This document shows positions 1 to 64,000 of a stretch of 64,000 bases of DNA, one piece after another; position 1 is the first letter of the stretch, and every line of letters begins with the position of its first letter. Source of the stretch: Nevskiaceae bacterium (GTDB taxonomy: Bacteria > Pseudomonadota > Gammaproteobacteria > Nevskiales > Nevskiaceae). A program made the position numbers and the translations under genes. Location: contig SSEB01000015.1 in assembly GCA_008012115.1 (NCBI GenBank), positions 1 through 64,000 of the forward strand, read 5' to 3'. Under the pieces are notes generated by a model. It was not told the DNA's origin, searched no databases, and saw only the letters and a list, made by a program, of their open reading frames with translations.

Positions 1-1
1 G

Positions 2-2287
2 TCCAGCGACCCGAACCAGGACTACGCCAACCTGCTCAAGTCCTGGACGCTGTTGGGCAAGGGCGTGGCGAGCAACAAGCTGCTGAGCAAGCCCTCCGAT
101 CCCGCGCAGCACCACAGTGGCGGCCAGCCCTGGCCGGTGAACAGCCAGGCCTACAACGCCATGAAAGTCGTGCTGACCTGCTGGGACCAGCCCGACAGCT
201 GTGCGGCGATGCTCGCCGGCGGTGTCACTGCGCCAGTGACGCCACTGCCGCTTCTGGGCAGCAAGCACGCGCAGCATCTCTGGGACAGCTATTGCGCCAA
301 CAGCGGCAACCCGCTGCCGGACGGCGCGGTGCTGCCGCAGGACCCGCGCCAGCTGATCCGCCCCGGCGTCAACGCCGGCAAGGCTGTGTACTACAACGCC
401 TGGTGGGAGGACTGCCGCGTCAACCTCACCGCCGACGAGCAGCGGCCCAAGACCTGCGGCGACTACCGCAAGCGGCGCGACCGCGGCCTGAGCTTCCTGG
501 AAGATGAACTGCCGGTGTCGTCGGTCACTGCCGCCGCCTACAACGACACCTGGAAGAAATGGGGCCTGACCTCGCGTCCCGACAATTTCGACCAGCTCTA
601 CACGTTGCGCTACGGCCTCAACCATGCGCCGTTCCGTAATCCCTACCCGCTGCCGGGCGAGGATCCCAACGCCACCAACGGCGGCAGCGGCCAGTTGCCG
701 CTGGGCCTGCGCCAGATGAAGGACGCCACCGGCAAGTGGACCAGCCAGATCGGCACCGCTGCCTGTTTCCAGTGTCACGGCGGACAGGTCGGCGATCCCG
801 CCGCCGGCGAGCCGGAGTTGATCACGCTCGGCAACCTCGGCCTGGGCAACAACAACTACGATGTGGTGATCGCCGGCCAGGACGCGGGGCCGTTCGCCGG
901 CACGCCGCTGTCGCCGCTGCTGCCTGCGACCAGCGTCGACAGCCTGTTCAACATCGGCATCAAGCAGCGCGGCCAGAACAACGCGGTCGGCGCCTTCGAG
1001 GTGCTGATCACCCTGCTCGATCTCGATTCGCTGGGCCTCAATCCCGATCCGCTGAAGACCATCGTCGGCGCCACTGGCGTCCAGGATCAGGCGCATCCGC
1101 TGGCGCACACGCAGGACACGCCGGCGTGGTGGAACTTCGGCTCGCGTCCGCGCAAGTTCTTCGATGCCGGCGTTTCCAACGACAGCACGCGCATCATCAT
1201 GGCGGCCGGTCCCGGCGACTACCAGAACCTGGTGACGCTGGACGGCAAGGCCTACCGCGACCGCATCAAGGCCTACGACGAGGATCTGGCGACCTTCTTC
1301 CTGTCGCTGAAATCGCCGGAGTGGCCGCAGGGCTATTGCACCAACACCGACGGCACGCCGGTGACCAACGCCAAGCCCGGCTGCATCGACCGCGCGCTGG
1401 CGGAGCAGGGCGCGGTGCTGTTCCACAGCAAGAACCTGTGGGCGATGGACGGCAACAAGGATCGCCCCAAGCCGCTGGGCGGCAACGGCTCCTGCGCCAG
1501 CTGCCATGGCGTCTACTCGCCGCGCTACGTCAATGACCCGGCCTACCTCGAGACGCCGGCGCTGGAAGGCGTGGCCGGGCACATCTCGCCGCTGGCCGTG
1601 ATCGACACCGACCACGCACGCTCCGACATGCTGACGCCGACCCTGCGCCAGCGCTGGGTCAGCACCTACTGGGGCTATCCGGACGGCACGCCGGGCTGGA
1701 TCGATCCGGTGAACAAAAACCCCGTGCAGGAAGCGCTGGACGACGATTTTCCGATGGCGCTGCGGCCCACCGGCTTGTGCGAGTGGGAGCAGGAGGTGAT
1801 CGGTTACCAGGCGCCACCGCTGTACGGCGTCTGGGCCACGGCCCCGTATTTCCACAACGGCTCGGTGCCGACGCTCGACGAAGTGCTCGCCTCGTCCAAG
1901 CGCAAGCCGATCTGGCGTCGCAAGCTGCAGACGCTGGATGGGGTCACCGGCTTCGATCAGCGCATGAACGTGGCCTACGACTACGACGCCGTCGGCTGGA
2001 AGCATGACACGCTGAGCTGCAGCGATCTCCCCGGCGACCCGTTGGCCAACTGCAATCCCGTCAATGACCAGGGGCCCTCGCTGACGCAGATGGTGCAGAA
2101 TTTCCTCAACGGCATGGTCGCGTGGAGCGGCGTGCTGCCCGTGCCTGACCTCGCGCCCGGCTCCTCCGACAAGCGCTTCATCTATGACACGCGCATCCTC
2201 GGCAATGGCAACGGCGGCCACATCTTCACCGACGTGCTCACCGACCAGGAGCGCAAGGCCATCATCGAGTACCTGAAGACGCTATGA
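2..2287 (+). CDS. Di-heme cytochrome c, peroxidase/MauG or RoxA-like (5' partial)
   Basis: The reading frame is already open at base 2, so the N-terminus and signal peptide lie outside the window; 761 residues are visible. Two covalent heme motifs are seen, CFQCH (Cys at visible residue 255) and CASCH (about 498), plus the block PYFHNGSVPTLDEVL near residue 616 that is typical of the bacterial di-heme peroxidase/MauG superfamily. The two heme motifs are about 243 residues apart, wider than I recall for classical CcpA enzymes, so this is an enlarged member; the rubber oxygenases RoxA/RoxB are one enlarged branch. A periplasmic or secreted redox enzyme is likely; the substrate cannot be read from sequence. 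Its stop overlaps the start of the TlpA gene (ATGA), so the two are translationally coupled. Confidence 0.8.
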   Translation, partial: SSDPNQDYANLLKSWTLLGKGVASNKLLSKPSDPAQHHSGGQPWPVNSQAYNAMKVVLTCWDQPDSCAAMLAGGVTAPVTPLPLLGSKHAQHLWDSYCANSGNPLPDGAVLPQDPRQLIRPGVNAGKAVYYNAWWEDCRVNLTADEQRPKTCGDYRKRRDRGLSFLEDELPVSSVTAAAYNDTWKKWGLTSRPDNFDQLYTLRYGLNHAPFRNPYPLPGEDPNATNGGSGQLPLGLRQMKDATGKWTSQIGTAACFQCHGGQVGDPAAGEPELITLGNLGLGNNNYDVVIAGQDAGPFAGTPLSPLLPATSVDSLFNIGIKQRGQNNAVGAFEVLITLLDLDSLGLNPDPLKTIVGATGVQDQAHPLAHTQDTPAWWNFGSRPRKFFDAGVSNDSTRIIMAAGPGDYQNLVTLDGKAYRDRIKAYDEDLATFFLSLKSPEWPQGYCTNTDGTPVTNAKPGCIDRALAEQGAVLFHSKNLWAMDGNKDRPKPLGGNGSCASCHGVYSPRYVNDPAYLETPALEGVAGHISPLAVIDTDHARSDMLTPTLRQRWVSTYWGYPDGTPGWIDPVNKNPVQEALDDDFPMALRPTGLCEWEQEVIGYQAPPLYGVWATAPYFHNGSVPTLDEVLASSKRKPIWRRKLQTLDGVTGFDQRMNVAYDYDAVGWKHDTLSCSDLPGDPLANCNPVNDQGPSLTQMVQNFLNGMVAWSGVLPVPDLAPGSSDKRFIYDTRILGNGNGGHIFTDVLTDQERKAIIEYLKTL

Positions 2288-2784
2288 AGCGCTGGCTCGC
2301 GCGCATCGCGCTGTGTCTGCCGCTGACGGCCGCGATGCCCGTGCACGCACTGGAGGCGGGCGCACCGGCGCCGACGCTGAGCGCGCCGGACCGCGCGCAT
2401 CGCGACGTGACGCTGGCGCAGTTCAAGGGCAAGGTCGTTTACGTGGATTTCTGGGCCTCGTGGTGTGCACCCTGCCGCGAGGCGATGCCGGCGCTGGATA
2501 CGCTGTACCAGCGCTATCGCGAGCGTGGCCTGGTGGTGCTGGGCGTCAACGTCGATACCGACCGGCTGCCGGCGCAGCGCATGCTGGAGCACTACCAGCC
2601 CACGTTCCCGGTGTTGTTCGATCCGCAGGGGAAATGGCCGGAGGCGTTCGGCCTGAAGGACATGCCGTCGGGCTATCTGATCGATGCCCAGGGCGTGATC
2701 CGTTTTGTGAAGCGCGGCTACCGGCCGCAGGATTTGCTGTCGTTGGAAACCACGATCAAGGCTGCTCTGGGGGAGCCGCAATGA
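2284..2784 (+). CDS. TlpA/ResA-type periplasmic thioredoxin
   Basis: A 166-residue protein with an N-terminal signal peptide (cleavage plausible after MPVHA, about residue 22) and a thioredoxin fold of the AhpC/TSA-Redoxin type. The active site WCAPC lies at residues 60-64, followed by a helix starting REAMPALDTL, as in TlpA, ResA and DsbE. Such proteins keep heme-binding cysteines reduced during cytochrome c maturation or serve as dedicated reductants. Position directly after a di-heme cytochrome c gene, with a 4-base overlap, supports a role in maturing that cytochrome. It also overlaps the following DUF4266 gene by ATGA. Confidence 0.9.
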   Translation: MKRWLARIALCLPLTAAMPVHALEAGAPAPTLSAPDRAHRDVTLAQFKGKVVYVDFWASWCAPCREAMPALDTLYQRYRERGLVVLGVNVDTDRLPAQRMLEHYQPTFPVLFDPQGKWPEAFGLKDMPSGYLIDAQGVIRFVKRGYRPQDLLSLETTIKAALGEPQ

Positions 2785-3002
2785 CCATCCACAGGATCCG
2801 CATTACCAGCCTGCTGATGGCGGCGCTCGCGCTCGCCGGTTGCACCACGGTCCAGCCCTGGCAGCGCGGCGATCTCGCGCGGCCCGGCATGGCCTTCGAA
2901 TCGGACCCGTTGCTGGCGGGTTACCGGCATCACGTCGAGACCAGCAAGGAAGCCTCCTCGGGTGGCCCGACCCTGGGTGGCGGCGGCTGCGGGTGCAACT
3001 GA
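2781..3002 (+). CDS. Small DUF4266-type lipoprotein
   Basis: A 73-residue protein. The ATG at 2781 overlaps the stop of the TlpA gene. It has a lipoprotein signal with the lipobox LAGC, so the mature protein would be acylated at that cysteine. The body carries PWQRGDLARPGM and ends in a Gly-rich stretch with CGCN, two further cysteines close together. TlpA, DUF4266 and DUF3570 genes recur as neighbours in other proteobacteria, from my knowledge of the families, but the function is unknown. The terminal cysteines could be redox partners of the adjacent thioredoxin; that is inference. Confidence 0.8.
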   Translation: MTIHRIRITSLLMAALALAGCTTVQPWQRGDLARPGMAFESDPLLAGYRHHVETSKEASSGGPTLGGGGCGCN

Positions 3003-4183
3003 TGAGCCAGCATTCTTCGCGCCGCGCTTCACTCTCCGCGCTGACCGCCGCCGCGCTGGCCTTGCCGGGTCTCGCGCGCGCCGAACTGCAGACCGACTAT
3101 CTCTACTCGCACTACCAGGAAGGCGATCTGCCGGCCGACCGCAGCGCCAGCGGCAAGTCGTCCGAGCGTTACACGGTGGATTCGCACCTGTTCCGCCTCG
3201 CCGCGCCAGTGGCTGACAATGTCGCCCAGCTCGATCTCACCTACGAGACCATGAGCGGCGCCAGTCCCTGGTGGGTGCAGCCGGATGCCAACGGCAAGCC
3301 GGTACAGGTGATGAGCGGTGCCAGCATCAGCGATCACCGCATCGACGGCGAGTTGAGCTACGGCCTGCCGCTGGGCGGTGTCGACTGGGGCCTGCGTCTG
3401 GGCTACTCCGCCGAGCGCGACTACCGCGCCCTGCACAGCGGCGTCGAAGCGCAGTACACCCCGGAGACCAAGGATTTCACTCTCAGCGGCGGCATCGGCT
3501 ACTCCGCCGATCGTGTCGAGCCGACCGACGGTGGCAGCGCGAAATACCCGACGCGCATCGTCTCGGCAAATCGCAAGGGCCTGACGGCCTACGGCGGGGT
3601 GTCCTGGGTGCTGCGACCGCAGACCACGGTGCAGACTTCGCTGAGCTATGCGCGCGATAGTGGCTTCCTCAGCGATCCTTACAAGGAGGCCTACGTGGTG
3701 GCCGCGGCCGGCACTGTCGCCGACAGCCGGCCTGACGGACGCCAGAGCTGGGCGCTGAGCGGCAAGCTGCGTCACTATGTCAGCCGCATGGGTCTCGCGC
3801 TGCGCGTCGACTACCGGCTGTATCACGACGACTGGCGTACCACCTCTCACACCCTGGAGCTGGGCGTCGACAAGACGCTGGGTGAAACCTGGCGGGTCAG
3901 TCCGTCGCTGCGCTGGTACAGCCAGTCGCAGGCCTACTACTACGCGCCGTATTACAACGGCTTTCGCAGCGACGGCTTTGCCTCCAGCGACTACCGCCTG
4001 TCGCCCTATGGCGCGCTGTCCGGCCGCGTCGACGTGCGCAAGGCGCTGGGCGAATGGGAACTGGGCGGCGGCGTCGAGTACTACGACGCCTCAGGCCACT
4101 ACGCGCTGAAGAAAGTCGAGATGGAGAATCCCGGCCTGCTGAGCTACTGGATCGTCAACCTGAGGCTGGGCTACCGCTTCTGA
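3002..4183 (+). CDS. DUF3570 family outer-membrane beta-barrel protein
   Basis: A 393-residue protein starting at an ATG that shares one base with the previous stop (TGATG). The N-terminus is a Sec signal peptide ending near GLARA (about residue 27). The rest alternates short polar and aromatic strands such as LSYGLPLGGVDWGLRLGYS and closes with NLRLGYRF, whose terminal aromatic is the usual beta-barrel assembly signal. It fits the DUF3570 family. As the last gene of the four-gene overlap operon it probably supplies an outer-membrane component for the cytochrome/thioredoxin system. Only 10 bp separate its stop from the convergent LuxR gene, and no terminator hairpin is visible there. Confidence 0.82.
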   Translation: MSQHSSRRASLSALTAAALALPGLARAELQTDYLYSHYQEGDLPADRSASGKSSERYTVDSHLFRLAAPVADNVAQLDLTYETMSGASPWWVQPDANGKPVQVMSGASISDHRIDGELSYGLPLGGVDWGLRLGYSAERDYRALHSGVEAQYTPETKDFTLSGGIGYSADRVEPTDGGSAKYPTRIVSANRKGLTAYGGVSWVLRPQTTVQTSLSYARDSGFLSDPYKEAYVVAAAGTVADSRPDGRQSWALSGKLRHYVSRMGLALRVDYRLYHDDWRTTSHTLELGVDKTLGETWRVSPSLRWYSQSQAYYYAPYYNGFRSDGFASSDYRLSPYGALSGRVDVRKALGEWELGGGVEYYDASGHYALKKVEMENPGLLSYWIVNLRLGYRF

Positions 4184-4193
4184 GGGCGCGGTC

Positions 4194-6947
4194 TCAGATG
4201 ATGCCCAACTGGCGTGCCGAGTTGATTGCCTGCAAGCGGCTGGAGACGGCAAGCTTGGAGTAGATGTTCTTGAGGTGGAATTTCACCGTGTTCTCGGACA
4301 CGAAAATGCGCCGTGCCATCTCCTTGTTGGAGACGCCGTTGCCGAGGTAGATCAGAATCTGTTTTTCGCGGTCGGTCAACGCCTCGGTCAACGGTCCCGG
4401 CGAGGCGGCCGGCGTGGCAACGGTCGTCTTGCCGCAGACGCCGGCGGCGGCCAGCAGCACGGCGATGAATGCCGTCGTGCCGGACTCCAGTGCGGGCGGT
4501 GAGCCGGCGCTGTCCGCAGCGGCGCTCTGCTGCTCTTCCTGCAGCATGGCGATCACCGCTTCCCCCTCTTCAAGGAAACTGCGGATCAGCCGGCCGGGTG
4601 CCGCGAGGTCCAGCGCCCTGCGCAGGCTACGGTGTGCCGCGTTGTCATTGCCCTTGGCTTTCAGCGCCATGGCCTCGAGTATCAGTAGCTTGATCTGGCG
4701 GCGCACGCGCGTCTTGACGGTGGCAGCGGACAGCTCCTGCGTCAGCAGGCGCAGCGCCAGATCAATCTGCGATTTATGGATGGCCAGGCGGATTTCGCCG
4801 ATCGCCTCGTCGTCGACATTCTCGGAAAACAGAATCCAGTCGGATGGCATGCGCGGGCGCTGGTTGCGCGGAATCACGCCGGCGGTGGCCTCGGCACGGC
4901 CGATCTCGCCACGCAGCAGTGCGCGGCGCACGCGCTCCCAGTTGACGATGCGCACGAGCCGCGGCCAACGGCTGCCGTGGCCGATGCTCTCGGCCTCGTC
5001 CAGCACCTCCAGTGCCTTGCCGGGCCGGCCGCGGATATCGTGGATGCGCGCCATCGAGATATAGGCCACCGCCAGGAAATCGAGCAGCACTGCTTCGGCG
5101 ATGGTGTCGTGGAATTGCGTGAACATGGCCTCGGCTTCGTCGATCTCGTTGGCTTCGTAGAGCGCGAGCACATAACACGACACCAGCGCCGCGGATGCGA
5201 ACGACTTGTCGAGGTAAAAGCGCTGCTCCGCCATGCCAATGCGGAAACGCTCCAAGGCCTCGCCGAGCTGCGCCTGCGCGATGAAGTTGATGCCGGTGAT
5301 GCCGTAGGTATAGCCGCCGCTGAAAGTGGCGCCGCTGCGTTCGTTGTGAGCGCGGGCTAGTGCCAGCAGTTCGCGCGCCTGTTCCGGATTGCCCGCGGCG
5401 ATCAAGAGGTAGGCGGAGAGATTGGCGGCAGCGCCCAGCTCGAAGGCCGAGAAGCCGTCGCTGTCCTGGTCGCGCACGTCGATCTTGCGGATGTAGTTGA
5501 AGGCGCCGTCGATGTCGTCGGCTTCGATCGCCGCCATCGAGCAGATCACGCCAGGATTGGTGGTGGCGCGGATTTCGCCGCTGTCGCCGCGGCGTTGCAG
5601 GATGTCGAGGATCGGCCGCAGTTTCTGGTCGCGGCGCAGGAACACCAGGGCATAGGCGACCTTGATGGCGAGATCCGGCCGCTTTTCGATTTCGGCCAGC
5701 GGTAGATACTCGTACCAGCGCTCGACGGTGGCGAGCTGCGCCACTGAGATCAGTTGCGTGAACCAGGTGTTCATCACGTCGGCGGCAAAACCGTAGTCCT
5801 GGATCTCGACGGAGTGATAAACCGCCTCCTCGTAGAACTCGTTCTCACGGTTCCATAGCGCTGCGCGGCGATGCACCTCGACGATCGACTCCTCGGAGAG
5901 ATTGCGCAGTTGCTCCGCCAGAAACGACGAGAACAAGGCGTGGTATTTGAACCAGCGCAATTCGGGGTCGAGGCTGCGCAGGAACAGGCCGGTGCGCTCA
6001 AGGTAAACCAGGATTTCCTGCGAGTTGTGCCAGCCGGTGACGGCATCGCACAGCGGTGCGTTCAGGCGCGTCAGCAGCGAGGTCCTGAGCAGGAATTCCT
6101 GGATGCGCGGCGGCTGCAGCGTCAGCACATTGTCGGCGAGGTATTCCGCCAGCTCGCGCGGCCGGTAAGTGCCGAGATCGCCCAGCGATTTACGTACCGA
6201 CGGACTGATCAGCGTGAGGCGGAATAGTTGCAGCGCCGCCGGCCAGCCCTCGGTCTGACGGTAGATCGACTTGAGTTCGTCGTCGTTGATCCAGAGATGC
6301 TGGGCCTCGGAGAAGAAGCGGTTGGTCTCGTCCGGCGTGAAGCGCAGATCGTCGGCGCGCAGGATCAGGGCCTGCTTGCCGATGACGAGTTTCGACAGCC
6401 CGATTTCGGGCACCGAGCGCGAGCCGATGAAAACCCTCACGTTTTCCGGAAGATGGTCGAGCAGCTCCCGGAAAAAGCTGAGGATGTTCTTGTTGGTGAT
6501 GGACTGGAACTCGTCGAGGAACAGGCCCACCGGGCGCCCGTGGCGCAGCAGGTGATCGATGAACCAGTCCGTGCGCCGGCGTCTTGCCGGTGTCGGCGAG
6601 TCGTCTTCCTGCAGGATCGCCTTGTCGATGCTGGTGCCCAGCGCTGCAGCAAGCATCGCCTGGAAATGGATGGAGAAGCGGCGCAGATCATTGTCGGCAT
6701 CGTCGAAGGTCAGCCAGCTGGTCTGCATCTGCTCGCCTTCGCACACCGATTTGGCTTGCTGCAGCAGCGTCGATTTGCCATGGCCCGCAGGACCCTGCAG
6801 CAGCACGATATGCGGCCGCCCGGCGCCGAAGATGCGCTCGAGAATGGCGGTACGGGCGATGGCGCCCTGATGCACCGGCGGTGCGAACAGTTTATGGGCG
6901 TAGATCTCCGCCGACGGACCGCTCTTTGTCAATCGTGCAACGCCCAT
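4194..6947 (-). CDS. LuxR-family ATP-dependent (MalT-like, LAL) transcriptional regulator
   Basis: A 917-residue regulator. I chose the ATG at 6947 because a good ribosome site (AGGAGAGAG) precedes it; an upstream in-frame ATG at 7022 has none. The Walker A loop GPAGHGKST is at residues 52-60, a Walker B-like GLFLDEFQS follows, then TPR-like helical repeats. The C-terminus carries a LuxR helix-turn-helix (LTDREKQILIYLGNG, then VSENTVKFHLKNIYSKL). This is the MalT/LAL architecture: an inducer and ATP drive oligomerisation and promoter activation. It is divergent from the MMPL-DUF1329-YCF48-DUF1302 cassette, and a palindrome in the shared intergenic region recurs before the carboxylase operon, so it probably activates both. 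The inducer is unknown. Confidence 0.93.
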   Translation of the reverse strand: MGVARLTKSGPSAEIYAHKLFAPPVHQGAIARTAILERIFGAGRPHIVLLQGPAGHGKSTLLQQAKSVCEGEQMQTSWLTFDDADNDLRRFSIHFQAMLAAALGTSIDKAILQEDDSPTPARRRRTDWFIDHLLRHGRPVGLFLDEFQSITNKNILSFFRELLDHLPENVRVFIGSRSVPEIGLSKLVIGKQALILRADDLRFTPDETNRFFSEAQHLWINDDELKSIYRQTEGWPAALQLFRLTLISPSVRKSLGDLGTYRPRELAEYLADNVLTLQPPRIQEFLLRTSLLTRLNAPLCDAVTGWHNSQEILVYLERTGLFLRSLDPELRWFKYHALFSSFLAEQLRNLSEESIVEVHRRAALWNRENEFYEEAVYHSVEIQDYGFAADVMNTWFTQLISVAQLATVERWYEYLPLAEIEKRPDLAIKVAYALVFLRRDQKLRPILDILQRRGDSGEIRATTNPGVICSMAAIEADDIDGAFNYIRKIDVRDQDSDGFSAFELGAAANLSAYLLIAAGNPEQARELLALARAHNERSGATFSGGYTYGITGINFIAQAQLGEALERFRIGMAEQRFYLDKSFASAALVSCYVLALYEANEIDEAEAMFTQFHDTIAEAVLLDFLAVAYISMARIHDIRGRPGKALEVLDEAESIGHGSRWPRLVRIVNWERVRRALLRGEIGRAEATAGVIPRNQRPRMPSDWILFSENVDDEAIGEIRLAIHKSQIDLALRLLTQELSAATVKTRVRRQIKLLILEAMALKAKGNDNAAHRSLRRALDLAAPGRLIRSFLEEGEAVIAMLQEEQQSAAADSAGSPPALESGTTAFIAVLLAAAGVCGKTTVATPAASPGPLTEALTDREKQILIYLGNGVSNKEMARRIFVSENTVKFHLKNIYSKLAVSSRLQAINSARQLGII

Positions 6948-7194
6948 TGACGCTCTCTCTCCTGCATCGCCTGGCTGTCGCCCGGCTCTTTGCGGCCGGG
7001 TCTGGTCGATGATCCACCGCATGACGCGGCGATCCGGGCTCGTGTCCCGATCGGGTGCGGCCGATTCTCGCGGCGCGCCCGGGATGTGCCGAGTATGCCA
7101 CTACCGTCTTGATCGGGCAGTAGTCCTTGACTGACAAGGCCTCGCGCCTAATGCCTGCAGGCCGGCCGTGTTTCGCGGGTAGGGTGCTGAAAAA

Positions 7195-7210
7195 CTACCC
7201 ATTCGTGTAG
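7195..7210 (+). promoter_or_regulatory. Candidate LuxR-family operator, site 1
   Basis: CTACCCATTCGTGTAG is an imperfect palindrome that matches 12 of 16 positions of the perfect palindrome at 16273-16288. It is centred about 34 bp before the candidate -10 hexamer, i.e. near -43 if transcription starts about 7 bp after that hexamer. That is the usual place for a class II activator. An extra CGGGTAG half-site lies just upstream. Confidence 0.55.
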
Positions 7211-7239
7211 TGCGTGGGCCGGCGCGCTGACGATCTAAT
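7211..7239 (+). promoter_or_regulatory. Candidate activator-dependent promoter of the MMPL operon
   Basis: TCTAAT at 7234-7239 matches five of six bases of a sigma-70 -10 box. The -35 position 17 bp upstream (TGCGTG) is poor, as expected where an activator bound at 7195-7210 replaces it. Inferred by eye only. Confidence 0.4.
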
Positions 7240-7315
7240 CCGCCAACGGTTCGCAGCGGTTCGCGGCCGCGTACCGGCTCAGACCGGTCCGCCGACTAAA
7301 AAAAGTGAGGAGAGA

Positions 7316-9760
7316 ATGCTTTCACTGCGCTTTCGGATCGCAAAGTGGGTCATGGCGCATCGCCTGGCCTCGTGGCTCGTGTTCGGGCTGATCACTGCGT
7401 TCTTCGCAGTGGGTATTCGCAACGTGCAGCTGAAGACGATTTTCTCCGACCTGCTGCCCAAGGATGACCCCTTCGTCCAGGTGTTCAAGGACCATCCCAA
7501 TTTCGGCAATCCGCTGACTGTCACGCTGATGGTCAAGCGCAAGGACGGCGACATCTACAACGCCGAGACCCTGGCCAAGGTTTGGAATCTGACGCGCGAT
7601 ATCGACCTCGCCCCCGGCGTCGACCACGACCAGATTCTCTCCATTGCCACCGAGAAAGCCCGCTATGCCGAGGCCACGCCCTACGGCATCGACATGCGGC
7701 CGCTGATGGAGGACCACGTGCCGGGGACCGCGGCCGAGATCGCCGATTTCCGTGGCCGCGTCGACAAGTCGCCCAGCGCGCGCACCTTCCTGATCTCCAA
7801 TGACGGCTCCGCCACCCTGATCAACGCCACCTTCATCGAGCAGCGCCTCGATTACGGCGAGGCGTTCAAGTACGTGCATGGCCTGGTCGAGAAGGCGCGC
7901 GATGCGCACCACGAGGTCTACCTGGCAGGGCAGCCGGCGCTGACCGGCTGGGTCTACGAATACGAGTCGCAGATGTTCTGGATTTTTGGCGCGACCCTGG
8001 GCGCCCTGATCCTGGCGCTGGCGCTGTACATGCGCAATGTCGTCGGCGTGGTGACGCCGATCGTCACCAGCGTCGTTGCCGCGATCTGGGGATTCGGCTT
8101 CGTCGGCTGGCTCAAGTCGCCGATCGAGCCGCTGCTGATGATCGTGCCCCTGCTGCTGGTGGCGCGCTCGTTCTCACACTGCGTGCAGTTCACCGAGCGC
8201 TACTACGAAATTTATTCACACGTTCGCGATCGTGTGAAGGCCGCCGAAATCACCATGGGCGTGATGATGGCGCCATCGGTGCTCGGCATCTTCACCGATA
8301 TCGTCGGCATCTTCCTGATCGCCATCGCGCCGATCCCGGCGATGGAGCGTTTCGCGCTGTTCTGCGGTTTCTGGGCGATCTGGCTGATCCCCACCGGCGT
8401 GGTGCTGATCTCGCTGCTGCTGGCAGCGCTGCCGGCGCCGGGCAATGTCGAGAAACTGGTGGGAAGAAGTGGCGAGACCGGCGCATTCCAGAAGGGCTTC
8501 CAGGGCCTGCTGCGCGGCATTGCCCGCCTGACCTTCGGCAAGCCGGCCCGCATCACCGCCGTGGTCACCGCCGTCATCGGTGTATTCGCGGTCTACACCG
8601 CGCTGCAGATCCGTATCGGCAACCCGGTCGAGGGCAGCAACCTGCTGTGGGACAAATCCGAGTTCAATGAGGCGGTGCGCCAGATCAACCGTCATTTCCC
8701 CGGCGTCAACACGCTGGAAATCATCTTCGAGGCCAAGAACCAGAAAAACCCCAACCGCGTGACGCATCAGGCCGACACCATCATGACGATGCAGAAGGTG
8801 CAGAGCCTGATCGAGCGCGGCGACAATCCGCCGCGCGCGACGCTGTCCTTCGGCGACTACCTGATGGAGGGCAACCGCTTGTTCTCCGGCGGCGACCCGC
8901 GCTGGCTGCCGCTCGATCCCACCGATCAGGCCGTGAACGCGGCCGCCGCCGCGGTGCTGGTCGGCAGCAGCCCCAAGGCCTATTCGCACGTGGTCGATTT
9001 CGAACAGCAGAACGGCACCGTGTCGCTCTGGTACAAGGACAACAAGCAAGGCACGGTCGATTCAGCGCTGGCACAGGCGCGCAAGGCGCTGGACGCGGTG
9101 GGCCTCGACCACAACGCTTTCCTGATCCGCCTCGGCACCGGCACCATCGCGCTGCAGCAGGCGATGAACAACGTGGTCAAGCGCTTCCACTGGGTGATCA
9201 TCGGGCTGCTGAACCTGGTGATCCTGATCGGCTGCAGCCTGGCCTACCGCTCCGTGGTCGCCGGCCTGATCCTGCTGATCCCGGTCAATCTCGCCAACTT
9301 CATCCTCAACGCGTCGATGCACCTGATCGGCATCGGGCTCGACATCAATTCGCTGCTCGTCGCCGCCATCGGCGTCGGCGTCGGCATCGACTACGGCATC
9401 TACCTGCTGTCCCGCATCTGCGAGGAGTACCACGCCCAGGATCACGAATGGGGTCGCACGATCATCGCGTCGCTGACCACCACCGGCAAGGCGATCATGT
9501 TCACGGCCACGATCATGCTGATTGGCATCCTGCCCTGGTACTTCCTGTCCGGCCTGAAATTCATGGCCGACATGGGCCTGCTGCTGGTGCTGACCATGCT
9601 GATCAACATGGTGCTGGCCCTGGTGGTGCTGCCCCTGCTGGTGTGGCTGGTCAAGCCGCGCTTCGTCGCGCGCAAGGACCTGCTGGTCGGCGAGGGCGTC
9701 GATCTTTCCCAGTTCACCGCCTCGGCCGAGACCGAGGACGACGTGGCGCTGGCGGCGTGA
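7316..9760 (+). CDS. MMPL/RND-family transporter
   Basis: An 814-residue membrane protein starting at the ATG at 7316, preceded by GTGAGGAGAG; an upstream in-frame GTG at 7214 lacks a ribosome site. It has the RND/MMPL plan: one N-terminal helix (WLVFGLITAFFAVGI), a large periplasmic loop, a block of helices around residues 220-390, another single helix (VVTAVIGVFAVYTAL), a second loop, and a C-terminal block with GVGVGIDYGIYLLSR, the conserved Asp-bearing segment thought to carry protons. MMPL proteins move lipids or other hydrophobic molecules. It heads the cassette with DUF1329, YCF48-like and DUF1302 proteins, a set that recurs near hydrophobic-substrate catabolic genes. Confidence 0.92.
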   Translation: MLSLRFRIAKWVMAHRLASWLVFGLITAFFAVGIRNVQLKTIFSDLLPKDDPFVQVFKDHPNFGNPLTVTLMVKRKDGDIYNAETLAKVWNLTRDIDLAPGVDHDQILSIATEKARYAEATPYGIDMRPLMEDHVPGTAAEIADFRGRVDKSPSARTFLISNDGSATLINATFIEQRLDYGEAFKYVHGLVEKARDAHHEVYLAGQPALTGWVYEYESQMFWIFGATLGALILALALYMRNVVGVVTPIVTSVVAAIWGFGFVGWLKSPIEPLLMIVPLLLVARSFSHCVQFTERYYEIYSHVRDRVKAAEITMGVMMAPSVLGIFTDIVGIFLIAIAPIPAMERFALFCGFWAIWLIPTGVVLISLLLAALPAPGNVEKLVGRSGETGAFQKGFQGLLRGIARLTFGKPARITAVVTAVIGVFAVYTALQIRIGNPVEGSNLLWDKSEFNEAVRQINRHFPGVNTLEIIFEAKNQKNPNRVTHQADTIMTMQKVQSLIERGDNPPRATLSFGDYLMEGNRLFSGGDPRWLPLDPTDQAVNAAAAAVLVGSSPKAYSHVVDFEQQNGTVSLWYKDNKQGTVDSALAQARKALDAVGLDHNAFLIRLGTGTIALQQAMNNVVKRFHWVIIGLLNLVILIGCSLAYRSVVAGLILLIPVNLANFILNASMHLIGIGLDINSLLVAAIGVGVGIDYGIYLLSRICEEYHAQDHEWGRTIIASLTTTGKAIMFTATIMLIGILPWYFLSGLKFMADMGLLLVLTMLINMVLALVVLPLLVWLVKPRFVARKDLLVGEGVDLSQFTASAETEDDVALAA

Positions 9761-9887
9761 GGCGCCAGGCCATGTCTGCGACGGCAATGATTGCGTTCGA
9801 GCGGGTAACGACCTGCATCCGGCGAGTCGGGCGCCCGCCCGTCGTCGCCCTGCGGGACTCAAGGCAGTTACGTAGAGGAGAGTAGCG

Positions 9888-11279
9888 ATGCGTATCAAGA
9901 AATACGATTTCGATTACGGCCGGCGCATGTTGCTGCAGAAGGCGGCCGTCGGCGCGAGTGCCGGCGTGCTGGCGCCGCTGTGGCCGATCATCGGCAACAG
10001 CGCCGACATCAGCAAGGCCTACCCGGACGAACTGCTGTCGATCTCGATGTACACCAAGGGCAAGGTCAAGCCCGGTGACGTCATCACTGCCAACAACGTC
10101 GAATACGTCAAGGACCTGCTCGATCCCATCGCCTACCAGCAGGTCAAGACGATGGGGCGCCGCATCAACATCGTCGAGTCGACCAGGGACGTGACCAAGC
10201 TGTTTCCGCACCCTTATCTCGAAGCGACACTCAAGAACAAGGGCCAGGCCAAGTTCGACGCCGACGGCAACATCGTGACGCAGAAGGGCGAGCCTTGGGT
10301 CGGCGGCAACCCGTTCCCCGATTTCAAGGACGCGCTGGAGGCCACCGCCAACCTGACCCTGGCCTGGGGCCGTCATGACTACTCGCAGTATGCGGTGCGA
10401 GACTGGGACATCGCGCCGGACGGCACGCTGGCCTACACCTACGACTTCGTCTGGGCTGAGCTGAACACCACCGCCCGCACCGACGGCACCGTTTGGGGCG
10501 GCAAGAAGGATCTGCTGCGCTACCAGTCGGTTTGGTTCACCGCGCCGCAGGACGTCGCCGGCACATCGTTCCTCAACACCTGGTATTACGACCAGCGCAA
10601 GTTCCCGGACCTGCAGGGCTACCTGCCGGCGTTCAAGCGTGTGCGCCAGTTCCCCACCAACCAGCGTTTCGAGCCGCTGGTGCCGGGCATCACGCTGTTC
10701 CTGTCCGACGCCTGGGCAGCGGGCGATCCGATGCTGACCTGGGGCAATTACAAGATCGTCGGCCGCCAGCCGATGCTCGGCTACATCGGTGGCGCCAACT
10801 TCATGGGCGGCCGCGGCGGCGTGATGAACAATTACGAGCGTCCGACGCACGGTGGACCCAAGGGCCAGACTTTCTTCGAAACCTACGCCGAACTGGTGCC
10901 CGAGACGGTGATCGTCGATGCCGAGCCGGTCGGCTATCCGCGCGCGCCACTCAGCAAGAAGCGCACCTGGATCGACGTGCGCAACGGCATGTATGTCGCG
11001 TACAACACCTACGATCGTCGCGGCGACATCTGGAAATCGTTCGAGCCGCTGTATGCGCAGTACTCCAACGAGAAGATGACGGTGAAGGACGCCAGCGGTC
11101 ACCCGTCATGGTCGTGGGTGGCGGTGCACAGCCACGACTTCCAGGCCAATCGCATGAGCCGCTTCGTGCAGGCCAAGGAAGTCACCGGCGGTTACCAGAG
11201 CGGCTATGCCACCAACGGTATCGACGTCTACAACAAGTACCTCACCGTGCAGGCGATCCAGCGCCTGGGGTCGGCCTGA
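9888..11279 (+). CDS. DUF1329 family exported protein (copy 1)
   Basis: A 463-residue DUF1329 protein with ribosome site GAGGAGAG just upstream. The N-terminus has a twin-arginine-like stretch GRRMLLQKA followed by a hydrophobic segment (AVGASAGVLAPLWPIIG), suggesting Tat rather than Sec export. The core (GGNPFPD, a TWGNYKIVGR block, and a late HDFQANRMSR block) is shared with the second copy at 14652. DUF1329 proteins are thought to be periplasmic, possibly LolA/LolB-like carriers of lipidic compounds; that is family-level inference. The TGATG overlap with the next gene shows translational coupling. Confidence 0.9.
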   Translation: MRIKKYDFDYGRRMLLQKAAVGASAGVLAPLWPIIGNSADISKAYPDELLSISMYTKGKVKPGDVITANNVEYVKDLLDPIAYQQVKTMGRRINIVESTRDVTKLFPHPYLEATLKNKGQAKFDADGNIVTQKGEPWVGGNPFPDFKDALEATANLTLAWGRHDYSQYAVRDWDIAPDGTLAYTYDFVWAELNTTARTDGTVWGGKKDLLRYQSVWFTAPQDVAGTSFLNTWYYDQRKFPDLQGYLPAFKRVRQFPTNQRFEPLVPGITLFLSDAWAAGDPMLTWGNYKIVGRQPMLGYIGGANFMGGRGGVMNNYERPTHGGPKGQTFFETYAELVPETVIVDAEPVGYPRAPLSKKRTWIDVRNGMYVAYNTYDRRGDIWKSFEPLYAQYSNEKMTVKDASGHPSWSWVAVHSHDFQANRMSRFVQAKEVTGGYQSGYATNGIDVYNKYLTVQAIQRLGSA

Positions 11280-12256
11280 TGCGTGCAGCCGGCGGCAGAT
11301 ACGGGCGCCTGGGTGCGTTTGCCCTGGCGCTTGCGCTGACCGGTGCCGCCTTCGCGGCGGCACCGGCAGCGGCACCGGTCCGGGCCATCGTTTCCGGCAC
11401 CGCGCACCAGGCGCTGTTCGCCATCGCGCTTGACGGTCGGCAGGGGATTGCCGTGGGTGCCGGCGGCGCGCTGCTGGAGAGCGCCGATGCCGGTGCCAGC
11501 TGGAAGCCGTCCGCCAAGCCGCTGACCGAATTGTCGCTGCTGGGTGCAGCGCTGTGCCAGGGCCGGGCTGTCTTGGTCGGCCAGCAGGGGCTGATCTTCG
11601 CGCGTCACGCCGACGGTGCGGCATGGGCCAAGGCCGACAGCGGCACGCAGAACCGCCTGTTCGCCGTGCGTCTCAATGCCAAGGGCTTCGCCGTTGCGGT
11701 CGGCGCTTTCGGCACGGTGCTGAAATCCGAGGATGGCGGCGCGCATTGGCAGGCGGCGGCACCGTCCTGGGTCACGATCATGCCGCAGGGCGAGGAGCCG
11801 CATCTGTACGCGGCCGATATCGACGATGCCGGCATCATGACCATCGCCGGTGAATTCGGTCTGATCCTGCGCAGCGCCGACGGTGGCGCCAGTTGGAAAG
11901 TGCTGCACAAGGGCGAGGCGTCGATCTTCGCCTTCGATTTCCGCGCGGATGGCGTCGGCTATGCGGTCGGCCAGAGCGGCGCGCTGCTGCGCACGGTGGA
12001 TCGCGGACAGGCCTGGACGGAGCTGGCTTCCGGCACGCAGGCGCTCCTGCTGGGCGTCAGCGCGGGCAGCGACGGGCGCGTCGTCGTCACCGGCATGCAC
12101 GACATGCTGGTGAGCGGCGACGACGGCAAGAGCTGGCAGCACGTTGCCGACCCGGAGGTGATGACCGCCTGGTACCAGGGTGTGGCGCGTGCGGCATCGT
12201 CGCCGGCGCCGCTGGCGGTCGGGCACGCCGGACAGATCATTGCCGTAGGGAATTAG
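11279..12256 (+). CDS. YCF48/BNR-repeat (photosystem II assembly factor-like) exported protein
   Basis: A 325-residue protein whose ATG overlaps the DUF1329 stop. It has a signal peptide ending near AAFAAA (about residue 24). The body is a series of beta-propeller repeats with the recurring signature S-x-D-x-G-x-S/T-W (SADAGASWKP, SEDGGAHWQA, SADGGASWKV, TVDRGQAWTE, SGDDGKSWQH), the YCF48/BNR pattern. Such propellers are probable periplasmic scaffolds in cassettes with an MMPL transporter, DUF1329 and DUF1302; photosynthesis is not implied. Exact role unknown. Confidence 0.88.
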   Translation: MRAAGGRYGRLGAFALALALTGAAFAAAPAAAPVRAIVSGTAHQALFAIALDGRQGIAVGAGGALLESADAGASWKPSAKPLTELSLLGAALCQGRAVLVGQQGLIFARHADGAAWAKADSGTQNRLFAVRLNAKGFAVAVGAFGTVLKSEDGGAHWQAAAPSWVTIMPQGEEPHLYAADIDDAGIMTIAGEFGLILRSADGGASWKVLHKGEASIFAFDFRADGVGYAVGQSGALLRTVDRGQAWTELASGTQALLLGVSAGSDGRVVVTGMHDMLVSGDDGKSWQHVADPEVMTAWYQGVARAASSPAPLAVGHAGQIIAVGN

Positions 12257-12310
12257 AAAGACGGGACCAAGATTGATCGTTTGATGATCCGACAGGGAGA
12301 GGTCGTTCAA

Positions 12311-14554
12311 ATGAATATCGCAAGAATCAGAACACTGTTGGCCTGCGGCGCCGTCGCACTGACGCCGTGGATCGCACAGGCCCAGGAGCCCGCTGCGCCA
12401 GAGGCGGCGCCTGCGGCGGACAGCACACCGGCAGCGGATACCGCGCCTGCTGCCGATGCGGCACCTGCGACACCGGCGCCCGAGGCCGCTGCGCCTTCGG
12501 ATGCCACGTCATACGCGTCGGGCGGCGATGCCGCGGCGTCGGCGGATGCCGGCTCGGTGGCGGAGTCGACGCCCTGGTATCGCAGTCTGTTCAGCGACTT
12601 TGACGTCAGCCTTGGCGGCTTCATCCGGCCGGAGGTGGCGTTCTCCACCGGCGATGCCAACCCGAACAACCAGACCGGCAATCCGTACAACCGCATGAGC
12701 GTGCAGCGCACCGGTGCGCTGCCGCCGACCGCCTCGGCCACGGCGGTCAACAACCTGCTCAATGGCACACTGGGTCTGCCGTTGAGTGCGCCGTTGCCGA
12801 CGGCATCGTCATGGTCGTCGGTGCCGCTGACGGTGCCGCTGGTCGGTGGCGGTTTGCTCCCCAACACCTCCGGCCCTGTGCAGCGGCCGATCCCCTATAC
12901 CCACAACCTGTTCAACCTGCACATCCTGCGCGGTGAGCTGGAAACCGGCATCAAGTTCACCAACGACCTCAAGCTGATCGCACGCGTGCGCGCCATCGCC
13001 GACACCGGCCACTACAGCGACTTCGATGCGCGCACGGTCCGCGGCATTTACGGCGGCATCACCGGCGGCGACCAGGCGCTGTACGGCGGCCGTCCCAACT
13101 ACTTCGAGTACCGCGTCGAGGGCAACTCCCATCCGAATCCGCTGGAGTGGGCCGGCCCGAACTACATGGTGTATTTCCCGACGCTGCTGTTCGACTACAA
13201 CCACGGTCCGCTCAATGTGCGCGTCGGCAACCAGCAGATCGCCTGGGGACAGGCCATCTTCTTCCGCGTGCTGGACGTGCCGGACGGCCTCGACCTGCGT
13301 CGTCACTCGGTGCTGGATTATGCGCAGGAGGAGTTCTCCGACAAGCGCGTGCCGGCGCTCGCCCTGCGCGTCGGCTACCAGTTCAACGACGAGTTGCTGG
13401 CCGATGCCTACGTGCAGAAGTTCCAGCCCACGGTTTTCGGCAACCCGAACACGCAGTACAACGTCATTCCCGCGCAGTTCACCGTGCATGATCTGTACGA
13501 CGAGGGTGGCTACAAGAACAAGTTGAGCTACGGCCTGCGGTTCAAGGGCAACTTCGGTCAGTGGGGCTTCCAGGCCATCGCCGCCAGGCGCTACAACCCG
13601 GACGGCGTGTTCCGCTGGACCAAGAGCGGCGTCAACAAGGATCTGCCGAACAACTTCTCGGATGGTTCCACCAACACGCTGGGCCAGATCGTCAATCTGT
13701 CGGAACCTGGCCAGCACTCGGGCCCACAACTCGCCAACACGCCGTTCGAGGCTTCGCCCGGCGGTGTCTACTCGGCGGCGGAGTGGTTCCATTACGCGGC
13801 GATGGTGCGCCTCAACGGCATCACCGGCCTCAACGCCTCGATCAACGAGTTCCAGCCGGCTACCGGCAACGTCTATGCCTCGCCGGTCACCAATGTCGCC
13901 GACGCCACCAGCGAGTTGAACACGTTCTTCCTCGCCGGCGGCGGCAGCCTGCGAGGCCACATCGCGCGCGAGTATTTCGTCGAGAACAATTTCGGCCTGG
14001 GCGCCAGCTACGTCACCGAGGGCGATCCGGGCTCGATCCTCGACCAGCTGATCATCAACCTCGAAACCACCTACACGCCGAACCGCGTCTTCACCAACCC
14101 TTCGCTGAGCCGCAACTACCTGCGCGAGAACAATCTGGTGAGCGCGCTGGTGCTGGAGAAATATCACCGCTTCACGCAGGCGTTCCCGGCGACCTACTTC
14201 GTGATGCAGTACATGCATCGCACCAAGGACGATATCTTCGGCCGCTCGCTCAAGGGCTACGGCGGCGACGACAATGGCCCGGGCAGCGGCATCTCCAGCG
14301 CCAACTACATCGTGTTCGCGTTCCAGCAGCCGTTCCCGCAGGACATCTACCGCATCGGCTTCGCCACGCTCTACGATCCCAAGGGCGGCATCCTGGTGCA
14401 GCCGGGCATCCAGTGGAAGCCGCGCGGCGCCTGGTCGATCGACTTCTTCTACAGCTACATCAACGGCCACCTGGGCGGCAATCCGAACAAAAACGCCCTG
14501 TCGACAGCGGACTTCGCCGACGAGGCGACCGTACGCATCGGCTATCAGTTCTGA
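12311..14554 (+). CDS. DUF1302 family outer-membrane protein
   Basis: A 747-residue protein. I chose the ATG at 12311 because GGGAGAGG lies about 9 bp upstream and a signal peptide follows (TLLACGAVALTPWIAQAQ); the ATG at 12281 lacks these. After the signal comes a low-complexity Ala/Pro/Asp linker of about 40 residues, then the beta-rich DUF1302 body (DVSLGGFIRPEVAFSTGD near residue 95 onward; GNQQIAWGQAIFFRVLDV in the middle) and a terminal strand TVRIGYQF ending in Phe, as in outer-membrane barrels. It probably forms the outer-membrane port of the MMPL/DUF1329 system. A perfect terminator follows. Confidence 0.9.
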   Translation: MNIARIRTLLACGAVALTPWIAQAQEPAAPEAAPAADSTPAADTAPAADAAPATPAPEAAAPSDATSYASGGDAAASADAGSVAESTPWYRSLFSDFDVSLGGFIRPEVAFSTGDANPNNQTGNPYNRMSVQRTGALPPTASATAVNNLLNGTLGLPLSAPLPTASSWSSVPLTVPLVGGGLLPNTSGPVQRPIPYTHNLFNLHILRGELETGIKFTNDLKLIARVRAIADTGHYSDFDARTVRGIYGGITGGDQALYGGRPNYFEYRVEGNSHPNPLEWAGPNYMVYFPTLLFDYNHGPLNVRVGNQQIAWGQAIFFRVLDVPDGLDLRRHSVLDYAQEEFSDKRVPALALRVGYQFNDELLADAYVQKFQPTVFGNPNTQYNVIPAQFTVHDLYDEGGYKNKLSYGLRFKGNFGQWGFQAIAARRYNPDGVFRWTKSGVNKDLPNNFSDGSTNTLGQIVNLSEPGQHSGPQLANTPFEASPGGVYSAAEWFHYAAMVRLNGITGLNASINEFQPATGNVYASPVTNVADATSELNTFFLAGGGSLRGHIAREYFVENNFGLGASYVTEGDPGSILDQLIINLETTYTPNRVFTNPSLSRNYLRENNLVSALVLEKYHRFTQAFPATYFVMQYMHRTKDDIFGRSLKGYGGDDNGPGSGISSANYIVFAFQQPFPQDIYRIGFATLYDPKGGILVQPGIQWKPRGAWSIDFFYSYINGHLGGNPNKNALSTADFADEATVRIGYQF

Positions 14555-14595
14555 GGTACGACTCCCGCTCCCCCATCCGCACGCGGAGTCATTGC

Positions 14596-14633
14596 GACGG
14601 TCGCCGCTCACCCTTGGCGACCGTCTTTTTTTT
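14596..14633 (+). terminator. Rho-independent terminator after DUF1302 gene
   Basis: A perfect 10-bp stem (GACGGTCGCC with GGCGACCGTC), a 10-base loop and a run of eight T. It closes the MMPL-DUF1329-YCF48-DUF1302 unit, only 18 bp before the ATG of the second DUF1329 gene. Confidence 0.95.
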
Positions 14634-14651
14634 GCACGAGGCCCGGTGACC

Positions 14652-16031
14652 ATGCGCCTGCTCCGATACGGTCGTGACTACAGCCGCCGCGCGTTCCTGC
14701 AGAAACTGTCCGCCGGCGCGGCCTCGGCCGGCCTGCTGATGCCGCTATGGGACGCCATCGCCCAGAACGGCGACGCCGCCAGGGCCTATCCGGAAGAACT
14801 GCGCTCGATCGAGGCCTACAGCAAGGGCCGGCTGAAACCGGGTGACGAGATCACCGCGGCCAATGTCGAGTCGGTGAAGGCGCTGCTGGAGCCGATCAAG
14901 TACGCGCAGGTGGCGACCATGGGCCGGCGCCTGCGGCTGGTGAGCGGCACCACCGACGTGATGCGCCTGAGTCCCTGGGAATACCTGGAAGCGACGCTGC
15001 GCAATCGCGGCCGTGCGCGCTTCGATGCGCGCGGCAACGTGGTCACGCAGGACGGCAAGCCCTGGATCGGGGGCAATCCGTTTCCCGACGCCAAGACGGC
15101 GGTGGAGCTGTTCGCCGGCCTGACGCTGAGCTGGGGCCGTCACGATGCCTCGTTCTACGCGATCAAGGAGTACGACCTGTCCACCGAGGGCGACGTGCTG
15201 TTCCAGTACGACGCCGGCTGGGCGGAGCTGTCGCCGGTGGCGCGCGTGCGCCTGGAGCCGCGGCCCTACTGGCCGGGGCACGAGGACAAGCTGCGCTACC
15301 AGTCGATCTTCTTCGCCGCGCCGGACAGTGTGCGCGGCACCTCCTTCCTCAACGTCTGGGCCTACGACCAGAGCACGTTCCCCGATCTCTACGGCTACCT
15401 GCCGGCGTTCAAGCGCATCCGCCAGTTTCCCACCGATCAGCGCTTCGAGCCGCTGATTCCCGGCTCGACGCTGTATCTCTCCGATGCCTGGGCCGCGGGC
15501 GATCCGCTCTACACCTGGGGCAACTACCGCATCGTCGGTCGCGGCCCGGCGCTGGCCGCGCTGTCCGGCAACTGGAATGCCGCGCATCCCAACTGGGAGC
15601 ACGGTGTGCATGGCGGCCCCAAGGGCAAGACCTTCTGGGACACCGCGGTGGAGTTCGTGCCGGAGGCCATCGTCGTCGATGCGGAGCCGGTGAAATTTCC
15701 GCGCGCGCCGATCAGCAAGAAGCGCGTGTGGTTCGACGCGCGCACGATGCTGCCGATCGCCATGGTGTCCTACGACCGTCGCGGCGAACCCTATCGCTCC
15801 TTCGACGGCGCGTACTCGCTCTACGAATCCGGCGGTAAATCCTTCATGGACGGCGCACACCCGTACTGGTCGTGGACGCATGTGCACGCCTTCGACATCC
15901 AGACCGGGCGCATGACGCGGCTGGAGCAGGTCCGGTCCATCACCGGCGGGCACGCCACGCGCGTCAACGATGCCGGCCTCTACGACCGCTATCTGACCAA
16001 CACCGCGCTGATCCATCTCGGCAGCGGCTGA
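14652..16031 (+). CDS. DUF1329 family exported protein (copy 2), Tat-type signal
   Basis: A 459-residue paralog of the DUF1329 protein at 9888, with long stretches nearly identical by eye (for example YLPAFKRIRQFPTDQRFEP). The N-terminus has a strong twin-arginine motif SRRAFLQK followed by a hydrophobic run (AGAASAGLLMPLWDA). I chose the ATG at 14652; a GTG six bases earlier is possible and the ribosome site is weak. The gene begins 18 bp after a strong terminator, so it depends on read-through or on a promoter inside the upstream gene. It may be a specialised second carrier for the same system. The first non-coding 110-bp repeat starts 12 bp after its stop. Confidence 0.9.
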   Translation: MRLLRYGRDYSRRAFLQKLSAGAASAGLLMPLWDAIAQNGDAARAYPEELRSIEAYSKGRLKPGDEITAANVESVKALLEPIKYAQVATMGRRLRLVSGTTDVMRLSPWEYLEATLRNRGRARFDARGNVVTQDGKPWIGGNPFPDAKTAVELFAGLTLSWGRHDASFYAIKEYDLSTEGDVLFQYDAGWAELSPVARVRLEPRPYWPGHEDKLRYQSIFFAAPDSVRGTSFLNVWAYDQSTFPDLYGYLPAFKRIRQFPTDQRFEPLIPGSTLYLSDAWAAGDPLYTWGNYRIVGRGPALAALSGNWNAAHPNWEHGVHGGPKGKTFWDTAVEFVPEAIVVDAEPVKFPRAPISKKRVWFDARTMLPIAMVSYDRRGEPYRSFDGAYSLYESGGKSFMDGAHPYWSWTHVHAFDIQTGRMTRLEQVRSITGGHATRVNDAGLYDRYLTNTALIHLGSG

Positions 16032-16043
16032 ATGACCTGCGCA

Positions 16044-16161
16044 GCGTCACCCGCTGTTGCCCCAACGCCTGGGAGAGTTGTTATATTTTATTTATAGAAT
16101 ATAGAAACAATAAATAATTAATAACATTCACAGCCGCCAATAATCCAAGAGCGGGTGGCGC
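16044..16161 (+). repeat. 110-bp dyad element, copy 1
   Basis: The outer octamers CACCCGCT (16048-16055) and AGCGGGTG (16150-16157) span exactly 110 bp. Pairing extends outward to a 12-bp stem with one G-T wobble. The core is AT-rich with an inner inverted repeat GTTAT (16080-16084) and ATAAC (16121-16125) symmetric about the same axis; 16 of 23 inner positions pair by my count. TTGTTA begins 30 bp from the first octamer, as in all copies. It lies 12 bp after the second DUF1329 stop. No target-site duplication was seen. Confidence 0.9.
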
Positions 16162-16272
16162 CTTTCGGGGTGCCCGGACCGTGCTTTCAAACACTGCTGC
16201 GCTTCACATCGGGCGTGCTCGTCGTCGCGCGCCGTTGCGTGAACGCCGTACAGGGAAAGCCACCGTCAAAAC

Positions 16273-16288
16273 TACCCGTGCGGGTAGC
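16273..16288 (+). promoter_or_regulatory. Candidate LuxR-family operator, site 2 (perfect palindrome)
   Basis: CTACCCGTGCGGGTAG has 7-bp arms and a 2-bp centre, preceded by AAA as is site 1 at 7195. It is the better of the two sites and lies at nearly the same distance from a candidate -10 box (22 bp here, 23 bp at site 1). Confidence 0.6.
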
Positions 16289-16316
16289 GGCGCGCACGCG
16301 GTCGCGGCGTAACCTC
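16289..16316 (+). promoter_or_regulatory. Weak candidate promoter of the carboxylase operon
   Basis: TAACCT at 16311-16316 keeps the three most important -10 bases (T, A and final T). It sits at nearly the same distance from the palindrome as TCTAAT does from site 1. The -35 region is poor, consistent with activator dependence. Confidence 0.3.
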
Positions 16317-16425
16317 CTTCGCACAAGACGCTGACGCATGGCAGCGGCAAGCGGCTTGACGGGCACGCGCAGCGGCAATGGGCGACGTCGCCCGGACAGA
16401 AAAAACACGTGCTGAGGAGACAGCA

Positions 16426-16494
16426 ATGACGACCGATGCCCAGATTCCGTCCGCCACGCCGGCAGTTGCCTTGCGCAGCGCGGTGCATCGCTGA
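16426..16494 (+). CDS. Possible 22-residue leader peptide
   Basis: ATG at 16426 follows GAGGAG at a proper distance and opens a 22-codon frame (MTTDAQIPSATPAVALRSAV, then HR and a stop) about 90 bp before the first carboxylase gene. The ribosome site is better than that of several large genes here. It lies between the operator and the first structural gene, so a translated leader is plausible. No attenuator-type run of one amino acid and no homology was recognised; it may also be chance. Confidence 0.4.
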   Translation: MTTDAQIPSATPAVALRSAVHR

Positions 16495-16587
16495 ACCGTC
16501 GCGCACGCTCCCGGCGCAAGCCCCTCAACGATCACTGCGGCGCCCGACGCGGCGCCGCGCCAGAGCCAAGACGAGGTTTCACCAGCC

Positions 16588-18510
16588 ATGGCAAGACTCA
16601 TCAACATCGACAACGGCGGCACGCTGACCGACATCTGCGTGATCGACGGTGATCGTGTCTACCGCACCAAGACGCTGACCACGCCGTACGATCTGTCGAA
16701 ATGCTTCTTCGACGGTCTCCGCAAAGTCTCGAAGAGCATCTACGGCGAGGAAGATCTGCAGTCGCTGCTCACCAGCACCGACCATATCCGCTACTCCACC
16801 ACGCAGGGCACCAATGCCCTGGTCGAGCGCAAGGGGCCGCGCCTGGGCCTGGTCGTCGGCGGCACGCTGACCGCCGCGGCGCTGCAGCGCAACGCCGGCG
16901 AAAAGGAACTGTTCGCCGCACTGGTCGGCGAGCGCGTCGTCAGCCTCGACCCCGATCAGGATGAAGCCGCACTGGAGCTGGCCGCGGTGCGCGCCATCAA
17001 CGCACTGGCTTCGGCAGGCGCCAATCGCATTGTCGTCGCCGTCGGCGGCGCCGACCGCAATGCGGCCGAGCAGCGGCTCAAGCGGCTGTTGCTGCGCAAG
17101 TTCCCGCCACATCTGCTGGGCGCGCTGCCGCTGCTGTATTCCCACGAGGTGGTGGAGGACGAAGACGATGCGCGCCGCAGCTGGACGGCGCTGTTCAACG
17201 CCTTCCTGCATCCGGCGATGGAGCGCTTCCTCTACAACGCCGAGCATCTGCTGCGCGAGAACAAGAGCCAGAACCCGCTGCTGATCTTCCGCAATGACGG
17301 ACACTCGGCGCGCGTGGCCAAGACCATCGCCAGCAAGACCTACAGTTCCGGTCCGCGCGGCGGCGCCGAGGGCGCGCGGGCGCTGGCGGCGCACTATGGC
17401 TTCAAGCAGCTGCTGTCGATGGACGTCGGCGGCACCACCACCGATATCGGCCTGGTCGAGAACGGCGAAGTGCGCGCGCATCGGCGCGGCAGGATCGAGG
17501 GCGTCGACATCTCCTTCCCGTTGTGCGACGTGGTCAGCATCGGCGTCGGTGGCAGTTCGATCATCAAGGTCGAGGGCGGTGCGATCAAGGTCGGGCCGGA
17601 GAGCGTCGGCAGCACACCGGGGCCGGCCTGCTTCGGTCTCGGCGGCAAGGAAGCGACCATCACCGACGTGTTCCTGCTGCAGGGACTGCTCGACCCGGCT
17701 TCCTATTTCGGCGGCGAACTGAAGATCGATGTCGAACGCGCGCGCGCGGCGGTGGCGGAAAAAATCGCCGGGCCGCTGGGAATCTCGGTGGACGAGGCGG
17801 TGACGAAGATGGAGGCGGCCTGGGTGGCCAAGGTCGCCGACAGCCTCAAGGCGTTCGCCGCGATAACGCCGGACACCACGCTCGCGGCCTTCGGCGGCGC
17901 CGGGCCTTTCGTGGTGTGCAAGGTGGCGGAGGCTGCCGGCATCCGGCGCGTCATCATTCCTGGCCTGGCCGCGGTGTTCTCGGCCTTCGGCATCGGCTTC
18001 TCCGACATCGGCCATCAGTACGAGGCGCCACTCAAGTCCAAGGACAACGAGGGGCTGCAGGCGACGCAGGAGGAGCTGCTGCAGCGCGCGCGCCGAGGCA
18101 TGTTCGCCGAAGGCTTCGATCTCGGCGACTGCAAGGTGGAAAAGTCGCTGCTGCTGACCGAAGGCGGCGGCGAGAGCCGCGTGCCGCTGGCCAACGGCAA
18201 GTTGCCCGGCAAGATTCCGGCGACCACGCGCGCCTCGGTGTCGCTCACCGTGGTCAAGACCATGCCGCATCCGCAGCTCAGCGGCCGCTTTGGCGGACAG
18301 ACCCACCCGGCGGTGGCGCAGGGCGAGCGCAAGCTGCAAGTCGGCGCCGTGCCGCTGTATCGCGCCGAGGAGCAGGTGGCGGGCGCCAGCGCGCAGGGAC
18401 CCGCGGTGCTGGAGGAGGCGTTCTTCACCTGCCGACTCGAAGCCGGCTGGCAGTTCGAGTTCAACGCCAGCGGCGACATTCTTCTGACCCGCGCTGCAGC
18501 CAAGGCCTAG
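16588..18510 (+). CDS. Hydantoinase A/oxoprolinase-type carboxylase subunit (acetone/acetophenone carboxylase-like)
   Basis: A 640-residue ASKHA-fold protein of the HyuA/oxoprolinase family. The first phosphate loop reads DNGGTLTD (residues 8-15; the family norm is DIGGTFTD), the second DVGGTTTDIG lies near residue 280, and GTNALVERKGPRLG is also characteristic. The size and the order of this gene, a small zinc-type subunit, a second HyuA and a HyuB match the acetophenone carboxylase core (ApcA, B, C, D) better than three-gene acetone carboxylase. Such enzymes use ATP to carboxylate a methyl ketone to a beta-keto acid in the cytoplasm. GAGG precedes the start. Substrate not determined. Confidence 0.85.
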   Translation: MARLINIDNGGTLTDICVIDGDRVYRTKTLTTPYDLSKCFFDGLRKVSKSIYGEEDLQSLLTSTDHIRYSTTQGTNALVERKGPRLGLVVGGTLTAAALQRNAGEKELFAALVGERVVSLDPDQDEAALELAAVRAINALASAGANRIVVAVGGADRNAAEQRLKRLLLRKFPPHLLGALPLLYSHEVVEDEDDARRSWTALFNAFLHPAMERFLYNAEHLLRENKSQNPLLIFRNDGHSARVAKTIASKTYSSGPRGGAEGARALAAHYGFKQLLSMDVGGTTTDIGLVENGEVRAHRRGRIEGVDISFPLCDVVSIGVGGSSIIKVEGGAIKVGPESVGSTPGPACFGLGGKEATITDVFLLQGLLDPASYFGGELKIDVERARAAVAEKIAGPLGISVDEAVTKMEAAWVAKVADSLKAFAAITPDTTLAAFGGAGPFVVCKVAEAAGIRRVIIPGLAAVFSAFGIGFSDIGHQYEAPLKSKDNEGLQATQEELLQRARRGMFAEGFDLGDCKVEKSLLLTEGGGESRVPLANGKLPGKIPATTRASVSLTVVKTMPHPQLSGRFGGQTHPAVAQGERKLQVGAVPLYRAEEQVAGASAQGPAVLEEAFFTCRLEAGWQFEFNASGDILLTRAAAKA

Positions 18511-18537
18511 CGCGCATCCAACCAGGGATCGATCTCC

Positions 18538-18975
18538 ATGAAAGTCCTGATTACCGAATACCTGCGCATCAATCTCGATACCGAGCAGTGGGAGTGCCGC
18601 CGCTGCGGCCATGTCCACGGCAGTGCGCGCGACAACTACAAGCGCGGCCTGCTGGTCTACGACCGCGATCCGCGCGAGATCCACAAGCCCCTGCTCGACA
18701 CCAGGCTCTATGAGCGTACCTATTCGCCGGATCCGGCCTGGTGCCGCATCCTCGAATACTACTGCGCGTCCTGCGGCACCATGGTGGAGGCGGAATACCT
18801 GCCGCCGGGCCATCCCCCGTTGTACGACATCGAGCTGGACATCGATGCGCTCAAGCTCCAGTGGAAGGATCGCAAGGAAGTCGTCGAGCCAACCGTCGGT
18901 CCCGATCTGGCGCTGGAAAAGGTCAAGAACAACCGCGCCCTTCATGCCGACCACGCACATGGCCACAAGCATTGA
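18538..18975 (+). CDS. Small zinc-binding carboxylase subunit (acetone carboxylase gamma-like)
   Basis: A 145-residue protein with two CxxC pairs, CRRC (about residues 21-24) and CASC (about 77-80), spaced as in a zinc-ribbon, matching the small gamma subunit of acetone and acetophenone carboxylases. The C-terminus is an unusual His-rich tail (HADHAHGHKH) that might bind metal. It sits between the two HyuA-type genes, 27 bp after the first; its stop codon is embedded in the ribosome site (TGAGGAGG) of the next gene, implying stoichiometric co-translation. Confidence 0.85.
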   Translation: MKVLITEYLRINLDTEQWECRRCGHVHGSARDNYKRGLLVYDRDPREIHKPLLDTRLYERTYSPDPAWCRILEYYCASCGTMVEAEYLPPGHPPLYDIELDIDALKLQWKDRKEVVEPTVGPDLALEKVKNNRALHADHAHGHKH

Positions 18976-18985
18976 GGAGGCGCGC

Positions 18986-21115
18986 ATGAAACGAGTATCC
19001 GTGGATATCGGCGGCACCTTCACCGACTGCTTCGTCGCCTGGGAAAACCGCTACGTCGAGGGCAAGGCGCTGACCACCCACCATAACCTTGCGCTGGGCT
19101 TCAATGCCGCGCTGGCCGATGCCTGCAAGCAGCTGGACGTGGAAAACACCACGCTGCTGTCGCAGGTCGACTCCGTACGCTATTCGACGACGCTGGGCAC
19201 CAATGCCCTGATCGAGCGCAAGGGACCGCGCATCGGCGTGCTGGTCACCACCGGGTTCAAGAGCACCATCCCGCTGTCGCGCGCACGCGGCTATGGCGAA
19301 GGACTGCCGGAAAGCGAGCAGATGGATATTCCCAACGCCGTCCGCCCGCAGCCGATCGTGCCGATCCCGATGATCCGCGAGGTGCGCGAGCGCGTGGACT
19401 ATCTCGGCAAGGTGTTCTGGGCTTTGGACGAGGAGGATGTGCGCCTGCGCATCCGCGAACTGGTGGACGCCGGCGCCGAAGCGCTGGTGGTGATGTTCAC
19501 CAACAGCGTGGTCAATCCTGCGCATGAACTGCGCGTGCGCGAAATATTCCTGGAGGAATACCCGGCGCACCTGCTCGGCGCGATCCCGATGCTGCTGTCG
19601 CACCAGGTTGCCGGCCGCAAGGGCGAATATGCGCGCGGCACTTCGACCATCATGGACGCCTTCCTGCACCAGACCATGTACCACGGCCTTGGCACGCTGG
19701 AGCTGAACCTGCGCGCGCAGGGCTACAACAAGCCGATGCTGGTCAGCCACAATTCCGGCGGCATGGCGCAGCTCAACTCCACCGACGCGCTGCAGACGGT
19801 GCACTCCGGTCCCGTCTCGGGCGTCGCCGCCAGCGAACACCTGGCCGCCGCGGCGGAACTGGGCAACGTCGTCGCCACCGATATGGGCGGCACCAGCTTC
19901 GACATCGGCATCGTCGACCAGGGCGGCGTCAAGCACTACGATTTCAACCCGGTGATCGACCGCTGGCTGGTGTCGATCCCGATGGTGCACCTGGTGACGC
20001 TGGGCGCCGGCGGCGGTTCCATTGCGCGCTTCGACCGACTGTTCAACTCGGTGGAGATCGGTCCGCAGTCGGCCGGATCCGACCCGGGGCCGGCCTGCTA
20101 CGACCGCGGCGGTCTCAAGCCGACGGTGACCGACGCCGACCTCGTGCTCGGCTATCTCGATCCGAAGAACTACGCCAACGGCCGCATCCCGCTCAATCCC
20201 AAGCGCGCCAAGCAGGCGATCGAGGACCACCTTTGCGATGAGCTCGACATGAACGTGATCGAGACCGCCAAGCTGATCAAGCGCAACGTCGATGCCAACA
20301 TGGCCAACGGCATCGCCACCGAACTGCGCACGCGGGGCTACGAGCCCCGCGATTTCACCATCCTGGCCTACGGCGGCAATGGCCCGCTGCACGCCTGCGG
20401 CATTGCCAACGCGCTGGGCGTGAGCAAGATCCTGGCGCCGCCGTACTCGTCGACCTTCTCGGCTTGCGGCGCCGGCAACGTCAACCAGATGCACATCCAC
20501 GAGATGAGCACCTGGACCGTGCTGTTCAATCCTGCGACCAAGTCCTTTTTCTCCGACTACGAGACCTTCAACCGCGATGTCGAGGAGCTGGAACGCCGCG
20601 GCCGCGAAGACCTGCTGCGCCAGGGCATGCAGGCCGGAGACATCCGCTACCGGCTGGAACTGGACATGCGCTACGGCAACCAGCGCGTGCAGACGGCGGT
20701 GGTGACGCCGCTCAACCGCCTGCATGCGCAGCGCGACGTGCTGGCGCTGATGGACCAGTTCCACAAGAGCTATGGCGCGCGCTTCGGCGAGGGCAGCCAG
20801 TCGCCTGAAACCGGCGTGCGCATCAATACCGTGCGTGTCTGCGCCTACGTCGAACAGCCCAAGGTGCGGTTCTCCAAGCTCAAGCTCAACGGCAATACGC
20901 GGCCGGCGCCGGCACCGGTCGGACGCCGCGAGTGCCATTTCGTCGGTCTGCCCAAGGCGGTCGATACCCCGATCTATGGCGAGGATGCGCTGGCCGAAGG
21001 CACGCAGATCGAGGGGCCGGCCATCGTCACCACGCGCGCGACGACATACCTGGTGGAGCCGGGCTGGACCTACCACGCGGCGGCCCAGGGCGGCGTCTGG
21101 TTCATCCGCAAGTGA
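18986..21115 (+). CDS. Second hydantoinase A/oxoprolinase-type carboxylase subunit
   Basis: A 709-residue protein beginning at the ATG at 18986, after GAGGAGG. It has the canonical loop DIGGTFTD (residues 7-14), GTNALIERKGPRIG, a second phosphate loop DMGGTSFDIG near residue 300 and GAGGGSIARFD. It is a paralog of the 16588 subunit; in the acetophenone-type enzyme the two HyuA-like chains form different ATP or substrate sites. Coupled to the small subunit upstream. The following 85 bp contain no gene and possibly a degenerate dispersed repeat. Confidence 0.88.
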   Translation: MKRVSVDIGGTFTDCFVAWENRYVEGKALTTHHNLALGFNAALADACKQLDVENTTLLSQVDSVRYSTTLGTNALIERKGPRIGVLVTTGFKSTIPLSRARGYGEGLPESEQMDIPNAVRPQPIVPIPMIREVRERVDYLGKVFWALDEEDVRLRIRELVDAGAEALVVMFTNSVVNPAHELRVREIFLEEYPAHLLGAIPMLLSHQVAGRKGEYARGTSTIMDAFLHQTMYHGLGTLELNLRAQGYNKPMLVSHNSGGMAQLNSTDALQTVHSGPVSGVAASEHLAAAAELGNVVATDMGGTSFDIGIVDQGGVKHYDFNPVIDRWLVSIPMVHLVTLGAGGGSIARFDRLFNSVEIGPQSAGSDPGPACYDRGGLKPTVTDADLVLGYLDPKNYANGRIPLNPKRAKQAIEDHLCDELDMNVIETAKLIKRNVDANMANGIATELRTRGYEPRDFTILAYGGNGPLHACGIANALGVSKILAPPYSSTFSACGAGNVNQMHIHEMSTWTVLFNPATKSFFSDYETFNRDVEELERRGREDLLRQGMQAGDIRYRLELDMRYGNQRVQTAVVTPLNRLHAQRDVLALMDQFHKSYGARFGEGSQSPETGVRINTVRVCAYVEQPKVRFSKLKLNGNTRPAPAPVGRRECHFVGLPKAVDTPIYGEDALAEGTQIEGPAIVTTRATTYLVEPGWTYHAAAQGGVWFIRK

Positions 21116-21200
21116 CGGCGAGAGCCGTCATCCCCGCGTTCCACATGGACTTCCTGCGGTCGCAGGTGGGGATTCAGAACAAGATAGTGAGGAGATTGTC

Positions 21201-23468
21201 GTGAACGATCAGATTTCCAAGGAAGACAAGGCGCTGCTCGACAAATTCCTGGCCGACAACCAGCTGTTCCTCGGCCCGGACCCGGAGATCATGCGCAATC
21301 ACAGCCTGACGCCACGTTCCAGGGCTGAGGATGAAATCCTCAAGAAGGGACTGGACAATCACCAGGTGCACCATGTGCGCGGCCTGATCAATGCCGCGCT
21401 GTCGGAAGCCTTCACCATGGTCAACCAGATGGGTGCCGCGCCCGGCGCCAAGTGGGGCGATCTGGTCACTGGCATCTACACCGCACAGGGTGATCTGGCG
21501 ATGATCGCGCCGCACGGCATCATCGCCTTCGCGGCCTGCTGCTTCTACCCGATCCGCTTCATCGTCAAGTACTGGAGCAACGATCCGACCGTCGGCGTCA
21601 AGGACGGCGATGGCTTCATTCATAACGATGCGCGCTACGGCGGCATTCACAACACCGACCAGTCGATGATGATGCCGCTGTTCTACAAGGGCGAGCTGGT
21701 GTGCTGGCTGTCGAGCACGATCCACGAAGGCGAGAACGGCGCGACCGAGCCCGGCGGCATGCCGGCGGCGGCCGAGAGCAAGTACGACGAGGGCATCAAG
21801 ATGTCGCCCTTCAAGGTCGTGGAGAATTTCCAGCTCAAGCGCGACCTCGTCACCTTCCTGCAGAACTCGGTGCGCGATCCCAAGCTGCAACTCGAGGACA
21901 TGAAGGTCAAGCTGCACGCCGTCATGCGCCTGCGCGAGCGCATCATCGCCATCCTCGACCAGTACGGCCGCGATGCCCTGATCGGTACGCTGCGCCTGCA
22001 CCTGGAGGACACCGAGACCGAGATGCGCCGCCGCATCCGCGAGATGCCGGACGGCACCACCCGCGTGCTGCAGTTCATGGACTCCTCGCTGCGCGAGAAC
22101 TGCCTGCAGAAGATCAGCTGCGCGATCACGGTCAAGGGCGACCGCCTGATCATGGATTTCCGCGGCACCGCGCCGCAGTTCCTGAACCGCTCGGTCAACA
22201 CCAACATCGCCTCGTTCAAGGCGGCGTTGTGCACCGGTCTGCTGCAGAACATCTGGCCGGACCTGCCGCACACGATGGCCGTGCTGTCACCCATCGAGAT
22301 CATCACCGACCGCAACTCCATCGTCGATGCCGAGGGCGAAATGCCGCAGGCGATGAGCCTGATGCCGCTGTTCAAGGGCTGCGTGGTCTGGACCATCCCG
22401 ATGAACAAGTTCAACTACAGCGTGCCGCACAAGTACTCGGCGGTGATCGCCTCGCAATACGACCAGGCGGCGACCTTCATCTATGGCGGCCTGACCCAGC
22501 ACGGCGATGTGACCGGAAATTTCTGCGGCGACATCAACGGCAACGGCCAGGGTGCGCGCAGCCATGCCGACGGCGAGCACTCGGTGTCGCCGGTGTTCGG
22601 CTTCATGTGCGATTCCGGCGAACACGAGATCAACGAGGAAGACACGCCGATCATCCGCCTGGGAGCGCAGCGTCTGGCCAAGGACCGCATTGCCTGGGGA
22701 AAGTATCGCGGCGGCATGGGCTACGAACAGATCGCCACCGCGCGCGGCTCGGCGCTGTGGGGCTTCATGACCGGCTGCGAGGGCTCCAAGTTTCCGTCGG
22801 CGCAGGGTCTGTTCGGCGGCTATTCCTGCCCGTCCTACCAGCTGATGAAGATCAAGGGCATCAACATCTTCGAGGAGCTGAAAAAGGACCCGAAGGTCGT
22901 GGAAGTGTTCGACATCGTCAAGCTGATGAACGAGCGGCCGATCAAGGGCGGCAAGTACTCCAGCAACGACATGGGCATGACCTTCGAGGTCTGCAACGAG
23001 GGCGAGATCTACATGATCTGCCAGGGTTCCGGCGGCGGTTATGGCGACGTGCTGGAGCGCGATCCGGCGCTGGTGATGAAAGATCTTCGAGAGGATCTGA
23101 TGTCGCACGAGAACGCCCGCGACATCTACAAGGTGGTCTACGACGAGAAGACCCTGGTGGTGGACGAGGACGCCACAAAGAAGCTGCGCGACGACTATCG
23201 CCGCGAGCGCATCCGGCGCGGCAAGCCCTTCGAGCAGTTCTGCAAGGAATGGGTCACGCCGGAGCCGCCGAAGGACATCCCGTATTTCGGCTCATGGGAC
23301 AACAACCGGGAAATCTACGCGACCACCATGGGGCAGCGCGTGAAGATGCCCGCCGAGCAGTTGCAGGGCGCCTTCATGCTGAACCCGAAAGACGTCCGCA
23401 TCATGCAACTCGAAGGCGAACTTGAGAAGGTCAAGGCGCAGCTCGACGACTGCCGCAAGAAAGCCTGA
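21201..23468 (+). CDS. Hydantoinase B/oxoprolinase-type carboxylase subunit
   Basis: A 755-residue HyuB-family protein. The start is GTG at 21201, preceded by GTGAGGAG at good spacing and giving VNDQISKEDKALL; upstream codons in frame have no ribosome site. Family blocks include GDGFIHNDARYGGIHNTDQ, FYKGELVCW, TIHEGENGATEPGGMP and GGGYGDVLERDP. A short coiled coil closes the C-terminus (MQLEGELEKVKAQLDD). HyuB chains carry the carboxyl-transfer site in acetone/acetophenone carboxylases. Fourth subunit of the enzyme encoded from 16588. Confidence 0.88.
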   Translation: MNDQISKEDKALLDKFLADNQLFLGPDPEIMRNHSLTPRSRAEDEILKKGLDNHQVHHVRGLINAALSEAFTMVNQMGAAPGAKWGDLVTGIYTAQGDLAMIAPHGIIAFAACCFYPIRFIVKYWSNDPTVGVKDGDGFIHNDARYGGIHNTDQSMMMPLFYKGELVCWLSSTIHEGENGATEPGGMPAAAESKYDEGIKMSPFKVVENFQLKRDLVTFLQNSVRDPKLQLEDMKVKLHAVMRLRERIIAILDQYGRDALIGTLRLHLEDTETEMRRRIREMPDGTTRVLQFMDSSLRENCLQKISCAITVKGDRLIMDFRGTAPQFLNRSVNTNIASFKAALCTGLLQNIWPDLPHTMAVLSPIEIITDRNSIVDAEGEMPQAMSLMPLFKGCVVWTIPMNKFNYSVPHKYSAVIASQYDQAATFIYGGLTQHGDVTGNFCGDINGNGQGARSHADGEHSVSPVFGFMCDSGEHEINEEDTPIIRLGAQRLAKDRIAWGKYRGGMGYEQIATARGSALWGFMTGCEGSKFPSAQGLFGGYSCPSYQLMKIKGINIFEELKKDPKVVEVFDIVKLMNERPIKGGKYSSNDMGMTFEVCNEGEIYMICQGSGGGYGDVLERDPALVMKDLREDLMSHENARDIYKVVYDEKTLVVDEDATKKLRDDYRRERIRRGKPFEQFCKEWVTPEPPKDIPYFGSWDNNREIYATTMGQRVKMPAEQLQGAFMLNPKDVRIMQLEGELEKVKAQLDDCRKKA

Positions 23469-23499
23469 CGCCGATATCCAATACCACAGGAGCAGCAGC

Positions 23500-24318
23500 A
23501 TGAATGACATCAACAAAGCTTTCCGCGTCGACGGCAAGGTGGCTTTGATCAGTGGCGCCGCGCGCGGCATCGGTGCCGCCATCGCCGAGGCACTGGTGCA
23601 GGCTGGCGCAACCGTGCTGATCACCGATGTGCTCGACCAGGTCGGGCAGGACACGGTGGCGCGATTGCGCAAGGCCGGTGGCAAGGCCGAGTTTCACCAC
23701 CACGACGTCACCAACGAGGCGCAATGGGAATCCGCGGTCGCCGCCGCGGTGAAGCATTTCGGCCGCCTGGATATCGTCGTCAACAACGCCGGCATCGAGA
23801 CTGCGGCGCTGCTGACGCAGTGCACGGTCGAGGATTTCCGCCGTGTCATGGAGGTCAATGTCACCGGCGTATTCCTCGGCCTCAAGCACGCGGTACGTGC
23901 GATGGCGCCGGGCGGCGCGGCGGGCAAGGGCGGCACCATCATCAACATGTCCTCGGTGGCTGGTCTGATCGGCACCACCGGCCATATCGCCTACCACACG
24001 TCCAAGGGTGCGGTGCGTCTGATGACCAAGGCGGCGGCGGTGGAATGCGCGCAGCTCGGCACCGGCATCCGCGTCAACTCGGTGCATCCGGCCATCGTGT
24101 CGACCGAGATGGGCACCAACTTCATCCAGCACGCCGTGGATCTCCAGCTGGCGCCGGACTACGCCACCGCCGAGGGCGCGTTCAAGGCGGCCCACCCGAT
24201 GGGCCGCTTCGGCGAGCCGGCGGACGTGGCCAATGCCGTGGTGTACCTGGCCTCCGACGCGTCCCGCTGGGTGACGGGCACGGAGATGGTGCTCGACGGC
24301 GGCTACACGGCGGCCTGA
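23500..24318 (+). CDS. Short-chain dehydrogenase/reductase
   Basis: A 272-residue classical SDR starting at 23500 after ACAGGAGC. The cofactor loop SGAARGIG is at residues 18-25, NNAG follows near 95, and the catalytic Ser and YHTSK are present. An acidic residue after the second strand (TDVLDQ) suggests NAD(H). The C-terminus GTEMVLDGGYTA is typical of the family. In the carboxylase operon it could oxidise a secondary alcohol to the ketone substrate or act on a beta-hydroxy acid; neither is proven. Confidence 0.9.
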   Translation: MNDINKAFRVDGKVALISGAARGIGAAIAEALVQAGATVLITDVLDQVGQDTVARLRKAGGKAEFHHHDVTNEAQWESAVAAAVKHFGRLDIVVNNAGIETAALLTQCTVEDFRRVMEVNVTGVFLGLKHAVRAMAPGGAAGKGGTIINMSSVAGLIGTTGHIAYHTSKGAVRLMTKAAAVECAQLGTGIRVNSVHPAIVSTEMGTNFIQHAVDLQLAPDYATAEGAFKAAHPMGRFGEPADVANAVVYLASDASRWVTGTEMVLDGGYTAA

Positions 24319-24322
24319 GCGC

Positions 24323-25156
24323 ATGGGCGCGTTGCTCGACCTGGCGGCATCCTCCTCGTCGCTGTGGCTGGACTACGGCGACTATGCCGGCCGTCTGCTG
24401 GCCGGCGGCCAGGTGCCCTGGAGCGATGTCTCCGCCTACGTCGCGTGGCAACGCAAGGCCCAGGGCCTGCTCAAGTCGGATGTGATCGCGCTGCCGCTGG
24501 CGCCGCTCAGCGAGGCCTGGCTCGCCGCCCATCCCGGGCTGCGCGAGGCCATGGCCGGCAAGCGTCGCGCGGTATTCCCGATCAAGACCCTGCTGGCCGA
24601 CGAAGCACTGCGCACCCATATCGCCGAGCTGCTGTCCGGCTTGCGGGCCAGCTTCGCCCGGCAGCCGCTGGCCCTGGTGCTGCCGTCACCGCGGGCGTGG
24701 ATCGCGCTGGCCTATCGGCAGGCGCATGGTCCGCAGGATGACGCCACCAGCGACGCCGACGATGTCGACTCGGCCGCGATGTACGTCGCCGATTTTCTGC
24801 GCAGCTTCGGCGATTGCGGCATCGACGCGCTGCTGCTGCAGGAAACGGCCGGCGCTGAGCCGACCGATGCCGCAGAGCTGGAGTGGTACCGCCCGGTGTT
24901 CAACGTCTGCGCGCATTATCGCTGGGACTGCGGCCTGCACCTGCCGGCGGCCGCCCATGCGCCGGGCGCTGTCGAAGGGCTGGGTTTCGTGGTCGCGCCG
25001 CAACGGCTCGACATCGGACAGTCTGTCGTCGCGCTGGATGAAGCGTTCTGGACGGGCGCCGAGCCACCACCCGCGACCGCGGGATTGCGCTTTGCCGTGG
25101 TCCCGGCCGGCGCCAGCCCGGAAGCGGTGCTGGATCGCCTGGCGGTGCTGCGATGA
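24323..25156 (+). CDS. Uncharacterised 277-residue protein of the carboxylase operon
   Basis: I do not recognise the family with confidence. The protein is soluble, without signal peptide or membrane segment. Stretches such as YVADFLRSFGDCGIDALLLQE followed by a downstream NVCAHYRWDCGLHLP loosely recall TIM-barrel proteins of the uroporphyrinogen decarboxylase/methionine synthase type. It starts 4 bp after the SDR stop and overlaps the DUF3237 gene (ATGA), so it belongs to the operon. By position and size it could be the equivalent of the fifth acetophenone carboxylase subunit (ApcE, about 34 kDa); this is a guess. Confidence 0.6.
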   Translation: MGALLDLAASSSSLWLDYGDYAGRLLAGGQVPWSDVSAYVAWQRKAQGLLKSDVIALPLAPLSEAWLAAHPGLREAMAGKRRAVFPIKTLLADEALRTHIAELLSGLRASFARQPLALVLPSPRAWIALAYRQAHGPQDDATSDADDVDSAAMYVADFLRSFGDCGIDALLLQETAGAEPTDAAELEWYRPVFNVCAHYRWDCGLHLPAAAHAPGAVEGLGFVVAPQRLDIGQSVVALDEAFWTGAEPPPATAGLRFAVVPAGASPEAVLDRLAVLR

Positions 25157-25617
25157 GCCTGTCCTTCGATCTGGAGCCGGTCTGCCGGTTCAACGCCCGC
25201 CTGCACCACCCGCCCGAGATCATCGGACCGGTGGCCGAGGGCCTGCGCGTCAATTTCCACATTGCCGGCGGCGAGATCGACGGCCCGCGGCTGCGTGGCA
25301 TCGTGCGCCCGGTGGGGGCCGACTGGTTCCTCATGCGCAGCGATGGTGTCGGCCTGCTCGATGTGCGGACCACCATCGAGACCCACGACGGTGCGCTGAT
25401 CCTGATCACCTATACCGGCATCGCCGATGCCGGCGCCGACGGCTACCGCAGATTCCTGCAGGGCGAGCTCCCGGCACGTCTGCCCCTGCGTACGGTGCCG
25501 CGCATGTCGACGGCGCACCCGGCGTATCAGTGGGTCAACCGGACACAGTTTCTCAATATCGGCGAGGCGGACCTTGAGCGCCATGAGGTCGTCTACGACA
25601 TTTATGCGGTGCGTTAG
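25153..25617 (+). CDS. DUF3237 family protein
   Basis: A 154-residue protein with the DUF3237 pattern: an N-terminal strand pair (EPVCRFNARLHHPPEI), GGEIDGPRLRGIVRPVGADW, GVGLLDVRTTIETHDGALI, and a terminal NRTQFLNIG. The family often accompanies aromatic and lipid catabolic genes and is a small beta-barrel of unproven function. ATGA overlap with the preceding gene. Confidence 0.85.
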   Translation: MSLSFDLEPVCRFNARLHHPPEIIGPVAEGLRVNFHIAGGEIDGPRLRGIVRPVGADWFLMRSDGVGLLDVRTTIETHDGALILITYTGIADAGADGYRRFLQGELPARLPLRTVPRMSTAHPAYQWVNRTQFLNIGEADLERHEVVYDIYAVR

Positions 25618-25641
25618 CGGCGCGGTCCAGGAGAACACGCA

Positions 25642-27672
25642 ATGATCAAAGAAGGCGAATTGCTGTGGACGCCGCGAAAGGACTTCGCGCGCGACTCCAA
25701 CCTGTCGTCCTACATGGAATGGTTGCAGCGCGAACGTGGCCAGGCGTTCGCGGACTACGACGCGCTGTGGCGCTGGTCGGTGAGCGACATCGAGGGCTTC
25801 TGGGCCTCGATCTGGGCATACTTCGAGGTGCAGTCGACCACGCCTTACCAGCGCGTGATCGATCGGCGCTCGATGCCGGGCGCCAAGTGGTTCGAGGGAT
25901 CCCAGGTCAATTACGCCGAGCACCTGCTGCGCCGCGAGGCGCAGGCGGGTCCCGATGAAGTGGTGTTCCATCACATGACGGAAACGCGCCCGCTGGCGCG
26001 GATGACCTGGCACGAGCTCGGTCGCCGCGTGCGCATCCTGGCAACGCAGCTGCGTGCCATGGGCATCAAACCCGGCGATCGCGTGGTGTCGTACATGCCG
26101 AACGTGCCAGAGACCGCGATTGCGATGATTGCCGCGACCGCCATCGGCGCGATCTGGTCGTCGGCGGCGCCGGAGTTTGGCGTCAAGACCGTGATCGAGC
26201 GCTTTGCGCAGATCGAGCCGAAACTGCTGTTCGCCGCCGACGGCTACAGCTTCGGCGGCAAGATCTTCCGTCGCGAGGCCGAGGTGCGACGCATCGCCTC
26301 TGAACTGCCGACACTGGAGAAAATCGTCTGGTTGCCATACATGGACCCCGGCTACACCGTGCCGGATCTGCCCAACGTGGTCGCCTGGTCGAAGCTGTTT
26401 GAGCACCCCGATGTGCCGCGCGAGCAATTCAGCTACGAGCGGGTCGCACACGATCATCCGCTGTGGGTGGTGTTCTCATCCGGCACCACCGGCCTGCCCA
26501 AGGCCATCGTTCACAGCCATGTCGGTGTCCTGCTGGAACATCTCAAATTGATGCATTTCCATCTCGGTCTGAGACCGGGATCGACGATGTTCTTCTACAG
26601 CACCACCGGCTGGATGATGTGGAACCTGCTGCTGGCGGCACTGCATACCGGATCGTCGGTGGTGTTGTACGACGGCAATCCGGCATATCCGTCCAACGAT
26701 TTCCTGTGGAAGCTCGCCGCCGACACCGGTACGACCTGTTTTGGCGCCAGCCCCACGTTTATCCAGATGATGGAGAAGGCCGGCCTGGTCCCGCGGGAGC
26801 GCTATGACCTCTCGCGCCTGGAGTCGATGCTGGTGGCCGGCGCGCCTTCGACACCGGAAACCTTTGCCTGGTGCTATCGCTGCGTGAAGAGTGATCTCTG
26901 GGTGACGTCGCAGTCCGGTGGCACCGAGATCTGCAGCGGTTTCGTCGGCGCCGCGCCGCTGCTGCCGGTCTATGCCGGCGAAATCCAGACCCGCATGCTG
27001 GGTATGGACGTGCATGCCTGGAGCGACGACGGCAAGGAACTGATCGATGAGGTGGGCGAACTGGTGGTGACCAGTCCGTTTCCGTCGATGCCGATCTATT
27101 TCTGGAAGGACAGCAACGGCAAGCGCTATCACGATGCCTACTTCGATGTCTTCCCCGGCGTCTGGCGGCACGGCGATTTCATCAAGATCAACGGCCGTGG
27201 CGGCTGCTACATCTACGGGCGCTCGGACTCCACGCTTAACCGCTTTGGCGTGCGTATCGGCACCGCAGAAATCTACCGCGCCGTGGAACAGGTGGACGAA
27301 GTGGCCGACAGCCTGGTGGTCTGCTGCGAGCTGCCGGGCGGGCAGTTCTTCATGCCGCTCTACGTGAAGCTCAAGCCCGGCTACAAGCTCGACGACGCAC
27401 TCTGCAAGCGCATCAACGCCAAGCTGCGTGAGGATTGCAGCCCGCGCCATGTGCCGGACCGCATCTACGCCGTGGCGGCGGTGCCTTACACGCTCACCGG
27501 CAAGAAGATGGAGGTGCCGGTGCGCAAGATCCTGATGGGCTGGCCTCTGGAAAAAGCCGCCAGCCGCGATGCGATGATGAACCCGGACGCCATCGACTAT
27601 TTCGTGCGCTTCGCCCAGGAGTCGATCGACTACCAGTGGCGGCGCGTCGAGCCCAAGGCAGCGCAGGCCTGA
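25642..27672 (+). CDS. Acetoacetyl-CoA synthetase (acetoacetate-CoA ligase)
   Basis: A 676-residue ANL-superfamily ligase with the length and N-terminal cap of acetoacetyl-CoA synthetases (LWTPRKDFARDSNLSSYMEW). The AMP-binding P-loop SSGTTGLPKAI is at about residues 279-289, followed by STTGWMMWN; the catalytic lysine lies in LTGKKMEVPVRKIL near residue 620. It activates acetoacetate or a similar beta-keto acid with ATP and CoA, exactly the product class of a ketone carboxylase, which strongly links it to the upstream enzyme. Good ribosome site CAGGAG. No thiolase follows in this window. Confidence 0.93.
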   Translation: MIKEGELLWTPRKDFARDSNLSSYMEWLQRERGQAFADYDALWRWSVSDIEGFWASIWAYFEVQSTTPYQRVIDRRSMPGAKWFEGSQVNYAEHLLRREAQAGPDEVVFHHMTETRPLARMTWHELGRRVRILATQLRAMGIKPGDRVVSYMPNVPETAIAMIAATAIGAIWSSAAPEFGVKTVIERFAQIEPKLLFAADGYSFGGKIFRREAEVRRIASELPTLEKIVWLPYMDPGYTVPDLPNVVAWSKLFEHPDVPREQFSYERVAHDHPLWVVFSSGTTGLPKAIVHSHVGVLLEHLKLMHFHLGLRPGSTMFFYSTTGWMMWNLLLAALHTGSSVVLYDGNPAYPSNDFLWKLAADTGTTCFGASPTFIQMMEKAGLVPRERYDLSRLESMLVAGAPSTPETFAWCYRCVKSDLWVTSQSGGTEICSGFVGAAPLLPVYAGEIQTRMLGMDVHAWSDDGKELIDEVGELVVTSPFPSMPIYFWKDSNGKRYHDAYFDVFPGVWRHGDFIKINGRGGCYIYGRSDSTLNRFGVRIGTAEIYRAVEQVDEVADSLVVCCELPGGQFFMPLYVKLKPGYKLDDALCKRINAKLREDCSPRHVPDRIYAVAAVPYTLTGKKMEVPVRKILMGWPLEKAASRDAMMNPDAIDYFVRFAQESIDYQWRRVEPKAAQA

Positions 27673-27676
27673 GCCG

Positions 27677-28717
27677 ATGTCCGACGCCTCGCAAGCCACG
27701 GTCAATCGCCGCGTCGTGCTGGCCTCGCGCCCGCAGGGCGCGGTGACGCCGGACAATTTCCGCCTGGAGCGCGAGCCGTTGCCGCCGGTCGGCGATGGAC
27801 AGATGCGCCTGCGCACGCTATGGCTGTCGCTTGATCCCTACATGCGCGGCCGCATGAGCGATGCACCGTCCTATGCCGAACCGGTGGCGGTCGGTGCGGT
27901 GATGTGCGGCGGCACCGTGAGCCGGGTCGACGAGTCGCGTCTCGAGGGGTTCCGCGTGGGCGACCTGGTGCTGGCCGCCGCCGGCTGGCAGGACTACACG
28001 CTGTCCGACGGCCGAGGTGTGACGCGGCTCGATCCCGGACTTTCGACGCCGAGCCTGGCGCTGGGCGTGCTGGGCATGCCCGGCTTCACCGCCTACGTCG
28101 GCCTGCTCGACATCGGCAACCCGCAGCCGGGCGAGACGGTGGTGGTCGCCGCCGCCACCGGCGCGGTCGGTTCGGTGGTGGGGCAACTGGCAAAGCTGCG
28201 CGGCTGCCGCGCGGTGGGCATCGCTGGTGGTGCCGAAAAATGCGAATACGCCGTGCGCGAACTGGGTTTCGACGCCTGTCTCGATCATCACGAGGACGAT
28301 CTGGCCGGCCGTCTCGCCAACGCCTGTCCGCAAGGCATCGACGTGTATTTCGAGAACGTCGGCGGCGCCGTGCTGGAGGCGGTGCTGCCGTCGCTGAGGG
28401 TCGGCGCGCGCATCCCGCTGTGCGGATTGATCTCTTACTACAGCAGTGCCGCGGCGCCGGGCGGCGCCGACCGCAGCGCCGTCCTGCTGCGCGCGCTGCT
28501 GGTGCGACGCGTGCGCCTGCAGGGCTTCATCGTTTCCGATCACTACGCGGGCCGCTTCGGCGCCTTCCAGCGCGAGATGGCGGCGTGGCTGCGCGAAGGC
28601 CGCATCCGCTATCGCGAGGACGTGGTGGAAGGTCTGGAACAGGCGCCGCAGGCCTTCATGGGCCTGCTGCGCGGCGACAACTTCGGCAAGCTGATCGTTC
28701 GGCTTGCCGCCCACTGA
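27677..28717 (+). CDS. NADP-dependent MDR oxidoreductase (CurA/prostaglandin-reductase-like)
   Basis: A 346-residue zinc-free medium-chain reductase. The N-terminus has SLDPYMRGRMSD, the nucleotide loop is AATGAVGSVVGQLAK, and ISYYSS plus LQGFIVSDH are typical of the CurA/leukotriene-B4 dehydrogenase branch. These enzymes reduce the double bond of alpha,beta-unsaturated ketones or aldehydes using NADPH, so an enone intermediate is plausible. Starts 4 bp after the CoA-ligase stop. Confidence 0.9.
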   Translation: MSDASQATVNRRVVLASRPQGAVTPDNFRLEREPLPPVGDGQMRLRTLWLSLDPYMRGRMSDAPSYAEPVAVGAVMCGGTVSRVDESRLEGFRVGDLVLAAAGWQDYTLSDGRGVTRLDPGLSTPSLALGVLGMPGFTAYVGLLDIGNPQPGETVVVAAATGAVGSVVGQLAKLRGCRAVGIAGGAEKCEYAVRELGFDACLDHHEDDLAGRLANACPQGIDVYFENVGGAVLEAVLPSLRVGARIPLCGLISYYSSAAAPGGADRSAVLLRALLVRRVRLQGFIVSDHYAGRFGAFQREMAAWLREGRIRYREDVVEGLEQAPQAFMGLLRGDNFGKLIVRLAAH

Positions 28718-28732
28718 CAACAGGAGGCGGTT

Positions 28733-29494
28733 ATGGCAAGGGTGCAGGACAAGGTCTGTGTGGTCACCGGCGCCGCGCGCGGGCTCGGGCTGGCCGCCGC
28801 CGAGGCGCTGCTGGCGGAGGGCGCGAAGGTGATGCTCACCGACGTGGACCGTGCCGCCGGCGAGGCCGAGGCGCGGCGGCTGGGGGCGCGTGCCGCCTTC
28901 ATGCCGCAGGACGTGACGCGCGAGGACGGCTGGAACGAGGTATTCGACGCCGTGACCGCGCGCTGGGGCGCGCCCGATGTGCTGGTCAACAATGCCGGCA
29001 TCGCCGACATCGCCGACGTGGAGCGCGTACCGCTCAAGACCTGGCAGCGCACGCTGGACATCAACCTCTCCGGGGTGTTCCTGGGCACGCAGGCGGCGAT
29101 CGCGCGCATGAAGGGCCGGGGCGGGTCCATCGTCAACATCGCATCCATCGAGGGACTGGTCGGCGAGGCGCTGATCCCGGCCTATAACGCCAGCAAGGGC
29201 GGCGTGCGCATCTTCAGCCGCTCGGCGGCGATCCATTGCGCACGCAGCGGCTACGGCATCCGCATCAACAATGTCTGCCCGGGATTCGCGGAGACGCAGA
29301 TGGTGAGCGGCGCGCTGGCCACGATGAGCCCGGAAGCGGCGCAGTCCTTTGCTGCCGCCACACTGGGTCGCATCCCGTTGGGCCGCTTCGCCAGGCCGGC
29401 CGAGATCGCCGCGGCGGTGCTGTTCCTGGCGTCGGACGAATCCAGCTACGTCACCGGTTCCGACCTGGTGGTCGACGGTGGCATGACCGCCTGA
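28733..29494 (+). CDS. Short-chain dehydrogenase/reductase (second)
   Basis: A 253-residue classical SDR with ribosome site AGGAGG. TGAARGLG is at residues 12-19, TDVDR gives an acidic residue favouring NAD(H), and NNAG, the Ser and YNASK follow. C-terminus GSDLVVDGGMTA. Only family-level similarity to the SDR at 23500, so it is not a recent duplicate. Likely an alcohol or beta-hydroxyacyl oxidation step in the same pathway. Confidence 0.9.
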   Translation: MARVQDKVCVVTGAARGLGLAAAEALLAEGAKVMLTDVDRAAGEAEARRLGARAAFMPQDVTREDGWNEVFDAVTARWGAPDVLVNNAGIADIADVERVPLKTWQRTLDINLSGVFLGTQAAIARMKGRGGSIVNIASIEGLVGEALIPAYNASKGGVRIFSRSAAIHCARSGYGIRINNVCPGFAETQMVSGALATMSPEAAQSFAAATLGRIPLGRFARPAEIAAAVLFLASDESSYVTGSDLVVDGGMTA

Positions 29495-29525
29495 ACCGAA
29501 AACCCATTCCAGAGGAGAACCCCGC

Positions 29526-30641
29526 ATGAGCAAAAAACCCGTCGTCATCTACGGCGTCACCGGCTACACCGGCCGGCTGGTCGCCGAATACCTGCGCGAG
29601 TACCGCGTGCCCTTCATCGCCGCCGGACGCGACGGCAAGCGCATCAAGGAGGTGATCGAGAAGGTGCCGGGCATCGAGAATGCCGACTACGAGATCGCCG
29701 AGGTCGAGCACAGCGTCGAGGCGCTGACCAAGCTGTTCAAGGGCGCCAAGGTGGTGTGCAACATGGTCGGCCCGTTCATGAAGTACGGCCCCGAGGCGGT
29801 CGAGGCCTCGCTGGCCGCCGGTTGCCACTACACCGACACCAACGGCGAGCAGAACTGGATGATGCACGCCGAGAAGACCTGGGGCGCCAAGTTTGCCGCC
29901 AAGGGCCTGCTGCTGTCGCCGGGCATCGCGCAGATGTACACCACCGGCGAGATCGCCGCCAACATCTGCCTGGAGACCCCGGGACTCGACACGCTCGACA
30001 TCCTGGTGCTGTGGCGCGGTTTCCCGACCTATGCCTCGACCCAGACCATCTTCAGCATCCTCACTGCCGATTTCTTCTACCTGGACCAGAACCAGTACGT
30101 GCAGTGGTCGCCTTTCGCCAAGGCCGAGGTGATGGTGCCCGGTCAGCACGCGGTGGCGATGGCGCTGCCCTGGGGCGGCACCGCGCACCCGGTGTGGTTC
30201 AAGAACGATCCGCGCGTCGCCACCTGCCGCGCCATGGGTGGCGTGTTCGAGCGCACGGTGATGGAAGGCGTGGTGCAGATCACCCAGGTGGTCGAGGACA
30301 AGATCAAGAAGCTGCCCAAGGCCGAGGCCGAGAAGGCGCTGTCCGACATGGCGGCGTCGCTGCAGGCGGGCATGCCGCCGCGCGAAAACCCGCGCATCAA
30401 CACCTCGGTGGATTCGGTGCACGCCAGCGGTCCGCTGGGTCGTGTGCACTGCGTGATCCACGGCAACTGCAACTACAAGCAGACCGGCCTGCTGCAGGCC
30501 TATGCCGCCTACTACCTGCTGCAGTCGCCGCCGCTGCGCACCGGCTTCGCCTCCGGCTGCCAGGCCTTCGGCCACCGCCAGCTGCTCGGCGTGCTGCAGA
30601 GCTTCGGCCTGGTCAGCGCGCCGGTGGTGACGCACGGCTGA
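29526..30641 (+). CDS. Saccharopine dehydrogenase-like NAD(P)-binding protein
   Basis: A 371-residue protein with an N-terminal Rossmann fold (VVIYGVTGYTGRLVAEYL, glycine loop GVTGYTG at residues 10-16) and the saccharopine-reductase/trans-acting enoyl reductase-like continuation (NMVGPFMKYGPEAVEASLAAG, then a DTNGE block). The second half contains no membrane segment. It probably performs an NAD(P)H reduction on a pathway intermediate rather than lysine metabolism. RBS AGAGGAGA. Last gene of the operon, followed by a strong hairpin. Confidence 0.82.
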   Translation: MSKKPVVIYGVTGYTGRLVAEYLREYRVPFIAAGRDGKRIKEVIEKVPGIENADYEIAEVEHSVEALTKLFKGAKVVCNMVGPFMKYGPEAVEASLAAGCHYTDTNGEQNWMMHAEKTWGAKFAAKGLLLSPGIAQMYTTGEIAANICLETPGLDTLDILVLWRGFPTYASTQTIFSILTADFFYLDQNQYVQWSPFAKAEVMVPGQHAVAMALPWGGTAHPVWFKNDPRVATCRAMGGVFERTVMEGVVQITQVVEDKIKKLPKAEAEKALSDMAASLQAGMPPRENPRINTSVDSVHASGPLGRVHCVIHGNCNYKQTGLLQAYAAYYLLQSPPLRTGFASGCQAFGHRQLLGVLQSFGLVSAPVVTHG

Positions 30642-30667
30642 TCGGCGGTCGCCGGAAAGGACGGTCC

Positions 30668-30696
30668 GCGGCGGCGCACCGCAGGTGCGCCGTCGC
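30668..30696. terminator. GC-rich hairpin between convergent genes
   Basis: A 13-bp stem (with one G-T pair) around GGCGCACC and GGTGCGCC, loop GCA, in the 75-bp gap between the convergent saccharopine-like and universal stress genes. No T run follows on either strand, so termination would be Rho-assisted or the hairpin protects both 3' ends. Confidence 0.5.
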
Positions 30697-30716
30697 GTCG
30701 TTGTCGCGGTGTCGTG

Positions 30717-31661
30717 TCAGCGGACGGTGGTGTTCAGCGGCACGCCAAAGGCCTGCACGAAATCCTGCTCGAAACCGGCGGGCTTGATCGCCAGCACGTC
30801 GCAGTCGACGGTATCGATGAGGCGCGCAGCGACGCTGCCGGCGACGACGACAGTGAGGTTGCGGCGGCACAGGCTGCCGATCACCAGCAGATCGACGTCG
30901 TGGGTGTGGACTGCCGCCGTCAGCGCCTGCACCGGTTCACCGTCCAGCGTGTGCGTCCTTGCGGAGGCTGCGCCATAACGGGCCGCCAGCCGCTCCAGCT
31001 CGGCTTGATAGGCGGCGCGTGCCGGCACTGCAGTTGCGGCATCGGACGCGGCGTGCGGCGGTGCCGGGGTGAATACGGAGAACAGCTCAAGGCTGGCGCT
31101 GCTCTGCGAGGCGCAGTCGCGTGCCGCGCGCAGCACGCGCTCGTTGAGCGCGCGGTCGCGATGCCAGGGATGCTGTGGATCGACCGCCGCGGCCACCTTC
31201 TCCGGCAGGCGATGGCCTTCACGATGCACCAGGTACAGCGGGAAGGGGCAGAGCCGCAGCAGTTCGTGATCCACCGAGATCGGGACCAGCGTGCGCAGGC
31301 GCGAGGCGCGGCCGGCGTCTTTCACCAGCAGGTCTGGCGCATCGTCCAGGGCATGGTTCAGGATGTTGATGGCGTCCGCGGTCTGCCACTGCACCTCGGT
31401 CTGCACGCGCAGCCCGCTCTCCTGCAGCTCGAAGCGCAGATCCTCCAGCCAGTCACGGCAGCGCGACAGCGCGGACTCCTGCGCGATGCCGGCGAGCCGG
31501 TGATTCATGTGATCGAGCGCATCGGCGGTGCGGTTGCGCGCGTACAGGCGGATGCGAAGTTCGGCGCCGCTGGCGCGCGCCAGCGCCACCGCGCGATGCA
31601 GCGCCGGCGTCTCGTTGGCGTCGTGGTCGAGCACGACCAGGATGCGTCGATAGGCGCTCAT
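30717..31661 (-). CDS. Universal stress protein, tandem UspA domains (UspE-like)
   Basis: A 314-residue protein with two Usp domains. The first begins YRRILVVLDHDANETPALHR; the second ends with VDLLVIGSLCRRNLTVVVAGSVAARLIDTVDCDVLAIKP, where the G-x-x-R-R-x(7-9)-G-S block is the ATP-binding signature. Length and duplication resemble UspE. A cytoplasmic stress protein; its neighbour upstream (31690) is probably co-transcribed. Confidence 0.9.
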   Translation of the reverse strand: MSAYRRILVVLDHDANETPALHRAVALARASGAELRIRLYARNRTADALDHMNHRLAGIAQESALSRCRDWLEDLRFELQESGLRVQTEVQWQTADAINILNHALDDAPDLLVKDAGRASRLRTLVPISVDHELLRLCPFPLYLVHREGHRLPEKVAAAVDPQHPWHRDRALNERVLRAARDCASQSSASLELFSVFTPAPPHAASDAATAVPARAAYQAELERLAARYGAASARTHTLDGEPVQALTAAVHTHDVDLLVIGSLCRRNLTVVVAGSVAARLIDTVDCDVLAIKPAGFEQDFVQAFGVPLNTTVR

Positions 31662-31689
31662 GGCGTCGTCCGTGGTCGATTCCGCAGGG

Positions 31690-32070
31690 TCAGCGCAGCG
31701 GCGTATCGCCGGTCATGCGGTCGTGCCGGCGGAAATAGTGCTGCGCATAGACCCGCAACTGCGCCTCGGTGGGACGGTCGAGGATTTCCCAGCCGGCGAT
31801 CTGCGGCGCCAGCGCGGCGCGATGCTTGCCGACGTAGTGACGGAAATCCGCCTGCGCGGTATGACCGCCGGTGACGAGAATCTCGCCGGCCTTCGACAGC
31901 GCGTCACAGACCGCACCGAAGAATTCGTGCTCGGTGCGCACCCGGCTGCCGTGCTGGCGGGTCTGGTATGCATGCGCATGCAGCATCACCGCCGGCGCTT
32001 CCGGCGCGTCGGGATTCAGGATCTGCGCGTGTTGATGATCCAACCAGACGACGGCGTGCGAGACGGACAT
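31690..32070 (-). CDS. Small baeRF-like protein (often called translational machinery protein)
   Basis: A 126-residue protein. I chose the ATG at 32070, which has AGGAGCC upstream and gives MSVSHAVVWLDHQHAQIL; the open frame extends further but without a ribosome site. The VWLDHxxAxI start and the late LVTGGHTAQADFRHYV block resemble small proteins annotated as translational machinery proteins, distantly related to bacterial eRF1-like domains. Function not established. It sits 28 bp upstream of the universal stress gene in the same direction, suggesting a stress-linked pair. Confidence 0.65.
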   Translation of the reverse strand: MSVSHAVVWLDHQHAQILNPDAPEAPAVMLHAHAYQTRQHGSRVRTEHEFFGAVCDALSKAGEILVTGGHTAQADFRHYVGKHRAALAPQIAGWEILDRPTEAQLRVYAQHYFRRHDRMTGDTPLR

Positions 32071-32533
32071 GGGAGGCTCCTGGTGATGAATGGCGTGGAC
32101 GCTTGCCCTCCATCTTGCCCACGCAGGCGCATCGCGCATTGACCTGGGTCATTCCCGGCCGCCGCGCAGGGTCGTTGCCACGCGCCGTCCCGGTGACGCG
32201 AGCCGGCGGGGGCCGTTGATGCGTCACCCGCTGAGGCGCCTTTCCCTGGGAGAACTGTTATAAAATATTTATCAAATTATAAAAAGATAAATAATATATA
32301 ACGTCTGTGCCTCGCGGCGAGGCGACAGCGGGTGGCGGTGAAATACGCGAAATATGCGACCCGGCCAGGTCGTACGGTCTGCGCCGGCAGGCTGAACACG
32401 GGTGCGCTGACGCAGGCATCGGCGGCGCGTGGTGCAAGGGCCCCATCTGCCTGCTCGTTCCAGCGAGAGCAGGCGTGGCATCGCCGACTTCGGCCGCGTC
32501 GTCGCGGCACGATCTGCGACGACGGGCGCGGCT
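32071..32533. other. 463-bp intergenic region with 110-bp element copy 2
   Basis: The gap between the small baeRF-like gene and the 3' end of the pyruvate carboxylase gene (both on the minus strand) contains the second 110-bp element at 32222-32337. I see no convincing gene, terminator T-run or promoter in the rest. Confidence 0.6.
32222..32337 (+). repeat. 110-bp dyad element, copy 2
   Basis: CACCCGCT at 32225-32232 and AGCGGGTG at 32327-32334 span exactly 110 bp; pairing extends three further bases with a G-T wobble at the same place as in copy 1. CTGTTA begins 30 bp in. The inner repeat GTTAT/ATAAC is symmetric and 18 of 23 inner positions pair, the best of the four. The core is almost pure A/T. 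Both flanking genes are on the minus strand, yet the element is in the same orientation as the other copies. Confidence 0.9.
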
Positions 32534-35500
32534 TTATCCGGCGTCGAGCACCAGCAGCAGGTCGCGCGCCGCCACACTGCTGCCGGCGTGGACCAGGATG
32601 TCCTTGACCACGCCCTCGCGCGGCGCGGCGACGATGGTTTCCATCTTCATCGCCTCGATGGCGACCAGCGGCTCGCCCTTGGCGACGCGGCTGCCCTTCT
32701 GCGCGGCGACGCGCACCACCATGCCGGGCATCGGCGCGCCGACGTGGGCGGGGTTGCCTTCGTCGGCCTTGGCGCGACCGGCGGTGGCGGTGGCGCCGGC
32801 GAGATCGACGCGCACCATGCGCGGCTGGCCGTTGAGCTCGTAGAACAGCTTGGCGCTGCCTTCCTCCTCCACCTCCGCGCTGCCCTGCAGACGGATCACC
32901 AGGGTCTTGCCGGGTTCGAGATCGACGCCGATCTCCTCGCGCTCGCGCAGGCCGTAGAAGAAGGCCGGCGTCGGCAGCGTGCTGACATCGCCATAGGTCT
33001 TGCGGTGCTCGACGAAGTCGCGGAACACCTTGGGGTACATCAGATGCGACGCGAGGTCGGTGTCGGAGAGTTTCTCGCCCAGCGCCTGCTCGGCGTCGGC
33101 GCGCGTGCGTTCGAGATCGACCGGCGGCAGGCTGGCGCCGGGGCGTCCGCTCAGCGGCGGCTTGCCCTTCAGCACCTTGCGCTGCAACGCCTCGGGAAAG
33201 CCCTCCGGCGGAAAGCCCAGTTCGCCGCGCATCAGCGACACCACCGACTCGGGAAAATCGATGGGCGTGTCGGGATCGAGCACCTGCGCCGGCGTGAGAT
33301 CGTTGCCGACCATGAACAGCGCCATGTCGCCGACGACCTTGGAGGTCGGCGTGACTTTCACGATGTCGCCGAACAGGCGGTTGACGTCGGCGTAGGCCTT
33401 CGACACTTCCGGCCAGCGATGTTCCAGGCCCAGGGCGCGCGCCTGCTCGCGCAGGTTGGTGTACTGGCCGCCGGGCATTTCGTGACGGTAGACGTCGGCG
33501 GTGCCGGAGCGGATGTCGGCTTCGAACGGCGCGTAGTAGCGGCGCACGCCCTCCCAGTAATCGGAGAGCTGCTGCAGGGCATCGAGGTTCACCTGCGGAT
33601 CGCGCTCGCCGCCGACGAGGCTGGCGGCGATGGCGCCGAGGTTGGGTTGCGAGGTGAGGCCGCTCATCGCATCGAGCGCGCCATCGACGGCGTCGCAGCC
33701 GGCGTCCACCGCCGCGAGCACGCTGGCGGCGCTGATGCCGCTGGTGTCGTGGGTGTGGAAATGGATCGGCAGATCCGTCTCCTGCTTCAGCGCCCGCACC
33801 AGTTCGCGCGCGGCGCGCGGACGGCAGATGCCGGCCATGTCCTTGATGCCGAGCACCTGCGCACCGGCTTTCTCCAGCGCCTTGGCCATGCTGACGTAGT
33901 AGCGCAGGTCGTACTTCTGGCGCGCCGGATCGAACAGGTCGCCGGTGTAGCAGATCGCCGCCTCGCAGACGGCGCCCGACTCCAGCACTGCGTCCATCGT
34001 CACCCGCATGTTGTCGACGCTGTTGAGCGAGTCGAACACGCGGAAGATGTCGATGCCTTCCTTCGCCGCCTGCTGCACGAAGTAGCGCACCACGTTGTCG
34101 GCGTAGTTGGTGTAGCCGACGGCGTTGGCCGAACGCAGCAGCATCTGGAAGGGAATATTGGGAATCGCGGCGCGCAGGACCGCCAGCCGCTCCCAGGGAT
34201 CCTCCTTGAGGAAGCGCAGCGCCACGTCGAAGGTGGCGCCGCCCCAGCACTCCAGCGACAGCAGTTGCGGTGCCAGGCGCGCGTAGTAGGGCGCGATGGC
34301 GGCGAGATCGGCAGTGCGCATGCGCGTGGCAAACAGCGACTGATGCGCGTCGCGCATGGTCGTGTCGGTGAGCAGCACGCGCGGCTGCGCCTTGAGCCAG
34401 CGCGCGAAGCCGGCGCTGCCGCGCGCCTTGAGTTCGTCGCGCAGGCCTCGAGGCGGCGGCTGCGCGAGATCGATACGCGGCAGCGGCGGCGTGGAGAACG
34501 CGCCCTCCGGCCGCTTGCGGCCCTTCATCTCCGGGTTGCCGTTGACGATGACGTTGCCGATGAACTGCAGCAGCTTGGTGGCGCGGTCGCGGCGCGGGGT
34601 GAAGCGGAACAGTTCCGGCGTGCTGTCGATGAAGCGCGTGGTGCAGGTGCCGGCGCGAAACTCCGGATGGCCGATGACGTTTTCCAGAAACTGCAGGTTG
34701 GTGGAGACGCCGCGAATGCGGAACTCGCGCAGTGCGCGATCCATGCGCTGTGCCGCCTCGTCGGCGGTGGCGGCCCAGGCGGTGACCTTCACCAGCATGG
34801 AGTCGTAGTACGGCGTGACGATGGCGCCGCCGTAGGCGGTGCCTCCATCGAGGCGGATGCCGAAGCCCGCCGGGCTGCGGTAGGCGGTGAGGCGGCCGTG
34901 GTCCGGCGTGAAGCCGTTTTCCGGATCCTCGGTGGTGACGCGGCACTGCAGCGCGTGACCGTCGAGACGCACCAGTGATTGCGTCGGCAGGCCGCCTTCG
35001 CCCAGCGCCAGCCCTTCGGTGACGCGGATCTGTGCCTTGACGATGTCGACGCCGGTGACTTCCTCGGTGACGGTGTGCTCGACCTGGATGCGCGGGTTGA
35101 CCTCGATGAAATAGAACGAGCCGGTGTCCGCATCCATCAGGAATTCCACGGTGCCGGCGTGCGAGTAGCCGACCTGGCGGCACAGCCGCAGCGCGGCTTC
35201 GCAGAGTTCCGCGCGACGCGCGTCGTCGAGATAAGGCGCGGGCGCGCGCTCCACGACTTTCTGGTTGCGGCGCTGCACCGAACAGTCGCGCTCGAACAGG
35301 TGCATGAGATGGCCGTGGGTGTCGCCCAGCACCTGCACCTCGACATGGCGGGCGCGGCGCACCAGCTTCTCGACGTAGACCTCGTCGTTGCCGAAGGCGG
35401 ACTTGGCCTCGCGCCGCGCCGATTCCATCTGCGGACCCAGCTCCGCCTCGGATTCGATCACGCGCATGCCGCGGCCGCCGCCGCCCCAGCTCGCCTTCAT

Positions 35501-35977
35501 CATCACCGGATAGCCGACCTGGGCAACGATGGCCTTGCAGGCGTCGAGATCCTGCGGCAGGGCGCCGGAGGCCGGCAGCACCGGCACCCGCGCCGCCTCG
35601 GCGGCGCGTCGCGCGGCGACCTTGTCGCCCAGCGTGCGCAGCACCTGCGGCGTCGGACCGATGAAGCGGATGCCCGCGGCGGCGCAGGCTTCGGCAAACT
35701 GGGGATTCTCGGACAGGAAGCCGTAGCCGGGATGGATGGCATCGACCTGCGCCGCCTTGGCGACGCGGATGATGTCGGCGATGTCGAGGTATGCAGCGAT
35801 GGGCTTCTGGCCGCTGCCGACCTTGTAGCTCTCGTCCGCCTTGAAGCGGTGCAGGGCGAAGCGATCCTCGTGCGCGTAGATCGACACGGTACGGATGCCC
35901 ATTTCGGCGGCTGCACGCATCACGCGGATGGAGATCTCGCCGCGGTTGGCGACCAGGATTTTGCCGATCTTCGACAT
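32534..35977 (-). CDS. pyc: Pyruvate carboxylase
   Basis: A 1147-residue single-chain biotin enzyme. I chose the ATG at 35977 (MSKIGKILVANRGEISIR). Domains in order: biotin carboxylase (about 1-450, with KASWGGGGRGMRVIE as ATP grasp loop and EVNPRIQVEHTVTEE), carboxyltransferase TIM barrel (about 530-800, starting DTTMRDAHQSLFATRMR), and a C-terminal biotin domain with the biotinylated lysine in EAMKMET. It converts pyruvate, bicarbonate and ATP to oxaloacetate. Lying downstream of prpB-prpC-acnD-prpF on the same strand, it would regenerate the oxaloacetate used by PrpC from the pyruvate released by PrpB. A long hairpin separates it from prpF. Confidence 0.95.
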   Translation of the reverse strand: MSKIGKILVANRGEISIRVMRAAAEMGIRTVSIYAHEDRFALHRFKADESYKVGSGQKPIAAYLDIADIIRVAKAAQVDAIHPGYGFLSENPQFAEACAAAGIRFIGPTPQVLRTLGDKVAARRAAEAARVPVLPASGALPQDLDACKAIVAQVGYPVMMKASWGGGGRGMRVIESEAELGPQMESARREAKSAFGNDEVYVEKLVRRARHVEVQVLGDTHGHLMHLFERDCSVQRRNQKVVERAPAPYLDDARRAELCEAALRLCRQVGYSHAGTVEFLMDADTGSFYFIEVNPRIQVEHTVTEEVTGVDIVKAQIRVTEGLALGEGGLPTQSLVRLDGHALQCRVTTEDPENGFTPDHGRLTAYRSPAGFGIRLDGGTAYGGAIVTPYYDSMLVKVTAWAATADEAAQRMDRALREFRIRGVSTNLQFLENVIGHPEFRAGTCTTRFIDSTPELFRFTPRRDRATKLLQFIGNVIVNGNPEMKGRKRPEGAFSTPPLPRIDLAQPPPRGLRDELKARGSAGFARWLKAQPRVLLTDTTMRDAHQSLFATRMRTADLAAIAPYYARLAPQLLSLECWGGATFDVALRFLKEDPWERLAVLRAAIPNIPFQMLLRSANAVGYTNYADNVVRYFVQQAAKEGIDIFRVFDSLNSVDNMRVTMDAVLESGAVCEAAICYTGDLFDPARQKYDLRYYVSMAKALEKAGAQVLGIKDMAGICRPRAARELVRALKQETDLPIHFHTHDTSGISAASVLAAVDAGCDAVDGALDAMSGLTSQPNLGAIAASLVGGERDPQVNLDALQQLSDYWEGVRRYYAPFEADIRSGTADVYRHEMPGGQYTNLREQARALGLEHRWPEVSKAYADVNRLFGDIVKVTPTSKVVGDMALFMVGNDLTPAQVLDPDTPIDFPESVVSLMRGELGFPPEGFPEALQRKVLKGKPPLSGRPGASLPPVDLERTRADAEQALGEKLSDTDLASHLMYPKVFRDFVEHRKTYGDVSTLPTPAFFYGLREREEIGVDLEPGKTLVIRLQGSAEVEEEGSAKLFYELNGQPRMVRVDLAGATATAGRAKADEGNPAHVGAPMPGMVVRVAAQKGSRVAKGEPLVAIEAMKMETIVAAPREGVVKDILVHAGSSVAARDLLLVLDAG

Positions 35978-36018
35978 GGTGTCCCCAGCAAGGCTGCGAT
36001 GGACGGCGGATCCGGAGG

Positions 36019-36065
36019 GGATCAACCTCGACAGCGTCCGGCGCGGGCGCTGTCGGGGTTGATCC
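36019..36065 (-). other. 18-bp stem hairpin between prpF and pyc
   Basis: GGATCAACCTCGACAGCG pairs with the complementary arm after an 11-base loop, 18 bp with a single G-T pair (36019-36036 with 36048-36065). It lies in the 5' region of pyc downstream of prpF and lacks a T run on the minus strand. It may reduce pyc transcription or act as an mRNA processing or stability barrier. Confidence 0.75.
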
Positions 36066-36101
36066 GCCCACGGCCTGGTGGCCGCAGGCGGATCGCGACA
36101 G

Positions 36102-37289
36102 CTAGAACGCGTCGCCTGGCACCCGCACCCAGCCTTCCATCAGGATGCGCGCGGAGCGCGACATGATGGCTTTCTTCACCACCCACTGACCGTTCTCCTG
36201 CGCAGCCGCCGCGCCGACGCGCAGCGTGCCGGAGGGATGGCCGAAGCGCACCGCTTCGCGCGCACCACCGCCGGCGGCGAGATTGACCAGGGTGCCGGGA
36301 ATCGCCGCGGCCGTGCCGATAGCGACCGCCGCGGTGCCCATCATCGCGTGATGCAGCTTGCCCATCGACAGCGCGCGCACCAGCAGGTCGACGTCGTCGG
36401 CTTTCACTTCCTTGCCGCTGGAGGCTTTGTAGGTTTTTGGTTTCGACACGAAGGCGATCTTCGGCGTGTGCTGTCGCGTCGCGGCTTCTTCCGGTGTCTT
36501 GATCAGGCCCATGCGCAAGGCGCCGGCCACGCGCATCTGCTCGAATTTCTTGAGCGCCGCGGGGTCGCTGTTGATCTGTTCGCGCAGTTCGGTGCCGGTG
36601 TAGCCGATGTCTTCGGCGTTGACGAAGATCGTCGGGATGCCGGCGGTGATCATCGTCGCCTTGAACGTGCCGAGGCCGGGTACTTCCAAGTCGTCTACGA
36701 GGTTGCCGGTCGGGAACATCGAACCGCCCTCGTCGCCGTCGTCCGAGGGATCGAGAAACTCCAGCACGATCTCGGCAGCGGGGAAGGTGACGCCGTCGAG
36801 TTCGAAATCGCCGGTCTCCTGCACCTGGCCATTGGTGACCGGCACATGGGCGATGATGGTTTTCCTGATGTTGGCCTGCCAGATGCGCACCACGCAGATG
36901 CCGTTCTGCGGCACGCGCGTTGGGTCCACCAGCCCCGCCTGGATGGCGAACGCGCCGGCGGCGGTGGAGAGGTTGCCGCAGTTGCCGCTCCAGTCCACGA
37001 AGGCTTTATCGATCGAAATCTGGCCGTAGAGGTAATCGACATCGTGGCCCGGCTGCGTGCTTTTCGACAGGATCACGCACTTGCTGGTGCTCGACGTCGC
37101 GCCGCCCATGCCGTCGATGTGCGCGGCGTAAGGGTCGGGCGAACCGATCACGCGCAACAGCAGCCTGTCGCGCGCGGCGCCGGGTTGCTGGCAACGCTCC
37201 GGCAGGTCGCCGAGCTTGAAGAACACGCCCTTCGACGTGCCGCCGCGCATATACGTGGCGGGAATCCTGATCTGGGGGAGGTGCGACAT
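36102..37289 (-). CDS. prpF: 2-methylaconitate cis-trans isomerase PrpF
   Basis: A 395-residue protein of the PrpF/DUF453 family, with the start MSHLPQIRIPATYMRGGTSK, the conserved MRGGTSKGVFF segment and SGNCGNLSTAAGAFAI, a glycine and cysteine active-site block of the diaminopimelate-epimerase fold. It works with AcnD in the AcnD/PrpF variant of the methylcitrate cycle, where it isomerises the methylaconitate made by AcnD. Ribosome site AGAGG. It lies between the SRPBCC gene and pyruvate carboxylase in the minus-strand operon. Confidence 0.95.
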   Translation of the reverse strand: MSHLPQIRIPATYMRGGTSKGVFFKLGDLPERCQQPGAARDRLLLRVIGSPDPYAAHIDGMGGATSSTSKCVILSKSTQPGHDVDYLYGQISIDKAFVDWSGNCGNLSTAAGAFAIQAGLVDPTRVPQNGICVVRIWQANIRKTIIAHVPVTNGQVQETGDFELDGVTFPAAEIVLEFLDPSDDGDEGGSMFPTGNLVDDLEVPGLGTFKATMITAGIPTIFVNAEDIGYTGTELREQINSDPAALKKFEQMRVAGALRMGLIKTPEEAATRQHTPKIAFVSKPKTYKASSGKEVKADDVDLLVRALSMGKLHHAMMGTAAVAIGTAAAIPGTLVNLAAGGGAREAVRFGHPSGTLRVGAAAAQENGQWVVKKAIMSRSARILMEGWVRVPGDAF

Positions 37290-37309
37290 CGGGGCCTCTG
37301 GTTGAAGGT

Positions 37310-37759
37310 TTACGCGCCGTCCGGAATATCCGGCTCGACGAGCTGGGCAAGCAGCAGGAGGGATTCCTGCCAGCCGAGGTAGCAGAACTCGGTCGGGATC
37401 GCGTCGGGAATGCCTTCCTGCGTGATATTGAGTTCCGTGCCGCAGACCACGGCGCGCAGGCTGACGGTCACCTGCATTTCGCCGGGCAGGTTCGGGTCGT
37501 CGAAGCGATCCGTGTGGCGGATCAGTTCGTTAGGCTTCAGATCGATATAGCGCACGCTGAAGGAATGACCCGAGCCGGTCCCGAGATTGGTGAACGACAT
37601 GCGATAACCGCCGCCGATGCGGGCATCCATTTCATGAATGGTGCCGGTGAACCCGTGTGGCGGCAGCCACTTACAGAGCGCCGCGGCATCGATGAAGGCG
37701 CGATAGACACGCGCTGGCGGGGCTTTGAACATACGGTGCAGCTTGACGGTGCCTGGCAT
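37310..37759 (-). CDS. SRPBCC (AHSA1/START-like) domain protein
   Basis: A 149-residue protein with the AHSA1-type start (VKLHRMFKAPPARVYRAFIDAAALCKWLPP), a central HEMDARIGGGYRMSF strand pair and a C-terminal helix with YLGWQESLLLLAQLVEPD. SRPBCC domains form a deep hydrophobic pocket for small ligands. It interrupts the usual acnD-prpF order and has its own good ribosome site (AGGAGAG). Its role in propionate metabolism is unknown; it may be a stress or ligand-binding passenger. Confidence 0.88.
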   Translation of the reverse strand: MPGTVKLHRMFKAPPARVYRAFIDAAALCKWLPPHGFTGTIHEMDARIGGGYRMSFTNLGTGSGHSFSVRYIDLKPNELIRHTDRFDDPNLPGEMQVTVSLRAVVCGTELNITQEGIPDAIPTEFCYLGWQESLLLLAQLVEPDIPDGA

Positions 37760-37787
37760 GGGAATCTCTCCTGTGGTCGTTGAAACA

Positions 37788-37829
37788 GGGCAACGCCAAG
37801 CGTTGCCCTTATCCGCTCGTCAAACGAGC
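37788..37829 (-). terminator. Tandem hairpins downstream of acnD
   Basis: Two short perfect hairpins: GCTCGT/ACGAGC (37815-37829) and GGGCAACGC/GCGTTGCCC (37788-37808), in the 105-bp gap between acnD and the SRPBCC gene. On the minus strand the second is followed by TGTTTC, a weak T-rich stretch. This may attenuate transcription into the SRPBCC-prpF-pyc part. Confidence 0.45.
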
Positions 37830-37864
37830 CTCCAGGAAATCGACAGCCTGGATGGCCCTTTTGT

Positions 37865-40462
37865 TCACGCGGCCTTGTTCGACGCTAGGAAGTCCTGCGC
37901 AAAACGCTGCAGCACGCCGCCGGCCTGGTAGATCGACACTTCCTCGTCGGAGTCGAGGCGGCAGGTGACGGGAACGTCGACGCGTTCACCGTTCCTGCGA
38001 TGGATCACCAGGGTCAGCGTGGCGCGCGGCGCCAGCTTGCCGGCCACATCGAAGGTTTCGGTGCCGTCGATGCCCAGGGTCAGGCGCGTGGTGCCCGGCT
38101 TGAACTCCAGCGGCAGCACGCCCATGCCGATCAGATTGGTGCGGTGGATGCGCTCGAAGCCTTCGGCGACGATGGCTTCCACGCCGGCAAGGCGCACGCC
38201 TTTCGCCGCCCAGTCGCGCGAGGAACCTTGGCCGTAGTCGGCACCGGCAATGATGATCAGCGGCTGCTTGCGATCCATGTAGGTCTCGATCGCTTCCCAC
38301 ATGCGCATGACCTTGCCGTCCGGCTCGACGCGGGCCAGCGAGCCCTTCTTGACCTTGCCGTCCACCACCGCCATCTCGTTGACCAGCTGCGGGTTGGCGA
38401 AGGTGGCGCGCTGCGCGGTGAGGTGGTCGCCGCGGTGCGTGGCGTAGCTGTTGAAGTCCTCTTCCGGCAGGCCCATCTTGTGCAGGTACTCGCCGGCGGC
38501 GCTGTCCATCAGGATCGCGTTGGACGGCGACAGGTGATCGGTGGTGATGTTGTCCGGCAGCACGGCCAGCGGGCGCAGCCCTTTGAGCGTGCGTTCGCCG
38601 GCCAGGGCGCCTTCCCAGTACGGCGGGCGACGGATGTAGGTGCTCTGCGGGCGCCAGTCGTAGAGCGGCTTGATGCTCTTGTCCTCGACGATCTTGAAGT
38701 TGAACATCGGCTCGTAGACCTTGCGGAAGTGTTCCGGCTTCACGCTCTGGGCGACGATGGCGTCGATCTCGGCGTCGGTCGGCCAGATATCCTTCAGGCG
38801 CACTTCCTTGCCATCCTTGTCCTTGCCCAGCACGTCCTTCTCGATGTCGAAGCGCACGGTGCCGGCGATGGCGTAGGCCACGACCAGCGGCGGGGAGGCG
38901 AGGAAGGCCTGCTTCGCATACGGATGAATACGGCCGTCGAAATTGCGATTGCCCGACAGCACGGCGGTCGCGTACAGGTCGCGGTCGATGATCTCCTGCT
39001 GGATCTTCGGATCGAGCGCGCCGGACATGCCGTTGCAGGTGGTGCAGGCGAAGGCGACGATGCCGAAGCCGAGCTGCTCCAGTTCCGGCAGCAGCTTGGC
39101 TTCTTCCAGATAAAGCTGCACGGCCTTGGAACCGGGCGCCAGCGAGGACTTCACCCAGGGTTTGCGGGTGAGGCCACGCGCGTTGGCGTTGCGTGCCAGC
39201 AGACCGGCGGCGATGACGTTGCGCGGATTGCTGGTGTTGGTGCAGGACGTGATCGCGGCGATGATGACCGCGCCATCCGGCATCTTGCCGTCGGCGGGCA
39301 GCTCCCAAGGGGCCGCGATGCCGCGTTCGGCCAGTGCCGAGGTCGGCAGACGCTTGTGCGGGTTCGACGGGCCGGCCATGTTGCGCACGACGGTGGAGAG
39401 ATCGAAGCGCAGCGTGCGCCCGTACTCGGCGGTCTGCAGCGCATCGGCCCACAGGCCGGTGTGCTTGGCGTAGGTTTCGACCAGCTTCACCTGCGCGTCG
39501 TCGCGGCCGGTGAGCTTGAGGTAGTCGATGGTGTTCTGGTCGATGAAGAACATCGCCGCCGTCGCGCCGTACTCCGGCGCCATGTTGGAGATGGTGGCGC
39601 GGTCGCCCAGCGTCAGCGCCGCAGCGCCTTCGCCGCGGAATTCCAGATACGCGCCGACGACTTTTTCCTTGCGCAGGAACTCGGTCAGCGCCAGCACCAC
39701 GTCGGTGGCGGTGATGCCGGGCTGCGGTTTGCCGCTGAGCTCGACGCCGACGATGTCGGGCAGGCGCATCCACGAGGCGCGGCCGAGCATCACGTTCTCG
39801 GCCTCGAGGCCGCCGACGCCGACGGCGATTACGCCCAGCGCATCGACGTGCGGCGTGTGGCTGTCGGTGCCGACACAGGTGTCGGGGAAGGCGACGCCGT
39901 TCTGCACGTAGATCACCGGCGACATCCGCTCCAGGTTGATCTGGTGCATGATGCCGTTGCCGGCGGGAATCACGTCGACATTGTTGAACGCTTTCTTGGT
40001 CCAGTCGATGAAGTGGAAGCGGTCTTCGTTGCGACGGTCTTCGATGGCGCGGTTCTTCGCGAACGCGTCCTTGTCGAAGCCCGGCGCTTCCACCGCCAGC
40101 GAGTGATCGACGATCAGCTGCACCGGCACCACTGGGTTGACCTTAGCGGGATCGCCGCCCTGGTCGGCGATGGCGTCGCGCAGGCCGGCGAGGTCCACCA
40201 GGGCGGTCTGGCCGAGGATGTCGTGACACACCACGCGCGCCGGGAACCAGGGGAAATCCAGGTCGCGCTTGCGCTCGATCAACTGCGACAGGTAGGCGTT
40301 GATCTTCTGCGGCTCGCCGCGGCGCACGATGTTCTCGGCGTGGACGCGGGCGGTGTAGGGCAGCTTGTCCCAGGCGCCGGGACGGATCGCGTCGACGGCC
40401 TCGCGCGCGTCGAAATAATCGAGCTTGGTGCCGGGCAGGTTTTTGCGGTGTGCGGTGTTCAT
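37865..40462 (-). CDS. acnD: Fe/S-dependent 2-methylcitrate dehydratase AcnD
   Basis: An 865-residue aconitase-superfamily enzyme. Start MNTAHRKNLPGTKLDYFD. Iron-sulfur cysteines are visible in AAITSCTNTSNPRNV and FACTTCNGMSGALDP; substrate blocks include VGTDSHTPHVDALGV, and the swivelling domain has ADYGQGSSRDWAAKG. The context with prpB, prpC and prpF identifies it as AcnD rather than housekeeping AcnA. It dehydrates 2-methylcitrate to a methylaconitate that PrpF then isomerises. It begins 10 bp after the prpC stop. Long plus-strand open frames overlie this gene and are shadows. Confidence 0.95.
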   Translation of the reverse strand: MNTAHRKNLPGTKLDYFDAREAVDAIRPGAWDKLPYTARVHAENIVRRGEPQKINAYLSQLIERKRDLDFPWFPARVVCHDILGQTALVDLAGLRDAIADQGGDPAKVNPVVPVQLIVDHSLAVEAPGFDKDAFAKNRAIEDRRNEDRFHFIDWTKKAFNNVDVIPAGNGIMHQINLERMSPVIYVQNGVAFPDTCVGTDSHTPHVDALGVIAVGVGGLEAENVMLGRASWMRLPDIVGVELSGKPQPGITATDVVLALTEFLRKEKVVGAYLEFRGEGAAALTLGDRATISNMAPEYGATAAMFFIDQNTIDYLKLTGRDDAQVKLVETYAKHTGLWADALQTAEYGRTLRFDLSTVVRNMAGPSNPHKRLPTSALAERGIAAPWELPADGKMPDGAVIIAAITSCTNTSNPRNVIAAGLLARNANARGLTRKPWVKSSLAPGSKAVQLYLEEAKLLPELEQLGFGIVAFACTTCNGMSGALDPKIQQEIIDRDLYATAVLSGNRNFDGRIHPYAKQAFLASPPLVVAYAIAGTVRFDIEKDVLGKDKDGKEVRLKDIWPTDAEIDAIVAQSVKPEHFRKVYEPMFNFKIVEDKSIKPLYDWRPQSTYIRRPPYWEGALAGERTLKGLRPLAVLPDNITTDHLSPSNAILMDSAAGEYLHKMGLPEEDFNSYATHRGDHLTAQRATFANPQLVNEMAVVDGKVKKGSLARVEPDGKVMRMWEAIETYMDRKQPLIIIAGADYGQGSSRDWAAKGVRLAGVEAIVAEGFERIHRTNLIGMGVLPLEFKPGTTRLTLGIDGTETFDVAGKLAPRATLTLVIHRRNGERVDVPVTCRLDSDEEVSIYQAGGVLQRFAQDFLASNKAA

Positions 40463-40472
40463 ACGTGTTTCT

Positions 40473-41630
40473 TTACTTGCGGTCCTTGAGCGGGACGAAC
40501 TTCAGGTCTTCCGGCCCGGTGTAGTTGGCTGACGGGCGGATGATCTTGCCGTCGATGCGCTGCTCGATGATGTGTGCGCTCCAGCCGGAGGTGCGGGCGA
40601 TCACGAACAGCGGGGTGAACATGTCGGTGGGCACACCCATCATGTGATAGCTGACCGCGCTGAACCAGTCGAGGTTGGGGAACATCTTCTTGATGTCCCA
40701 CATCACCGTCTCCAGGCGTTCGGCGATGTCAAACATCTTCGTGTTGCCCTGCTCCTTGGAGAGCTGGCGCGCCACTTCCTTGATGACCTTGTTGCGCGGA
40801 TCGCTGATGGTATAAACCGGGTGACCGAAACCGATGACGACTTCCTTCTTTTCGACGCGGGCGCGGATATCGGCCTCCGCCTCGTCGGGATTGTCGTAGC
40901 GCTTCTGGATCTCGAAGGCGACTTCGTTGGCGCCGCCGTGCTTGGGACCACGCAGGGCGCCGATGCCGCCGCAGATGGCCGAGTACATGTCGGAGCCGGT
41001 GCCGGCGACCACACGCGAGGTGAAGGTTGAGGCGTTGAATTCGTGTTCGGCGTACAGCACCAGCGAGGTGTGCATGGCCTTGACCCAGCTTGCCGGCGCC
41101 GGCTTGCCGTGCAGCAGGTGCAGGAAGTGGCCGCCGATGGAGTCGTCGTCGGTCTCGACCTCGATGCGCTTGCCGTTGTAAGCGAAGTGGTACCAGTAGA
41201 GCAGCATGGAGCCGAGCGAGGCCATCAGCTTGTCGGCGATGTCGCGTGCGCCCGGGTGGTTGTGGTCGTCCTTCTCCGGCTTGACGCAGCCCAGCACCGA
41301 GACGCCGGTACGCATCACGTCCATCGGGTGCGAGGACGGCGGCAACTGTTCCAGCGCGGCCTTCACGGCGGCCGGCAGGCCGCGCAGCGACTTCAGCTTG
41401 GCCTTGTATGCGGCCAGTTCGGCGATGGTCGGCAGCTTGCCGTGCACCAGCAGGTGCGCGATCTCCTCGAACTCGCACTGTGCGGCAACGTCGAGAATGT
41501 CGTAGCCGCGGTAGTGCAAGTCATTGCCGGAACGGCCGACGGTGCACAGCGCAGTGTTGCCGGCGGCAGTGCCGCTCAGCGCAACGGACTTCTTCGGCTT
41601 GAAACCGGGCGTGGGGGTCGCTTCGCTCAT
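40473..41630 (-). CDS. prpC: 2-methylcitrate synthase
   Basis: A 385-residue citrate-synthase family enzyme. I chose the ATG at 41630 (GGAGA upstream); a longer frame to 41687 only adds [11 protein letters not shown], a peptide encoded by a dispersed repeat. Active-site regions: [15 protein letters not shown] and [14 protein letters not shown], plus [21 protein letters not shown]. It condenses propionyl-CoA with oxaloacetate. Between prpB and acnD, so 2-methylcitrate rather than citrate synthase is the likely activity. Confidence 0.95.
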
Positions 41631-41649
41631 CTTTTTCTCCGTTTTGTCT

Positions 41650-41721
41650 GTCATTCCCGCGCAGGCGGGAATCCAGTGTTGCTTCAAAGTCTAGAACTGG
41701 GTCCCCGCCTCTGCGGGGATG
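41650..41721. repeat. Dispersed GTCATTCCCGC-type palindromic repeat
   Basis: Two hairpins, ATTCCCGC/GCGGGAAT (41653-41672) and TCCCCGC/GCGGGGA (41702-41719), separated by a TCTAGAACTGG-containing spacer. This family of intergenic repeats, known from its WIPACAGMT-like translation, is widespread in proteobacteria. It occupies the prpB-prpC gap. Confidence 0.75.
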
Positions 41722-41724
41722 GAC

Positions 41725-42627
41725 TCACTTTTTGCCTTTCGCAAAAAGCGAATCCAGCTTGCTTTCGAAGGCGTGATAGCCGATGCGGTCGTAGAGCTCG
41801 ACGCGCGTCTGCATCAAGTCGATCACGTCCTTCTGGTGGCCGTTGTTGCGGATCGAGGTGTAGACCGCTTCGGCGGCCTTGTTGGCGGCGCGGAACGCCG
41901 ACAGCGGGTAGAGTTGGATGCCGACGCCGACCGACGCGAGTTCATCACGCGTGAACAGCGGCGTGGCGCCGAACTCGGTGATGTTGGCCAGCACCGGCAC
42001 CTTCACCGCGTCGACGAACTTCTTGTACGTCGGCAGATCGTAGGCGGCTTCGGCGAAGATGCCGTCGGCGCCGGCCTCGACGCAGGCAACGGCGCGTTCG
42101 ATGGCCTTGTCCACGCCTTCGGCCTGGATGGCGTCGGTGCGGGCGATCAGGAAGAAGTCGGGATCGGTCTTGGCGTCGGCGGCGGCTTTCACGCGATCCA
42201 CCATCTCACCCTGCGTGACGATCTCCTTGCCCGGGCGATGGCCGCAACGCTTGGCGCCGACCTGGTCCTCGATGTGGCAGGCGGCGGCGCCGGCCTTGAT
42301 CAGCGACTTGATCGTGCGCTCGATGTTGAAGGCGCTGGGGCCGAAGCCAGTATCGATGTCCACCAGCAGGGGCAGATCGCAGACGTCGGTGATGCGGCGC
42401 GTGTCGGTGAGTACGTCGTCCATGGTGTTGATGCCGAGGTCCGGCAGGCCCAGCGAGCCGGCGGCGACGCCACCGCCCGAGAGATAAATGGCTTTGAAGC
42501 CCGCACGCTTGGCGAGCAGCGCATGGTTGGCGTTGATGGCGCCGATGACCTGCAGGGGTTTTTCGGCGGCGAGGGCGGCGCGGAAACGGGCGCCGGCGGA
42601 GCGTGAAAGAGCGGAATTGGCAGTCAT
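41725..42627 (-). CDS. prpB: 2-methylisocitrate lyase
   Basis: A 300-residue member of the isocitrate lyase/PEP mutase family. ATG at 42627 gives [20 protein letters not shown]; the longer upstream frame is rejected because a sigma-54-like promoter lies inside it. Active-site KRCGHRPGK is present, along with [18 protein letters not shown] and DIDTGFG. It splits 2-methylisocitrate into pyruvate and succinate. First gene of the minus-strand prp operon, divergent from prpR. Confidence 0.95.
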
Positions 42628-42663
42628 GGCGGGTCTCTGGCGGTAACGTCTGCGACTGGGAAA

Positions 42664-42678
42664 CCAAGTTGCGTGCCA
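42664..42678 (-). promoter_or_regulatory. Candidate sigma-54 promoter of prpB
   Basis: On the minus strand TGGCACGCAACTTGG matches the -24/-12 consensus TGGCACGN4TTGC except for the last base (G for C). It is 37 bp upstream of the prpB ATG, and the adjacent regulator is a sigma-54 activator. Confidence 0.55.
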
Positions 42679-42813
42679 AGCACAACGCGGGCGCTGACAT
42701 TGCGCGATGCGAGGGGCCGCGTCAACCGCGGAACCGCAGGAAAGACCGTGGCTTGGCGCGTGCCCGGCAGTCGCCGGCGGGCATTGCGGCCGTGCTCGCA
42801 ATGATGCCTGATC

Positions 42814-42848
42814 TGTTTCATAATGTTTCACAAATGAAACGTGAAACA
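42814..42848. promoter_or_regulatory. PrpR operator cluster, nested TGTTTCA inverted repeats
   Basis: Four half-sites in 35 bp: TGTTTCA (42814), TGTTTCA (42824), TGAAACG (42835) and TGAAACA (42842), forming two nested palindromes. They lie 136-170 bp upstream of the sigma-54-like promoter of prpB and 12 bp before the prpR start, so they fit both an enhancer for prpB and an autorepression site for prpR. Confidence 0.75.
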
Positions 42849-42859
42849 ATCTCTGCAAC

Positions 42860-44473
<1,614 letters not shown>

Positions 44474-44581
44474 ACCCGCTGGCTTGGCGGCACAGTCGGC
44501 CTGTGTGCAGCGGCGGATGGAGGGTCGACAGCCACGGTGGCGCTTGCGTATCGTGCGCGGCTGTTGCGCCGTGAACGCCCC

Positions 44582-45547
44582 ATGACCCGACCGAGATTCC
44601 TGCCCGACAACTTCACCTTGGCCCTGCTCGCGGTGGTGGCGCTGGCCAGCGTGCTGCCCTGTCGCGGCGCGGTGGCGGCCGCCTTCGACCAGGTGACCAA
44701 CGTGGCGGTGGCGCTGCTGTTCTTCCTGCATGGCGCCAAGCTGTCGCGCGAGGCGATCATCAGCGGGCTCACGCACTGGCGCCTGCATGCGGTGGTGCTG
44801 CTGAGCACGTTCGCCTTGTTCCCGCTGCTGGGGCTGATGCTCAAGCCGGCGCTGCTGCCGCTGCTGACGCCGGACCTTTATCTGGGCGTGCTGTTCCTGT
44901 GCACGCTGCCATCGACGGTGCAGTCGTCGATCGCCTTCACCTCGATGGCGCGCGGCAACGTCGCCGCGGCCGTGTGCAGCGCCTCCGCATCGAGCCTGCT
45001 CGGCATCTTCCTGACGCCGGTGCTGGTCGGGCTGCTGGTGACACCGCAGTCGGGAGCGGGGGTATCGCTGGACGCCTTCCTCAAGATCGTGGAGCAGCTG
45101 CTGCTGCCCTTCGTGCTGGGACAACTGCTGCGGCCTTGGATCGGCGGCTGGATCGTGCGCCACCCGGCCGTGCTGCGGCCGGTGGACCAGGGCTCGATCC
45201 TGATGGTGGTCTATGCCGCCTTCAGCCAGGCGGTGGTCGAGGGCATCTGGCAGCGCGTGCCGCCGTCGGCGCTGCTGGCCCTGATCGCGGTCAGCCTGCT
45301 GCTGCTCGGCCTCGTGCTGTTGGGCACCTGGCAGGCCAGCCGGCGGCTGGGGTTCGTGAAGGAGGACGAGATCACCATCGTCTTCTGCGGCTCCAAGAAA
45401 AGCCTGGCCAGCGGCGTGCCGATCGCCCGCGTGCTGTTTCCGCCACAGGCCATCGGCTTGATGATTCTGCCGCTGATGCTGTTTCACCAGATCCAGCTGA
45501 TGGTCTGTGCCGTGATTGCGCAGCGCTACGCTGCGCGGCCGCGCTGA
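44582..45547 (+). CDS. Bile acid:sodium symporter family (BASS) transporter
   Basis: A 321-residue membrane protein starting MTRPRFLPDNFTLALLAV (ATG at 44582). About nine or ten hydrophobic segments are visible; family blocks include FFLHGAKLS near residue 47, PSTVQSSIAFTSMARGN near 115 and FCGSKKSLASGVPIARVLF near 270, as in the YfeH branch of the BASS superfamily. Likely a sodium-coupled organic anion transporter; the substrate is unknown. Transcribed alone between prpR and the third 110-bp repeat. Confidence 0.9.
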   Translation: MTRPRFLPDNFTLALLAVVALASVLPCRGAVAAAFDQVTNVAVALLFFLHGAKLSREAIISGLTHWRLHAVVLLSTFALFPLLGLMLKPALLPLLTPDLYLGVLFLCTLPSTVQSSIAFTSMARGNVAAAVCSASASSLLGIFLTPVLVGLLVTPQSGAGVSLDAFLKIVEQLLLPFVLGQLLRPWIGGWIVRHPAVLRPVDQGSILMVVYAAFSQAVVEGIWQRVPPSALLALIAVSLLLLGLVLLGTWQASRRLGFVKEDEITIVFCGSKKSLASGVPIARVLFPPQAIGLMILPLMLFHQIQLMVCAVIAQRYAARPR

Positions 45548-45573
45548 TCATCGGCGCAACGCGTGTTTTGGAA

Positions 45574-45687
45574 GCCACCCGCTGGGGCGGCAGTCCCTGG
45601 GGAAATTGTTAAAAATAATAAAATTATTTTTAAATCGATTGATAAATAATAACGCCCTGGCGGCCGCCAAGGACAAGAGCGGGTGGC
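45574..45687 (+). repeat. 110-bp dyad element, copy 3
   Basis: CACCCGCT (45576-45583) and AGCGGGTG (45678-45685) span exactly 110 bp, with two further paired bases outside (GC/GC). CCCTGGGG resembles copies 1 and 2, TTGTTA begins 30 bp in, and ATAAC is at the symmetric position; 14 of 23 inner positions pair. It starts 26 bp after the BASS gene stop and stands at the head of the exopolysaccharide cluster. Confidence 0.9.
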
Positions 45688-45803
45688 GTGCCGCAAGGCG
45701 TCGCGACGCGTCGTTTGACGCAGCGATGACGCAGCGCCAGGGGGGCGGTAGGCAAAATACGTGAGGCGACGTAGGAAAACGTCGGCAGGGCCGCATCCTG
45801 GGC

Positions 45804-47066
45804 ATGCCGATGGCACAATGGTCGCCATATTCGAACGGACCAATACGAAAGTCCGTCGCCGCAGATTCCGGGAGCCGACTCGACGTGCAGGGTGAAAAGC
45901 AGGATTACGTCGCTTTGACGACGCTCAGAGCGATTGGTGCACTGTGCGTGGTGGAGCATCATGCGTGGTACTACGTGTATCCCGCCTGGTCGATGAACTG
46001 GTTTTTCGCAGGCGTGCAGTACTGGCCCGATTATTTCTTCGTCCTCAGCGGCTTCATCCTCACGCATGTCTATGGCCAGAGCCTGCAGAAGGCCAATGGC
46101 AACGGCGTCTACAACTACCTCGTCGCCCGCATCGCGCGCGTCTATCCGCTGCACCTGTTCATGATCGTGGTGCTGTTCGGCTTCGAGCTGTTCCGTCTCT
46201 GGGTCTCGCATCACACCACCGCGCAACTGCACCACCCGGTGTTTGCCGAGGGCACCAGCCTCAAGTATCTGCCGAGCAATCTGCTGCTGATCCAGTCCTG
46301 GGGCATTCATCACCTGAATACCTGGAACGATCCGGCCTGGAGCGTAAGCGCCGAGTTTGCGTGTTACCTGCTGTTCCCTTTCGTCGTGCGCTGGCATGTG
46401 CTGGACCAGCACCGCTCGGCGTTGCTGTTCGGTGTCCTCTGCGTTGCCGGCCTGCTGTGGGTGCAGCTGACGCATCGTACCTTCCACGTCACCTATGACG
46501 CGGCGGTACCCAGGGCGTTCTTCTCCTTTGGTCTGGGCTGCCTGATCCGTACCTACCTGGTGGCCGTCCAGCACGCCCTGCGGCGGCTGCCGCCGACGTT
46601 CTGGCAGTGCCTGGCGATCCTGCTGTGCTGCGTCCTGTTCGCCTGGAAGGGTGCCAAGGGCATCTACTTCATCCCGGTCTGGGTGCTGCTGATCGCCTCG
46701 CTGACCTTTGAAAACACGCCGGTGTCGCGCGCCCTGTCGTGGAAACCCTTCGTGACCCTGGGCGACATCTCCTACTCCATCTACCTGATCCACATCGGCC
46801 TGCTCTGGGCCTTCCTGCTGGTGCGCGACGTCAGCCCGGATTCCGTGGCCTGGATCCTGCAACTGCCGCCGCCGGTGACGCTGGCCGGCCTGTTCGCCAT
46901 CGTCATCGGCCTCTCCTACCTCACCTACCAGCACGTCGAAAACCCCGGCCGCCGCTTCGTGCGCCAGCACTTCAGCCGCAAGTCGGCAGCGCGGGTTGCC
47001 GAGGCTGCCGCGCGCCGGCCTGCTGCCGGTCCGGCGCCGGCGGCGATGGAAGAAGGCAAGGCCTGA
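45804..47066 (+). CDS. Acyltransferase 3 family membrane protein (OafA/ExoZ-like)
   Basis: A 420-residue integral membrane acyltransferase. The N-terminal TTLRAIGALCVVEHHAWYY carries the family R and H, followed by FFVLSGFILTHVYG and IARVYPLHLFMIVVLFG, and a late SYSIYLIHIGLLWAFLL. Ten or so membrane segments, then a basic/Ala-rich tail. It probably O-acylates (acetyl or succinyl) the repeat unit of the polysaccharide. The start is uncertain; an internal GTG giving VQGEKQDYVAL is also possible. First gene of the exopolysaccharide cluster. Confidence 0.9.
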   Translation: MPMAQWSPYSNGPIRKSVAADSGSRLDVQGEKQDYVALTTLRAIGALCVVEHHAWYYVYPAWSMNWFFAGVQYWPDYFFVLSGFILTHVYGQSLQKANGNGVYNYLVARIARVYPLHLFMIVVLFGFELFRLWVSHHTTAQLHHPVFAEGTSLKYLPSNLLLIQSWGIHHLNTWNDPAWSVSAEFACYLLFPFVVRWHVLDQHRSALLFGVLCVAGLLWVQLTHRTFHVTYDAAVPRAFFSFGLGCLIRTYLVAVQHALRRLPPTFWQCLAILLCCVLFAWKGAKGIYFIPVWVLLIASLTFENTPVSRALSWKPFVTLGDISYSIYLIHIGLLWAFLLVRDVSPDSVAWILQLPPPVTLAGLFAIVIGLSYLTYQHVENPGRRFVRQHFSRKSAARVAEAAARRPAAGPAPAAMEEGKA

Positions 47067-47072
47067 GCGGCG

Positions 47073-48383
47073 ATGGCAGTGAGCGCCATGTCCAGCGGTC
47101 TGACCCAAACCCTGCAGCGGCTGCTGGCGGGTCGCAATGTGCGGGCGGTGGCCATGGTGTCGGCGGCGTGGGGCGTGCAGTTCACCTGCGTGGTGCTGGC
47201 CTCGGTCATGGTCGCGCGCTACCTCGGCCCCTCGCAGTTCGGATCGATCAACTACGTCACGGCGCTGATGACCTTTGCCAGCACGGTCGCCAGCTTCGGC
47301 ATGAGCACGGTGGTGACCCGTGAGCTGGTCAACGGCCGCTACGATCGCGAGGTGATCCTGGGCACGGCGGTGGTGACGCGTGCATCGACCGGCTTCGTCG
47401 CGATCTGCGTGATGCTGACCTACCTGCACCTGTTCGAGCCCAGCGCCACCGCCGTGGCGCTGGCCTCGGTGGCGGTGGGCACACTGCTGCTGGAGAGCAG
47501 CCTGGTCTTCGACTGCGGCATGCAGGCGCAGCGGGCCTTTGGCTCCTCCAGTTCCGCCAAGGCGCTGCTGGCCATCGGCAACCTGGCGATGCGGGGCTCG
47601 CTGGTGCTGCTCGGTGCGGGACTGGTCAGCTTCATTGCCGTGCAGTACGCCGAGTCGCTGCTCTACATCCTGGTGTTCGGCTGGATCACGCGCGCCTATT
47701 TCAAGGGCATGCCGGCCCGTTATGACTTCCGGCTGGCGCGCACGCTGCTGCTGCACGGTGCGCCGATCATGCTGGCGGGCATCGCCACGGCGATCTACCT
47801 GCGCATCGACCAGGTGATGATTGCCCATTACCTGGGCACCGACGCGCTGGGGCGCTATTCGGCGGGTGTGAAGCTGGCGGAGGTCGCCAGTGCCTTCCCC
47901 GGCATCGTCGCCTACGTGCTGTTCCCGTCGATCATCGAGGCACGCAAGACCAGCGAGGAAAAGGCGGAGCGCGAGGCGATCAAGCTCTACCGGCTGATGT
48001 ATGTCGCCGGCCTTGGATTCTCGGTGGTGGTGACGGTGATCGGCGACTGGCTGGCGCAGTTGATGTTCGGCACCGCCTACGAGGGCGCCGGCACGGTGCT
48101 GCGCGTCTACGCCTGGTCGACGGTGTTCGTGTTCCTGCATATCGCCAGCCAGGCGCAGCTCCTGAGCCAGGCCAAGACCACGCATGTCATCGTCGTGCGG
48201 ACGGTGGTGGGCGCGGTGACGAATATCCTGCTCAACCTCGTGCTGATTCCGCGGATGGGCATCGTTGGCGCGGCGTGGGCGACCGTGGTGTCTTACGGCG
48301 TGGCGCTGTTTTTTTTCTTCGACCGCCAGTACTCGTGGCCGCCGGTACGCAGCATGCTGCGGGCTGCGGGCTTGCGGGTGTGA
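47073..48383 (+). CDS. Polysaccharide flippase (Wzx-like, MATE/MOP fold)
   Basis: A 436-residue membrane protein with about 12-14 hydrophobic helices and Wzx-type sequence: YLGPSQFGSINYVTALMTF at the start, then VMIAHYLGTDALGRYSAGVKLAE in the middle. It would move lipid-linked repeat units across the inner membrane for a Wzx/Wzy-type polymer. Six bp separate it from the acyltransferase, so one operon. Confidence 0.92.
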   Translation: MAVSAMSSGLTQTLQRLLAGRNVRAVAMVSAAWGVQFTCVVLASVMVARYLGPSQFGSINYVTALMTFASTVASFGMSTVVTRELVNGRYDREVILGTAVVTRASTGFVAICVMLTYLHLFEPSATAVALASVAVGTLLLESSLVFDCGMQAQRAFGSSSSAKALLAIGNLAMRGSLVLLGAGLVSFIAVQYAESLLYILVFGWITRAYFKGMPARYDFRLARTLLLHGAPIMLAGIATAIYLRIDQVMIAHYLGTDALGRYSAGVKLAEVASAFPGIVAYVLFPSIIEARKTSEEKAEREAIKLYRLMYVAGLGFSVVVTVIGDWLAQLMFGTAYEGAGTVLRVYAWSTVFVFLHIASQAQLLSQAKTTHVIVVRTVVGAVTNILLNLVLIPRMGIVGAAWATVVSYGVALFFFFDRQYSWPPVRSMLRAAGLRV

Positions 48384-48411
48384 CGCGGACTTACTTTGAG
48401 GTGCAGATCCT

Positions 48412-49440
48412 TTGACTAAGAAAAAGAGACGTGAAAACTGGGCCAAGGAATTCATCCAGTCGCGCATGCGCAAGGCTGGCTACGAGATCCGCCGTTATAC
48501 CTTCGTGGACGAATCCCACCAGACCGACGTGCCGCTGCCGGCGGGCGCGGCGGACTACCTGCGCCACGACAACCCCAAGCTGGTGGATCTGCGTCAGCGC
48601 TATGCCGCCTCGAAACTGCCGGCCGCGGTGGCCAGCATGTGGAATGAGCGGCACGTCCAGAAGAACATTGACCTGAGCTATTTCCGCGGCAACAACGCCT
48701 ACGTCTGGGGTTACCAGAGCGAGACGCCTGACGTCGTGCGGATGCGCTTCTTCCTCTACACCAAGCTCATCGAGAGCATCGATCGCCTCGGCTTGCTCGG
48801 CAAGCTGCAGGAGGACGGCGCCTTCGGCTGCTGGACCTACCAGTACGGCCAGCGTCCGAAAATCAGCCGCGACCTGCTCGATTCGGTCAACGAACTGCAC
48901 TTCCTGGACCGCCACTTCAAGCTGTTCACGCGCAAGGACACGCGCGTGCTCGACATCGGCGCGGGCTATGGCCGCATGGCGCACCGCATGCTGATGGCGG
49001 TGCCGTCGGTCTCGCACTACTACTGCACCGATGCGATCCCAGAGTCGTCCTTCCTGTGCGACTACTACCTGCGCTATCGCGGGCTGGAGGAACGGGCGCA
49101 GGTGGTGCCGCTGGACCAGGTACAGAGCACCCTGCAGCCGGGCATGATCGACCTCGCGATCAACATCCATTCGTTCTCGGAGTGCACGCGTGACGCGATC
49201 CGCTGGTGGCTGCAGCAGATCGTGCGCCTGCAGATCCCCTACCTGCTGCTGCTGCCGAACGACGAGGACCGCTTCAACAGCACCGAAGTCAACGGCAAGC
49301 ACCTGCCGTTCCTGCCGATCATGGAGGAAATGGGTTTCCGGATCGAGGCGCAGGAGCGGGTCTACGGCGACTCGGAGTATGCCGAGTTCATTTCCAAGAA
49401 CGACATGATCTATCTGTTCCGGACACCGGCCGCGAGATGA
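48412..49440 (+). CDS. Putative sugar O-methyltransferase
   Basis: A 342-residue SAM-dependent methyltransferase-like protein. A TTG start at 48412 with GAGGTG upstream gives a very basic N-terminus (TKKKRREN). The cofactor motif VLDIGAGYGRMAHRM is at about residue 180, followed by HYYCTDAIPE and DLAINIHSFSE. It resembles putative sugar O-methyltransferases of polysaccharide clusters. The acceptor sugar is unknown. Stop overlaps the next start. Confidence 0.82.
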   Translation: MTKKKRRENWAKEFIQSRMRKAGYEIRRYTFVDESHQTDVPLPAGAADYLRHDNPKLVDLRQRYAASKLPAAVASMWNERHVQKNIDLSYFRGNNAYVWGYQSETPDVVRMRFFLYTKLIESIDRLGLLGKLQEDGAFGCWTYQYGQRPKISRDLLDSVNELHFLDRHFKLFTRKDTRVLDIGAGYGRMAHRMLMAVPSVSHYYCTDAIPESSFLCDYYLRYRGLEERAQVVPLDQVQSTLQPGMIDLAINIHSFSECTRDAIRWWLQQIVRLQIPYLLLLPNDEDRFNSTEVNGKHLPFLPIMEEMGFRIEAQERVYGDSEYAEFISKNDMIYLFRTPAAR

Positions 49441-50360
49441 TCAATATCGCCCTCGGCTCCGACGATGGCTACGCGCCGCATGCCGCGGCGCTGATCCACT
49501 CGCTGGCCGCGGCACACGGCCGCGGCCGCGTGCAGCTGTACTACTACTGCGACGACAGCCTGGCGGCCGGCACCCGCGCCACGCTGACGGCTTATTGTGA
49601 GCGGCTCGGCGTGGGGCTGCGTTTCGTGGACGTCGATCCAGCGCCGTTCCGCGGTCTGCACGCCAATGAGCGCCTGCCGCTGCTGTGCTGGTACCGCACC
49701 TGCCTCGCCGAGTTGCTGCCCGAGCTGGACCGCGTTCTTTATCTCGATACCGACATCATCGTGTCGGAGCCGCTGGATGCGCTCTATGACATGGAGATGG
49801 GCGATCACTTCGCCGCCGTGGTCAATGATCATCTCGCCGCCATCGCATTTCCCGAGGTCGCCAAGCGCGTCGACATTCCTTACGAGAAATACTTCAACTC
49901 CGGTGTGATGCTGCTCAACCTCAAGGCGATCCGCGCCGCAGGCGGCGGTGAGCGCGTGCTCAAGATCGCGCGCGACAATATCGAGCGCCTGTACTTTCCG
50001 GACCAGGACGCGCTCAACCTTGCGTTTGGACCGCGCAGCATCCTGCTCGACCCGCGCTGGAATTTTCCGCCGATCACCTACAGGTATTTCGCGCATTACC
50101 GCGGCAATCCCTTCATCGAGGCGCTGCCGGCCTGCCGGCGCGTGGCGGAGCCGTCGTTCCGGCCGGCGATCCTGCATTTCCTGGCGCAGCCCAAGCCCTG
50201 GGTGGCGTTCAAGGCTTACGAGTATGTCTGGGAGTACCACCGGCATCGCGCGCGCACGCCCTGGGCGCCGCCGCTGAAGGAAACGCTGCTGTGGTGGATG
50301 CGCACGCACACGCCCTGGATCCAGAACGCCTGGAACCGTCTGCGCGGGCGGGGAGGCTGA
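49437..50360 (+). CDS. Glycosyltransferase family 8 protein
   Basis: A 307-residue GT8 enzyme, ATG overlapping the previous stop. INIALGSDDGYAPHAAALIHSL is the N-terminal nucleotide-binding segment, the metal-binding DTD lies at residues 104-106 (VLYLDTDIIVSEPL), then YFNSGVMLLNL and PDQDALN, all GT8 hallmarks. It transfers a hexose (often galactose or glucose) from UDP-sugar with retention. C-terminal HRARTPWAPPLKETLLWW suggests membrane association. Confidence 0.92.
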   Translation: MINIALGSDDGYAPHAAALIHSLAAAHGRGRVQLYYYCDDSLAAGTRATLTAYCERLGVGLRFVDVDPAPFRGLHANERLPLLCWYRTCLAELLPELDRVLYLDTDIIVSEPLDALYDMEMGDHFAAVVNDHLAAIAFPEVAKRVDIPYEKYFNSGVMLLNLKAIRAAGGGERVLKIARDNIERLYFPDQDALNLAFGPRSILLDPRWNFPPITYRYFAHYRGNPFIEALPACRRVAEPSFRPAILHFLAQPKPWVAFKAYEYVWEYHRHRARTPWAPPLKETLLWWMRTHTPWIQNAWNRLRGRGG

Positions 50361-50361
50361 G

Positions 50362-51291
50362 GTGAGCACGCCGCGCCCCCTGGTCAGTGTCATCCTGCCG
50401 ACCTACAACCGCGGCTACGTCATCCGCCGCGCGGTCGATAGCGTGCTGGCACAGACTTATCCGAATTTCGAGTTGATCGTCGTCGACGATGGGTCCAAGG
50501 ACGATACGCTGCAGATTCTCTCGGAATACACCGATCCCCGCCTCAAGGTGGTGGTGCCCGGCAAGAACGGCGGCGCGGCGGTCGCGCGCAATCGCGGGCT
50601 GGCGGTGGCCCGGGGCGATTACATTGCCTTCCAGGACAGCGACGACGAGTGGCTGCTCGACAAGCTGGAGAAGCAGGTGGCCGAACTGGAACGCCATCCC
50701 CAGGCGGCGGTGTGCGTGGCCGGCATCATCTGCGTGCCCTACGACAATCGCGGTGTCGGGTACTGGAGCCCGCGGGCGCTGGACCGCGACGACGATTTCC
50801 TGGCGCTGTTCCGCTATGGCTTCGTGTTTTCCACGCCGGCCTGGATGATCCGGCGCAGCGCACTGGAAAAGGTCGGCTATTTCGACGAGTCGATGTCGAC
50901 CTGGGAGGATTGGGAACTGTCGATCCGCCTCGATGCGTTCGGGGGTTTTGTTGCGCTCGACGAACCTCTGCATATGGCGTTCGATACCAAGGGCAGCGTC
51001 AAGTTCAACAAGACCGCGTTCGCTGCGACCCTGGAAATGGTGATGCGCAAGCACGCGCAGTGGCTGTCCAACTCGCCGCGCGTGCTGGCTCGGCACTACC
51101 GGCTCATGGCGGTGTGGGAATTCGATAGCGGGCGGCTCGCGTCCGCGCGTCGCTATTTCGCCAAGGCGCTGGGCACCGATCCGACCTACCTGCGCCCCTG
51201 GGTCACCATGCTGCGGCGGACGCACAAGCTGCTGCTGCCCGACCGCTGGGCCGGCAAGCCATCGTCGAAGAAAATGGAGGCGAGCCGGTGA
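50362..51291 (+). CDS. Glycosyltransferase family 2 protein (first)
   Basis: A 309-residue GT2 enzyme with a GTG start immediately after the GT8 stop. N-terminal VSVILPTYNRGYVIRRAVDS, then IVVDDGSKDDT, RNRGLAVARGDYIAFQDSDD (metal-binding DSDD) and WEDWELSIRL. It resembles the GT2 at 51980, so the two are probably paralogs adding related sugars. Inverting transfer at the cytoplasmic membrane. Confidence 0.92.
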   Translation: MSTPRPLVSVILPTYNRGYVIRRAVDSVLAQTYPNFELIVVDDGSKDDTLQILSEYTDPRLKVVVPGKNGGAAVARNRGLAVARGDYIAFQDSDDEWLLDKLEKQVAELERHPQAAVCVAGIICVPYDNRGVGYWSPRALDRDDDFLALFRYGFVFSTPAWMIRRSALEKVGYFDESMSTWEDWELSIRLDAFGGFVALDEPLHMAFDTKGSVKFNKTAFAATLEMVMRKHAQWLSNSPRVLARHYRLMAVWEFDSGRLASARRYFAKALGTDPTYLRPWVTMLRRTHKLLLPDRWAGKPSSKKMEASR

Positions 51292-51974
51292 GCGCACGCC
51301 CCATCGTCAGCGTGCTGTTTCTGGCGCGCGATCCGGCTGTGGTCCCGCTGGCGGCGAGCAGCGTGCTGCGGCAGCAGTATCGTGAGGTCGAGCTGCTGAT
51401 CGGTGCGATGCCTGGCGCCGATGCCGGGCTGGATGCGCTGCTGCGCGATCTTGCGATGCAGGACGCGCGCGTGCGCCAGGTCGATGCGGTATCGTGGCGC
51501 GATCTGCTGGCCGCTGCGCAGGGCGATTTCGTCGCCCTGCAGTTCGAGCGCACGGAGTGGCTCACGGGGCGCCTGCGGGCGCAGTGCGCGCTGATCGAGA
51601 CGCTGGGCTCATCCTGCGCCGCGGTGGTTGGCTGGTCGGTGCGGCATGTTGCGAACACTGGATCGACGATGCTGCGCTGGCCGACGCTCGGCGAGGATGC
51701 CTGGGTCGATGTCGGCGCGCTAGAACGCGGCCTGCCGCTGCTGGCGATGACGGGCCTGTTTCGCCGTCAGGCGCTGGCGGACGCCGGGTTGCCTGGCGGC
51801 AACGACCCGACGCCGGCGCTGACGGACTGGGCGCACCGATTCTGCGAGCGGCATCGCGTCGCCTCGGTCTCGCAGTTCCTGACCGTGGTGACCGAGCCAC
51901 GCCCTGCCGGCGCGCCAGCGCCAGTCGGAACGCTGGCGCGCTGGGCGACCCGCCTGCGCAAGGCACTGCGCTGA
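51288..51974 (+). CDS. Degenerate GT2-like protein
   Basis: A 228-residue protein with GTG start overlapping the preceding stop. The start PIVSVLFLARDPAVVPLAASSVL matches the GT-A layout of its neighbours, but the VVDDGS segment and a DxD are not found; the corresponding region reads FVALQFERTEWL. It lies exactly between two intact GT2 genes and keeps frame and overlap, so it may be a reduced, non-catalytic partner or a family member with altered chemistry. Not a pseudogene by stop or frameshift. Confidence 0.7.
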   Translation: MSARPIVSVLFLARDPAVVPLAASSVLRQQYREVELLIGAMPGADAGLDALLRDLAMQDARVRQVDAVSWRDLLAAAQGDFVALQFERTEWLTGRLRAQCALIETLGSSCAAVVGWSVRHVANTGSTMLRWPTLGEDAWVDVGALERGLPLLAMTGLFRRQALADAGLPGGNDPTPALTDWAHRFCERHRVASVSQFLTVVTEPRPAGAPAPVGTLARWATRLRKALR

Positions 51975-51979
51975 TCGAC

Positions 51980-52906
51980 ATGGACGCCGACGCCGCGCCC
52001 ACTGTCAGTGTCGTCATCCCCACGTATAACCGTGCGGCGCTGATTGGCCGCGCCGTCGGCAGCGTGCTGGCGCAGACCGCCGGCGATCTCGAGCTGATCG
52101 TGGTTGACGATGGCTCCACCGACAACACCGCGGCGGTGGTGCGGGCGGTCCAGGACCCGCGTCTGATCTATCTGCCGCAGCCGCAGAATCTTGGCGTGTC
52201 GGCTGCGCGCAACATCGGTATCCGCGCGGCGCGCGGCGAGTGGGTGGCCTTTCTCGACAGTGACGATCGCTGGCGCCCACAGAAATTGCAGCGTCAGTTG
52301 CAAGACCTCCAGCACAGCAGGTTCGCCGGAGTGGCCACCTACTGCCGCATGTGCCGCACCGACGGTCGCCACGTCATCGAAGTGCCGCAGGGCGAGGGCG
52401 AGCGTCACGACGGTGCGGTGCCCTGGCCCTCACTGCTCACCGACGGATTGTGGTTCTGCCAGACCTGGCTGGTGCGCCGCGAGGCGCTGCTGGCCTGCAA
52501 CGGCTTCGACGAGCGCATGCACATCTGGGAGGACTGGGACCTCCTGCTGCGCCTGTCGCAGCGCGGGGCGATCCGCTACTTGCCTGAGGTGCTGGTGGAG
52601 TCGCAGGTGTCGCCGGACAGCCTGGTGGGTCGTCACGAGAACCGGCCGGCGAGTCTTCGCCTCCTGCAGCAGAAGCACGCGGCGCTGTTCGCGCGCGATC
52701 CGGCGGTGGCGGCGCATCACGCCTACACGCGCGCCCGTTATGAACTGCTCTACGGCGACTGGCGGGCCGGCTGGCGCGCGCTGGCGCAGGCGATCCGCAT
52801 GCAGCCCCTGCGCCCGCGAGGCTGGGCGCTGTTCGCGGCCTCGCTCAGCGGCCGCAATGGATTGCAGCATCTCGCCGAGTGGGCCAAGCAGAGGAAAGCG
52901 GCATGA
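51980..52906 (+). CDS. Glycosyltransferase family 2 protein (second)
   Basis: A 308-residue GT2 enzyme starting at ATG 51980, 5 bp after the previous stop. VSVVIPTYNRAALIGRAVGS, IVVDDGSTDNT, RNIGIRAARGEWVAFLDSDD and WEDWDLLLRL are the nucleotide, metal and acceptor-side motifs. It is closely similar in layout to the GT2 at 50362. Its stop overlaps the cytidylyltransferase start. Confidence 0.92.
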   Translation: MDADAAPTVSVVIPTYNRAALIGRAVGSVLAQTAGDLELIVVDDGSTDNTAAVVRAVQDPRLIYLPQPQNLGVSAARNIGIRAARGEWVAFLDSDDRWRPQKLQRQLQDLQHSRFAGVATYCRMCRTDGRHVIEVPQGEGERHDGAVPWPSLLTDGLWFCQTWLVRREALLACNGFDERMHIWEDWDLLLRLSQRGAIRYLPEVLVESQVSPDSLVGRHENRPASLRLLQQKHAALFARDPAVAAHHAYTRARYELLYGDWRAGWRALAQAIRMQPLRPRGWALFAASLSGRNGLQHLAEWAKQRKAA

Positions 52907-53298
52907 GCAAACGCGTCATCACTTTCGGCACCTACGATGTCTTCCATGTCGGGCATCTGCGGCTGCTCGAACGCGCCCGCGCGCAGGGCGACTACCTGAT
53001 TGTCGGCATTTCCACGGACGAGCTGAACCGCCGCAAGAAACAGCGCGATCCGGTATACACACTGGCCGAGCGCATGGAGATCGTGGCGGGCCTGCGCTGC
53101 GTCGATGCGGTGTTTGCCGAGCACTCGCTGGAGCTGAAGCGTCAGTATCTGATCGATCATCGCGCCGATATCCTGGTGATGGGCGACGACTGGCAGGGAC
53201 GCTTTGATGAGTTCTCCGATCTCTGCGAAGTCCGCTACCTGCCGCGCACGCCGGCGATTTCCACCACCGTCACCATCGAGAAGATTCGCTCCGTATGA
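52903..53298 (+). CDS. Glycerol-3-phosphate cytidylyltransferase-like enzyme (TagD family)
   Basis: A 131-residue nucleotidyltransferase. ITFGTYDVFHVGHLRLLERA carries the HxGH motif at residues 15-18, and RTPAISTTVTIEKIR the ISTT motif. Length matches TagD/GCT enzymes, which make CDP-glycerol from glycerol-3-phosphate and CTP. Coupled by ATGA to the upstream GT2 and to the following CDP-alcohol transferase, so a CDP-activated polyol is probably built into the polymer or its anchor. Confidence 0.9.
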   Translation: MSKRVITFGTYDVFHVGHLRLLERARAQGDYLIVGISTDELNRRKKQRDPVYTLAERMEIVAGLRCVDAVFAEHSLELKRQYLIDHRADILVMGDDWQGRFDEFSDLCEVRYLPRTPAISTTVTIEKIRSV

Positions 53299-53960
53299 TC
53301 CAGCGCGCCGCCGAACTGCTGACCCGTCGTTACGACACGCCCGACCAGGCGTTCATGACTCGCGAAGTCAGCCAGCGGCTGGGCGCAGTGCTCGCCGCCG
53401 GCGCCTTCTCCCTGCGGATGAGTCCCAATGCGGTGACGTTGACGGGCCTTGTCTGCATGTTGCTTGGTGCCTGGGCGTTCGCGGCGGGTGAGGGCGCCGC
53501 CGGCATCGTTGCGCCGCTGCTGCTGTGGCAGCTTGGCTTCGGCTTCGACTGCGCCGACGGCCAGCTGGCCCGTGCCACGAAGCGGCAGAGCCCCTTCGGC
53601 GGCTGGCTGGATGTGGCCTGCGACCACATCCGCCAGGGTGCCCTCTGCCTGGCGCTGACTGCGGTCAGCCCCGGGCTTGCCGGCTATGCCGTCGCCTTGC
53701 TGCTGCTGTCGGGCATGACCGTGTATCTGCACACCGTGGCCGTGATCAAGTTCTCTGCGCCGCCCAAGCTGGAACTCGGCGTCCATGCCGGACGTCTACG
53801 CGTACTCGTGAAAGAGCTGCTCGATACCCCGGTGTTTCTGCTGACGCTGTGCCTGCTGCGGCCCTGGCCTTCGCTGCTGCTGCTGTATGCCGCCGGTAAC
53901 GGCGTGTTGCTGCTGGCGCGCGCGGTGGCACTGGCCAAGCTGCGACTGGCGCGCGCCTGA
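53295..53960 (+). CDS. CDP-alcohol phosphatidyltransferase family membrane protein
   Basis: A 221-residue integral membrane protein with several hydrophobic helices and an exact CDP-alcohol signature DG(x2)AR(x8)G(x3)D(x3)D beginning DGQLAR at residue 88. It uses a CDP-alcohol to phosphorylate an acceptor alcohol. The overlap with the TagD-like gene suggests the two act in sequence. The fourth 110-bp element follows 22 bp later. Confidence 0.9.
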   Translation: MIQRAAELLTRRYDTPDQAFMTREVSQRLGAVLAAGAFSLRMSPNAVTLTGLVCMLLGAWAFAAGEGAAGIVAPLLLWQLGFGFDCADGQLARATKRQSPFGGWLDVACDHIRQGALCLALTAVSPGLAGYAVALLLLSGMTVYLHTVAVIKFSAPPKLELGVHAGRLRVLVKELLDTPVFLLTLCLLRPWPSLLLLYAAGNGVLLLARAVALAKLRLARA

Positions 53961-53982
53961 GCGCGCCGCGCCTCCGAAAACG

Positions 53983-54096
53983 GCCACCCGCTGTCGCCGC
54001 GTGTGGCTTCAATGTTGTTAAATAAGATATATTTATTTTAAATACGTTCGATATATTAAAACATTTGTTGACGTTTCAAGACCAGGAGCGGGTGGC
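53983..54096 (+). repeat. 110-bp dyad element, copy 4
   Basis: CACCCGCT (53985-53992) and AGCGGGTG (54087-54094) span exactly 110 bp, with GC/GC pairs outside. TTGTTA starts 30 bp in. The inner symmetric block has TAAAAC where others have ATAAC, and only 11 of 23 inner positions pair, so it is the most diverged. It sits inside the exopolysaccharide cluster, separating the TagD/CDP-alcohol pair from the second glycosyltransferase group, with 22 and 18 bp to the neighbouring genes. Confidence 0.88.
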
Positions 54097-54114
54097 GGTT
54101 TGCAGCGATTAGCG

Positions 54115-55305
54115 ATGGCCCAGAACGTGTCGATGCAGCGGGAAACCTCGTTGCCGGAGACCTCCGGCGACGCGCCGCTGCGCGTGCTGCATGTAGCCGA
54201 AACCTTGCCGGGGGGCATTGCCACTTACCTGCGTGAAGTGCTCAGCGCCCAGATCATGCAGGGCGGTCAGCAGGTTCGCGTGCTGGCGCCGCAAGATCAG
54301 CTCGATCACCTGGCGGGATTGCCGGTAGCCGCGCTGCAGGGCTATGCCCGCAGCGGCCGCAACCTGCGTTCGCTGCTAGCGCTGGCGCGGGCACTGCGCC
54401 GGCAGGTTGAAGCGTTCCGCCCGCAGATCGTGCATCTCCACAGCAGCTTCGCCGGCGCCGTGGGCCGCTGGTTGCGACCGTCGCTGCCGGACGATGTGCG
54501 CTGGGTCTACTGCCCGCACGGCTGGGCCTTTTCGCGCGACGATCACGCGCTGGCGCGGCGGGCCTACGCCTGGGTCGAGCGGCTGCTGGCGCGGCGGGCC
54601 GATGCCTGGGTCGCCATCTCCCGGCATGAACTCGAGACCGCCATCGCGCACGGTATCGCGGCGGAGCATGCGCAGTTGATCGGCAACGGTGTCGCCGATA
54701 CGCAGGCGCTGTCCGTGGCGCCTGCTGCCGGATTCGCCCGCGACGCGTTGAACCTGTTGTTTGTCGGCCGCCACGATCGGCAAAAAGGTCTCGACCTGCT
54801 GCTTGCGGCGATGGCGCAACTCCGGGACTGTCCCCTCCGCCTGCATGTGGTGGGGAGCGGCGTGCTGGGCGCCGCCGGAGATACCGTAGGTGACGCGGCC
54901 CTGCCGAACGTGCGCTGGCTGGGCTGGCGCTCGGGCCCGGACCTCCTGGCGTGCTATCGCGCCTGCGACGCGCTGGTGATGCCCTCGCGCTGGGAGGGCT
55001 TCGGCCTTGCCGCCATCGAGGCGATGCGCGAAGGCAAGCCGGTACTCGCGGCCAACTGCGGCGCGCTGGGCGAAATCGTCGAGGACGGTGTGACCGGACG
55101 CCTGTTCGCCGCCGGCGATGTCGCGGCGCTGACCGTGGTGCTGGCATCGCTGGACCGCGGGGCGCTTGCGCGTGCGGGGAGCATGGCGCGGCAGCGTTAC
55201 CTGGAGCGCTACACCATTGAGCGTACCGCGACGGCGCTCTCGGCTCTTTACGGCGAATTGGCGATGGGCAGCAGGCCTTTGGAGGTGGGAATTGGCAATC
55301 AATAA
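54115..55305 (+). CDS. Glycosyltransferase family 4 protein (first)
   Basis: A 396-residue GT4 enzyme (GT-B fold). RVLHVAETLPGGIATYLREV is the acceptor side, LLFVGRHDRQKGLDLLLAAM begins the donor domain, and SRWEGFGLAAIEAMREGKPV is the retaining EX7E motif. I chose ATG 54115; a TTG at 54100 and a later ATG are alternatives, and no ribosome site stands out. It starts 18 bp after the fourth repeat, so its transcript must begin in or before that repeat. Followed by two polymerase-like genes. Confidence 0.9.
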   Translation: MAQNVSMQRETSLPETSGDAPLRVLHVAETLPGGIATYLREVLSAQIMQGGQQVRVLAPQDQLDHLAGLPVAALQGYARSGRNLRSLLALARALRRQVEAFRPQIVHLHSSFAGAVGRWLRPSLPDDVRWVYCPHGWAFSRDDHALARRAYAWVERLLARRADAWVAISRHELETAIAHGIAAEHAQLIGNGVADTQALSVAPAAGFARDALNLLFVGRHDRQKGLDLLLAAMAQLRDCPLRLHVVGSGVLGAAGDTVGDAALPNVRWLGWRSGPDLLACYRACDALVMPSRWEGFGLAAIEAMREGKPVLAANCGALGEIVEDGVTGRLFAAGDVAALTVVLASLDRGALARAGSMARQRYLERYTIERTATALSALYGELAMGSRPLEVGIGNQ

Positions 55306-56644
55306 CCGCATCTCGCCGGCCAGCGGATTGATGAGCGATGCACTGAGATTGCCGTCGAGTCTCTCTGCCTGTTTGTTTGCAGCAGCTCTTTTCATGAGTC
55401 CGCTTTCGGGTGTCCGCCCCATTCCTTCTCTGTCTTACGGAGATTTGCTGTTCGCCATTTCATGTGCATGCGCTCTGGCTGAGCGGCTTGCGAACCGAGA
55501 GCAGATTTATTTTTTCTGGATATACCTGCTTGCCGCCCTGCTAATCACCTCGAGCTATCTGGTCAATCAGTTCGCTTCGCACGGCATGACGGCATACGAG
55601 TACGGACAGTTCATCAGTGCGTGCTTGGACAATCATGTCGAAATTGTTCTGTCTCAGAACCCAAATTTCAGGACGCTTTTCACATCTTTAATTATCTTTC
55701 CACAAGCTTTCCTACTTCAGCGGCCTCGTAGTTATGGTGAGGTGCGCTGCCTCATTTATATCTGGACGATGGGAGCGATTTATGGCGCCGCATTTACTGT
55801 GGCCTACTGCATTGGCCTATTCGATTGGAGCGATGACTATTTTTGGCGTGTCCTTCATCGAGCCAGGGGTTTGACGGGTCATCCAAACGCTATGGCTCTG
55901 AGCACAGTACTAGCCTTTCCCGGCCTATTGCTGTTGTTCTTTGAATCGCGCAATACATTGTTGAGGCTGGCCGTGTTGGTCGCCGTTTTTATCGCCTGGC
56001 GCGCAATAGGGTACTCGGGATCTCGAACCGCTATCTACACGCTCATGGCGATGGCTGCCATCGTTTTCGCTCTCCTGTACCAGCAGGTTCCCGCATATTT
56101 TCGTGTCCGATTGATTGCTGCAACTGCTCTCATTGCAACTGGCTACATTATTTTCAAATACGCGATGGGGCCGAGTGATCACAATTCGGCTTTGTGGCGT
56201 CTCGAAAACGGTTCCGCCACATCAGACACGATCCGCGCCAACGACCATGAGATTGCGACCACCGGTTTCGAAAACTCGCCGATATTCGGACAGGGATTCC
56301 AGTGGCTGCGCATTGCGCACAACATGTATCTGCAGATGCTGCACTCGTCCGGACTGGCAGGCTTCCTGGGGTTCGCTCTGGCGATGAGTTATCCGTTCTA
56401 CCTCACGCTAGTCTTCTGGCAGTCAATAAATTCCCTGTCTCAGCGCATTTTGCGCAGTTGCCTACTGACCGGCGCGCTCGGCGTTCTTGTATGGGGATGG
56501 GCGCAGCCCAATATCAATGCGCTCAATCCGACAGTGCCTTTTGGCCTTTTGCTGTGCTTGAGCATAATTGTGCGGGCTAAACAACTTCGTACACGTGCCG
56601 GCAGGCTACCGGATAGTTCCGAATTGCTGCCGAGGTTGAGTTGA
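55292..56644 (+). CDS. O-antigen ligase/polymerase-like membrane protein (Wzy, copy 1)
   Basis: A 450-residue protein with about ten to twelve membrane helices and the conserved periplasmic loop GQGFQWLRIAHNMYLQMLHS (Wzy/WaaL type). I chose the TTG at 55292 because GGAGGTGGG lies just upstream; an ATG at 55331 is the alternative. The codon use is clearly more AT-rich than its neighbours (many ATT, TTT, ATA). It closely resembles the next gene along its full length (RLENGSATSDTIRAN against RLENGSATSDTLRAT). It probably polymerises repeat units in the periplasm. Confidence 0.88.
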   Translation: MAINNRISPASGLMSDALRLPSSLSACLFAAALFMSPLSGVRPIPSLSYGDLLFAISCACALAERLANREQIYFFWIYLLAALLITSSYLVNQFASHGMTAYEYGQFISACLDNHVEIVLSQNPNFRTLFTSLIIFPQAFLLQRPRSYGEVRCLIYIWTMGAIYGAAFTVAYCIGLFDWSDDYFWRVLHRARGLTGHPNAMALSTVLAFPGLLLLFFESRNTLLRLAVLVAVFIAWRAIGYSGSRTAIYTLMAMAAIVFALLYQQVPAYFRVRLIAATALIATGYIIFKYAMGPSDHNSALWRLENGSATSDTIRANDHEIATTGFENSPIFGQGFQWLRIAHNMYLQMLHSSGLAGFLGFALAMSYPFYLTLVFWQSINSLSQRILRSCLLTGALGVLVWGWAQPNINALNPTVPFGLLLCLSIIVRAKQLRTRAGRLPDSSELLPRLS

Positions 56645-57978
56645 TCACTCATCTGACCGCGCCGCTATTCCACAAGCCGCCGCACTGGCCCTCCAGCCCG
56701 TCACTCTGGCTGTTCGCGGCGGCGCTGTTCATGAGCCCACTGTCCGGGGTCCGGCCGTTTCCGGAAGCCTCATACGGCGACATCCTGTTTGGCCTGTCCT
56801 GCGCCGCTGCCATCGTCGAGCGTCTCTACGAGCGGGAGATGGTCTATGTCTTCTGGGGTTACCTGCTGGCGGCGGCGCTGGTGACGGCGAGTTATGTCGC
56901 CAACCTGATCGAGCCCGAGCACATGGGCGCCTATGAGTACATGCAGTTCATCGATATCTCCCTGAAGAATCATCTGCAGGTGGTGTTTGACCAGGCGCCG
57001 AATTTCAGGGTGATTTTCATTTCGGCGATCATTTTTCCGCAGGCATTCCTGCTGCTCCGCGCCCGCAGCTTCGATGAACTACGTACGCTGGTTTTGATCT
57101 GGACCGCAGGTGCGTGTTACGGCGCGATTTTCGCCGTGCTCAATTGCTGGGGCTGGCTCGGCGACTACGACGATCATTTCTGGACAACCATCCACCGGGC
57201 CAGTGGATTGACGGCGCACCCGAACGCCATGGCCTTGAGCACGGTGCTGGCGTTTCCAGGTCTGCTGCTGCTCTTCCTGGAGGCGCAAAACCTGGTGCTC
57301 CGCGCATCCGCAGTCCTGCTGGCGCTCGTCGCCTGGCAGGCGATTGGCTACTCCGGATCGCGTACAGCGGTCTATACGCTGGCGTTTATGTCCGTGATCG
57401 GCTTGGGCCTCATGATCGGTGATGTCCCCCGTCATCAGCGCCTGCGCCTGGCCGCTGGCGTTGCTCTGGTGCTCCTCATCGGCGTGCTGGCGAGATACTG
57501 GAGCGGACCCAGCGCCGAGTACAGCGCAATCTGGCGGCTGGAGAACGGCTCCGCTACATCCGATACCCTGCGTGCGACCAATCAGGAAATCGCCAAGGCC
57601 GGCTTTCTGAATGCGCCAGTCTTCGGCCAGGGCTATCAGTGGCTGCGCGTGGCCCACAACATGTACCTGCAGATGCTGCATTCCGCAGGCCTGGTGGGAT
57701 TTCTGGGGTTCATCCTGGCCATGGGCTTCCCGCTTTACATGACCTGGCGCACCCGTGAGGAGCACCAGGCGCCGGAGCGTCGCCGCTTCCGTAATTGTCT
57801 GCTCGTCGGGGCGTTGGGTGTGCTGGTCTGGGGCTGGGCGCAGCCGAATATCAATGCACTGAATCCAACGATTCCTTTCGGGCTGCTGCTCTATCTCGGT
57901 GCCATGACGGTCGCAAACGGCCGCGTCACGGTGCCGAATGCCGAGCCGCTGGAGCCCGCTGCATCCCTCCGGGCATGA
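56641..57978 (+). CDS. O-antigen ligase/polymerase-like membrane protein (Wzy, copy 2)
   Basis: A 445-residue paralog of the preceding protein with the same helix layout and loop GQGYQWLRVAHNMYLQMLHS. TTG start overlapping the previous stop (TTGA). Its codon use is GC-rich like the rest of the window, unlike copy 1. Two polymerase-like proteins in one cluster are unusual; one may act as ligase or on a different unit. The stop overlaps the next glycosyltransferase. Confidence 0.9.
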   Translation: MITHLTAPLFHKPPHWPSSPSLWLFAAALFMSPLSGVRPFPEASYGDILFGLSCAAAIVERLYEREMVYVFWGYLLAAALVTASYVANLIEPEHMGAYEYMQFIDISLKNHLQVVFDQAPNFRVIFISAIIFPQAFLLLRARSFDELRTLVLIWTAGACYGAIFAVLNCWGWLGDYDDHFWTTIHRASGLTAHPNAMALSTVLAFPGLLLLFLEAQNLVLRASAVLLALVAWQAIGYSGSRTAVYTLAFMSVIGLGLMIGDVPRHQRLRLAAGVALVLLIGVLARYWSGPSAEYSAIWRLENGSATSDTLRATNQEIAKAGFLNAPVFGQGYQWLRVAHNMYLQMLHSAGLVGFLGFILAMGFPLYMTWRTREEHQAPERRRFRNCLLVGALGVLVWGWAQPNINALNPTIPFGLLLYLGAMTVANGRVTVPNAEPLEPAASLRA

Positions 57979-59219
57979 AAGCCAGCCTTCCCGAGGGGTT
58001 CTCCCTGGTGGTGCTGAACGACACCTGCGAGGTCGACGGCGGCGCCGCCCGTATCGCCGTCGAAGACGCCCGCCAGATGGCGGCCCGTGGTCATCGTGTC
58101 ATTTTCCTTTCCGCTTGCGGCACGCCGCCTGAGGACGGCGGCGGCATCACATGGCTGTCGCTGGGGCAGCGCAATATCCTGCAGGAGCCGCGCCGGTGGT
58201 TGGCGATGTCGCGTGGCTTGTGGAATTTCCAGGCGGCCAGCGCGCTGAAGCGGGTTCTGCGTGGCTTGCCATCCGGGGCGACCGTGGTCCACCTGCACAG
58301 CTGGTCCAAGGCGCTTTCCGGCAGCGTGCTGCCGGCGGCACGCGCCTGTGGCGTGCCGGTCGTGGTCACGTTGCACGACTATTTTGCGGTTTGCCCCAAT
58401 GGTGGGCTCTACGATTACCCGACCCAGCAGGCCTGTCGGCTCGAACCCATGTCTCGCCGCTGTGTGCAGCGTCAATGCGATTCGCGGACCTATGCGCACA
58501 AGCTGTGGCGGGTGCTGCGCCAGTGGATCTGGCGATATGCCGCCGGCCTTCCAGCCCGATTCCGCCTGGCCGTGGCGGTGTCAGCTTTTTCGCAACACAA
58601 ATTGAGCCCTTGGCTACATATTCCGACAGTGAGATTGGTTGAAAATCTCCCGGAAGCTCAACGTCAGCCATTTGTTGTGGAAGGCGAGCGGCGTTTCGGT
58701 GCGGTGTACGCCGGAAGGGTGGCTGCGGAGAAGGGCGTCGAACTTTACCTGCAGGCCTGCCGGCTCGCAGGCACGCAGGGACAAGTCTGGGGTGATGGGC
58801 CAGTACTGGCAGAGCTGAAGGCGCGATGGTCGGAAGCGGTTTTTTCCGGCTGGTTGAAAACGGCCGAAATGCAGCAACGCCTGCGACAAGCATTGGTTTT
58901 GGTCGTTCCGTCGCTCTGGTACGAAACCTACGGCATGGTGGTCACGGAAGCCGCAGCCGCAGGCGTTGCAGTGATCGTGGCCGATCACGGGGCTGCCGCC
59001 GATCTGGTGGAAGATGGAGTGACCGGCCTGCTTTTCCGGGCAGGGGACGCCGCCGATCTTGCGGAAAAGATGCGGTACCTTAGTGAAAACAGAGCGGTTG
59101 CAATAAAAATGGGACAGGCGGCATATGAGCGTTTTTGGGCCGACTACGGTTTACGGCGTGAGCAGCGCATGGCTGCGCTGACCGCGGTTTACGTCGAGAG
59201 CCTGGATCGTTCGGAATGA
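57975..59219 (+). CDS. Glycosyltransferase family 4 protein (second)
   Basis: A 414-residue GT4 enzyme. DTCEVDGGAARIAVEDARQM begins the acceptor domain, VVVTLHDYFAVCPNGGLYD is a GT4 feature, FGAVYAGRVAAEKGVELYLQA opens the donor domain and SLWYETYGMVVTEAAAAGV carries the EX7E motif. Overlaps the polymerase gene by ATGA. The middle of the gene is somewhat less GC-rich than its ends. Confidence 0.92.
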   Translation: MKASLPEGFSLVVLNDTCEVDGGAARIAVEDARQMAARGHRVIFLSACGTPPEDGGGITWLSLGQRNILQEPRRWLAMSRGLWNFQAASALKRVLRGLPSGATVVHLHSWSKALSGSVLPAARACGVPVVVTLHDYFAVCPNGGLYDYPTQQACRLEPMSRRCVQRQCDSRTYAHKLWRVLRQWIWRYAAGLPARFRLAVAVSAFSQHKLSPWLHIPTVRLVENLPEAQRQPFVVEGERRFGAVYAGRVAAEKGVELYLQACRLAGTQGQVWGDGPVLAELKARWSEAVFSGWLKTAEMQQRLRQALVLVVPSLWYETYGMVVTEAAAAGVAVIVADHGAAADLVEDGVTGLLFRAGDAADLAEKMRYLSENRAVAIKMGQAAYERFWADYGLRREQRMAALTAVYVESLDRSE

Positions 59220-60646
59220 ATCGTCGTTTTATTCCGGACCTGTTGATGGTGCTAGCCCGCCTGAGGCCGCTGGTTGACGTTTTGCTGACGGGCGTGGCGG
59301 CGGTACTGGCCGCGGAGACGCTCGCCGTGCTGCGCGACGAGCCCTTCCTGACCTACCTGCGGATGCCGTTCCACCAGGTTGTGGTGGTGCTGGCAGCGTG
59401 CCTGATTCCCCTGACGCTGAGCCAGTACGGGGCGTACCGCAGCCAGCGTGACGTGCCCCCCACGATGGAGTTGCTGCGCCTGTGGTCGGCTCTGGGCTTA
59501 GTCGTCGCGCTGTTGGTGCTGCTTTCGGCCATCAGCAAGACCACCAACCAGGTTTCCCGCCTCTGGTCAGGCCTTTGGCTGATGTACATGGTCGTCATGC
59601 TCACTGCTGTGCGCCTGACGGCCAGAGCCACTTTGCAGAAGCTGCGCCAGTGGGGTTACGACCCCCGGACCATCCTGCTGGTTGGCAATGGCGAGGTGGC
59701 CGCGAGGGTGGTGGCGCAATTGACGGTCGGCAATATCGCCGGATATCGGTTGATTGGCTATCTGGCCGAGAGCGCGTCGACTTTGCCTGAATTCGGCGGC
59801 TTGTCTTATCTCGGTCGGGCGGTCGATGCACGCCAGCTTTGTGTGAAACGGCGGCTGGCCGTGGATCAGGTCTGGATCGCCGTTTCCGAGAACAACCTTC
59901 AAGAACTGCGCAACAGCATCGCGGCGGTTTCCGAACTGCCCTATGAGTTGCGTGTGGTGCCCGATGGCGTGGTGGCGACGTTATGCGAAATGCCGGTGAG
60001 CACCGCTGCCGGGATGCTGACGGTGGAGCTCACAACCTCGCCGACTTCTGCCGTTGATCGTCTTGCGAAGGCGCTGGAGGATCGCGTGCTGGCCTTGATC
60101 ATGATCGTGCTGCTGGCGCCGGTGATGCTGTTGCTGGCCCTGCTCGTCAGGCTGGATAGCCCCGGGGCGGTCCTTTTCAGGCAAAAGCGCCATGGTTGGA
60201 ATGGCGAGGAGATCACGGTTCTCAAGTTCCGCACTATGTACGTGCACGCAGAGGCGCCCGGCGTGGTGACCCAGGCGCGCAAGGACGATCAGCGGGTCAC
60301 GCCCCTGGGTCGCTGGCTGCGGCGGACCAGTCTTGACGAGTTGCCCCAGTTATTCAATGTGTTGGCAGGCACCATGTCGCTGGTCGGGCCGCGCCCGCAC
60401 GCGCTGGAGCACAACGAGCTGTACGCCAATGTCATTCGCAACTACATGCATCGGCACCGTGTTCGCCCCGGCATGACCGGCTGGGCCCAGGTCAATGGTT
60501 GTCGAGGTGAGACCGATACCCCAGAAAAGATGCAACGAAGGGTCGAATATGATCTTTACTACATTGAAAATTGGTCTATTGGCTTTGATCTTGTCATACT
60601 GGCACTAACGCTTGTGCGCGGCTTGACTTCGCCGCAGGCGTATTGA
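59216..60646 (+). CDS. Polyprenyl-phosphate sugar phosphotransferase (WcaJ/WbaP-like)
   Basis: A 476-residue initiating enzyme. Four N-terminal helices (about residues 10-130), then a CoA-binding-like domain (RTILLVGNGEVAARVVAQL), one more helix (LALIMIVLLAPVMLLLALLV) and the catalytic domain with GEEITVLKFRTM, RTSLDELPQLFNVLAG and LVGPRPHALEHN. It transfers a sugar-1-phosphate (commonly glucose) to undecaprenyl phosphate, starting each repeat unit. Overlaps the upstream GT4. Confidence 0.95.
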   Translation: MNRRFIPDLLMVLARLRPLVDVLLTGVAAVLAAETLAVLRDEPFLTYLRMPFHQVVVVLAACLIPLTLSQYGAYRSQRDVPPTMELLRLWSALGLVVALLVLLSAISKTTNQVSRLWSGLWLMYMVVMLTAVRLTARATLQKLRQWGYDPRTILLVGNGEVAARVVAQLTVGNIAGYRLIGYLAESASTLPEFGGLSYLGRAVDARQLCVKRRLAVDQVWIAVSENNLQELRNSIAAVSELPYELRVVPDGVVATLCEMPVSTAAGMLTVELTTSPTSAVDRLAKALEDRVLALIMIVLLAPVMLLLALLVRLDSPGAVLFRQKRHGWNGEEITVLKFRTMYVHAEAPGVVTQARKDDQRVTPLGRWLRRTSLDELPQLFNVLAGTMSLVGPRPHALEHNELYANVIRNYMHRHRVRPGMTGWAQVNGCRGETDTPEKMQRRVEYDLYYIENWSIGFDLVILALTLVRGLTSPQAY

Positions 60647-60682
60647 TGCCCGCGAAGGGTTAGCTGGCAGGGACTCTTAATA

Positions 60683-61936
60683 ATGCAAAGAAAATTGCTC
60701 ATAACAGGGATGTTGTTGATGTCCGGCGCCGTATGGGCGGCTTCGGACGAACCCGTTCAACCCACGACATCGGCGATCCCAGCTTCAGATGGACGTGCGC
60801 CGAACGATGCCATCGGTATCAAGTTGGGGCCTGGATTGCGAGCGTCCGCTTCGGTGGGGCTGGAGTCCATCTACAACAGCAACTTTTTTCTGCAGGAAAG
60901 CGATCCGAAATCCTCCTTTGGGTTTATTTTGACGCCCAATGTCGTGCTGAAGCGAAAAGCAAAGAAATGGACCTATGAATTGGGCGCGGCTCTGGAGACC
61001 GCCAAGTACACCGGGATTGAACAGGGTCCTTCGACTTATCTGGATACGAAATTCAACGGCAATTTTTACTGGGATGCCGAGACGCGGCACCATATTTCCG
61101 GCGACTTCTATTCAAAATACGGCCACGATCCGTTCGGATCGTTCCGTACGGAAAACGGGTTCAACGTGGCACAGGGGCTCGACAAGTGGTGGGAGAGTTC
61201 GGGGCACCTGCGTTATCGTTTCGGTGCCCATGGCGCCTTGATCAATCTGGAAAGTGAACTGGGGCTTCTGGGGCGCCGTTACGCCACCAATCGCGATCAG
61301 ACCAAAATCCTGGACTATCGCCAGTGGACGGCGCGTGAAACGGCGTTTTTCAACGTCAGTTCCAAGACCGCATTGCTGGCTGAGGTCTTTCATCTCAATA
61401 ACGGTTACTACACCGAGATTCCGAATTTTCCGGGACGCGACTCGCAGGAAAATCACTATCGGGTGGGTTTCCACTGGCTCGCCACTGGCACAACCTCCGG
61501 CGACGTCAGGGTCGGCAAGTACCGGCGCGAATACGACAACCCGCTGGTTCCTCGTGTGAGCGCGACGGACTGGGCGGCCAGCCTGTCGTGGGCCCCCCTG
61601 GTGTATTCCGTGCTCACCTTCCAGAGCGGTGTCGAGTCACAGCGCAGCTATCTGCCCGGTGTACCTTTGATCGAAAATCGTTTTGAAACGGTCGACTGGA
61701 CGCACGAGTGGAGCTATCGCCTGCGTACGCGCCTGGCGTACTCCCATATCAATTCCGAGTTTATCGGTTCGTCGCGTCTGGACACGATTGATACCGTGGG
61801 CGCCGAAACCAACTACCTTTCCTCGCTGCGCTGGATGTGGCTGGGCGGTGTTTCCTATTCTCATCGGAACTCGAATCAGACGGGTCGCGACTACGACGAC
61901 ACTCTGGTTTACCTGGGTGTGCGCTACACGCGTTGA
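60683..61936 (+). CDS. Exopolysaccharide outer-membrane beta-barrel protein (EpsL-like)
   Basis: A 417-residue protein with signal peptide (LLITGMLLMSGAVWAA) and strand-rich body (SASVGLESIYNSNFFLQES, GAALETAKYTGIE, YRVGFHWLATGTTSGDVRVG). It ends LVYLGVRYTR. It resembles outer-membrane proteins of Wza/Wzc-type exopolysaccharide operons that lack a full-length Wza channel. No clear ribosome site. The base composition is less GC-rich than the first half of the cluster. Confidence 0.75.
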   Translation: MQRKLLITGMLLMSGAVWAASDEPVQPTTSAIPASDGRAPNDAIGIKLGPGLRASASVGLESIYNSNFFLQESDPKSSFGFILTPNVVLKRKAKKWTYELGAALETAKYTGIEQGPSTYLDTKFNGNFYWDAETRHHISGDFYSKYGHDPFGSFRTENGFNVAQGLDKWWESSGHLRYRFGAHGALINLESELGLLGRRYATNRDQTKILDYRQWTARETAFFNVSSKTALLAEVFHLNNGYYTEIPNFPGRDSQENHYRVGFHWLATGTTSGDVRVGKYRREYDNPLVPRVSATDWAASLSWAPLVYSVLTFQSGVESQRSYLPGVPLIENRFETVDWTHEWSYRLRTRLAYSHINSEFIGSSRLDTIDTVGAETNYLSSLRWMWLGGVSYSHRNSNQTGRDYDDTLVYLGVRYTR

Positions 61937-61972
61937 TCCGCTTTCCCAAGATTCGCACGGTGTGATTTCCCA

Positions 61973-62521
61973 ATGTTGAATTTCCGTTTTCTCGCGGTCC
62001 TGTGTCTGTTCCTGACGGGACTTCCAATAGCTGAGGCGGCATCTGGCGCCGCAAGCACCGTTCAGGACTATCGACTAGGCGTGGGCGATACGGTGCGTGT
62101 CGAGGTGCGGGACGAGCCCGACCTCACAATCGAAGTGCAGATCCAGGCGGATGGCAGCATCCGTTATCCCTTCCTGGGCAGCATCATTGCCAAGGGCAAA
62201 ACCGTCGGCCGTCTGCAGCAGGACATTTCCAGCGGCCTGCGGGCGGGCTACCTGGTCAATCCCGATGTGCGGGTTCGCGTCGTGGCGTATCGCCCCTTTT
62301 ACGTGACCGGGCAGGTCGTGCGCCCTGGCGGATATCCCTACCTGGCAGGCCTGACCGTGGAGAAGGCGACGACGATTGCCGGCGGTTTCACGGATCGTGC
62401 TTCACTGCGCAGCATTTACGTGGTGCATGAAGGGCAACGGCAGGAAGACAAGCGGAAGGTCTCGCTCGATACGCTGGTTTCCCCGGGTGACACGATCATT
62501 GTTGAGGAGAGCTTTTTTTGA
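61973..62521 (+). CDS. Polysaccharide export protein (Wza-like, short)
   Basis: A 182-residue periplasmic export protein. Signal peptide (FLAVLCLFLTGLPIAEA), then the poly_export domain (YRLGVGDTVRVEVRDEPDLT) and an SLBB domain (FYVTGQVVRPGGYPYLAGLT). There is no lipobox cysteine and no C-terminal amphipathic helix as in Wza (about 380 residues), so it depends on a separate outer-membrane pore, presumably the preceding barrel. The next gene starts inside its stop. Confidence 0.92.
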   Translation: MLNFRFLAVLCLFLTGLPIAEAASGAASTVQDYRLGVGDTVRVEVRDEPDLTIEVQIQADGSIRYPFLGSIIAKGKTVGRLQQDISSGLRAGYLVNPDVRVRVVAYRPFYVTGQVVRPGGYPYLAGLTVEKATTIAGGFTDRASLRSIYVVHEGQRQEDKRKVSLDTLVSPGDTIIVEESFF

Positions 62522-64000
62522 ACAACACGCCGACGACGCCTGCGGAGATAGAGCGCAGCGCGGCTGCATCGCTTCCTGTCGAACAATTTGTTGACATCAA
62601 AAGCCTGATCGGTGCGCTCTTCCAGCATCGTTGGGGTATTGTCAGCCTTACGATCATCACGATTCTTCTGGCGGGACTTTGGGTTTTCGCCACGTCGCCG
62701 ATCTATCGCGCGACGGTGACGCTGCAGATCGAGAACCGCTCCAACCGTCCCGTGCAGGAAGTGCGTGATGTCTACGATCCGGGTTACGGGTCGTTCGAGT
62801 ATGTCGGCACGCAATACGGTGTACTGGAAGCGCGTGAACTGGCGCGGCGCGTGGTTCGAAAGCTGAATCTGATCAACAACCCCGACTTCGACCTGAAGGA
62901 TGCCGACGGCCCTCTGCAGGCCCTCTCAAATATTAACTGGCAGAGCTTTCTGCCATTCCTGCCTGCAAGCGATGAGCCGAAAAAGACCGCCGCGGAAATC
63001 GAGGCGCAAAAGATCGAGAAAGCGGTCGATGTCTTCAGTGAGCGACTCACCGTCGAGCCCACCTTTGGTACCAACTTGGTGAAGGTCCACTATGACGCCA
63101 AGAAGCCGGAGCTGGCCGCGCAGGTTGCAAACACGCTCGCCGAGGTTTTTATCGAGAGCAATCTCGAATCCCGGTTGGCGATGACGCGGACGACGACCAA
63201 CTGGTTGAACGAGCGCCTCGACTCGATCCGTCAGGAGTTGAACAAATCGGAGCAGGCGCTCCAGGATTTCCGTGACAAGGAGCAGCTGGTCAATGTCGGC
63301 GGAGCCCGCGGGCTGGTCGAGCAGGAAGCCACGGACAACGCGCAGCGACTGCGCGATGCCCAGCGGAAGAAGACAGAGCTGTCCAGTGCTTATGCCAAGG
63401 TCAAGCAGGCCGGCAATGATTTTTCCCAGCTCGAGAACATCAGTGTTCTCCTCGATGGTGCGGCGGTTCAGACGGCCAGGGCCCGGGTTCTGGAGGAAAC
63501 GCAGAAACTGAAGGCTTTGGAGTCCCGGTATGGGCCCAAGCATCCGCAGATGGCCGCTGCGCGTGCTTCTCTGGATTCTGCGACGGCGTCTTATCACAAC
63601 CAATTGCTGATCGCGGCGCAAGGTGTGAAGACGGGCTATGAAGTCGCAGCCGAGACCGAGCGCCAATTGAGCATGCAGGACGCGGGCGTACGCAATCAGA
63701 TCCGCGGCCTTGATCGGAAGCAGGCGCAGCTCGACGCACTGCAGCGCGACGTTGAAACCAATCGCGATCTGTACAACCTCTTCCTGACGCGGTTCAAGGA
63801 AACTGAGACCGCCGGCAATTACCAGGAAGTCGTCGCTCGAGTCATCGACCCGGCGGTGCCGCCGGAAAAGCCGTTCAAGCCGCAAAAGAAAAAAATCTTC
63901 CTCTGGGCGTTACTGATCGGGTTCGCTTTGGGCGTGCTGATGGCGCTGCTGCGTCATCTTCTGAGCGATACCATTGCCTCGGCCGAGGACATGGAACTGA
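62518..64000 (+). CDS. Polysaccharide chain-length regulator/co-polymerase (Wzc/GumC-like, 3' partial)
   Basis: The TTG at 62518 overlaps the previous stop (TTGA) and has GAGGAGAGC upstream. At least 494 residues are visible: a first helix (IVSLTIITILLAGLWVF), the Wzz domain (FEYVGTQYGVLEARELARRV), a long coiled coil (about residues 240-430), and a second helix (IFLWALLIGFALGVLMALL) followed by DTIASAEDMEL. This layout precedes a C-terminal tyrosine kinase in Wzc-type proteins, which would lie beyond the window. It controls polymer length and couples synthesis to export. Confidence 0.92.
   Translation, partial: MNNTPTTPAEIERSAAASLPVEQFVDIKSLIGALFQHRWGIVSLTIITILLAGLWVFATSPIYRATVTLQIENRSNRPVQEVRDVYDPGYGSFEYVGTQYGVLEARELARRVVRKLNLINNPDFDLKDADGPLQALSNINWQSFLPFLPASDEPKKTAAEIEAQKIEKAVDVFSERLTVEPTFGTNLVKVHYDAKKPELAAQVANTLAEVFIESNLESRLAMTRTTTNWLNERLDSIRQELNKSEQALQDFRDKEQLVNVGGARGLVEQEATDNAQRLRDAQRKKTELSSAYAKVKQAGNDFSQLENISVLLDGAAVQTARARVLEETQKLKALESRYGPKHPQMAAARASLDSATASYHNQLLIAAQGVKTGYEVAAETERQLSMQDAGVRNQIRGLDRKQAQLDALQRDVETNRDLYNLFLTRFKETETAGNYQEVVARVIDPAVPPEKPFKPQKKKIFLWALLIGFALGVLMALLRHLLSDTIASAEDMEL

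Follow-up and report, generated by a model that had tools for sequence, protein, structure and literature searches.

The cytochrome gene that opens the 64,000-nucleotide stretch of Nevskiaceae DNA analysed here (the window, bases 1-64000 of contig C24) encodes a member of the RoxC family, and RoxC is linked to genes for a short-type DUF3570 protein, a DUF4266 lipoprotein, a thioredoxin and, often, ApbE (Table 1); this linkage is new here. Our main reading, to which we assign a probability somewhat below one half (about 0.45), is that RoxC is an outer-membrane tri-haem lipoprotein working with these proteins as a dedicated redox module. A genetic tie this strong gives a partner each to RoxC and to the DUF3570 clusters, families without known function, and merges two open questions into one co-expression experiment.

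Table 1. Features of the roxC operon and flanking genes in the window.
Feature	Position	Strand	Basis
roxC, tri-haem lipoprotein RoxC, 5' end missing	2..2287	+	NF051462, 1178.7 bits; continues on C21
Haem motif CFQCH, catalytic-domain haem 1	764..778	+	Frame and alignment A3
F387, position of RoxA W302	1160..1162	+	Alignment A3
A402, position of RoxA F317	1205..1207	+	Alignment A3
Haem motif CASCH, catalytic-domain haem 2	1493..1507	+	Frame and alignment A3
MauG motif PYFHNGSVP in RoxC	1844..1870	+	Alignment A3
TlpA/ResA-like thioredoxin, WCAPC at 2461-2475, overlaps roxC stop	2284..2784	+	Pfam Redoxin, AhpC-TSA
DUF4266 lipoprotein, C-terminal CGCN, CXC at 2988-2996	2781..3002	+	PF14086, 70.4 bits
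Short-type DUF3570, predicted 16-stranded outer-membrane barrel	3002..4183	+	PF12094, 185.3 bits; model pLDDT 90.2
First SGAS motif, DUF3570 residues 85-88, predicted FMN attachment site	3254..3265	+	Motif per PMC8238504
Second SGAS motif, DUF3570 residues 105-108, predicted FMN attachment site	3314..3325	+	Motif per PMC8238504
MalT/LuxR-type regulator	4194..7022	-	Pfam; 35% identity to homologue beside RoxC in L074
DUF1302 protein	12281..14554	+	Pfam; 47% identity to homologue beside RoxC in L074

A preliminary description of this DNA had called the protein an enlarged di-haem cytochrome. The open frame with CFQCH and CASCH is there, but the count of two is a contig-edge artefact, because the N-terminus of RoxC sits on another contig and the frame in the window lacks its 5' end. 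The start of C24 matches bases 1-44 of contig C21 exactly, on the opposite strand (a 44-base overlap), and roxC continues there (L004, positions 310..2, minus strand). Reading through into C21 supplies a lipoprotein signal and makes RoxC tri-haem by adding the motif CRTCH; the full protein across the join has about 850 residues and a TTG start codon. The lipobox, AVAAC with the cysteine after the cleavage site, was called by eye. A third, N-terminal haem is present in a substantial number of RoxC (NF051462) members. The spacing of about 243 residues noted earlier was measured as 243 between CFQCH and CASCH, but is partly due to 17 extra residues inserted between the two haems of the catalytic domain, by which the window protein differs from described RoxCs; in alignment A3, the spacing is 198-201 residues in RoxA, 198-206 in RoxB and 212-233 in members with the RoxC signature. 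The thioredoxin, lipoprotein and barrel named beside the cytochrome are borne out by Pfam matches, by the barrel model and by the junctions of the four genes, at each of which the stop codon overlaps the next start codon. The position of the SGAS loop on the barrel was taken from strand order alone.

Against the RoxC model NF051462, the window protein scores 1178.7 bits (profile positions 80-812, N-terminus missing), passing the cut-off of 900; it does not reach the cut-offs of the RoxB model NF050034 (547.4 bits, cut-off 900) and the RoxA model NF050033 (456.4 bits, cut-off 1000). It resembles the RoxCs of PMC10837239 in score, lipobox, CRTCH, CFQCH and CASCH motifs, the residues at the F387 and A402 positions and an acidic pI. 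According to that paper, in whose main text neither thioredoxin nor DUF3570 occurs, RoxC, with 243 of 458 sequences, forms the biggest branch of the rubber-oxygenase family. Kinship to RoxA and RoxB rather than to classical peroxidases, as proposed from the outset, is upheld: the sequence of RoxA 4b2n (Steroidobacter cummioxidans 35Y) matches with E 5e-109, and the fold comparison gives Z 36.1 over 598 residues for RoxA versus about 8-10 over about 240 residues for MacA, CcpA and MauG. The fold, the two haem motifs and the MauG motif are common to RoxA, RoxB and the window protein, which differs in falling below both cut-offs, in lacking F317 and W302, in being a lipoprotein with a third haem and in its linkage to the module. 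In a quick phylogeny of 110 rows with SH-aLRT support only, it lies in a clade of 30 rows (support 99), separate from RoxA (100) and RoxB (100); the outgroup was 7 loci kept from 34 distant ones (L121-L154). A classical peroxidase fold is supported neither by the fold comparison nor by the tree.

Function as a peroxidase, in which module electrons would let RoxC reduce hydrogen peroxide or lipid hydroperoxides at the outer membrane in the manner of CcpA, would agree with an electron supply, with the core fold common to CcpA, MacA and MauG (Z 8-10) and with the MauG motif, the window protein being about twice the length of these three. It is nevertheless quite improbable: RoxA, to which the window protein is far more similar in fold and sequence, lacks peroxidase activity according to the part of PMC6311187 drawn on here, and the catabolic neighbours (FMO, ligases, DUF1302) are not indicative of stress defence.

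Kinship to RoxA and RoxB, together with a methyl-ketone-type pathway within the window, had led the preliminary description to suggest a rubber (polyisoprene) oxygenase in a rubber-degradation region. In the window RoxC, however, W302 of RoxA is replaced by phenylalanine and F317 by alanine. Two purified RoxCs with these same residues, from Fontimonas thermophila (RoxC_Fth) and Oceanococcus atlanticus, were without rubber-oxygenase activity on latex (PMC10837239), and F317A costs RoxA its activity, as stated in the part of PMC6797691 used. A profile search of the window's own genome found neither a RoxA nor a RoxB that passes its cut-off. The ketone-carboxylase-like genes, which score under the curated thresholds, the acetoacetate-CoA ligase gene and the methylcitrate genes are indeed present, but they lie 14-42 kb away, and the carboxylase, with homologues in one of 83 loci, is not a recurrent RoxC neighbour. 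RoxC membership, the two substitutions and the published inactivity thus lead us to reject a rubber oxygenase as the main reading; degradation of rubber by the window RoxC is unlikely, and a whole region devoted to it has only a very slender chance of being real.

Co-occurrence was assessed in 85 genomes of the order, 32 of which match RoxC at E <= 0.001; 30 were used, G032 and G057 (partial, at most 59 bits) being dropped, and weak partial rows of other genomes were also excluded. DUF3570 matches were sorted by hand into 36 short-type copies, including two contig-end fragments of G002, and 21 long-type copies. Set aside were a third group with low scores, up to about 150 bits (G015, G016, G021, G031, G039, G054, G055 and G058), and two fragments, G004:C40 and G028:C458; search coordinates place none of them within 10 kb of RoxC. 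Short-type DUF3570 is present in 28 of the 30 RoxC genomes versus 4 of the 55 others, in tables that were entered by hand. Fisher's test on such counts is blind to relatedness, and permutation within genera served as the control (P <= 5e-6); in the six genera mixed for RoxC, the protein is found in 14/15 genomes with RoxC versus 1/28 without. Half of the short-type copies (18/36) lie within 5 kb of RoxC, versus 0/21 long-type copies, and random placement, with rounded copy numbers and genome sizes, expects 0.37 of 32 short-type copies at that distance. Within 10 kb there are 19 short-type copies, 18 of them on the same strand as RoxC. Outside the order, Rox genomes contain eight short-type copies, and distances calculated by hand from search coordinates are settled for seven: six have a Rox gene no more than 2 kb away, in one case on the other strand, and the seventh is at 5.2 kb. 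A RoxC search of 369 genomes of the class added little, because only three matched (the window's own, one of the same order and one new).

RoxC occurs without short-type DUF3570 in G014 and G067, and in the Solimonas-type genomes G050-G053 the module and the nearest RoxC are 14-22 kb apart or lie on separate contigs. As for the RoxCs tested as inactive, a locus protein matching RoxC_Fth has such a module at a distance of about 3.3 kb; the Oceanococcus RoxC locus (L058) has none within about 8 kb, although a module adjoins a different Rox paralogue of that genome. Alanine at position 317 and the module are not strictly coupled, because Rox paralogues with Phe, Leu, Ile or Trp at the 317/302 positions also occur near it. 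Nor is the module specific to RoxC, since six loci pair it with DUF1552 genes, five of them also with DUF1592/DUF1588 cytochrome genes.

The module shares its gene families, two [ST]GA[ST] flavinylation motifs and the CXC end with clusters described in PMC8238504, where the motif was defined. The portion of that paper used here leaves the function of the ApbE-DUF3570-DUF4266-thioredoxin-DsbD clusters uncertain and names no RoxC partner; in our loci the partner is RoxC or, in the six mentioned above, DUF1552, mostly with a DUF1592/DUF1588 cytochrome. Both motifs are conserved in DUF3570 (31/31 and 29/31), and ApbE is found in the gene cluster in 16 genomes. The window operon contains no ApbE gene; the ApbE encoded on contig C18 of the same genome has 56-69% identity to 14 of the 16 module-locus ApbEs, and DsbD was also found in this genome. 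In locus L074, RoxC, DsbD, ApbE, DUF3570, DUF4266 and the thioredoxin are encoded on a single strand. Loci L059 and L060 carry the N-terminal haem domain as a gene of its own next to DUF4266/DUF3570.

The thioredoxin resembles TlpA and ResA, a family with a role in cytochrome c maturation, and the module also adjoins other large cytochromes, as would be expected if it served maturation and display. The thioredoxin would then reduce the CxxCH cysteines for haem attachment, and DUF4266 and the barrel would insert the cytochrome or expose it on the surface, with no electrons delivered for turnover. We consider this unlikely: the conserved flavinylation motifs and the clustered ApbE would be needless for a pure chaperone, and the module is absent from the RoxA and RoxB loci compared.

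For RoxC working with a dedicated redox module, the family assignment, the lipobox and the three haem motifs, the genetic linkage and co-occurrence, the motif conservation and the barrel model are computed results; flavinylation of the barrel, the direction of electron flow, an oxygenase reaction and its substrate are inferred. Electrons would pass from cytosolic thioredoxin through DsbD to the TlpA-like thioredoxin and the CXC lipoprotein DUF4266, then to FMN on the barrel of DUF3570 and, within RoxC, from the N-terminal haem domain to the catalytic haem. In RoxA, the catalytic haem is kept as stable Fe(II)-O2 with the help of F317; the resting state of F317 variants is Fe(III), free of O2 (PMC6797691, in the part used), and RoxC_Fth as isolated is all Fe(III) (PMC10837239). 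With alanine at position 317, the RoxC haem should therefore revert to Fe(III) and need re-reduction, either for every turnover or whenever it has autoxidised. Rather than a self-sufficient rubber dioxygenase, RoxC would be a haem oxygenase dependent on electrons, acting on a hydrophobic, probably unsaturated, extracellular substrate, perhaps an isoprenoid; a proposed inability to hold O2 as RoxA does, with re-reduction by the module chain, is a candidate cause of its silence in vitro. In the fullest form of this proposal, RoxC would be the surface-located haem oxygenase at the end of an outer-membrane chain, supplied by DsbD and thioredoxin with reducing power that a flavinylated DUF3570 porin takes across the outer membrane; this would explain the dead purified RoxCs. 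Taken whole, this account is possible, if doubtful. If true, the chain would parallel multihaem conduits, with flavin as its basis; if confirmed, it would be a case of flavin-based powering of oxidative chemistry at the cell surface.

Identical genes would serve a reverse flow, sequence leaving the direction unfixed: RoxC would oxidise its substrate, and the flavin barrel would conduct the electrons inward, to quinones or the thiol pool of the envelope. This is very unlikely, given that DsbD in L074 and the DsbD-linked clusters of PMC8238504 send electrons outward.

Other genes of the window and of C21 were considered as conserved RoxC partners and rejected, being almost without matches in the 83 loci: at 1e-10, MMPL, DUF1329, two lipase-like genes, M28 and the nearer AraC have none, and AlkB, like the carboxylase, has one. 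A search for Lcp gave a sole PF09995 match in the genome, a 307-residue frame with 51 bits that belongs to the general family only, and this candidate was discarded. The connection of the DUF1302 protein to the RoxC operon is uncertain, and the MalT/LuxR-type gene is possibly the operon's regulator; homologues of both stand beside RoxC in L074.

Base 1 of contig C24, where the window starts, lies inside a gene. The start of contig C21, from the same genome, shares 44 bases with the start of the window on the opposite strand, and the frame joined across this overlap opens with TTG, preceded by GGAGGAG. It adds a lipobox (LLLAAVAAC) and a third haem motif (CRTCH), giving a mature protein of about 828 residues, 89 kDa and pI 5.3. 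The two motifs on which the preliminary description based a di-haem cytochrome are present at the spacing it gave, but the protein is a tri-haem lipoprotein split by the assembly break. A thioredoxin gene comes next, then those for a DUF4266 lipoprotein and for a DUF3570 protein, with overlapping stop and start codons at the junctions; the preliminary description had named a thioredoxin, a lipoprotein and a barrel here.

The window protein is assigned to RoxC by NCBIfam, with 1178.7 bits (cut-off 900); its RoxB and RoxA scores, 547.4 and 456.4 bits, are each below their own cut-off. Among solved structures, RoxA (4b2n) is the nearest both by sequence (E 5e-109) and by fold (Z 36.1, rmsd 3.0 for 598 residues, 40% identity), the latter using an AlphaFold2 model with a pLDDT of 85.6. 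Hydrazine synthase (Z 11.2) and peroxidases (Z about 8–10) follow far below, bearing out the earlier suggestion of kinship with RoxA and RoxB rather than with peroxidases. A tree built from 110 Rox proteins groups the RoxA representatives in one clade and the RoxB representatives in another (100 for both), and the window protein belongs to a 30-row clade (support 99) containing 23 of the 24 carriers of the signature FFDAG.S..STRI. RoxC has been described as the third branch of the family; most of its 243 sequences are lipoproteins, and many have a third haem (PMC10837239).

Whether thioredoxin, DUF4266 and DUF3570 are standing partners of RoxC was analyzed in 85 genomes of the order, dividing DUF3570 proteins into a short (about 160–225 bits) and a long (300–456 bits) class and leaving out a weak group. 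The short type is present in 28 of 30 RoxC genomes versus 4 of the remaining 55; for the long type, the counts are 11/30 versus 10/55. As a control for relatedness, permutation was performed within the six genera with both RoxC-positive and RoxC-negative species; here, 14 of 15 positives versus 1 of 28 negatives carry the short type (P ≤ 5e-6), and 8 of 15 versus 8 of 28 carry the long type (P 0.06). Eighteen of the 36 short-type copies lie less than 5 kb from a RoxC gene and 23 less than 25 kb, the latter being all those that share a contig with RoxC; random placement would put 0.37 of 32 copies within 5 kb. None of the 21 long-type copies is within 100 kb. Outside the order, locus searches yielded eight genomes with Rox and short-type DUF3570, in six of which the pair is less than 2 kb apart and in a seventh 5.2 kb. 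Two further genomes, G089 and G090, in which the top-scoring Rox genes are of the RoxB kind, lack DUF3570. No module genes were found within about 9 kb at RoxA/RoxB loci. By hand, 15 genomes carrying RoxA, RoxB or a myxobacterial Rox were inspected; their DUF3570 matches are absent, weak or distant from any strong Rox match. In the open-access literature searched, no paper has RoxA and ApbE together, a single one mentions DUF3570 or DUF4266, and the main text of PMC10837239, the one paper there on RoxC and rubber, mentions neither thioredoxin nor DUF3570; the link between RoxC and the module, a new observation, was thus not found in print in these searches.

DUF3570 of Chlorobium is a confirmed flavinylation substrate of ApbE, with two [ST]GA[ST] motifs (PMC8238504). 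In the short-type proteins, the first motif is SGAS in 31/31 and the second SGAS or SGAT in 29/31. A C-terminal CGC is kept in all 19 DUF4266 proteins and WC[AGP]PC is present in all 23 module thioredoxins. The model of the window DUF3570 protein (pLDDT 90.2) is a barrel of, by our count, 16 long strands, matching BcsC, PelB and FadL-type barrels. Both motifs would fall within the loop that follows long strand three, on the long-loop side, taken as the outer side. In 16 genomes, ApbE is part of the loci; in the genome of the window, a close homologue is encoded on contig C18, and DsbD on contig C5. Long-type proteins (L167–L171) have a single TGAS in four cases and no motif in the fifth, and are not linked to RoxC.

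One locus, L074, unites DUF1302, a MalT/LuxR regulator, a tri-haem RoxC, full-length DsbD, ApbE, DUF3570, DUF4266 and thioredoxin, all on one strand except the regulator; homologues of this regulator and DUF1302 lie near the window operon. In loci L059 and L060, the Rox protein is without its N-terminal haem domain and adjoins a separate gene for such a domain (table). This is a split version of RoxC, placing the N-terminal haem domain between module and enzyme. The L037 protein matches the published RoxC_Fth in gene length (2454 bp), mass (88.9/86.9 kDa), pI (5.04), F/Y/W content (31/24/17), LGG/CAG, H44, H312, H538, H98 and H776; we read PYFH674 where PYDH673 is printed, and the F and A positions are off by one. 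On the strand of its gene, at a distance of about 3.3 kb, lies DUF3570-DUF4266-thioredoxin; by these matches, the tested, inactive Fontimonas RoxC also has the module. L058 matches RoxC_Oat (2136 bp, LVA/CNG, H204, H437); the module is absent near this gene and present in the same genome beside another Rox gene (L076).

When expressed, the RoxCs of Fontimonas thermophila and Oceanococcus atlanticus gave no rubber cleavage and no latex-dependent oxygen uptake (PMC10837239). In RoxC, A replaces Phe317 and F replaces Trp302 of RoxA (PMC10837239), corresponding to Ala402 and Phe387 of the window protein. RoxA Phe317 variants, including alanine, lose most or all activity, their catalytic haem resting as Fe(III) without O2 (PMC6797691); Fontimonas RoxC was also isolated all Fe(III) (PMC10837239). 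The simplest reading is that RoxC cannot hold O2 on ferrous haem as RoxA does, this property having been lost, and that electrons would be supplied by the module chain. Alternatively, RoxC may be a peroxidase, or the module may serve maturation or transfer electrons inwards. If RoxC depends on electrons from the module chain, assays of RoxC alone would be uninformative. RoxC is not the only partner of the module, which in L155–L160 stands beside DUF1552 instead, and in L155–L159 also beside a DUF1592/DUF1588 cytochrome; it may, as a general rule, be a service module for large secreted cytochromes.

Recurring neighbours of RoxC loci (TetR and AraC regulators, DUF1302/DUF1329, FMO-type monooxygenases and acyl-CoA ligases) suggest hydrophobic compounds as substrate. 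The methylcitrate genes noted previously (prpF, acnD and prpC, with regulator prpR) are indeed in the window. The ketone carboxylase proposed to be nearby is represented by acetophenone-carboxylase-like genes, but these score below curated cut-offs and are no recurrent RoxC neighbour; with the ligase listed alongside, they are likely to form a methyl-ketone pathway. An AlkB-like protein, of the fatty-acid-desaturase family fused to rubredoxin, is encoded about 7 kb upstream of roxC.

Coordinates of features in the window and in compared loci
Feature	Location	Remarks
roxC frame	window 2-2287	CFQCH and CASCH, spacing 243 residues
Acetophenone-carboxylase-like genes and acetoacetate-CoA ligase	window 16588-27672	ligase above cut-off
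Methylcitrate genes and prpR	window 36102-44473	
TetR regulator, divergent from roxC	L004 (contig C21) 399-1073	63-82% identical TetR in 10 other loci
AlkB-like protein	L004 (contig C21) 7544-8977	
N-terminal haem-domain lipoprotein, separate gene	L059 4523-5320; L060 15659-16387	two CxxCH; beside DUF4266/DUF3570
Open frame with two RoxC units	G001:C1:413533-419154	1885 residues
RoxC-type match with one internal TGA	G062:C39:38128-40068	

RoxC-type genes are multiplied in four of the genomes compared (G026, G050, G051 and G052); each has 10–18 matches, and several of these are arranged in tandem. The double-unit frame in the table is a possible tandem fusion, and the match interrupted by TGA is possibly a pseudogene.

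Follow-up and report, generated by a model that had tools for sequence, protein, structure and literature searches.

Ketone carboxylases of the acetophenone carboxylase (Apc) branch are the closest described relatives of the locus reported here, and according to the 2017 structure paper a single enzyme of this branch had been characterised biochemically by then (PMC5214803). The same paper supplies the motif list of the branch, including the fingerprint R/KERiDsxG, and cautions that sequence does not reveal the substrate within the Apc family (PMC5214803). In the window, a 64,000-nucleotide stretch from a Nevskiaceae bacterium, an operon at 16588-30641 carries all its genes on the + strand, separated by at most about 90 bp, in the order alpha', gamma, alpha, beta, SDR, epsilon, DUF3237, acetoacetyl-CoA-synthetase-type ligase, CurA-type reductase, SDR and DUF5938, with a convergent Usp gene after the DUF5938 end at 30641. 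The original prediction had ended the unit at 27672 and had left out the DUF3237 gene (25153-25617, +; Pfam PF11578, 1.8e-32), while the genes that it did name, namely HyuA-type, zinc subunit, HyuA-type, HyuB-type, SDR, acetoacetate-CoA ligase family, CurA-type reductase and second SDR, are all present on the + strand. By analogy with Apc, we propose with moderate confidence that the operon specifies an ATP-dependent carboxylase of the Apc branch that has five subunits and needs no biotin, together with enzymes that would feed it and use its product, and that this carboxylase acts on a bulky, hydrophobic, non-aromatic methyl ketone.

The core subunits follow the Apc-branch gene order apcABCD(E), with one SDR inserted before epsilon. 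The first gene (16588-18510, +) encodes a HyuA-type, ApcA-like alpha' subunit, the second ASKHA kinase subunit that is specific to Apc-type enzymes, and matches the Apc alpha chain of PDB 5L9W (E=4e-89). It is followed by an ApcB-like zinc-finger gamma subunit (18538-18975, +; Pfam Acetone_carb_G, 1.9e-37; 5L9W_C, E=6e-32), which keeps four zinc cysteines as CRRC and CASC pairs, and by a HyuA-type, ApcC-like alpha subunit (18986-21115, +). The HyuB-type, ApcD-like beta subunit (21201-23468, +; Pfam Hydantoinase_B, 7e-77) starts at a GTG at 21201 with GAGGAG just ahead. The motif distribution is that of the branch: ATP motifs occur in both alpha' (DNGGTLTD, DVGGT, GSTPGP) and alpha (DIGGTFTD, DMGGT, GSDPGP), whereas the fingerprint is found in alpha only, as RERVDYLG. 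All three NCBIfam models for acetophenone carboxylase score below their equivalog cut-offs, with ApcA at 347 against 1250 bits, ApcC at 567 against 1500 and ApcD at 308 against 1500.

The enzyme had been described as four-subunit, a count that the reading frame at 24323-25156 (+) overturns. This previously unannotated ORF of 277 aa has no BLAST match to ApcE and none in a sequence search of the PDB; its AlphaFold model (pLDDT 95.6) has a UroD-like fold and finds ApcE itself (9FOU) as top PDB fold match, with E=1.2e-8 and TMq 0.65. Profile comparison with EbN1 ApcE gives E=8e-4 at a probability of only 24% and is suggestive only, the fold search being decisive; judged by its modelled fold, the product is an ApcE-like epsilon subunit. 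It adjoins the core in 26 of 27 close relatives, defined by ApcD at least 74% identical, and the ligase lies within 10 kb downstream in 23 and an SDR is linked in 20 of the same 27. The gene arrangement is conserved well beyond chance. The clade is widely shared (71 loci in one scan, plus plasmids), and its variants include a compact set of SDR, five subunits, ligase and LAL regulator on Cupriavidus necator pBB1, a Neorhizobium petrolearium relative with a CoA-transferase pair in place of the ligase, and a Rhodococcus qingshengii relative with an acetyl-CoA acyltransferase and an alcohol dehydrogenase beside the cluster.

A four-step route can be proposed for these genes. SDR 1 (23500-24318, +; adh_short_C2, 5e-63; YxxxK present), probably a secondary-alcohol dehydrogenase, would oxidise a secondary alcohol to the methyl ketone. 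Alpha and alpha' would then spend one ATP each, converting the ketone to an enol phosphate and bicarbonate to carboxyphosphate, and epsilon would help the activated intermediates to meet and form a beta-keto acid; homology and intact motifs are observed for this step, and its chemistry is modelled on that of Apc. The ligase would yield the beta-ketoacyl-CoA, and a thiolase encoded elsewhere would release acetyl-CoA and a shorter acyl-CoA. No thiolase gene lies in the operon itself (16588-30641), but thiolase genes are close to some relatives' clusters, and the host has thiolases of lipid-transfer type.

The ligase (25642-27672, +; 4WD1, E=1e-210) scores 820 bits against the cut-off of 521 for the acetoacetyl-CoA synthetase equivalog TIGR01217, carries the motifs SSGTTGLPK and TGKK, and is a predicted beta-keto acid CoA ligase. 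As had been foreseen, it is of acetoacetate type rather than a benzoylacetate ligase: Aromatoleum Bal is a 464-aa protein with an AMP-binding_C_2 domain, BLAST finds no significant match between Bal and the window ligase, and the operon has no ligase of this AMP-binding_C_2 type. The further argument that such a ligase points to an aliphatic or isoprenoid ketone finds no support here. The counter-example involves AcsA2, which we take to be an acetoacetyl-CoA synthetase. AcsA2 is the closest characterised homologue of Rhodococcus HpeE, which is proposed to activate aromatic beta-keto acids, the hydroxyphenyl-beta-ketopropionates (PMC9618137); a ligase of this family is therefore no proof of an aliphatic substrate.

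Other genes in and around the operon are less readily placed. The CurA-type NADPH enone reductase (27677-28717, +; NF058644, 541 bits against a cut-off of 440) and SDR 2 (28733-29494, +; adh_short_C2, 3.7e-63) precede the last gene, which encodes a DUF5938 NAD(P)-dependent dehydrogenase with a saccharopine/carboxyspermidine-dehydrogenase fold (29526-30641, +; Pfam, 3.9e-134; Foldseek 8H50, E=6e-18). The DUF5938 protein has no match in a sequence search of the PDB and is 83-91% identical to most relatives. CurA and the two SDRs had been taken as hints at the precursor; the genes are there, but CurA is linked in just 3 of the 27 close relatives and is a weak guide to the pathway. CurA and the DUF5938 protein are accessory oxidoreductases outside the assigned steps. 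Upstream, an envelope module with MMPL exporter-like, DUF1329, YCF48-like, DUF1302 and DUF1329 genes (7214-16031, +; Pfam) is an accessory unit that probably handles a hydrophobic substrate; related MMPL, YCF48 and DUF1302 genes also adjoin apc-bal in EbN1. A LAL-type (MalT/LuxR) regulator (4194-7022, - strand; Pfam TPR_MalT and GerE), a homologue of which lies within 10 kb in 16 of the 27 close relatives, is a candidate regulator of the operon. Methylcitrate cycle genes are found near the operon.

The Pfam names of the large chains would by themselves also fit an ATP-dependent hydantoinase/lactamase or an oxoprolinase, a reading that we consider highly improbable given that the alpha', zinc gamma and epsilon subunits are all present and the enzyme is not two-subunit. 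The phylogeny proposed as a check in the original prediction points the same way: in trees of alpha, alpha' and beta, the window chains fall in a 16-member clade beside the Apc of Aromatoleum EbN1 and PbN1, apart from acetone carboxylase and from hydantoinases/lactamases, including the EbN1 two-gene Hyd-type chains, and do not group with oxoprolinases. Alpha' groups with Apc alpha', its sole relatives, with support of 100/99. Subunits and trees together thus bear out the predicted ketone-carboxylase class and its acetophenone-carboxylase-like subunit order, and support the assignment to a divergent member of the Apc branch rather than a hydantoinase. That acetophenone carboxylase is the nearest characterised carboxylase could suggest an aromatic methyl ketone, as in Aromatoleum, with the ligase acting on an aryl beta-keto acid as is proposed for HpeE; we regard this as doubtful, though it deserves some weight, since every Apc model falls far under its equivalog cut-off and the ligase is unlike Bal. 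The host genome (94.8% complete), examined by family searches and in a few stretches, yielded no BoxB, intradiol dioxygenases or PF00848 ring hydroxylases, which the common aerobic aryl-CoA routes need, in a survey of these families that leaves extradiol, phenylacetate and anaerobic aromatic routes outside its scope. Because the three surveyed families are missing, a non-aromatic substrate is likely, although the host does carry an HsaC/BphC-like dioxygenase.

A search of the literature for Apc-like enzymes with non-aromatic ketone substrates, isoprenoids and steroids included, returned nothing specific. The genomic context suggests two candidates. A 20-ketosteroid (a pregnane such as progesterone) is possible because the host has a steroid-degradation region (G000:C20, 418-458 kb) and IpdA co-occurs with the operon; C21 carboxylation, CoA activation and thiolysis would shorten the side chain and make a Baeyer-Villiger step unnecessary. 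The region holds IpdA (RHA1/Mtb IpdAB, E=4e-76), HsaC-like and Ltp2-like (6OK1, 4e-120) genes, and IpdA is present in 22 of the 28 carriers but in only 1 of 44 controls from the class (p=4e-12), a pattern that extends across Nevskiales, Burkholderia, Aromatoleum and Zavarzinia. The association is, however, confounded by shared ancestry, and IpdA is missing from two isolates with an ApcD about 86% identical, Rudaea (G280) and Paraburkholderia lycopersici (G288), and from four genomes of the class sample that have related clusters. No steroid-specific gene turned up in the 10 kb around any of the clusters that were read, where only broad thiolase/ligase families matched; the known progesterone route uses a Baeyer-Villiger monooxygenase (PMC12239570), and a BVMO-like ORF, identified by eye, lies in the host's own steroid region. 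We hold a 20-ketosteroid substrate to be unlikely, and slightly more unlikely still that the operon constitutes a carboxylation-dependent removal of the C17 side chain as an alternative to Baeyer-Villiger cleavage. About as improbable as a 20-ketosteroid is an isoprenoid methyl ketone that the RoxA-like oxygenase (53-2287) would supply from chains of rubber-like or terpenoid kind. This oxygenase is a full-length match to 4B2N (E=6e-109) with two CxxCH and the MauG motif PYFHNGSVP. A methyl ketone forms one end of the RoxA product 12-oxo-4,8-dimethyltrideca-4,8-diene-1-al (PMC5979037), the methylcitrate cycle genes are nearby, and RoxA-like genes occur in 8 of 32 carrier genomes against 3 of 274 class genomes. 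Yet the window protein, like its close relatives, has Ala at the position of F317, which is conserved in known RoxA and RoxB and essential in RoxA according to the title of the paper concerned, and Phe at that of W302; the gene is missing from 24 of the 32 carriers and seldom lies near the cluster, and the known rubber route is described as oxidation at the aldehyde terminus followed by beta-oxidation, in which no ketone carboxylase is named. The link to rubber through this gene was rejected on the missing F317 and the many carriers that lack the gene. Acetone and acetophenone are less likely substrates than a bulky methyl ketone that is alicyclic, terpenoid or steroidal, the most likely substrate class.

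The operon thus belongs to a second, deep clade of the Apc branch, widely shared, in which epsilon is conserved and the CoA-activation step has been swapped. Identifying its substrate would show whether ketone carboxylation is a general means by which bacteria consume hydrophobic methyl ketones, and the co-occurrence with the steroid marker yields one specific, testable proposal. The Apc of Aromatoleum aromaticum EbN1 (ApcABCDE; 5L9W, 9FOU) shares with the window five subunits, the order alpha', gamma, alpha, beta, two ATP sites, the zinc cysteines and the neighbouring MMPL/YCF48/DUF1302 genes, whereas its core subunits are each just 30-49% identical, the window chains form a separate clade, an SDR stands between beta and epsilon, the ligase family is replaced and ethylbenzene genes are not seen beside the window cluster. 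Acetone carboxylase AcxABC has homologous alpha, beta and gamma subunits and a product activated as acetoacetate, but lacks alpha' and epsilon, has another gene order and lies outside the window clade. The Hpe pathway of Rhodococcus (HpeCBA, HpeE) likewise carboxylates a methyl ketone and then uses a ligase homologous to an acetoacetyl-CoA synthetase, although its carboxylase is biotin-dependent, unrelated and requires a phosphorylated phenol substrate (PMC9618137). Apc-like clusters on pRHL2 of Rhodococcus jostii RHA1 and on an N. petrolearium plasmid belong to the same clade and share the five-gene core, beta being followed by a small unannotated protein, but have no acetoacetyl-CoA-synthetase-type gene annotated adjacent, that of N. 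petrolearium carrying CoA-transferase subunits A and B.

The genes between 16588 and 30641 read as a single + strand operon with intergenic gaps of about 90 bp or less, or overlaps, closed by a convergent universal-stress-protein gene on the - strand (30717-31661), and all eight features of the original prediction were confirmed. Judged by its sequence, this is a real, conserved and uncharacterised operon, predicted to encode a five-subunit ketone carboxylase. The alpha' (16588-18510), gamma (18538-18975), alpha (18986-21115) and ApcD-like beta (21201-23468; + strand GTG start at 21201, preceded by GAGGAG) subunits have PDB and NCBIfam matches to acetophenone carboxylase (Apc), with scores far under the equivalog cut-offs. 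They also carry the motifs listed in the Apc structure paper, comprising ATP motifs, an alpha fingerprint and gamma cysteines (PMC5214803): DxGGTxTD, D(V/M)GGT and GxxPGP are retained in both kinase subunits, alpha and alpha', the fingerprint RERVDYLG is present in alpha and absent from alpha', and gamma retains two CxxC pairs. ApcD is 80-90% identical in close named relatives (Solimonas, Sinimarinibacterium, Nevskia, Rudaea and Burkholderia), the nearest relative (92% identity) being a metagenome bin labelled Rhodanobacteraceae.

Maximum-likelihood trees, one of beta and one of alpha with alpha', included EbN1 Apc, acetone carboxylase (Acx) and hydantoinase-type (Hyd) chains, among them sequences that we take to be from PbN1 and KH32C. 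The Apc locus of Aromatoleum EbN1, a genome that we take to be EbN1 from its apcABCDE-bal layout, was found by an Apc family search within the genus. The window chains belong to a well-supported 16-member clade, and alpha' groups solely with Apc alpha', a subunit that Acx and Hyd lack. Long branches leave the exact order of Acx and Hyd uncertain, but the window chains fall inside neither of them in any tree, which bears out the predicted ketone carboxylase class. The predicted number of subunits, four, does not hold. The 277-aa ORF at 24323-25156 had no match in Pfam, NCBIfam or PDB sequence searches, but a confident structure model (pLDDT 95.6), built from an alignment of 30 relatives, has ApcE as its top PDB fold match (9FOU, E=1.2e-8), with uroporphyrinogen decarboxylases ranking below it. 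Comparing profiles gave a co-linear alignment to EbN1 ApcE at E=8e-4, with a probability of only 24%. Since the model best matches ApcE and, of the 27 close relatives whose sequence extends far enough downstream, 26 keep the gene, the carboxylase is predicted to be five-subunit.

The ligase (25642-27672) is of the acetoacetate type, as predicted: it scores above the equivalog cut-off for acetoacetate-CoA ligase, and its match to 4WD1 is full-length. The EbN1 benzoylacetate ligase Bal belongs to a different AMP-binding subfamily, so the predicted contrast between the two ligases is right. We take AcsA2 to be an acetoacetyl-CoA synthetase. AcsA2 is the closest characterised homologue (42%) of HpeE, the proposed activator of hydroxyphenyl-beta-ketopropionates, which are aromatic beta-keto acids (PMC9618137), so that ligase type does not point to an aliphatic or isoprenoid ketone. 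Nor can the CurA-type reductase (27677-28717) indicate an unsaturated substrate, because it is linked to the cluster in only 3/27 close relatives. DUF5938 (29526-30641), with a saccharopine/carboxyspermidine dehydrogenase fold, is 83-91% identical in most relatives. On Cupriavidus necator pBB1 an SDR, the five subunits, the ligase and a LAL regulator form a compact set; in Neorhizobium petrolearium, CoA-transferase subunits take the place of the ligase; the Rhodococcus qingshengii cluster adjoins acetyl-CoA acyltransferase and alcohol dehydrogenase genes, and some clusters have thiolase genes nearby. These gene sets fit a route in which a ketone would be carboxylated to a beta-keto acid, converted to its CoA ester and cleaved by thiolysis.

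An aromatic product is made less likely by the host genome (94.8% complete), where searches for BoxB, intradiol dioxygenase and PF00848 ring hydroxylase found none. The host does carry a steroid-degradation region (contig C20, about 418-458 kb; loci L171 and L172) with IpdA (PDB IpdAB match, E=4e-76), an HsaC-like extradiol dioxygenase, an Ltp2-like thiolase, IpdB-like and IpdC-like genes assigned by eye or broad family, and acyl-CoA dehydrogenase, BVMO-like and MMPL-like genes. Of the 28 carrier genomes, made up of the window's own plus 27 reached through the ApcD scan, 22 have IpdA, against 1 of the 44 class controls (Fisher p=4e-12), an association inflated by shared ancestry and drawn from an unmatched sample. 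IpdA is missing from four genomes of the class sample that have related clusters, and Rudaea and Paraburkholderia isolates keep the operon without it. For these reasons a 20-ketosteroid substrate is put forward only as a proposal. For progesterone, the known step in bacteria is Baeyer-Villiger oxidation (PMC12239570).

The RoxA-like diheme cytochrome gene (53-2287, + strand), at the contig start and possibly truncated, encodes a protein homologous to rubber oxygenase A along its whole length. It was not used as a guide to the substrate, given Ala at the position of F317, essential in RoxA, and its rarity near clusters. The change is common to close relatives in Solimonas and Sinimarinibacterium. 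RoxA-like genes occur in 8/32 carrier and 3/274 class genomes; in only one relative (G279) does one lie close to a cluster, and that cluster is a paralogous one; S. fluminis has many RoxA-like paralogues. Elsewhere in the window lie - strand methylcitrate-cycle genes (36102-44473; PrpF, aconitase-type AcnD and citrate-synthase-family PrpC) with a divergent PrpR-type sigma-54 activator, and a polysaccharide biosynthesis cluster (45804-52906; acyltransferase, flippase-type protein and several glycosyltransferases).

In one class-sample genome without IpdA, G213 (loci including L003, L008, L012, L015, L018 and L020), Apc-like carboxylases have expanded greatly: the zinc subunit has thirteen matches there, and at least six adjoin alpha'- and alpha-type genes. 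The EbN1 acetone carboxylase (L163) is trailed by a YCF48-like gene. In EbN1, MMPL, YCF48-like and DUF1302 genes also follow apc-bal (L135, 980-6650), and the same module precedes the window operon.
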